From Saccoglossus kowalevskii (Eukaryota > Hemichordata > Enteropneusta > Harrimaniidae): a stretch of DNA of 33,678 nt. A program made the translations under genes and the position numbers. The notes beneath the pieces are model-generated. The model was not told the DNA's origin. It did not search any database and worked only from the letters and a program-made list of their open reading frames with translations. The DNA is taken from assembly GCF_000003605.2 (NCBI RefSeq), contig NW_003135348.1, positions 172,579 to 206,256 on the forward strand. Direction: 5' to 3'. Of this stretch, positions 1-33,678 are shown in pieces. Each line of letters starts with the position of its first letter. The stretch's first letter is position 1.

Positions 1-300
1 GAAGATATCATTAGAAATTGAACAATATGTATAGTATCAAAGTAACAGGACTTGCTGTTTTCAACAAGAATTCAAAAACATCACTTTTCATCAAAATTAA
101 TCATCAAAATTAGATAATTGAAGATATCATCATGAAATGAACAAATCTGAGAGAGGTCTACCCAAGGTACATATACACCAAGTATCAAAGCATTCAGGCT
201 TGTAGTTTTCAAGAAGAAGTCAAAATAGTAAAACATTGACACGGACGACGATGGACAATCACTCATATGATAAGCTCCACTCGACAAAGTCGACAACGAA
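1..300 (+). mobile_element. 3' end of a Helentron-like element
   Basis: Carries the last core units and the degenerate terminal hairpin at about 271-296 (CGACAAAGTCGAC core) of the family whose fuller copy is 2459-3797. The 5' part is off the window. Confidence 0.6.
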
Positions 301-1264
301 GCTAAAAAGTATATTCGCTGGATTTTATTTTCATGGAATCATCCCTTCAGCGAAAATAAATTCCAAGTGAAAATAAAGTATTCTACAGTATATGAAAACA
401 TCAGTAATCTTTAAAATGTTCATGTAAATATGAAATATAAACAGGTCGTAGCACTTCCTTTGTTGTTTATCATCTCTTATGTCAGTTTGAAGATTGAAAC
501 TAAACATGCCTGCTGGGATTTGAACTCTAGGCCAATACTTTCCTTCATAGCTCCCAGTATATTTTTTTTTCCAAAATCACCTACCCCGCCCAGCCCCTCC
601 CCCTCCCTTGTCCCACCCACCAATATATTTTAATGGTCAACACCTACATGTAAGCTAGGCTCAATCGATAAGTTTTGATTTTGCTTTAAGTTTTAATTTG
701 TTCATAAGGCTTGAAATTCCTTAGACACAACAGAGGCCATCCTGGCATAGATTCAGACTGTCTTTAACGCACTTCAAAATAACCTGATATCCCCTGCACA
801 CTGTCAATTATTCTATGGTATTTTTAAATATGTTGGCCTTGAAAATAGATGTCCCCCATGATACTAAATCTTATATAGGTAATAACCTTGTAATTATTAG
901 TGTTTACATAGATGGAAGCTAATTGGTCAATTGACTGATAAGTTAAATGGTTTCCAATGGCTTTAATTACAAATAGTACACACAAGTACCACTGCAGGGG
1001 ACAATTAAATGGGGGTTTGGGGAAGGGTGATTAGCATCTTACAGGGCAGTGTTCTCTCTGACAGGAACTAATTTTATAGGGACTTCAAATTAAAAATGGA
1101 ATCCCAAAAATCAAGTTGTTGACTGATGGGAGAGAAGGTCATCAAGCTAAAAATAAAGAATGTATCATTATAATAATCTTTATTGCATTTGTATCGGTTT
1201 TGAGTAAAATGCAATACAGATGTAAAGAAAGACAAACAAACAAAATAATAACAAAACAAATAAA

Positions 1265-1540
1265 AACAAGCAGCCTATCGGCTGAGATAGCTCCACTGTT
1301 AGCAATGCACATTTCAATTAAAGAACAGAAGATATCATTAGAAAATGAACAATATGTATAGTATCAAAGCAATCGGACTTACAGTTTTTAACAAGAAGTC
1401 GAAAATATCACTTTCTACCAAAAATGACAAAAATATTCACCAAAATTAGAGAATTGAAGATATCATCATGAAATGAACAAATCTGTGAAAGGTCTACATG
1501 TAGTATCTATATATGTACATGTAATATCAAAGCAATTGAA
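1265..1540 (+). mobile_element. 5' fragment of a Helentron-like element
   Basis: Begins AAGCAGCCTATCGGCTGAG, then TAGCTCCACTGTTAGC, followed by one to two core units ending near 1540. The 3' hairpin is absent, so the copy is truncated. Confidence 0.6.
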
Positions 1541-2458
1541 TTTTTGGCCATTTTTTTAAATTTATTAAGACTTGTAAGTAATGGAAAATTATGTGGTACA
1601 CACAAAAAAATATAGAAAAACGATAAAAATGTTTCATCAACATTTGGTGAGAAAACTGTGACTTCAAAGGTCCGAAGAGAGGGGAAGAGGGAGGGGGGTG
1701 TACTCATTAAATTTTTAAATCAAACTACACAAGCTCTGTGTTTTTACATTTTCATCTGGTTTTAATATTGCCTGTTTCACTGGATGGCGAAAATAGTAAA
1801 ATTATAACCACGTGAATGAACATAGTATTTACAGTTCCTTGCATGCATTTCCTTTTTCTCTAGTACTATATTCTTGACATATGTAAGCTGAGACATCACA
1901 AAGCATTTAATGATCAAGCCAGCATGCTGTCATGGTATAAGGTAACTTACAAAAAGCACTGACCACTGATCATTTAGAAAATTGAGAAACATCATACAAC
2001 CGGAAATAACAACTACCATATAAATGTAACTTGCAGGCATTGCCCACAGATGTGGTTCACTTCTCAAATTGCACCGTACATAATCAATTAGTCTCACTCC
2101 TCAACTGATGACATGGTTTTATAGAATTAATTACTGCACACTGATTTAATTTCCGGTGTGTGATGTGTGAATTTCACTTGTCAGTGACAATTTTACAAAT
2201 AATGAAGAAACCCAAAAACCTCATCCATGACCAGCTACACAAGATTAAAAACAGCTCAAAAATAACAAATCCAGCAATCAAGTCAGGTTGGGGCAGACCC
2301 CAGAGTGGCTTAAATTGTAAATATTCTCATCCTCTTTACTTTTTCACCACAAGACTTGTCTGCACTTTTTTTATTATATTCTTCAATATTTTGGGAAATT
2401 TACCCTAATTTTGGAGCCAACAGACAAAATTTTACTCAATTTTCAGTTTTTACTTAAA

Positions 2459-3797
2459 ACAAGCAGTCTCTCGGCTGAGATAGCTCCGCTGTTAGCAATG
2501 CACATTTCAATTAAAGAACAGAAGATATCATTAGAAAATGAACAATATGCATAGTATCAATGCAATGGGACTTGTTTTCAACAAGAATTCAAAAATATAA
2601 TTTTTAACCATAAATGATTGTGGTTTTTAACAAAAAGAAAATATCACTTTTTACCAAAAATGACAAAAATATTCACCCAAATTAGAGAATTGAAGATATC
2701 ATTACAAAATGAACAAATCTGAGAGAGGTCCACATGTAGTACCTATATATATAATATCAAAGCAATTGGACTTGTGGTTTTTAACAAGAAGTTGAAAATA
2801 TCACTTTTTACCAAAAATGACAAAAATATTCACCAAAATTAGAAAATTAAAGATATCATCATGAAATGAACAAATTTGAGAGTGGTCCACATGTAGTACC
2901 TATTAACAAGAAGTCGAAAATATCACTTTTTACCAAAAATGACAAAAATATTCACCAAAATTAGAAAATTAAAGATATCATGAAATGAACAAATTTGAGA
3001 GTGGTCCACATGTAGTACCTATATATGTAATATCAAAGCAATTGGACTTGTGGTTTTTAACAAGAAGTCGAAAATATCACTTTCTACCAAAAATGACAAA
3101 AATATTCCCAAAATTAGAGAATTGAAGATATCATCACAAAATGAACAAATCTGAGAGAGATTCACATGTAGTACCTGTATATGTAATATCAAAGCAATTG
3201 GACTTGCGGTTTTTAACAAGAAGTCGAAAATATCACTTTTTACCAAAAATGACAAAAATATTCACCAAAGTTAAAGAATTGAAGATATCATCACAAAATG
3301 AACAAATCTGAGAGAGGTCCACATGTAGTACCTATATATGTAATATCAAAGCAATTGCACTTGCAGTTTTTAACAAGAAGTCGAAAATATCACTTTTTAC
3401 CAAAAATTACAAAAATATTCACCAAAATTAGAGAATTGAAGATATCATTACAATATGAACAAATCTGAGAGAGATACACATGTAGTACCTATATATGTAA
3501 TATCAAAGCAATTGGACTTGCGGTTTTTAACAAGAAGTCGAAAATATAACTTTTTACCAAAAATTACAAAAATATTCACCAAAATTAGAGAATTGAAGAT
3601 AAGATCATGAAATGAACAAATCTGAGAGAGGTCTACCCAAGGTACATATAAACCAAGTATCAAAGCGTTCAGGCTTGTAGTTTTCAAGAAGAAGTCAAAA
3701 AAGTAAAACATTGACATGGACGACGGACACCGGATGACGCTGGACAATCACTCATATGATAAGCTCCGCTCGACAAAGTCGACAGCGGAGCTAAAAA
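2459..3797 (+). mobile_element. Helentron/'pearl'-like element with 157-bp core tandem repeat and terminal hairpin
   Basis: Starts AAGCAGTCTCTCGGCTGAG with TAGCTCCGCTGT shortly after, and ends in a near-perfect hairpin at 3772-3792 (AGCTCCGCT/AGCGGAGCT outer arms, CGAC/GTCG inner arms). The 5' TAGCTCCGCTGT is inverted in the 3' hairpin, so ends are related. The interior has about seven units, the last five spaced 155-159 bp (keyed on CAAAGCAATTGGACTTG). One unit near 2900 is shortened. This plan (5' inverted motif, tandem core, 3' hairpin, no TIR-TSD) is that of Helentron-derived non-autonomous elements such as bivalve pearl and fly DINE-1. No Rep/helicase gene is present. The element splits a TTAA-type MITE. 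Confidence 0.65.
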
Positions 3798-4480
3798 TTG
3801 GCTATTTTTGTCCCAATCTTCTGAAGAATAGTGCAAACTATATTTTGTGAATTGTGACGCATCCGCAGGTGATGACTCCCTCGCTTTAAATATTTATTAT
3901 TTTTTTCAGCTTTTGAGCATTTACTTTGTAATTTACATTTGAATACATTTATTTTGACAGTAAAACTCAACGGATACAGGTTTTATCAAATTATATCAAA
4001 TTACGAACATACTGGATTTTGATTACTCAATGGTTTTGAGCACATACACAGTGTTTCTCACCCTCGGAAGTATTAGGTAATTTGCATAACAATACAATAT
4101 GGTAGTTATCTGTATTGTTTTTATTGCTATGCTAAATTGTTTATCCAAAATTAAAGAGTCAGGGGGGGGGGGGACACTACTCTATAATTCCCTGGTAAGA
4201 AACCTAATACAGGAACCCATACATAACTTAGTTTATGTTAGAATTTTTACGATTACATCATTGTTATATTTAGATACAATGTACATATAGCATTCAGCCA
4301 ATCGCATGGTTTGCCACTCAAATTTTGTTATTTTGTTTGACAATCTGTCACTTTTGCTGTTGTGCCATCATCTTGTAATCTCTTGGTGTTCTGATTAAAA
4401 CTATCGAATGGTTAACGCGTGACTGGGTGATTTTCCTAAGTCAACGTTCCTAAATAGATTATGGATATCCCCACACTTAC

Positions 4481-4538
4481 CTTATCAAGCTTGCCTTCCA
4501 GTTCACAAATAGATTGTTCTGATTGTTCCAAGGAAGCC
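4481..4538 (-). CDS. ACAP: ACAP exon 2 (BAR domain continuation)
   Basis: 58 bases read leftward after acceptor TTTGTAG. The first G completes the Arg codon split across intron 1, then 19 codons give ASLEQSEQSICELEGKLDK, then donor GTAAGT. Known ACAP proteins read RA-x-(E)-E-x-E-x-x-(V/I)-x-E-(L/I)-E-x-KLDK at this place, so both phase and content agree. The exon ends in phase 0. It is too short to be seen as an ORF and was found by following the gene from exon 1. Confidence 0.82.
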
Positions 4539-7500
4539 CTACAAATAGATAGATAGAAAAATGAATGAATTAATAATTAAATAAATAAATAAATAAATAA
4601 ACAAACAAATAAACAAACAAACTTAATAAAATAAAAACAAAAATTACACAGACAAGACCTAAATATATGAGACAGTACAGAAAAGTTTTACTTGTTCAAG
4701 GACAGTTACATTTTTGTGAATGTAATGATTTGAGGCTATGACATTTAGTTTAGTTATTTGCATAATGATATCAGTATTTTTAAGTGTATTTCAAAGTTTT
4801 TAAAAGTGAGTTTTAATCCTCTGTAAGGAGAAAGGATTGTAAAGATTTGAGGCTATGACGTTAAGTTTAGTTATTTGCATAATGGTATTGATACATTGTA
4901 TGGAACATCTTGTGAGTATTTAGACTCAGTTCCAGGTCTAGCAGTTGAGCAATAAACACCTTGGCTACAAGTGCTCCTCTCCAGTGTGTTATTCTCCTCT
5001 CGGATCTGGTGACCAATACTCACTTGGTTCACTCTACCTTGAGAAGTCTGTTCTCAGTTTACAGTGACATATTTGAATATGGTATTTAGCTCAAAAGAAG
5101 CATGTCACAAATAATGTACATTTTTTGTGCAAAATGTAGGAAATATTTGAAGATGTCTAGAATGGTCACAACCTTTATCGTGTTCCATACGAGTCCCATA
5201 GTGATATACAGCATGTGCAAAATACATGTACATTGTTGAAATAAAATTCAAGCTTTTCACCACGGAAATTTCACTTTTTCACCCAAATATTCTGCATTTT
5301 TTTAAAAAAAATTCTAGAAATGAACCAAATTTCAGAGCCAACAGACAAAATTTGAGTCAATTTTCAGTTTTTACTATTTTTGACTATTTTTGTCCCAATC
5401 TTCTGAAGAAAAGTGCAGAATATAAATTGAATTAATTTGTGATGAAAAGAGGGCACTGGTGGTGAAAAGGTTAAAGAACAATCTAACAATATTTAAGTCT
5501 GATCTCTAAGGCCAAATTTTTTCTATTCCTTGTTTCTCAAGTTTTTATAAGGCAATTTTTTTGAGGAGGGCAGAAAAAAATTAAAATTTTTTTTTTTCCC
5601 CCCATTAGATTTGTGTGATTCTCAAAGAATTGTAAGTGAGATCATTGGTCGAAGAGAAGAAATGAAATAAAATTTTATTTTATTCCATGTATAACCTTGT
5701 TTCTCATCTGTGCGAGACTTCGGTATTTTGATCATGATAATCCAACGAAAATGCAACTTGGGTTTGTTATGTGAAAAAAAATAATGAAGATAAAAATAAG
5801 TTTTTTTCAACAATTTCTTGCACTTACAAGTCGGCGGGCGCGAGAAATTACGCTGAAATAAAATTTTATTTTTATTTCATTTTCGGCTCCTGTTCATTCG
5901 CGGGTTCGCGAAACAAGGGATAATAAAAGTCTGGCCTAAACACAAAGAGTTACAATGTACATTGTATTAAACAAAAGACTACCACAAGAGTCAATCCATG
6001 CTGGACACAGAGACAGACATTTTTCACTATCTGGAAACAATTGATGCACCAAACATGCAAAAACTTAACTCCATTCACACTTTCTCACTCGCTGTCAAAT
6101 TAAAGCACTGGATTTGAAATTTATTACCATCCAAAATAAATAAAATTCCCACCATCTTGAAGGTCACTCAAAGGGATGTGTTTACGTAATCAATCAGTCA
6201 AATATAGAACTAGTAATGATGATGAGGCATGGGGAAATTTTGTTATACATGTCATGTGAGGTCAAGAAAAAACAAGTCCAACATTCCACTAGCATAATGT
6301 TCAATCTAATTAATCAGTCTGTGCACTTTCTACAATAGCTTAATTCTATCTCTACAGTGTTACACAAGTTTCTCTGCTGTATTGTTGTCATTAGGGATGG
6401 ACCATTCAAAATTCAGGGGGGCTCTCATTAAAGTTTAAACATTGAATAAACCAACTCCCGAGGAAAAATAGACCCCCACAATGCACTATGAAATTACAGT
6501 AACTTTAATAGTGAAAACAATATTAATCATCACACTCCATCTTCAACTACCCCCCTCTCCCCCAAATCAGAACACCTCAGTACCAGTATAATTAAATGTA
6601 CTGGTATCACTGATTTACATTGTAATAAAATTAACCCGTTGAGCACTGAATTCCCCCCCCCCTCAAAATGCGGTAAACTTGTTCACAATTTCAGTAATTT
6701 TCACTGTACTCAAAATTAATTTTGGACTCAAGAGACAAAATGTGACTCTGCTTCTAGTTTTTGATAAAAAAAAAAAAGTTTAAAATTTCATCAGAATGAT
6801 GCTCTTTCGCAGATGGTATTTGAAGTTGATTTCTGCACTCAGAGAGAGGGTTAAAAAACATTGCAAACATTCATAATAACACTATGGGTGGAGAAAAACT
6901 CATTACATATAAAGTCAACATAGTGTCCAGTAACATGTGTATATAACCCAGAGCAATGCTTGTAGATATGCAGTGAGTGATGTGTCCCATAGCATACATA
7001 TAAATAGTATTTCAATATAGACTACCTGTACTTTAACACGTTTATAGTTTAAAAATAATTAATAATTAAATCCTTTTTGAATTTCCTCATTTTTTCATAT
7101 ACATGTACGTATGTGTATATATTATTGATTTCAGAATTCAATTATTTTGTTTTGTACTAAAACATAATTTTTTCCTGGTTTCATGAAATTCTGATCAGCA
7201 AGCAATGTTGTAGATTAAATGTAGGTTAACACAATTAACTATTTAGAAAATAGGCAGAACCAGACAGGTGATCAAAATATTAAAACAGAAAACAGAATGG
7301 AGAGCAGGGAAGACAATTTCCGCAATTACCAGTCTCAGGTGAAATAAACCTGTTCAGGACCGATGGACAGACCAAAATATTGAACCCTTGTAATTGACAA
7401 TGCCAGTATTACAATAGTAATTACTGAAGTATGAAACTAAGTAATATTATTCATCACATCTAGGACTATACCGGTAATTATTTTTTTTCTCATTTCCAGG

Positions 7501-10500
7501 CAATTTTTCAGAAAACCCTACTTTCCGCCAGAACTGAAATGGGTACAACCTTTTTTGTTGTAGTTTGTTCAATGCATGCATGATCTGAAATTTAGTTAAT
7601 TGCATTTTAAAGTAAAATTGACTTTCATATCTATCGAAAAATACATGGGTTTACAGTAATATATTTAAGAAATATTTTTCCAAAGTTGTTGTACATGTAT
7701 GTGAGAGAACAAGCTCACATTGTCTATTTGAATAAACTTGTCATTACGTAAGTATTAAAATGTAAATTTAAGAGGCAAATTTTCGTTACCTTGGATATTT
7801 TGTGTTAAAAATCACACAATTTTTTAAAAGTGAAAATTTCTCTACTGTTCTATTAATGGAGTGTCTGCAAAATTTGAAACAAATTTTGACAATACATCAC
7901 CAAATCAAAGACATTTTTAAGCAGCGAAAATTAAACAGTTTACTGTTTACACTCTTACATAGCAAATATGGTATATCAAGCAAAGTTAAAAAACATATTT
8001 AATATCCAAAATTTGAGAATGATTAACTGATTATTATTAATTAGGATTTGTAGAATATACAGTGTGAATTACTGTATTTCTTCTATTAAAAAATGCATCT
8101 CCAATAGAAGTGTATACTATTTGTATTTACTCGGTTTTTCATATGCATAACCCTGTATATTCCATTGTTTTCAGAGTTCATGACTTATTTTGATCTTAGA
8201 CACACAGACAAAAGTGGAATTGAGAAGAAAACGTCGATTTAAAGTCAAGAATCCAACCAATAAAAACAATATAAAGTAATGTGTGACGCAGACAGTTTCA
8301 AACTCATCTGTAAATTCCAAATCACATCTGATTCTCTTCTGTTTTCCACTCTTCTCCATTTCATTTTGTAAATGGAATGTCAATTGAGAAGAGACCTAAA
8401 ATAGAATACTCAGTCGATAGGTGATTTTCTGCCACTGCTATTACCGTGTGAACTGCACAGGCCAAACGTCTCCACAAAAATGCAACAATTTGATTTTGAA
8501 TTCGAATTTTTTTTTTTATAGCTCAATGTCGAAATGTTGATCTTTAACTTTTTTACGACCAGACTTTCTCAACCAAATTTTTCTGATAGTTTTTCTTATA
8601 TTCTTCAATATTTCTCCAAAACTTTAATTTTGAAGCCAACAGACAAAATTTATGTCAATATTTAGTTTTTACTAAACAAATTTGTCTATTTTTGTCCCAA
8701 TCTTTTGAAAGAAAGGGCAGACTATAAATAGGACTATTTTGTGAGTTTGTTTTGTGATGAAAAACAGGAACTGGTGGTGAAAAGGTTAAGAGGGGAATAT
8801 TGCGTTAAGATACCCTAACTTTAAAAAGCATTGGCCATCATTAAATGAGTTTAGCACATCAATAAAAATGAAAATACCCCCCACAAATACTTTAGCATTT
8901 GTTGAATCTCATCATACTCTACTGGAGGGTCAATGATCCCACATAATGTTTAGACAACACTACAATGTTATGACCTTAATAGTCTGTCCTGTTTTTACGT
9001 CCGATTTCATGCATAACACAGGATCTCATGGTGAATGGGAAATGGTCTATAAAAATACAGACATTCAAGTAACTAGAATCCTGTTGGATTACAATCAGCT
9101 GAAACAACCAACTCATGTCTCTCTTTAGCATTTAAATATGCAAGATACATTCCTGCTTTTCGCTGCTTGTGAGATTTTTAGTTTGATATCAGGTTAGAAG
9201 TTCATCGAAAGGTTCAGGACACTAAAAAGGACGGACATTTTCTCTGCAGTGCTGAAGATGCGGGTAATCCAGTTCAATGCTAGGGATTTAACGTAAGTCT
9301 GTGCTAGGTACACAAGACAAGATTAATACAATAATTTACAATTCTTTAATAAAATTATCGTATTAGCTTTTTTAATAGCACATGTGTTTACGTAATTTAC
9401 TAAATAACAGAGATGTCTATTGTCAAAATATGAGGTTATTATGAAGATACCTCAAAGTATGCACAAAGACAGTACAGCGAGATTATCGACCGTTGTGCAG
9501 CAGAGGTCTCTGCAACTACTGTCTGAGTACATACTTTGGGGTATCCTCACAATAACCTTATTATTATACATCTTTTCCATCCAAGGATACACCATGTGAT
9601 TGCCGACATCCAAAATGTTTAGAACAGAATCAGCAAACATCTTTGTGTGGAGTTTGGTCAAACCCTTATGGCAGCCATGTTTGTTTTTATTATTATAGGA
9701 CGCTTATGCCTGTAATCATTCCATATTTGGAATTCACATTTCCTAATATGGTAGGGTGAAAATACCCCGTAAAAAAATGCAAAATTATGGCACCCTGTAA
9801 CTTATGGCGTTACAGTGACAGATGTATAATAATAAGTAATATTTAAATAATCCAGTACACAATAAAACAATTGTTTATTTACATGTCCTTATACTGGAGA
9901 TGCACTCATCTATAATTGGGCTAAATATATTCAGTGTGAATAAATGAACCTCTGTATTTATAAATAAACCAATTTGCAACTACTATAATACTGTGAAATA
10001 CTTTATTTTAACTGGAATTAATTTTCACTGAAATAACTTTTGGGGTGTTTTGTGCGGATTTTATTTTCACTGATTTTTGACAAGTTGAATGTAAAATATA
10101 GGAAAAAAGTAAATTCACTAGATTTTATTTTCACTGTATCATTTCTTCAGCGAAAATTAATTCCAAGCGAAAATAAAGTATTCTACAGTATAAGCCCAAA
10201 TTGATGTTTTGCATATTTTTTTCCAAATTTCTATCAGCTGGTTTATTCAGGAAAAGAAAAAGTTGACTTTGATATTCAAGGTGTAAAGTTTGCATATGGT
10301 TTGTGTACTTCATTTATAATTGTATATTGTCACATCCCAAGTGACCTTACCCTCTGATGCACTATGAATCACATCAATTTAAAAGAGAACTCCAGTGAAG
10401 TTCATTCAGAACCCCTATAGATGTCAGCTGTTGAGACCACTTACATTAATGCCCATTTGATTATTTTCTCATTAGAGATTGATTTGTTGACATTGACCAA

Positions 10501-13500
10501 CAAATGACATTGATTATTTATTTTTAGGTCTTAAACTTCAGCATTGCCAGGGCAACCATTTTCAAACCAAAAAATTGATAGAAGTGCCTTGGTGTATAAA
10601 GTATTTGTATAGTATGGAAGGAAATCTGCATTTTCAAAGGGACCAATGCAAACTTTTCAGGCAAGGAGGCAAATTACCATCAGGTCTTGTTATTGTTGTT
10701 GTAGAAATATGGTTTTAATTTGTCCACATCCATTGTGTTACAGGTACTACGGTAAATACTTTGTTGGCCATTTTTCAACAAATTTCACAAATAAAACTGT
10801 ATACCAGCATTTGTTTCCAGATTTAAAGAAAAAAAATACCAAGAAAAACTATGTGCAAATGAAGATTTGCCTGGACTAACACACTTGTTTCAAAACTGAA
10901 ACCGAATTACAATCAGCTGTTATTGAAGCTATATCTTATAACGCATATTATATACGATACAGTGAATAAAATATTCTGAATCTTTGTTCTAATTAAACGA
11001 ATACAAATATCTATACAAATGTTCTGTCAATATCCAGTAAGAGGTTTTAATTTCACACATGACAAATTTCTGTGAATTTTGTGAAATAATTGCAATGTTT
11101 TATAGCAGTGAAAATTCCACTGGAGTCGCAGTGACTTTCTTGAAATTTAATCGTAGTCAATTTTTCTGTACTTTTATCTTATATATTTCTTAATATTTCT
11201 GGAAATAAACCTTAATTTTCAAGCCAACAGGCAAAATTTGAGTCAATTTTCAGCTTTTACTAACAACAGGACTTGGCATTAAGTTGGCACCCATTTTCAA
11301 GGCTAAATTTGATAAAATCATCGAGTAATACAAGAAATATTGAAGGGCACCAAGGTAAATTTCTTTAGCACCAAGGTAAATTTCTTTGGCACCAAGGTAA
11401 ATTTCTTTGGCACCAAGGTAAATTTATTTGGCACCAAGGTAAATTTATTTGGCATCAAGGTAAATTTATTTGGCATCAAGGTAAATTTATTTGGCATCAA
11501 GGTAAATTTATTTGGCACCAAGGTAAATTTATTTGGCACCAAGGTAAATTTATTTGGCATCAAGGGAAATTTATTTGGCATCAAGGGAAATTTATTTGGC
11601 ATCAAGGTAAACTTATTTGGCATCAAGGTAAACTTATTTGGCACCAAGGTCAATTTATTTGGCACCAAGGTCAATTTATTTGGCACCAAGGTAAATTTAT
11701 TTGGCACCAAGGTAAACTTATTTGGCACCAAGGTAAACTTATTTGGCACCAAGGTAAATTTATTTGGCACCAAGGTAAAGTTATTTGGCACCAAGGTAAA
11801 CTTATTTTGCATCAAGGTAAACTTATTTGGCACCAAGGTAAATTTATTTGGCACCAAGGTAAATTTATTTGGCACCAAGGTCAATTTATTTGGCATGAAG
11901 GTAAATTTATTTGGCACCAAGGTAAATTTATTTGGCACCAAGGTAAAGTTATTTGGCACCAAGGTAAACTTATTTTGCATCAAGGTAAACTTATTTGGCA
12001 CCAAGGTAAATTTATTTGGCACCAAGGTAAATTTATTTGGCACCAAGGTAAATTTATTTGGCACCAAGGTCAATTTATTTGGCATGAAGGTAAATTTATT
12101 TGGCACCAAGGTAAATTTATTTGGCACCAAGGTAAATTTATTTGGCATCAAGGTAATCGCTGTGAAATTCAAGCCCTACAACTGTACATGCAAATAACAT
12201 AATTTGATGATATGAAATTTTAAGACTAGCTAATAAGTGCATGGATGTAAACTAAATATGCAGTCGGTTGTTTTTTTTAATGTCTGTCTTTCTTCGTTTA
12301 ATTAAACACAGTCAGGCACATGCATTTTTTGGTTTGTATGAATTTCATATGCTCTGAATATCGTCTAATTATCATTTCAATTTCTAGATTTTATAGCATT
12401 CATGTATAAAAGTGTTCACATCCAAGAAACTCACGAAATTTTGCTCTTAGGAAATCAATGCGATTTAGAGTATGTATACATATATACAGCTGTCACAGTA
12501 TCCCTTTAATATGTTAACATTGTTTCATCATTTTGTAATATTGAATACTGAATGCACATCTATATCCTCATTAGGAAATGGAAATGATTAAGTAAGCATT
12601 CTTTCCATGATAATGGGCAAGTTACAAAAATATTGCAAGAAAGTTCAACTACTGTAAAATACCTAATTTTTACTTGTAATTTATTTTTGCTATTTGCACT
12701 GGAGGGATGATTATACTTTTTTTATATTACATGTATATACCTTTTTGCCTATGTTTTACATTCAACTTGTCAAAAATCAGTGAAATTAAACTCTATATGA
12801 AACACCCAAAAAGTCTCTTCAGGGAAAATTAATTCCAGCTAAAATAAAGTATTTCACAGTATTTTTTACCACCCGAGAAAAAAGACAGTTTTAGACTTCA
12901 TCCATCGACAGTTATGGATAGAAAATTGCACAATAATATGGTTATTCAGAGCTGGGAGTTGAGCAGACACTCATTTTCAAATGCCAATATTTATAAACAA
13001 TATAGCATATTTATGCATATTGGAATAATATGAGAATTATCAAAGGCAGCTGCCTTCAATGACTCTGTAAAGTTCAAGTCCTGGTCATTTCAAAGATACT
13101 ACAAAGCATTCATTTCACTAAGCGATATGTGGTCGTATTGACCTCAGTATGTGTCAGTTGATACCGTCTTCAAGTATACAAATACATTATGATGTCCTTG
13201 TAATAACCTTATACATTGTAATATTAAACCTTTCACTGCCAGATATTTTTCCCGCCCAGAATTAAGTGCACATATTTTTACATTTTGTGAATTTGTCACT
13301 AAATTTTATCAATATTTTGGTCCATTCAGAGAGTTTTAGATATTGCTTTTAGTTTTTGACCAAAAAGTTTGTAAGTTCTTACCAACATTTCACGTGGAGA
13401 GGGACAGACAGTTGTTGCTGGTGGCAAAAGTTGACAATAATGCTCAAAATGTTAAAAAGCACTTAGTATAGAAACTCCTGATATTTTGTTCAGCAAAATG

Positions 13501-16067
13501 TCAAATTAAACACGAAGTATTTTTAATTCCACAAGAAACAAATTTTCAAGTCATGAAAACCATGAAATTTTGTACCAGTACGTTACATAGGACAAACAAA
13601 AATAAGAAGTCCAGATTTTGTGTCCAAGGAAACAATGATTTTGTAATTTCTCCGTAGTGTTAAGCACTATTCTTGAGACCAAATGAATTGACAACAGACT
13701 AAAATATGGTTTGGGTATCAGAAGTTATTCCTCAGGCTTTCAAATAGCCTGTGATAGGAAATAACTTCAGGAAATTCCTGTGTCAATGTGTGTTAGCATT
13801 GATGGTCATTGATGGCATTGTTCAACCTTTGGTCTCTATTGTTATATCTTCCTTTTATTGGTCATTGTGTGTATATTTACCCTAGATTTAATCTAATAAA
13901 TCAGTGCCTTTGTGACTGGTCAAGTTCTCTATAATATTATTAAACGTAATCTCCACTAAACAAATATACTAGTAGGTATCAATAGAAGATAAAAACAATA
14001 CTGTAGAATACTTTATTTTCACTTGGAATTAATTTGTATAAGCTGACTATCTGAAGAATGACTTGGCACAGTCAGCTGGAAAGGCTGCATGTAGCACATA
14101 TGATCGTGTCATGTACACATGTCCTTGCTAGCTGACTATGGGATTTGTGACATTGTAATTTATGCACACAATAACTCAGAAGGCATATAGATGTATACAA
14201 GACGTAGACCAATGAGTGATCTTGTTTGTAAGTGCTGGTAATGATCAGAGGAATTTGATGCAGGTGCAAGTGTCTCAGAAAATATCATCATATTTGCAAT
14301 TCCAATAGAAACGCAAATAAACCAAAAATGATGGATATTGTAAATTATATTATTGACCATAAAATTCGGCCATTTACAAGAGCATGCTTTTAATACATTA
14401 AATGGTATATTGTGTTATAGCATTTAGAAAGATGAGGGTTGAACTTATTGTAAACAAATGCAATGAAGATTACACATGAATGTAAAAAATTAACATGATT
14501 ATTAATAAGCAATCATGCACAGTCTGAATACCACATTCATATTTCAAATAGGTACCCTTACTAATGAGAAACACAATCTAGGATTGCAGAAGTTAGTGAA
14601 ACTGAACCCTGACCAAACCATAACACATTAGAGGCAATAAGATACATGTATTTATATTGAAACGAACACTAATAGTTTTCCCGATGGGAATGAAGATGTC
14701 ATATAAACAGACAACTGTAACCATGTTCTCACTGGAGAACTCAATTCAAATCAAGATAGAGTTAATCATCTAAGTTTGTGTTGGGATTAATAATGCCATG
14801 TTCACACCAGGAAGGAGACCCAGTCGGCATATTTCAAAATCACGTTCTCATCTGTCATGTGCTGAAGTAACATAATGTCCTGACAATGGTGACATTCTAA
14901 GACATGAAGTAGAAGAGATATTTTCATGAATATGACATTGTTTTGGAAGGTGACAAATATTAATGTGAAATTATTTAATTATTACAGCAATTCCTTTCAG
15001 TGCAGATCAAGTTCACTAGTGAGAATGCAGCTTGTGAAAATATTTTTTAATCATCTATGCATTCAAAAGTAAACACTTCAAACTAAGTGTGTAAATTGAA
15101 TTTGTTTGCATAGACATTAGTAGAATAATTTGCAATGTGAAAAAAATTGTTATACATACGGAAAATCACTATAGTAATTAATAAGCTAACAATATGCCAC
15201 ACTATTTGAAGAGGGTTGTTTGTATTAAATGAATTAGGAACCTTACTCCTTAAGGAAGGATGTAGATAACACACTTTTAACAGCAATTTCTTGAAATGTT
15301 GCCAAGTTATTCTTTGTGACTGCCTGGGTATACTGAAGAAGAGTTTGACAACAGTATAAAAATGGACACCAGATTCGAGCATACTGTAATACTATGATGG
15401 AAATTCATTATTACCATGGAAACAAGTTCTGGTATCCCAGCACTTTATCGATGGACCTTTTCATTTAGCAAAATATCAAGAATTTCTAGTGGTTTTTAAT
15501 TTTCCTCTTTATTAATAAACATGAACCAGGTTTGTAGGTACATGTACTCTACATGGTTAAAATAATCCGGCATATCCCGCTAACTACCATGGTCACACAC
15601 AGTCCGGCAACGCCCCCTAAGTGACTTTCGATTACACATTGATGACTCATAGGAATGAACTCATTGTGCCATTCTTATTTTAATTTATGTCCTTTGTTGA
15701 ACGCTAGAACTGTCCGATTTGAAAGAACCAAGAAAACACACAAGCGAGTGATTATAAAGTTGAAGTAATGATGGTGTACAATTCTGCAACAGGGTGAAAA
15801 CACATGAATCTGTAATCCAGGTATTAAGCGAAGAATAATTAATTTAATTGACCCTAATTTGAACGCAAAGGGTGATTGGGAAGCCGCCACACACTGTCTG
15901 GAATTGTAAAAGTTATTTTCTAAACCGCAACAGAAGCAGACACATATCCATGAAAAAGATAACCAGCGTCCAATGTTGATAGCCCGTATACTATAGTACG
16001 CTTGGCTGGCTTACCTGAAACGGGGACTGTCCTTCAGACACTCGCCGAAGTCAATCTTCGGTTTCAT
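4481..16067 (-). CDS. ACAP: ACAP-family Arf-GAP, first two coding exons (partial gene)
   Basis: Spliced gene read on the minus strand. Exon 1 (16067-16015) and exon 2 (4538-4481) join in phase to give 37 residues starting MKPKIDFGECLKDSPRFR and ending CELEGKLDK. This is the start of the BAR domain of ACAP proteins (centaurin-beta), whose members begin with a near-identical acidic stretch then ECxKDSPRFRA and LDK. Known family role: BAR-PH-ArfGAP-ankyrin proteins bind curved, phosphoinositide-rich membrane and stimulate GTP hydrolysis on Arf6 at the plasma membrane and recycling endosomes. Both introns have GT donors, and intron 1 is about 11.5 kb. The next exon should encode LVKLC-like sequence; I did not find it in 1-4480, so PH, ArfGAP and ankyrin parts lie to the left. 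An invertebrate probably has a single ACAP, so I do not choose between vertebrate ACAP1, 2 and 3. The gene is head to head with the PUSL1-like gene. Confidence 0.85.
4562..4622. repeat. AAAT/AAAC simple repeat
   Basis: Run of AAAT units turning into AAAC units, about 60 bp, just upstream (in gene direction) of the ACAP exon 2 acceptor. Confidence 0.85.
4718..4887. repeat. Tandem duplication, 117-bp spacing
   Basis: The stretch starting GATTTGAGGCTATGAC and containing TTTAGTTATTTGCATAAT occurs twice, at about 4718-4770 and 4835-4887, with few differences. Confidence 0.7.
5251..5470. mobile_element. TTAA-type MITE, family B copy
   Basis: Left end AGCTTTTCACCACGG, right end GGTGGTGAAAAGG followed by TTAA at 5471. 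Shares the CAACAGACAAAATTTGAGTC and TTTTTGTCCCAATCTTCTG blocks with the other copies. Confidence 0.6.
5510..5936. mobile_element. Harbinger-like MITE (TAA target duplication)
   Basis: 427 bp between direct TAA repeats at 5507-5509 and 5937-5939. Ends are inverted: GGCCAAATTTTTTCTATTCC on the left and GGCCAGACTTTTATTATCCC on the right read inward, both continuing TTGTTTC. GG-started TIRs with a TWA duplication are typical of PIF/Harbinger. Interior contains AAAATTTT palindromes; no transposase. Confidence 0.65.
6635..6850. mobile_element. Diverged TTAA-flanked MITE
   Basis: Between TTAA at 6631-6634 and 6851-6854; ends CCCGTTGAGCACTGA and, inverted, CCCTCTCTCTGAGTGCA. Interior resembles family B (CAAGAGACAAAATGTGACTC, AGTTTTTGATAAAA) but diverged. 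Confidence 0.5.
8548..8785. mobile_element. TTAA-flanked MITE, family B
   Basis: 238 bp between TTAA sites. Ends are related inverted repeats of the form (C)CTTTT-CACCACCAG. Interior landmarks: GAAGCCAACAGACAAAATTT, GTTTTTACTAAA, CTATTTTTGTCCCAATCTT. Other copies: 2330-2458 with 3797-3895 (split), 5251-5470, 6635-6850 (diverged), 11115-11265 (truncated), 13228-13430 (diverged), 25388-25534. All copies share one orientation. Confidence 0.6.
9433..9820 (-). mobile_element. Fold-back element, copy 1
   Basis: About 390 bp, inverted relative to 30918-31273. One end is a long hairpin (9434-9557; arms GGTTATTATGAAGATACCTC... and its inverse GGGGTATCCTCACAATAACC). Further shared blocks are the ACTCCACACAAAG, CATGTTTGTTTTTATTATTA (here on plus) and TACGGGGTATTTTC stretches and the far end GTAACGCCATAAGTTACAG. 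Confidence 0.6.
9991..10188. mobile_element. TA-flanked MITE, family A
   Basis: 198 bp between TA dinucleotides. Ends are inverted: CTGTGAAATACTTTATTTT on the left, CTGTAGAATACTTTATTTTC on the right read inward, then (A/G)CTGGAATTAATTTTC. TA target and short non-coding body suggest a Tc1/mariner-type MITE. Other copies or halves: 310-388, 12652-12859, 14003-14038, about 17266-17411, 18370-18469, 23415-23495, 30116-30298. Confidence 0.65.
11115..11265. mobile_element. Truncated family B MITE
   Basis: Contains the TTCTTAATATTTCTGGAAAT and AAGCCAACAGGCAAAATTTG blocks; stops at TTTTACTAAC without the right half. Lies just before the minisatellite. Confidence 0.5.
11348..12155. repeat. 21-bp minisatellite, about 38 copies
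   Basis: Unit AAGGTAAATTTATTTGGCACC with single-base variants (CACC/CATC, AAATTT/AAACTT/CAATTT/AAAGTT, one GGCATGAAG type). Because the unit is a multiple of 3 and lacks stops in several frames, it produces ORFs of 284-285 codons on both strands (TKVNLFG and VPNKFTL repeats). A higher-order duplication is visible: an eight-unit block containing the rare AAAGTT, TTTTGCAT and GGCATGAAG variants recurs next to itself with one unit added. It lies in ACAP intron 1 and I judge it non-coding. Confidence 0.9.
12652..12859. mobile_element. TA-flanked MITE, family A copy
   Basis: Between TA at 12650-12651 and 12860-12861; ends CTGTAAAATACC... and ...AAGTATTTCACAG; contains the GGAAAATTAATTCCAGCT block of the family. 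Confidence 0.6.
13228..13430. mobile_element. Diverged family B MITE
   Basis: Starts after TTAA with ACCTTTCACTGCCAGA and ends GTTGCTGGTGGCAAAAG, an imperfect inverted match. Interior AGTTTTTGACCAAAAAGTTT fits the family. Confidence 0.45.
13721..13768. repeat. Hairpin
   Basis: GAAGTTATTCCT...CAGGCT and AGCCTG...AGGAAATAACTTC are inverted around a 7-base loop, with an asymmetric 4-base interruption (TGAT). Confidence 0.6.
16015..16067 (-). CDS. ACAP: ACAP exon 1 (start codon, BAR helix 1)
   Basis: 53 coding bases read leftward from ATG at 16067-16065. They give MKPKIDFGECLKDSPRF plus two bases (AG), followed by a consensus donor GTAAGC. The ECLKDSPRF block is close to invariant in ACAP proteins and sits at the very N-terminus there too, which fixes this ATG as the start. 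Two ATGs occur further upstream in the presumed 5' UTR (near 16217 and 16197), each opening a short frame. Confidence 0.85.
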
Positions 16068-16593
16068 TATTCAGTTGTCAGTAGCTCGTATACGTTAAGT
16101 TGAACTCACTTCCCAACATTGGTCTCGGAATATATTCGGAAATGTTCAAGAACCGGCGCTTGTTGATGAAATATGAGAGATGTTGCGGAATACCATCACT
16201 GCAGCACGGACGCCATGATGAATCTAATACGACGACTTGTCACTTCCGGTTCCTGGACGATACTATTGACACGTGACTGATGAAACGAGGGTAGAACTTG
16301 TTTATCTCTGAGAAGCACCTAAGTAACATTGGGACGTTGTTCAACTATATACATAAATATGATAAATTCTACAACAATTAATGTAATATAACTTGATATA
16401 TAAGATGAGTGCTCTTGGTATCACTAATAATAATAATAATAATATGGCCGGAGACACGTTTAACTGGCGGGACACCCCTACTTGAAATTTATAGCAAAGT
16501 TCAGAATTCTCCAGCACTTGGCGACTGCTGCCCATAGATTCTAATGCACGCTTCCATCAAAATAATAATAATGGTGATTAGTAGTTATTCACC
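16068..16593. promoter_or_regulatory. Bidirectional promoter region between ACAP and PUSL1
   Basis: 527 bp separate the two divergent start codons, so both 5' UTRs and promoters must lie here. It is locally less AT-rich than the surroundings. Candidate housekeeping-promoter motifs are visible: an ETS-type CACTTCCGG at 16241-16249 (CCGGAAGTG on minus), an E-box CACGTG at 16270-16275, and a YY1-like GCCAT at 16212-16216. No TATA box is obvious at a position that would serve either gene. AAT triplet repeats occur at 16427-16444 and 16559-16573. Transcription start sites cannot be placed from sequence alone. Confidence 0.6.
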
Positions 16594-16640
16594 ATGTGTC
16601 GATATTTGTTATATATTTCGTATTTAGGAACAAATTTTAG
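16594..16640 (+). CDS. PUSL1: PUSL1 exon 1
   Basis: ATG at 16594 with C-rich context, an in-frame TAG at 16582 just upstream, and donor GTGAGT at 16641. Encodes MCRYLLYISYLGTNF plus two bases. The RYL-Y-x-x-Y-x-GT-x-F pattern is the first beta strand of TruA-like enzymes, close to the N-terminus of vertebrate PUSL1. Only 47 coding bases, so it is invisible as an ORF. Confidence 0.82.
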
Positions 16641-19600
16641 GTGAGTACTTTCCCAAAATTGGACAAGGATAATCTCCAGAGCCAGTTCAGGTCAGGGGCA
16701 GAATGGGACCAGGCTGAGCACCGGTCCACAAGTGAGCGGGCCACTGAGGGCACTTTCATAATATTTTGAGAGTGGCAAATACTTTAATAGTTTGTTTCTG
16801 TTCGGAGAGTGTCAGCAATATCTCGGACCCCTAGCTACCCCTTTCCAGACATCCGAAGTGTGGAAATGGATACCTTTTTTCAGACAATTTTAGAAAAATG
16901 TGTTCACTTTCTTTGACTCTATGTTGAGGTACTGTCAGAATCCATTTTTGCTGATTGCAGACCCATCTCAAAACACTTCTGCTCAAAAAAAAAGGATCTC
17001 ATACATTCCCCTGTACTAGAGATATGCGCTTCTAATAAACATGTGGATTAATTTTGCCTGGAATTATTAAAATATTGACTGAAAATTAAAGAATGAAGAA
17101 GAAATGTCAAACGAAGAAAGATCTTAATTGCACCAATTATCTTATATTCTCATCTTGTGAATTCTTGATAATGTTTATGTACTGTCTAATTATCACTGTA
17201 TTTTCAGAGGAGTAGTTCAGACTAATTCCACGTCACCAACTGTGCAGAGGGTAATTGAGGTGAGTGCTGTAAACCATTTATTTTTCACTGCTAGAAATTT
17301 TCAAAATTTGATGATTTCATGGCATATTCGTGAAAACAAAATTTCATAAAAATCAGTGATTCACAAAATTTATGAATATTTTTCTCTCAAAATTAAAGCT
17401 ATATTTACGGTATATTACAGCAAATCTCAGAAGTATTGGGGCAGCCAATTTGCAAACTCACTAGCTAGTTGGCTATAGACTGTTTTGGTTTTGACTAAAC
17501 GGTTGGCTTTCGAATCTCGCTGGCGCTGGCTTGTGATCGCGTCCACTCTTGGCGAGTCTATATTGCATATCAAACTTTCACACTCAAACGATCCGTTGGG
17601 GTAACATTAAGCCAACCGCTGGAAAGATCGACCTCATTCATCGTTTTTGTGTGGACACGAAGAGCATAGAACACTTTCCTTGGTATATTGAAAGCGAAAT
17701 CGCCATGATNNNNNNNNNNNNNNNNNNNNNNNNNNNNNNNNNNNNNNNNNNNNNNNNNNNNNNNNNNNNNNNNNNNNNNNNNNNNNNNNNNNNNNNNNNN
17801 NNNNNNNNNNNNNNNNNNNNNNNNNNNNNNNNNNNNNNNNNNNNNNNNNNNNNNNNNNNNNNNNNNNNNNNNNNNNNNNNNNNNNNNNNNNNNNNNNNNN
17901 NNNNNNNNAAAGCGAAATCGCCATCCAACTGTAAGACCGTCGCTGATTAGCTCCTAAAGTATGAGGATCGTCCCCTACTGTTACATAGATTCGCCTTAGA
18001 TGGGCGTGACCGCAAGATGACGCCAGCGAGATTCGAAAGCCAACCGTTTAGTCAAAACCAAAGCAGTTAGCCAATTCGCGAGCGAGTTTGCAAATTGGCT
18101 GCCCCAATACTTCTGAGACTTGCTGTAAGATACAACAGATTATTGAATTGCCTGTTTTGTTCAAGTTCCATGTAGGATTATAATAGACCAAGTCTAGTGT
18201 AAATGGCTTCCATCAAATACTACTCAAATTATTTATGTCAGCTTATACATAACCTAAATTGAATGTATGTATGAATATTATCGTTATTTAATTTCACTGT
18301 TTTGATATTTTGCCCATAGTAATAAATGGGTAAAACCTTGGAACTACATAGTGCATAGTTCATGGTAAAACATATTATTTTTGCTATTTTCTCATCAAAA
18401 ATTCCATACAAAACACCAAAAAAAACTTTTTAGCGAAAATTAATTCAAGCTTAAAAAAGTATTTTACAGTAGTACACAACATTTAAATTTAGTCTCATAC
18501 AGCCACATACAATTTTGTTTTGTTTTTTCATGAAAATCTCTCTTTCTGGCAGTCTGAACAAGCTGACCCAACTTGATTTCATTTTGATCTTGGGCCGGGT
18601 TCCTACAAAGTTACCACAGTGGTCCTGTTAGAGGGCACACTGCCCGTCCCAGCAGTGACTAGTGTCTTAAGGAAATCCAGGCACAGAAAAATAATATTAG
18701 AGCAAATAGTATAGACTATATTACATATATATAGTCATTATCCTTCTACAGGTGTTGAGGGACGATGATATAGTAGATAATATTTGGTAATCGTTGACGG
18801 TATAACTATATTCAAAATAGCTAGACATTTCAAGCAATGGCTCAATAGCATAGGATAACATTTTAAATGGGAGTCTATATAAGAATAGAAAAAGTGGAAA
18901 TTTTACATCCATTTCTGAGACTGGATTAAGTGTAAATGACTATGTTCTTGCAAGCACAGAGTTTTTGGGAAAGAGTACTGATTTTACAGTGGGATCACGT
19001 ATTGAATCAGACCATATGCCAATAGAATTTATAGTAGCTTTTGAGACTGGGGTTGTTAATGGCAACAAAGAAGTACCGGTACATCTTGCTATTCAACAAC
19101 ACAATATACCCAGGAAACTTAGATGGGATCAGGACAAAAAACAGATGTATCATGATAATTTCTATTCAGAATCCACCAATCATTTACGCCACTGTTTCTA
19201 TGAAAATATTGAATAGGGTGATGTGGCTAGCGCCACAGTTTCCTTAAATGACATAATGTACTCCTGTTGTAATCACATTAAAGTTGATGTAAACAATAAA
19301 ACGAAAAGGAAAAGTGATAACCCATGGTTTGACAGGGAATGTGGTAAAATAAAAAAAAACGAAGTCTGCCAGGCCCTTAATCATTTTAGAAACTGTAGAA
19401 CACAACCAAAATTGGAACTCTATTTAGAACTGAAAAAAAGATACAAAAGTTTGATTAAGGAGAAAAAGTTAGCTTATCAAAGCAAGATGCGTGATAATTT
19501 GGTAAACCTTGCTACCCAACATAACGCTAGGCAATTTTGGCGAAACTTTAGTGATAAAACAGAGAGTATATCAAATAATATTACACAAGATGAGTGGTTT

Positions 19601-22600
19601 GATTATTTTAGCAAGTTATTTAATCCAGAAATTACAACAGATGTGAGTATGGCAGACTTCCATTCATTGGTCCATGAATATGTTAATGAATTGAATTTTG
19701 ATGACTTGGATGATATTAACTTGGACTGTAGTGATTTAAACTGTCATATATCCATGGCAGAAATAAGAAAACATTTAACAAAATTGAAAAAAATTAAACG
19801 CCTGGTCAGGATGGAATACCGGCAGAATTTTGGAAACACGCCCCACAGGAGATATAAAATATATTACATATTTTATTCAATAATGTTTTGGACAGGGGTT
19901 TATTTCCCATGGAATGGGCTTTAGGACTAATAACTCCCATTTATAAGAAAGGGTTTAAAGGTGAACCGGGAAATTATCATAGTATTATGCTATTAAATAA
20001 TATAAGTAAATTGTACTCAAGTATTTTGGCAGATAGACTTTCGGCATGGATTGATAATTATTGTAAAATAGTTGAAGTACAGAATGGCTTTCGGAAGGGA
20101 AGGGGTACCATGGATAATGATTTATTCTGTCTACACTTATTGAAAAATATGTATTTCATTTAAAAAGCTGTTTTTACTGTGCATTTATTGACTACAAAAA
20201 AGTTTTTGACCGTGTTCATCATTGTTCAATAAATTAGCCAAGGCTGGGATAAAAGGAAAAGTCTTATCATCCGTTTTTTCAATGTGTACCTACACATGTT
20301 CAAGCTGCTGTCAAAACACGAATTTGGGTCACAGAATTTTTCAAAATAAACGTAGGTTTGCAACAAGGGTCAGTTATATCACCACTATTATTCTGTTTTT
20401 ATGTTAACAATATTGAAAATGCACTTTCACAAGGGGTTGAGACTGTTGTATATTCCAATACTTTAAAAGTAATGTATTTACTTTATGCAGACGATCTCGC
20501 GCTTTTTAGCAGTTCTTCTATTGGTTTACAGCTTTTGTTAGATAGATTGGCTGATTATTGTAGTAGATGGAGATTGAATGTAAATCTGAATAAATCTAAA
20601 ATTATTGTATTTCGGAAGAGAGGGAGATTAAAACAAGTTGAGAAATGGTTTTGGAAAGGAGGAGAAATAGAAGTTGTCTCAAGATACAATTATCTTGGTG
20701 TAATTTTCTGTTGTTCGGGTATCTGGTACCAAGCACAAAAACATATTTCAGATCAGGCAAGGAAAGCTTTATATTCCCTACAAAGTATGCTTTATAAACT
20801 TGGGGGATTACAACCAAGTATTGCATTTAAAGTTCTTGATTGTAAAATTCTCCCAGTTCTCTTGTATGGCAGCGCAATTTAGAGGAAAAATTTTGTAAAT
20901 TTAGTCTGGGGGTAAATTTGAAAACCACAAATTGTGCTGTCAGGGGGGAGCTGGGTAGACACCAAATACATACATTTATTAACATTGAAATAATTCGTTT
21001 TTGGTTGAAATGTATAAAAGTAGACACTCCATAAACTGTTAGAGATTGTTATCAATACCAGTATACTCGGGCAAACCAGGGGTTAGATTGCTGGGCACTG
21101 TACGTCAAAAACTTGTTAAATAAATATGGTTTTGGTGAAGTATGGGTAAAACAACAGGTGGCTAACTATGACCTCTTTCTATATGAATTTAAACAACGAA
21201 GTTTTGATATTTCTGTGCAAGAATGGTTTACTAGGGTTGTAGGGTATCCCAAAATGCGTATATAATGTAAATTTAAATGTAATATGAGGGGAGGCAAGGG
21301 GGGTAGCTGGTACGGTTTTACGGGAAATAAAAAGTGCTTTTTACAGTTTTCAGTGTTAACAAATGGAACATTGAATGGTCCAAAGAGCTCTCCAACTGAA
21401 TGCTCCACCATTACTGTGCCGTGTGTAGAGACGCATGCGTATATTACCCTCGTAATGCTCTTCATTCGGTTAGAGGGCCTTTTACGTCTTGGACATTCAA
21501 TTTTATAGTGAATTGTGTCATCTAGTCGTTTTACAGTTTCTGAAATGTAATTTCCCTGGATTTTTTTTTATGATTTTTTTATTTGGATGTAAATTCTTGT
21601 ACGTACCGGGAAAAATGACACATTTTTACAGTATACGGAAAAAATATTTGATTTATTACGTTGTACGTCTAAGCCTGTGATTACAGAATTACGGAATTTA
21701 TTTTTTCTATTTACGTTGTACGAACAAAAAAATATTGCAATTACGTTGAACGAAAATAACCCTTGCCCCCCCCCTCTAATATGACTAGTGAAAAGTATTT
21801 TTCAAATGCTACTTATAAAAGGGCACTGACTTGTTTTAGAATTTTTACACATGACCTAAATATTGAGATTGGGAGAGGGACGGGGGTTCCACTGGAACTG
21901 AGGTTTTGTCCATTTTGTTGTAATCAAATTGAAAATGAATATCACATGCTTCTAATTAGCCCACAATATGCCAATCTTAGGCTAAAATTTATTCAACACT
22001 TTTATTTTTCTCCAGCAACAGAATACAAATTTATTTAGTTAATTAATTCAAGTAATTCAAATACATTAGTGAATCTAGGCAAGTTTATTTTCTTTTCATT
22101 ACAGAAATGTCGAAAACTTATGGAATGACTGGGGAGGGTTTATTTATTTATTTTCAAGAATATTTAATATTGTACATGTAAGGCCCATGGCCTATAGTAC
22201 TGAATAAAGATATACATATCCAGGATAAAATTTTAAAACATGACATAGAACATGAGAACATGCATACTATAAAATAGAATTACTGAAATATTTCACAAAA
22301 GAACATGTTTAGGCGCACTAGGTGGTGAGCGCAGGGAATGAGTTGAAGAGTTTGTTAATTCACTCACAGTTCCTCTATCAGGAACTGTGATTCACTTAGT
22401 GTTTCTTCAGTTCCAAGGTGGAACATACGGTAGTATTCTCCTCAACACACATGATTTCACTTTATATTTGTGGTGTGTTGTTCGTACGTTAGTTACTTCT
22501 GTGCTATCGATAAAAAAACATTGCTCGAAACATCTAGCTATTTTAAATAGTTACTTAGGACCAACTTTATCAAATATTATCTACTATATATCATATTTAT

Positions 22601-25600
22601 AGGCCCAAGCAGCATTTATTTTTTTACCACTTTTAGTATAAAACAATATGTACCACATTTTCCCTTTCTTATGTGATGGCTTAGATATTTATCACTTACT
22701 TTTGTAGGGAGCACTGCATACACTCAAACCACAGGAAGCGGCAAAATTATATTTTTCAAGTCGTACTGATGCAGGTGTTCACGCATTGAATAACACAGCA
22801 CATGTTGATTTCGTAAGACGAAATAACCAACAACCGTTCAGTGGCGAGGTACTCAAAACAATTTTGAATAACAAGCTACTCATAGCTCAGCAGGATATAC
22901 GGTTGGTATAATTTTTGTTGTTACGTACTCTCGCTACTATGCAAGTTTGAATACATGTACGCAGAGATACATTACGTGGGGTTTGCAACTACGGTGACAT
23001 AATACCAAGACTCCGTTTCAAACTCGCTCTCGCATAAGCGTTCCAACTCAGAAAAATGCGAATGCGCATGCCCGAGGTAACTAGGATACTGGGACGTCCA
23101 GGTGGATCAAAATAGGTGCTCACAATATGACGGATTACGATAACTATATTTTCTGTACATTTTCCATGTATTACATTTTTTCACTATGAATGTGGTAATA
23201 CATGTTTTATTACAAACCGCCTATGTCATGTCAGAAGGTCTCGTCTATGAGATGAGACTTGAATGGAATCTTGACATGATGTCACCATACAGTACTATGC
23301 GCGTTGCAAACCCCAAGTAATGTACCTCTGATGTACATTAACATTTTGTGTAAATAATGCATTTGACCCATGTGCGTGAGTCATATAACCCTTTCTAGAA
23401 GCAAAATTCTACTGAATACTGTAAATTTTGTCTCCATAAATGACATAAAATCGCGAAAATTTCTATCAGTGAAAATAAAATGCTTTACATTATGTTGCTA
23501 TGTGCAGAATGGGACCCATATTGAATAAAATGTTATTACGCTTACAGTGCCACTATAAAATTATTAATTGTTATCAAACTGGCTATGCTGCCGACATTGT
23601 GCGCTAAATTTGCAGCTTGTATAATATGCAAATGTCTCACATGGTCGGTGAGTAAAGCTTTTAAAAAACATGTATATTAAAAGCGGGGATGTCATCACCT
23701 ACGCATGCGACAGAGGGCCATAGTGTGTCGTTGTTTACAAATAAGCGTCTACCCGGGAGCCTTTGTGTTTTTAGCGTGCCTTGTTATCGTCTCTTAGGAC
23801 TCAATTCCCGCATGTGCGCAGGTGACGAATTCCTCTGCTTTAACTTATGAAACTGAACATCTTGTTGAAATTATTATACCAATAACTTAATCAAAAACTA
23901 AAATTTTAATATCTTAGGTTATTCGTTTCAAATGTTGATGTCAATCATTAAAAATACTGAAACATAAATAACCGTCTACTAACATTGTTGACTCTAGGTG
24001 GCGCTGTTTGCAAATATGCATTACAGACTTTATACACATACATTTACATTCAACAATGATGATTTTTATGTGCTGACAATTTATAACTAACAATAATTTA
24101 ATCTTGATGTTGCCAAATAATACTTGTTAACATAAATTGCATTTATTGGTGATAGAAACACTTCAAACATAAACTTGTAGAATGCCATAAAAATTGAACG
24201 TTCCATAGTAAACAGATGAACTAACTGGCACACAGTTGAGCACGGACTAAACTAGAACAGAACTACAGTTTTACTTTTAAAAAAGGAAATGGAACATTAC
24301 GGCGTTTTTCATGCAGACGGAGGTCAACCAATCAGTGACTGCGTACTAAGTTAATAATGGAATATCAGTCAACACCTATGGCTTATGGTTTCAAGGATAT
24401 AATAAACGTGATTCATAATTCATGTATATTTAATAAATTATTTTATTAATAATTTATTATTTAATAAAAAGCTGATACTATTAAATCTGTATTAATATTG
24501 ATTTACCATTTTATTTGGAACGTTATAAATGTGGATTTGATTCTGTCATTGTCTATTTCTTGATATAATTTTTTTGCAGAATCAATGATGTTAAAAAAGT
24601 TCCTGATGAGTTCCATGCTCGATTTCAAGCCAAGGGTAGAACATACGTATACAGGATAGCATCAAATTGGAATTGTGCTCTCAATCATATACCATTATTT
24701 GAAAATCACAGATGCTGGATGGTCAGTTACAGGTATAGTTCTTATTGAATATTAATTTTATAATATCGGTAGTGTCCATTTTTGGTTGTTGAACTGCGAA
24801 TCTTGGCTGCAGTTCAGTCATTCGGCTCTCTAAGATACTGATAACTCATTCACCACTGTGTACATGTAACTGCTTAGTGATGTTCAGTCATGTACAATTA
24901 ACAGCAAATACAAATATCATTTATTAAAGTAGAATGCTTCAAACTACATTTTCCTGACAATACAACCTTATTTGGAGCATGAACAAATAAATATTTCTGA
25001 ACATTAAAATATTATAAATATGTATAAATTAATGAATGGATTTTGTCTGTTGTAACATTATTGTAGAATTACTGATATCAGTGGAGGAAATAAAGAAACC
25101 AAATGCAAAAAAAACATTGAGGTGAATCTAGTTTTATTTTTTGTGTCTATAAAAAGAAACATCAAGGTAGACAGACAGCATCTAAATATAGACATTTTAT
25201 GTATGATGGTTGAATTGCTAGAGAAAAACATAATAATAATAATTATTGTTTTAGCAAAAGTCGAAAGCCATATGGATTTCTTTTCTCCATACCAAACAAA
25301 ATTGTCCAGTGTTAATGCTAAGATGCAGTTATAGGCATGTTTCAACAATGATTTCAGTATACAATTGTACACACTCTCTTACCTGGATAACAGGAAACAG
25401 ACAAAATTTCACTTTTTAGTTTTCACTAAAAAAGTTTGGCTATTTTTGTCCCAATATTCTGAAGGAAAGTGCAGACTATAAACAGGACTATTTTGTGAAT
25501 TTGTAATGAAAAGATGGAACTGGTGGTGAAAAGGTTAAAGCAAAGATATCTGTATCTTTTTTAGATTAGACATCGAAAAGATGAAACAGGCGTGTGAAGT

Positions 25601-25799
25601 ATTTATTGGTACTCATGATTTCGCCGCATTTCGTAGCAAAAATAACAAAAATGTTCATAAATCAACTGTGAGAACTATAGATAGTATAAACATTAGGAAA
25701 TCTCATGGAATATTACAACATCTATCACCCTGCGAGACAGATGCACGAATAGAATACTATGAAATTGAATTCAAAGCCAAGTCATTTCTGTACAAACAG
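16594..25799 (+). CDS. PUSL1: tRNA pseudouridine synthase A-like 1 (PUSL1), exons 1-5, C-terminus not found
   Basis: Five exons (16594-16640, 17208-17259, 22708-22901, 24580-24732, 25565-25799) join in phase with no stop to give 227 residues. TruA-family landmarks occur in order: the N-terminal Y-x-G-T-x-F-x-G-V-Q-like strand and TVQRVIE helix (exons 1-2); the catalytic loop SSRTDAGVHAL with the nucleophilic Asp at about residue 54 (exon 3); FHARFQAKGRTYVYRI (exon 4); IGTHDFAAF and FKAKSFLYKQ (exon 5). The family isomerises uridine to pseudouridine in tRNA or other RNA; the PUSL1 branch is associated with mitochondria in vertebrates. The invertebrate protein lacks the final VRRM...HGL-type segment of about 60-75 residues. 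I searched 25800-33678 by eye and did not find it. The gene is divergent from ACAP. Similar human order supports PUSL1 rather than another TruA member. Confidence 0.9.
16641..17207 (+). other. PUSL1 intron 1
   Basis: 567-bp intron with donor GTGAGT and acceptor TTTTCAG. I recognise no repeat or gene in it. Bases 16670-16760 are relatively GC-rich. Confidence 0.65.
17208..17259 (+). CDS. PUSL1: PUSL1 exon 2
   Basis: Acceptor TTTTCAG ends at 17207 and donor GTGAG starts at 17260. The first base completes the Arg codon of exon 1, then 17 codons give GVVQTNSTSPTVQRVIE with its leading Gly. This matches the GVQ...TVQ-x-x-LE region of TruA proteins. It ends in phase 0. A MITE begins within about six bases of the donor. 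Confidence 0.82.
17266..17411. mobile_element. Diverged family A MITE at the PUSL1 exon 2 donor
   Basis: Begins CTGTAAACCATTTATTTTTCACTG immediately after the exon 2 donor GTGAG and ends TATTTACGGTA. Matches the 30116-30298 copy best (that copy starts CTATAAAACCATTTATTTTCACTG). Confidence 0.5.
17418..18125. mobile_element. Long-TIR element with TA target, interrupted by the assembly gap
   Basis: Ends CAGCAAATCTCAGAAGTATT and, inverted, CAGCAAGTCTCAGAAGTATT, flanked by TA at 17416-17417 and 18126-18127. The inverted repeats extend with good identity for about 110 bp and weakly to about 150 bp per side. CAG start and TA duplication suggest a Tc1/mariner-type non-autonomous element. The known sequence contains no transposase; 199 N lie inside (17710-17908). 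Confidence 0.6.
17710..17908. other. Assembly gap (199 N)
   Basis: Run of undetermined bases. The 16-base AAAGCGAAATCGCCAT occurs directly on both sides (about 17692-17707 and 17909-17924), so the gap may be artificial or sit in a tandem repeat. Frames running through the N run are not genes. Confidence 0.99.
18761..19213 (+). pseudogene. LINE endonuclease domain remnant
   Basis: One frame, with TAG/TAA stops before 18845 and at 19214, reads NILNGSLYKNRKSGNFTSIS, then SVNDYVLAS and SDHMPIEF. The SDH is the conserved catalytic-site motif of exo_endo_phos nucleases. The upstream nuclease motifs are missing. Confidence 0.7.
19223..20882 (+). pseudogene. LINE reverse transcriptase remnant
   Basis: Runs over three frames. 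Landmarks: PGQDGIPAEFW near 19803 (shifted frame), LGLITPIYKKG near 19922, GFRKGRGT near 20089, LQQGSVISPLLF near 20357, and the catalytic YADD at about 20483-20494 followed by LNKSK and YNYLGVIF. Frameshifts lie near 19800, 20163-20220 and 20340. Not able to make an intact enzyme. Confidence 0.8.
20883..22038 (+). pseudogene. LINE C-terminal region remnant, split by an insertion
   Basis: 20930-21280 reads CAVRGELGRH, then NKYGFGEVWV. After the insertion, 21778-22038 continues SEKYFSNATYKRAL, IEIGRG and RFCPFC...ENEYHMLL, as in CR1-like C-termini. In-frame stops are present near 20881, 21050 and 21265. Confidence 0.65.
21286..21776. mobile_element. 491-bp G-rich-ended TIR element inside the LINE
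   Basis: Flanked by direct TAATAT (21280-21285 and 21777-21782; the following GA also matches the element start, so the duplication could be read as 8 bp). Ends: GAGGGGAGGCAAGGGG and, inverted, GAGGGGGGGGGCAAGGG. The LINE protein reading is continuous across the site if one duplication and the element are ignored. Interior has repeated TTACGTTG(T/A)ACG and no transposase. Superfamily not assigned. Confidence 0.7.
22708..22901 (+). CDS. PUSL1: PUSL1 exon 3 (catalytic Asp)
   Basis: Acceptor TTTTGTAG ends at 22707. In phase 0 it encodes 64 codons plus two bases, starting GALHTLKPQEAAKLYF. It contains SSRTDAGVHALNNTAHVDF, the pseudouridine synthase catalytic signature whose Asp attacks uridine. 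The donor is taken as CG|GTTGGT at 22902, because only this phase lets exon 4 read on; the alternative GTATAA four bases later would put exon 4 into a stop. The chosen donor is a weak consensus. Confidence 0.9.
22962..23330. mobile_element. 369-bp CAG-ended TIR element (hAT-like)
   Basis: Ends CAGAGATACATTACGTGGGG and, inverted, CAGAGGTACATTACTTGGGG, both followed by TTTGCAAC. Flanks share ATGTAC (22955-22960 with one extra base, and 23331-23336). CAGRG ends suggest hAT but the duplication is shorter or less perfect than the usual 8 bp. Confidence 0.55.
23681..23839. mobile_element. 159-bp TTAA-flanked inverted-repeat element
   Basis: TTAA at 23677-23680 and 23840-23843. Imperfect inverted ends: AGCGGGGATGTCATCACCTACGC and AGCAGAGGAATTCGTCACCTGCGC. 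A single related end also occurs at about 3855-3893 (TCATCACCTGCGGATGCG inverted). Confidence 0.5.
24580..24732 (+). CDS. PUSL1: PUSL1 exon 4
   Basis: Acceptor TTTTTTTGCAG ends at 24579; donor AG|GTATAG starts at 24733. Reads INDVKKVPDEFHARFQ, then AKGRTYVYRIAS and LFENHRCWMV. The V-P-x-x-FHAR-x-x-A-x-x-RTY-x-YR pattern is the second diagnostic TruA block. It contributes RNA-binding and active-site residues in the family. Begins and ends in phase 2. Confidence 0.9.
24733..25564 (+). other. PUSL1 intron 4
   Basis: 832-bp intron. Its last part (25388-25534) is a copy of the TTAA-type MITE. The rest is AT-rich; the ORFs there on both strands (around 25058-25372) have no recognisable domain. Confidence 0.6.
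25388..25534. mobile_element. Family B MITE next to the PUSL1 exon 5 acceptor
   Basis: Holds GTTTGGCTATTTTTGTCCC, GGAAAGTGCAGACTATAAA and the right end GGTGGTGAAAAGG, followed by TTAA. The left end is missing or diverged. It ends 30 bp before exon 5. Confidence 0.6.
25565..25799 (+). CDS. PUSL1: PUSL1 exon 5
   Basis: Acceptor TCTTTTTTAG ends at 25564 and donor GTGAGT starts at 25800. Encodes RLDIEKMKQACEVFIGTHDF, then AAFRSKNN and, near the end, YEIEFKAKSFLYKQ. HDFxAF and the F-x-x-x-SFLY-x-Q stretch before V-R are conserved across TruA enzymes. Reading past the donor gives a stop at 25866 after 22 unrelated residues, supporting the splice. A TTAA-type MITE ends 30 bp before the exon. Confidence 0.9.
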
Positions 25800-25989
25800 G
25801 TGAGTGGACTTTATGAGGTTAATCCTTTTTCTCGTACAATTCGTATGCGCTTGCAGGCCAGCCATTGACTGTAACTATATACCCCAGAGTTATCTATCCA
25901 AAGCTATGGAGGAACCAGAATTGTCATTGCATATTATGGTGGGAGTGTGTACAAATCTTTTGCAATCTCAGCAGTTGGGTCGGTGTGGC

Positions 25990-26135
25990 TTGTGTATTCT
26001 CGGGGGCGGACATCCAGGCATTTTCATCGCATGGCAACCATCACGGTGAAAACAAAAGCCAAAAACTTTCAGAAAACAGTACTTTGGGATTGTTGTTGAG
26101 ACTCCCTTGAACAGTGTAACAAGATAACCCCTGCG
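25990..26135. repeat. Dispersed repeat C, copy 1
   Basis: About 145 bp sharing roughly 85% of bases with the reverse complement of 31398-31530 (for example CAACCATCACGGTGAAAACA and CTGAACAGTGTAACAAGAT-type blocks). On the minus strand both copies read similar peptides (STTIPKY-x-FL-x-VFG-x-CFH). Confidence 0.6.
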
Positions 26136-27306
26136 TGTGTAACGCACATAAATTTGATTGTTCAAGATTACTTCAAAGTTGAGTTCCTGTTGTTTTCTTG
26201 AATTTTCACCAGCTCTTCGCTCTGCGTTTCTCAGCAGCGCCCATAGAAATACGTGGTACAGTGGTGCGCGTCTTAACAACGTGGAACATCTTGTGACATA
26301 GCTCTGCCCTGAGGATATATCTCGTAGCGTCACTTATGTGTGGCTGACAAACCCTATTGACAGTGCTGAGCTTACCTGCATAAAATGTAAATTGCAATTG
26401 ACCTCACTGTGATGACGCATGCGTTGTGGAATACGGAGAAAGGGCTCAAAGCATGCATACACAATAATAATAACTTTAACAAGGTTATGACGTATACATA
26501 CCCATGAATATTATTTCAAAGTGCAGTTATTAATAAAGAGGAGTTATTATGAAATGCTGAAATCGTGTATATTCGGTCTTCACCCCCACTCTGTCTATTG
26601 TGGTTATTTGAAGACTGTACATGCTAAATACTAAACTATCATACTAAACTGGTCACCAAATTTAAAAAAGTGTTTCTTGCTTTTACACTGTACATGTAGT
26701 TTGCATGAGTGTAGGCAATCCTAAATAGGTTTTGATTGTATACAGCGCCACCAGTGGTTGTTCCCAGCTCCATGCCAACCCCTGTTGATAAGTGGCAGAA
26801 ATTTGGGGGACATTTGGGAAATATTGTTATATTGTTTATTTTAATATGACTAGTGTGAATCTAGCCATCTGATTGGCTGAAGCCAGGGTTTATACCTGCG
26901 CACGGTGATTATATCCCGCCAAATATGCTAATTTTCCCCTGAGAGGTCTTATATCCGCTACCAAATACCCTCGCATGCCGTTTATAACCTCTAATAAGTG
27001 TATTATAAGTGACGATATGATTTATATACAGTACATTGAAAATATAAAGTTCTTCTAAGCATTTATATAAGTCGAAAATTGCTATTATTAATAATAGTTT
27101 CATACTCCCATTCACATATAGATTTTTAAAAATGTATTCTAACTTGGGTTTCCCACACTCCACAGAAATGAGCTGCACATTTCTTTCAAGAAATTTACAG
27201 AATGAGAAATGTATTGGTGTGTTAGGTACCTACGCAATAACATGTAACTGCCATTTGATACTATATAAAACAATACTAGCATCTTTCTTCCAGCTAGGTG
27301 TATTAA

Positions 27307-27950
27307 GGTAGAATGTACCCTACTGGGACTCGTAATTTCTTGGAAAGTTGGTTATAAATCACATGACAATGTTTATTGATTGATTATGTAAAATCATGAA
27401 ACTATTGTCCCATGACACAATGAAATAGCATTCTTTTGTGTGTTACAGTGATGTATTTTGAGAAACTTGTCCTATTTTTAGAACAATTCCATGGAGCAGA
27501 ATGTTAAAGAAAATTGAATTTTTTGACACTTTTTGAAATAATGGAGGGGAACGAAAGTACACCTGCAGTATATACTTTTTCTAACCTATGTCACCAGCCT
27601 ACAAATTGCCGTACGGCAATTTTTTTGATACTTTTTAAAACCTAAGTTTTTGAAATAATTCAGAACAACAACAAAATACCCCGAGATTACCAGTATTTTC
27701 ACTCCATGTCACCAGCCTACAATTTGAAATATGGCATAATATCTCTGCCATAGGAGCCTATATGGTAAAAGCATTATTATAATAATGCCAAAATGAGCAC
27801 TGAAATACAACCATTATTCTCTTAAAAATTAGGCTGGTGATCCTGAACTTTTTTTTAGTTAATATTCTTGTTTTACCCAGAAGTACAATTTATTGGAAAA
27901 TAAATACATTGTACATTCTGGGTATTTGCATTCATTAGTAGGCTTCTACC
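27307..27950. mobile_element. 644-bp TTAA-flanked TIR element
   Basis: TTAA at 27303-27306 and 27951-27954. Ends GGTAGAATGTACCCTACT and, inverted, GGTAGAAGCCTACT. Interior has ATGTCACCAGCCTACAA twice about 120 bp apart. TTAA insertion suggests a piggyBac- or Kolobok-type non-autonomous element; no transposase seen. Confidence 0.6.
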
Positions 27951-28311
27951 TTAATTAATTAGTGGTTAATTGATCGTTCTCTTTTGAACTGCCAGGTTTA
28001 ACATTCATGTATATACCAGTAACCTGGTACAGAGTCCCTCAACAACAAATGACTGTGCCTGCAGGTACATGTGCAATGTATATCGTGTTTTGTGACTGTC
28101 TTGGAGAGTTGAACTAAAACTGAATGGTCAAAATAAGTAATATTTTTATAATTTCGTGTACAACAATTTTTTTATGTTTTTTAGTTTATAATTCTTAATT
28201 AAGTAGTGCTTAATTGATCTTTTTTCAACTGCAAGGTTAAACATTCATGATTCTGACCCGCTATATCGTGTTTTAAGTGTCTTGAAGTAGTTGAACTAAA
28301 ACTGAATGTAT
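27949..28311. repeat. Direct duplication upstream of the pentraxin-like gene
   Basis: Blocks CTTAATT-(A)AxTAGTGxTTAATTGATC, GGTTTAACATTCATG / GGTTAAACATTCATG, TATATCGTGTTTT and GTTGAACTAAAACTGAATG occur in the same order at about 27949-28128 and 28193-28311. The first copy carries about 60 extra bases in its middle. Confidence 0.7.
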
Positions 28312-28435
28312 TTTTAAGTACTTCCTTGTAGCAGTAATTAAGCCATGAATAAATTTATTTTTGTTTGTTTAATGGGAAATGTACTTGATAAATCAGGTTA
28401 TAAATTTAGCAAGTATCTTGAGTGTGTGGATAACA

Positions 28436-28817
28436 ATGACTGTTTCTACTACAATGCTGTCCTACTTTGTCCGCATTTTGTTACTCAGCTCTGCCATCAG
28501 GGTTGAGTGTCAGAATACCATATCTGGAATACACAGATGTTTTGACTATCAACAGCGATGCATAGATGACAATGAGTGCGCATATACGTTTCTATTACCC
28601 CGTGGAGACTCTGTGGATATGTGCCCCAACATGGCTGATACAGTTATAAGAATGACAGAAATTGAGTCAGAGAACGAGCAGCTGAAAAAACAAATCAGTT
28701 CTCTTGAGTTGGCTTACCAGAAGAAGATTGACACCATTGTACGTGAAGTGGATGAACTAAAGAAAGTCTGTTCTCTGATTTGTCAGAATAATAGTAATAT
28801 TAACGACACAAACGAAG
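28436..28817 (+). CDS. Pentraxin-like gene exon 1 (signal peptide, Cys segment, coiled coil)
   Basis: 127 codons plus one base, donor GTGAGA at 28818. I chose ATG 28436 because it has A at -3 and leaves a normal signal peptide; ATG 28454 is equally good in context and ATG 28379 gives an unusually long hydrophobic leader. Cysteines at HRCFDYQQRC, NECAYTF, DMCPN and KVCSLIC could link chains. An overlapping out-of-frame ATG at 28370 opens 46 codons over this exon. Confidence 0.78.
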
Positions 28818-30035
28818 GTGAGAATTATGTAAAGAGGGGTGTATGTTTTGTTTTATTAGTTCCTGTTTGGGAGACTCAATTATTTATTGACCTCTGTATG
28901 TGTATGCGTCCGTCCTGACCTGTATATTTAGAAATGTATTGGCTGATTTAAACTTCAAAATCTGATCAATTTCAAAATAGCCAAATGCAAATGCTATTGT
29001 AGAGATATGTCGCTGACATATATACATAGACTGATCATCATCAAACTTTACAATTACATTATACATCATATTCTTAGCTCCGCTGTTGACGAAGTCAATG
29101 GCGCGTAATCTTTCGTATTACTGATTGTCCGTCATTGTCAGGTGTCATTTTTGTCTGCTTCTTCAAAACTGTTAAACCAAATGCTTTCATATATGCAACA
29201 TAGATTCTTGGGGTAGTCCTCTGTCAGATTTGTTCATTTCGTGATGATACCTTCAGTTCTCTAATTTTGATGAATATTTTTGTCATTTTTGGTAAAAAGT
29301 GATATTTTCTATTGGATATACTCTTCTAATAAGGCAGATACAATTATTTAATTTTGTTTTGTTTTGTTTACTTTTGATTTAGGTAAACTATTTTTAATTT
29401 TCTGATTCTTTTCAGAATCAAAAAATTTCATATTTAATGGTAATTCATCTGTTGTTATTGAACCTACTGAACCAATACCTATGATGATGGATTTGACACT
29501 TTGCGTATGGGTGAAGACTAACTCTGAGATTGTTTATGGTGGACATACAGTTCTACTGCACTACCAAGCAGAGATACCGTCAGTATCTGGATATTATCAT
29601 GGACTGACTCTATTTCTGAATTCTGTGGGGCAGTACCACAACATGGGTTCCACTGTATTTGGTACACACACTATTCCCGATGATGGTTCGTGGCATCATG
29701 TCTGCTTAGCAATGCATGGGGGTGACTATATGACTGATGTTGGAGTTTACGTAGACGGTGCTCGGAACCCCGGACAGCTATCAATCACATCAAGAGTTTT
29801 GTACAGAGGCGGTGTCATTTACATTGGGTATAAACCAGACGGAGCACATGCATTTATTGGCAAATTGACACAAGTTAATATGTGGGATAGACATCTGGAA
29901 TTTGGAGAGTTTGTTGAATTAGTCACATCGTGTGAAGGAAATGGTAACATTGTTTCTTGGTCAAATATAATTAATGAAGGAAGATATACGGTGAATAATG
30001 CTGAAGAAGATGTATCAGATATATGCCCTAAGTGA
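28436..30035 (+). CDS. Secreted pentraxin-like protein with Cys-rich N-terminus and coiled coil
   Basis: Two exons (28436-28817 and 29416-30035) join in phase 1 to give 333 residues. Order: signal peptide (hydrophobic RILLLSS core, likely cut near VECQ); a short Cys-rich segment containing ECAYTFLLP, a pattern seen near the N-terminus of angiopoietin-type and other secreted coiled-coil proteins; a predicted coiled coil (about residues 75-110, ESENEQLKKQISSLE onward) ending in KVCSLIC; N-glycosylation sequons; then a pentraxin domain of about 200 residues. The domain has the paired cysteines of the fold (LTLCVWVK and WHHVCLAMHG) and a G-x-L-T-x-VNMWDR motif. Pentraxins are secreted, usually multimeric pattern-recognition or matrix proteins. 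The loop that binds calcium in C-reactive protein is shorter here and lacks its Glu-Gln-Asp ligands. Other in-frame starts are 28379 (19 residues longer) and 28454 (6 shorter). Confidence 0.82.
28818..29415 (+). other. Pentraxin-like gene intron
   Basis: 598-bp phase-1 intron with consensus ends. Bases 29070-29325 are an inverted, diverged copy of the 3' end and one core unit of the Helentron-like element found at 2459-3797. Confidence 0.75.
29070..29325 (-). mobile_element. Inverted, truncated Helentron-like element copy
   Basis: Reads the terminal TTAGCTCCGCTGT then a core unit in reverse relative to 2459-3797, ending near the GGTAAAAAGTGATATTTTC motif. Lies in the pentraxin-like gene intron. 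Confidence 0.6.
29416..30035 (+). CDS. Pentraxin-like gene exon 2 (pentraxin domain)
   Basis: Acceptor TCTTTTCAG ends at 29415; the phase-1 join restores a Glu codon, giving ESKNFIFNGNSSVVIEPTEP and on to the stop TGA at 30033-30035. The complete pentraxin domain is in this single exon. A possible polyadenylation signal AATAAA lies at 30632-30637, which would give a 3' UTR of about 0.6 kb. Confidence 0.85.
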
Positions 30036-30115
30036 TTCTTACAGGTTTATGTTCATGTCTCAAATGTGAAATATATCAGATATATATCTGTTCTTGAATC
30101 AGTGTACGTCCAATA

Positions 30116-30298
30116 CTATAAAACCATTTATTTTCACTGACACTTAACTTAATTTTTATGTTTTGAGCATATTCAGTGTGTTTTAATTTCACAGATTTAT
30201 TGTTATTTTACGTATTAACATAAATTTATTTTAGCGGATTTTACTTATCGGTGAAAATAGCGAAATTAAAACTCGGTGAATAATTAATGCATTTACAG
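30116..30298. mobile_element. Family A-like TA-flanked MITE
   Basis: Between TA at 30114-30115 and 30299-30300; ends CTATAAAACCATTTATTTTC and ...AATGCATTTACAG; contains GCGGATTTTACTTATCGGTG. Lies in the presumed 3' UTR region of the pentraxin-like gene. Confidence 0.5.
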
Positions 30299-30917
30299 TA
30301 TTTCTTATGAATGCTTCCTGAAATGTCAGACATCCTGGTATCTGTGTTTTTTTTTTCTCTCAAACAATTTCCAACATACTTTGCCATGTTTAACTGTTTT
30401 CGTCCTTCAATAAGAACAGTCACAACTGAGAAACTCTCATTATGGTGAATTTGTACCCCCAGCAAATACCAGGATGGGTGACCTTTGGAAGGTCATGCAA
30501 AAGACCGATTAACACCTTTACCTTTTTACCGCCTGTATTGTAAATGAAGGGAAAGGTATACGAGGGGAAATGTCTGTCCTCATTGTTGTCGTTGACTTTG
30601 GCTTTACCCTTTTTCTTGTGGTTACAACTTGAATAAATTCAAACTTACACGGTTGATATATTAATTAGTTTGGGGATGTTGGTTTGTCTTGCATGTATAT
30701 TATTCAAGTTATTGGTGAAAATTTGACTTAAAATTGTCTTTTTTTTAGAGATGTAATAAATTATAAATTTTGTGTCTGATCAAACAAAACCTTATCAGTC
30801 ACTATATGTAAATTTCATTTCAATTTTATTTTTATTATCATTGTAATTTTAGTTGATTTCTGCCTGAAATGAATTGTTAAGTTTCATTATAGTATAATAA
30901 TAAACATATTATACATT

Positions 30918-31273
30918 TGTCACCGTAACGCCATAAGTTACAGTGTTCCGTAATTTTGTGGTATTTTACGGGGTATTTTCATCCTACCATAAAAGGAAAT
31001 ACGAATTCCAAATGTAGAATGACACGCGTGTAAGCATCCTCTAATAATAAAAACAAACATGGCCGCCATCAGGGTTTGACCGGACTCCACACAAAGAAGT
31101 TCGCTGATTTCGACATTCCCATGATGTATCTTTGGAAGAAAAAGATGCATGATAATAAGGTTATTACGAGAATACCTCAAAGTATGAACTCGGACACTAC
31201 ACCGCTGTGCATTGGTCGATACTCCAGCTGTACTGTCTTCGTGCATACTTTGAGGTATTCTTGTAATAACCTC
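30918..31273 (+). mobile_element. Fold-back element, copy 2
   Basis: Opposite-orientation copy of 9433-9820. Begins GTCACCGTAACGCCATAAG and ends with the hairpin 31159-31271 (GGTTATTACGAGAATACCTC against GAGGTATTCTTGTAATAACC). The several ORFs here on both strands arise from the palindrome. Confidence 0.6.
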
Positions 31274-31397
31274 ATGTATACATTTCGTGCTGGGAAAAAC
31301 ATTATGATATATAGACAGATTGATAATCAAGAAACTCGCTTAATCCAAAAAAAGTAATTGAAACAAGTTTATGGCAACAAGAATCACCTAAGGCATA

Positions 31398-31530
31398 TGT
31401 AGGAGTAATCTTGTTACACTGTTCAGGGGGGTGTCAACAACCATCCCGAAGTATGGTTTTCTGAGAGTTTTTGGCCTTTGTTTTCACCATGATGGTTGCC
31501 AGGCTTTGAAAATGCCTGATCCGAGAATAA
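31398..31530. repeat. Dispersed repeat C, copy 2 (inverted)
   Basis: Reverse-oriented partner of 25990-26135; on plus it reads STTIPKYGFLRVFGLCFH. It follows the fold-back element copy by 125 bp. Confidence 0.6.
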
Positions 31531-31750
31531 ATGCGCACAGTGGAAGCTGTGTTGGCTTGGATGTCGTGGCAATACAGCGACGATATCCATACATCATGCA
31601 ACCCACAAGTATTCAGACCAAAGCTATTCAAGCTACTTTGTTCCGTCCTTGCAATCATCAAGCGTTGTAACAGTGTTGTCATCACTGTTGAGTATTATCA
31701 ACTACATATAATTAGTTGTCTGAGGTATTATAGAAGAGTGCATGTATGTA

Positions 31751-31937
31751 TGGGGGTCTAAAAACTAACTCTGCGACGCGATTGTGCGACTCTCCGAATG
31801 TTGATTATTGCACTCTGCGACAGGATCGCAGTGTCACTCTGCGAAGAGCACGATTCCCAAAACAAGTATTTACCGACGACATACCGCACGGTTCGGTAAT
31901 CAGCAAGTATTTAACAATTACATTTTTTAGACCCCCA
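31751..31937. mobile_element. 187-bp TA-flanked MITE
   Basis: Ends TGGGGGTCTAAAAA, inverted at the right, with TA at 31749-31750 and 31938-31939; the inverted match extends outward into GTATGTA. Contains three CTCTGCGA motifs. Confidence 0.6.
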
Positions 31938-31953
31938 TACATACCTCAAGAGT

Positions 31954-32075
31954 GGGTGTTATACCTCAAAGCTCATGATGTCAGTGCAACATATATCGGC
32001 AGAAATGAAGCCAAAGATGAAGACATCAGAAATGCAAAGCTCCAAGCGCTTTTTGGCAGTCTTTGTAACAAATAA
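31954..32075 (+). pseudogene. Possible RecQ-like helicase fragment
   Basis: Reads EWVLYLKAHDVSATYIGRNE, then AKDEDIRNAKLQALFGS and a stop. This resembles the segment of RecQ-type helicases around the VSA-x-x-I-G...(D/E)-x-I-x-N-G-x-x-Q...FGSPE stretch, but the match is short, SPE has become SLC, and no Walker A or DEAH box is present. It is probably a captured or broken fragment, if it is a helicase at all. Confidence 0.3.
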
Positions 32076-32254
32076 AGCTTTTTATTGGTCAGTAAACTTT
32101 CTAACGCGCAACCATGTGACATACACGATCATGAGTTTCTGCATGAGGTTGTAGAGGGGGTGACCACCGAACTCGGCCAGATTTCTACTCGGCCGGTGAC
32201 CGGTCACGGCCAGTGACCGCACTCGGCCAGCATATATGTTAATGGTTTGTCAAA

Positions 32255-32545
32255 GGGTGTCGATCTCAGCAAAGACAATAGAAAACTCTTTCTAATGTCT
32301 TTGATCTCAGTGATGCTACAGCGAGCGCTGTATTACAGACTGCCAGAGTCATATCACAATAAAATGTAAAGGGTGTTGATTTTAGTGATGCCTATGTGCT
32401 TTGTTAATAAAAAAAAAGGGGGTTGTCGATTTCAGTGATGCTTATCAAGCTTTGTTAATAAAAAAGGGTTGTCGATTGTTAAAAAATAAAATATGGCCAC
32501 AAGGGTTATCGGTTTCAGTGACGCAGTGCTTTATGGTTACAAAAA
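32255..32545. repeat. Degenerate tandem repeats
   Basis: About five irregular units keyed on GGGT(T)GTCGAT-TTCAGTGATGC, some followed by CTTTGTTAATAAAAAA, with spacing of roughly 55-130 bp. Confidence 0.55.
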
Positions 32546-32561
32546 CGTTGGGGGTTGTGTA

Positions 32562-32582
32562 ACCACGGTTAGTAACCGTGGT
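32562..32582. repeat. 21-base perfect palindrome
   Basis: ACCACGGTTA and TAACCGTGGT are perfect inverted arms of 10 bases around a single G. Confidence 0.85.
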
Positions 32583-33678
32583 GTAACCCTCATGGTTAAT
32601 TAACACATCGTGCATCGTGTGATTCTTTTGTTAGACGCTTGTTATTGTTTCCGTGTCACAAGCGGCAGCAACGAGCGCCGTGTTATTTATGTAAAAAATA
32701 AATACTGCACGGACGGCAAGGGTTGAATCAAGAATGGTGAGAGGCATGTAGTAATCTTCAGTGGAAATGAAATACAAGAGTTTTGAAACTATGCCATGTT
32801 ATTGTATATACAAACCGGTAGGCTGTTGGCGATCCACTCCACTCAAACAAGCAACATGTTGCCATGAAGATCTGGTCCTGGTTTGGACGATCCAAAACAG
32901 ATTGGTTATAAATTATATTCGATATGCGTTCATATCTAATGTTAATATATTAAATGCACAACGAATGTATGACTATCTTACTCACAGCTTATTTTTCGTC
33001 TTTTGCAGGGCATTTTCATGATTTAACACCCTATTTTACACAATGCAGCAGATGTTTTTTGTTTTTTTTTATTTACTCGCCACCGCCTTTGTACTAGACA
33101 CCATATGGTCCCGAGTGATTGACACTGTGCAGTGGGCCTGTGTGCCTCGCAGGCAGATAAATAGAATAACATCTAATACAAATCTGTTTCAGTCAGGGCT
33201 CGAATGCTCATTTGTGGTTTGTCGCGTGATGAATTGAGAACGTTGAACGAAGGAAAGAGAAAAGAGTGTAACAGTTTATGTAGGCAGACAAAATAGTCTG
33301 TATTGGTCTATCAGTGAATAAACAAATAAACTGTTTCTTCTGGTTGTTGAGCAATACATTTCAGGGTCCGCATTTTTGTGGTTTGTTAGGATGTGTTTTC
33401 ATGGGGGAATTACGTGAATAAATTAAGAATTGAAGTCGGAATGTAACAATGTAGCAAGATGTCCCACTCTGTCGCCAAGTTAAATGCCCGACTTCTTGTA
33501 CTTTATACGCTAAATTGCAAACAATGACCTTTCGGTTGGCGGCAGATCATTGTTTAAAGAAAGAAATCACGGCTTAAATAAGGTGTTAACAACATGAATA
33601 GAAGCGAGTACGTAGTTGAAGATACCGCCTGTACTAAACATCGACGTGTCGCTTTCGAGGCATAGTTTGCAATAGAAA

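Follow-up and report, generated by a model that had tools for sequence, protein, structure and literature searches.

A head-to-head ACAP-PUSL1 gene pair in the acorn worm Saccoglossus kowalevskii that probably predates the divergence of acorn worms from vertebrates

Two genes, ACAP on the minus strand and PUSL1 on the plus strand, lie head to head in a 33,678-bp stretch of the genome of the acorn worm Saccoglossus kowalevskii (hereafter the window; C2729:172579-206256). Their features are collected in Table 1. The window was analyzed together with 100 kb on either side, giving a region of 233,678 bp that contains 12 N runs (~58 kb of N). Genome-wide searches were carried out on the 572.1-Mb assembly, consisting of 4830 contigs. 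Exon models were obtained by spliced alignment to human proteins, the ACAP exons being chained on ACAP2. Positions beyond the window are given in window coordinates, negative values lying to the left of the window.

Exon 1 of ACAP matched human ACAP2 at 78% over 18 aa in tblastn. Most of the remaining gene was traced on the same contig to at least -36344, and the gene extends over ~52 kb. Out of 35 chained exons 25 were retained; the ten set aside were short, lacked support or fell within the variable linker. The spliced alignment found neither the stop codon nor one of the early exons expected in the 233,678-bp region; this exon may be located in a 3.5-kb gap directly left of the window. ACAP was read almost whole, not fully. 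The joined model scored above the Pfam cut-offs for BAR_3, PH, ArfGap and Ank_2, in the order BAR, PH, ArfGAP, ankyrin, and contains CCDC...CIECSGTHR, which fits what we take to be the ArfGAP zinc-finger motif, CX2CX16CX2C plus the next arginine. The closest solved structure is named ACAP1. Identity to the human sequences was 417/768 for ACAP2 and 374/729 for ACAP3; since ACAP2 had served as the template for chaining the exons, these values give no ranking of the paralogues. Following a genome search with 51 matches listed, those located off C2729 were confined to the ankyrin part, except for two ArfGAP stretches on C1213 (42-50% identity). ACAP appears to be single-copy at the sensitivity of this search, in which 66 of 102 candidates were scored.

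The ACAP linker at -29204 to -29260 (minus strand) reads VSSDSGLGGSADVLVFGS. This stretch resembles part of human ACAP3 (weakly, E 0.41) and ACAP2 less so, and it is possible that it represents an ancestral motif retained by ACAP3. Two tandem repeats were observed in the gene: a 21-bp minisatellite in intron 1 (11346-12156; ~39 copies, 94% matches), with frames open on both strands, and a 157-bp repeat left of exon 2 (2618-3633), the copies of which are ~90-92% alike.

PUSL1 is complete to its stop codon, with six exons encoding 285 aa over ~30 kb. The protein matched Pfam PseudoU_synth_1 at 1.4e-34 and human PUSL1 with 192 bits (115/273 aligned residues identical). Among the 15 solved chains listed, the best score was 75.7 bits, for a bacterial-type TruA, and PUS1- and PUS3-type chains scored 20.5-31.3 bits. 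Judged from these alignments, the gene is nearer PUSL1 than TruA, PUS1 or PUS3. The aspartate of RTDAG, presumably the catalytic residue, is present in exon 3. All six matches found genome-wide were located on C2729 (7/7 candidates scored), and PUSL1 appears to be single-copy.

The introns of PUSL1 hold further sequences. Intron 2 contains a broken non-LTR retrotransposon (18854-20882), with reverse-transcriptase-like frames that were named by eye. The last intron (20.8 kb) harbors two tandem pentraxin/laminin-G-like genes at 28373-30035 and 41703-43707, both on the plus strand and thus on the same strand as PUSL1, with coiled-coil-like stretches recognized by eye.

Table 1. Exons, interval, sequence words and assembly gap at the ACAP-PUSL1 locus (window coordinates).
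Feature	Position	Strand	Remarks
ACAP exon 2	4538-4481	-	ASLEQSEQSICELEGKLDK; spliced alignment; acceptor TTGTAG, donor GTAAGTG
ACAP exon 1	16067-16015	-	MKPKIDFGECLKDSPRFR; start codon 16067-16065, in-frame stop upstream; donor GTAAGC
Candidate shared promoter interval	16068-16593		526 bp, no N; GC 0.386; CpG observed/expected 1.07
ETS/GABPA-type word (presumed)	16241-16249	-	CCGGAAGTG; only one in window; 0.05 expected there
E-box/USF-type word (presumed)	16270-16277	+	CACGTGAC; 1 found vs 0.014 expected in interval
PUSL1 exon 1	16594-16640	+	start codon at 16594; in-frame stop upstream
PUSL1 exon 2	17208-17259	+	GVVQTNSTSPTVQRVIE; spliced alignment; acceptor TTTCAG, donor GTGAGTG
Assembly gap	17710-17908		199 bp; sole gap in window; inside PUSL1 intron 2, outside both first-exon pairs
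PUSL1 exon 3	22708-22901	+	carries SSRTDAGVHA motif
PUSL1 exon 4	24580-24732	+	spliced alignment
PUSL1 exon 5	25565-25799	+	spliced alignment
PUSL1 exon 6	46581-46757	+	outside window, window coordinates

The first-pass annotation had placed ACAP exon 1 and PUSL1 exon 1 head to head with starts 527 bp apart, and this was confirmed by the exon models and splice sites; the limits that it had set, 4481 and 25799, proved to be exact exon ends. The two start codons are separated by 526 bp (527 bp from start to start). Because in-frame stops precede both of them, neither protein can start farther out in its own first exon. Measured between start codons, not transcription starts, the two genes are divergent with starts <1 kb apart, the limit used for divergent pairs in PMC2871058.

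The CpG content of the interval was compared with that of its surroundings. Observed/expected ratios were 0.17-0.58 in the ACAP intron (12000-15799) and 0.38-0.43 on the PUSL1 side (16500-17299). Tiles of 500 bp starting at 15701-16101 exceeded 1.0, and those starting at 16301 or later gave 0.37-0.58. Across the region, the value of the interval was equalled or exceeded in 100 of 646 segments of 526 bp. The CpG peak is asymmetric, lying more on the ACAP side than on the PUSL1 side, and is not rare; skewed and common as it is, it would mark at least an ACAP promoter. Two words, CCGGAAGTG and CACGTGAC, which we take to be of the ETS/GABPA type and the E-box/USF type, respectively, are located ~20 bp apart. 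Of 1000 resampled intervals, 0.8% attained the single ETS word; as 16 motifs were tried, this word is suggestive at most. TATA-like words were found 3 times, against 1.4 expected. Taken together, the short interval, the ACAP-skewed CpG peak and the single ETS and E-box words make a shared bidirectional promoter for ACAP and PUSL1 plausible. In human, ACAP3 and PUSL1 have been assigned the same indel within transcription-factor sites (PMC4509691), and one transcription-factor-occupied segment, called a candidate enhancer, is associated with both genes, its mouse counterpart being linked to Acap3 alone (PMC4333152). Both studies lean on ENCODE-type data and are thus not independent. Their observations would fit a promoter common to the two genes.

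The animal was placed using the mitochondrial contig of the assembly (C4830; 17,037 bp). Its gene order, with frames named by eye, is ATP6-COX3-G-ND3-R-...-ND4-H-S-ND5-CYTB, with COX1 inverted and ND2 ahead of ND1. In alignments with bovine COX1, CYTB and COX2, 3 of the 28 ATA codons stood opposite M and the other 25 opposite I, V or L, and AAA was paired with K in 7 of 8. In ten mitochondrial genes examined, AGG was unused and AGA occurred four times; the anticodon of the lysine tRNA is TTT. For S. kowalevskii, PMC3121625 describes ATA as Ile, AAA as Lys, AGG as missing, AGA as Ser and a tRNA-Lys with UUU; in its gene order COX1 is inverted and either ND1 or ND2 has been transposed. The features of the contig fit this published mitochondrion and place the animal in Hemichordata. 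With this code and gene order, an origin from a protostome, echinoderm, cephalochordate or vertebrate is unlikely.

The arrangement had been likened to that in human. ACAP3 and PUSL1 are presumably head to head in human 1p36.33. The other part of the likeness, adjacency of the two genes in vertebrates, is borne out by PMC10781636, in which the order ACAP3-PUSL1-LPAR6-INTS11-CPTP is described for coelacanth, axolotl and chicken, in part also for lizard, and the block is dated to the sarcopterygian ancestor. Vertebrates thus carry LPAR6, INTS11 and CPTP after PUSL1 (PMC10781636), whereas in the acorn worm INTS11 and a CPTP-family gene are located elsewhere. The ACAP-PUSL1 pair probably predates the divergence of acorn worms and vertebrates. 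As the animal is a hemichordate and hence a deuterostome, the comparison with human takes the pair back to the deuterostome ancestor, from which ambulacrarians and chordates descend; the early bilaterian date proposed in the first-pass annotation goes further than this comparison extends. PMC11175523 describes two chromosome-level hemichordate genomes with no apparent microsynteny between them and a heavily scrambled gene order. Given such scrambling, a junction common to acorn worm and vertebrates stands out. The junction would thereby date from the deuterostome ancestor and be far older than the sarcopterygian origin given for the larger block (PMC10781636).

It had also been proposed that the pair predates the duplication of ACAP, with ACAP3 keeping the old neighbor. 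The acorn worm has a single ACAP gene at the search sensitivity given above, whereas vertebrates have three. Since this one gene lies beside PUSL1, the pair most simply predates the ACAP1/2/3 split, which supports the proposal. In vertebrates, ACAP1 and ACAP2 presumably have neighbors other than PUSL1, and the divergent arrangement would have been lost there. The locus would offer a specific example, open to experiment, of an ancestral divergent pair that has lasted at just one vertebrate ACAP duplicate; it is a fresh example of a known phenomenon and no new kind of biology. In the passages of the literature that were searched, no account of an ACAP-PUSL1 pair in an invertebrate was found. ACAP3 and PUSL1 are unmentioned in the main texts of PMC8851819, PMC3815023 and PMC2871058 (the last with the terms ACAP, CENTB5 and PUSL1).

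Several explanations of the arrangement were weighed. That it is an artefact of assembly or consists of pseudogenes, a concern already raised in the first-pass annotation, is extremely unlikely. The region is rich in gaps, one of which is located in PUSL1 intron 2, but the first two exons of each gene fall within 17,709 gap-free bases (1-17709, zero N), against an assembly join; the reading frames are open, the introns are GT-AG and PUSL1 is whole to its stop, against pseudogenes. Both were rejected. That the two lineages arrived at this head-to-head layout independently, by chance, is only slightly less improbable. The comparison does involve just two lineages, but with 15,000-30,000 genes assumed, the chance that PUSL1 is the head-to-head 5' neighbor of ACAP is 1.7e-5 to 3.3e-5 across the whole genome and rises to 4e-4 to 8e-4 when the two are restricted to a single linkage group out of 24, so that the prior per pair is ~2e-5 to 8e-4.

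An ancestral pair may also have been kept by inertia, that is, never broken, with separate promoters that have no elements in common. We consider this rather unlikely, though far from negligible. At E 0.1, neither INTS11 nor UBE2J2 nor part of DVL was matched in the 233,678-bp region, where CSTF1 gave six matches, although with ~58 kb of N this absence is incomplete; a lone surviving pair is also expected from random breakage. The position of the CpG peak, mainly on the ACAP side, points the same way, as do the unrelated functions of the ACAP and PUSL1 proteins. Against inertia, the genes are spread out (ACAP over ~52 kb, PUSL1 over ~30 kb) and yet their starts are separated by 526 bp only; survival of the tightest junction amid changed surroundings is a better fit to constraint. 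With reasonable confidence we therefore favor an ancient divergent pair, inherited by this hemichordate from the deuterostome ancestor and kept through interleaved core promoter elements. In short, an Arf GTPase-activating protein (ACAP) and a TruA-type pseudouridine synthase (PUSL1) would be transcribed away from one 526-bp interval, an arrangement that would have been inherited from a deuterostome ancestor in which ACAP was one gene. If the core promoter elements of both genes are interleaved in this short interval, a break would damage one of the genes and the pair would persist; the two proteins would need no functional relation. Following duplication of ACAP in vertebrates, only the ACAP3 copy would have kept PUSL1 alongside, the divergent unit being retained at ACAP3 and lost at ACAP1 and ACAP2.

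Constraint of this kind may be compared with published sets of divergent genes. Using CAGE in amphioxus, 25% of neighbors were assigned to bidirectional promoters, and 372 putatively ancestral bidirectional promoters were described, 54.5% of which were lost in stem vertebrates (PMC6292497). The acorn worm pair is similar in that its members are close divergent neighbors; most of the chordate pairs were disentangled in vertebrates, and the chordate set is CAGE-based, whereas ACAP-PUSL1 is known here from DNA sequence. Similarly, it shares with the eukaryote-wide divergent pairs of PMC2871058 a short divergent interval kept over long times. In that older survey, short divergent pairs were enriched only in land vertebrates, not in non-vertebrate animals.

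Other genes of the human block were located elsewhere in the assembly. A DVL match was obtained on C2391. INTS11 was found on C3359 (402320-405097, plus strand), its best exon scoring 130 bits with INTS11 and 62 bits with CPSF3. The same contig carries a CPTP-family gene (388698-389195, minus strand; 106 bits, against 40 for GLTP). These two genes are divergent, with ~13 kb between the exons found, which do not include the first exon of either gene; another gene may lie in between. In human, INTS11 and CPTP are presumably neighboring and divergent as well. Against this likeness, a second CPTP-like gene, on C1607, scored higher (131 bits). The chance that any of three GLTP-family loci lies within 15 kb of INTS11 is ~1.6e-4. 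This suggests that two divergent pairs of old origin were joined in the vertebrate block or parted in the acorn worm. We tentatively propose, as a possibility somewhat short of even, that vertebrate ACAP3-PUSL1-INTS11-CPTP consists of two divergent pairs, each at least as old as the deuterostomes. If so, whole bidirectional units moved as modules, and the ACAP unit was disentangled at ACAP1 and ACAP2, not at ACAP3. Genes found near the acorn worm pair are CSTF1, a copine, an SCO1-type gene, MTHFR, a kringle gene and a DUF4606 gene, the last being located at L013:6961-7635 (plus strand), ~4 kb downstream of PUSL1.
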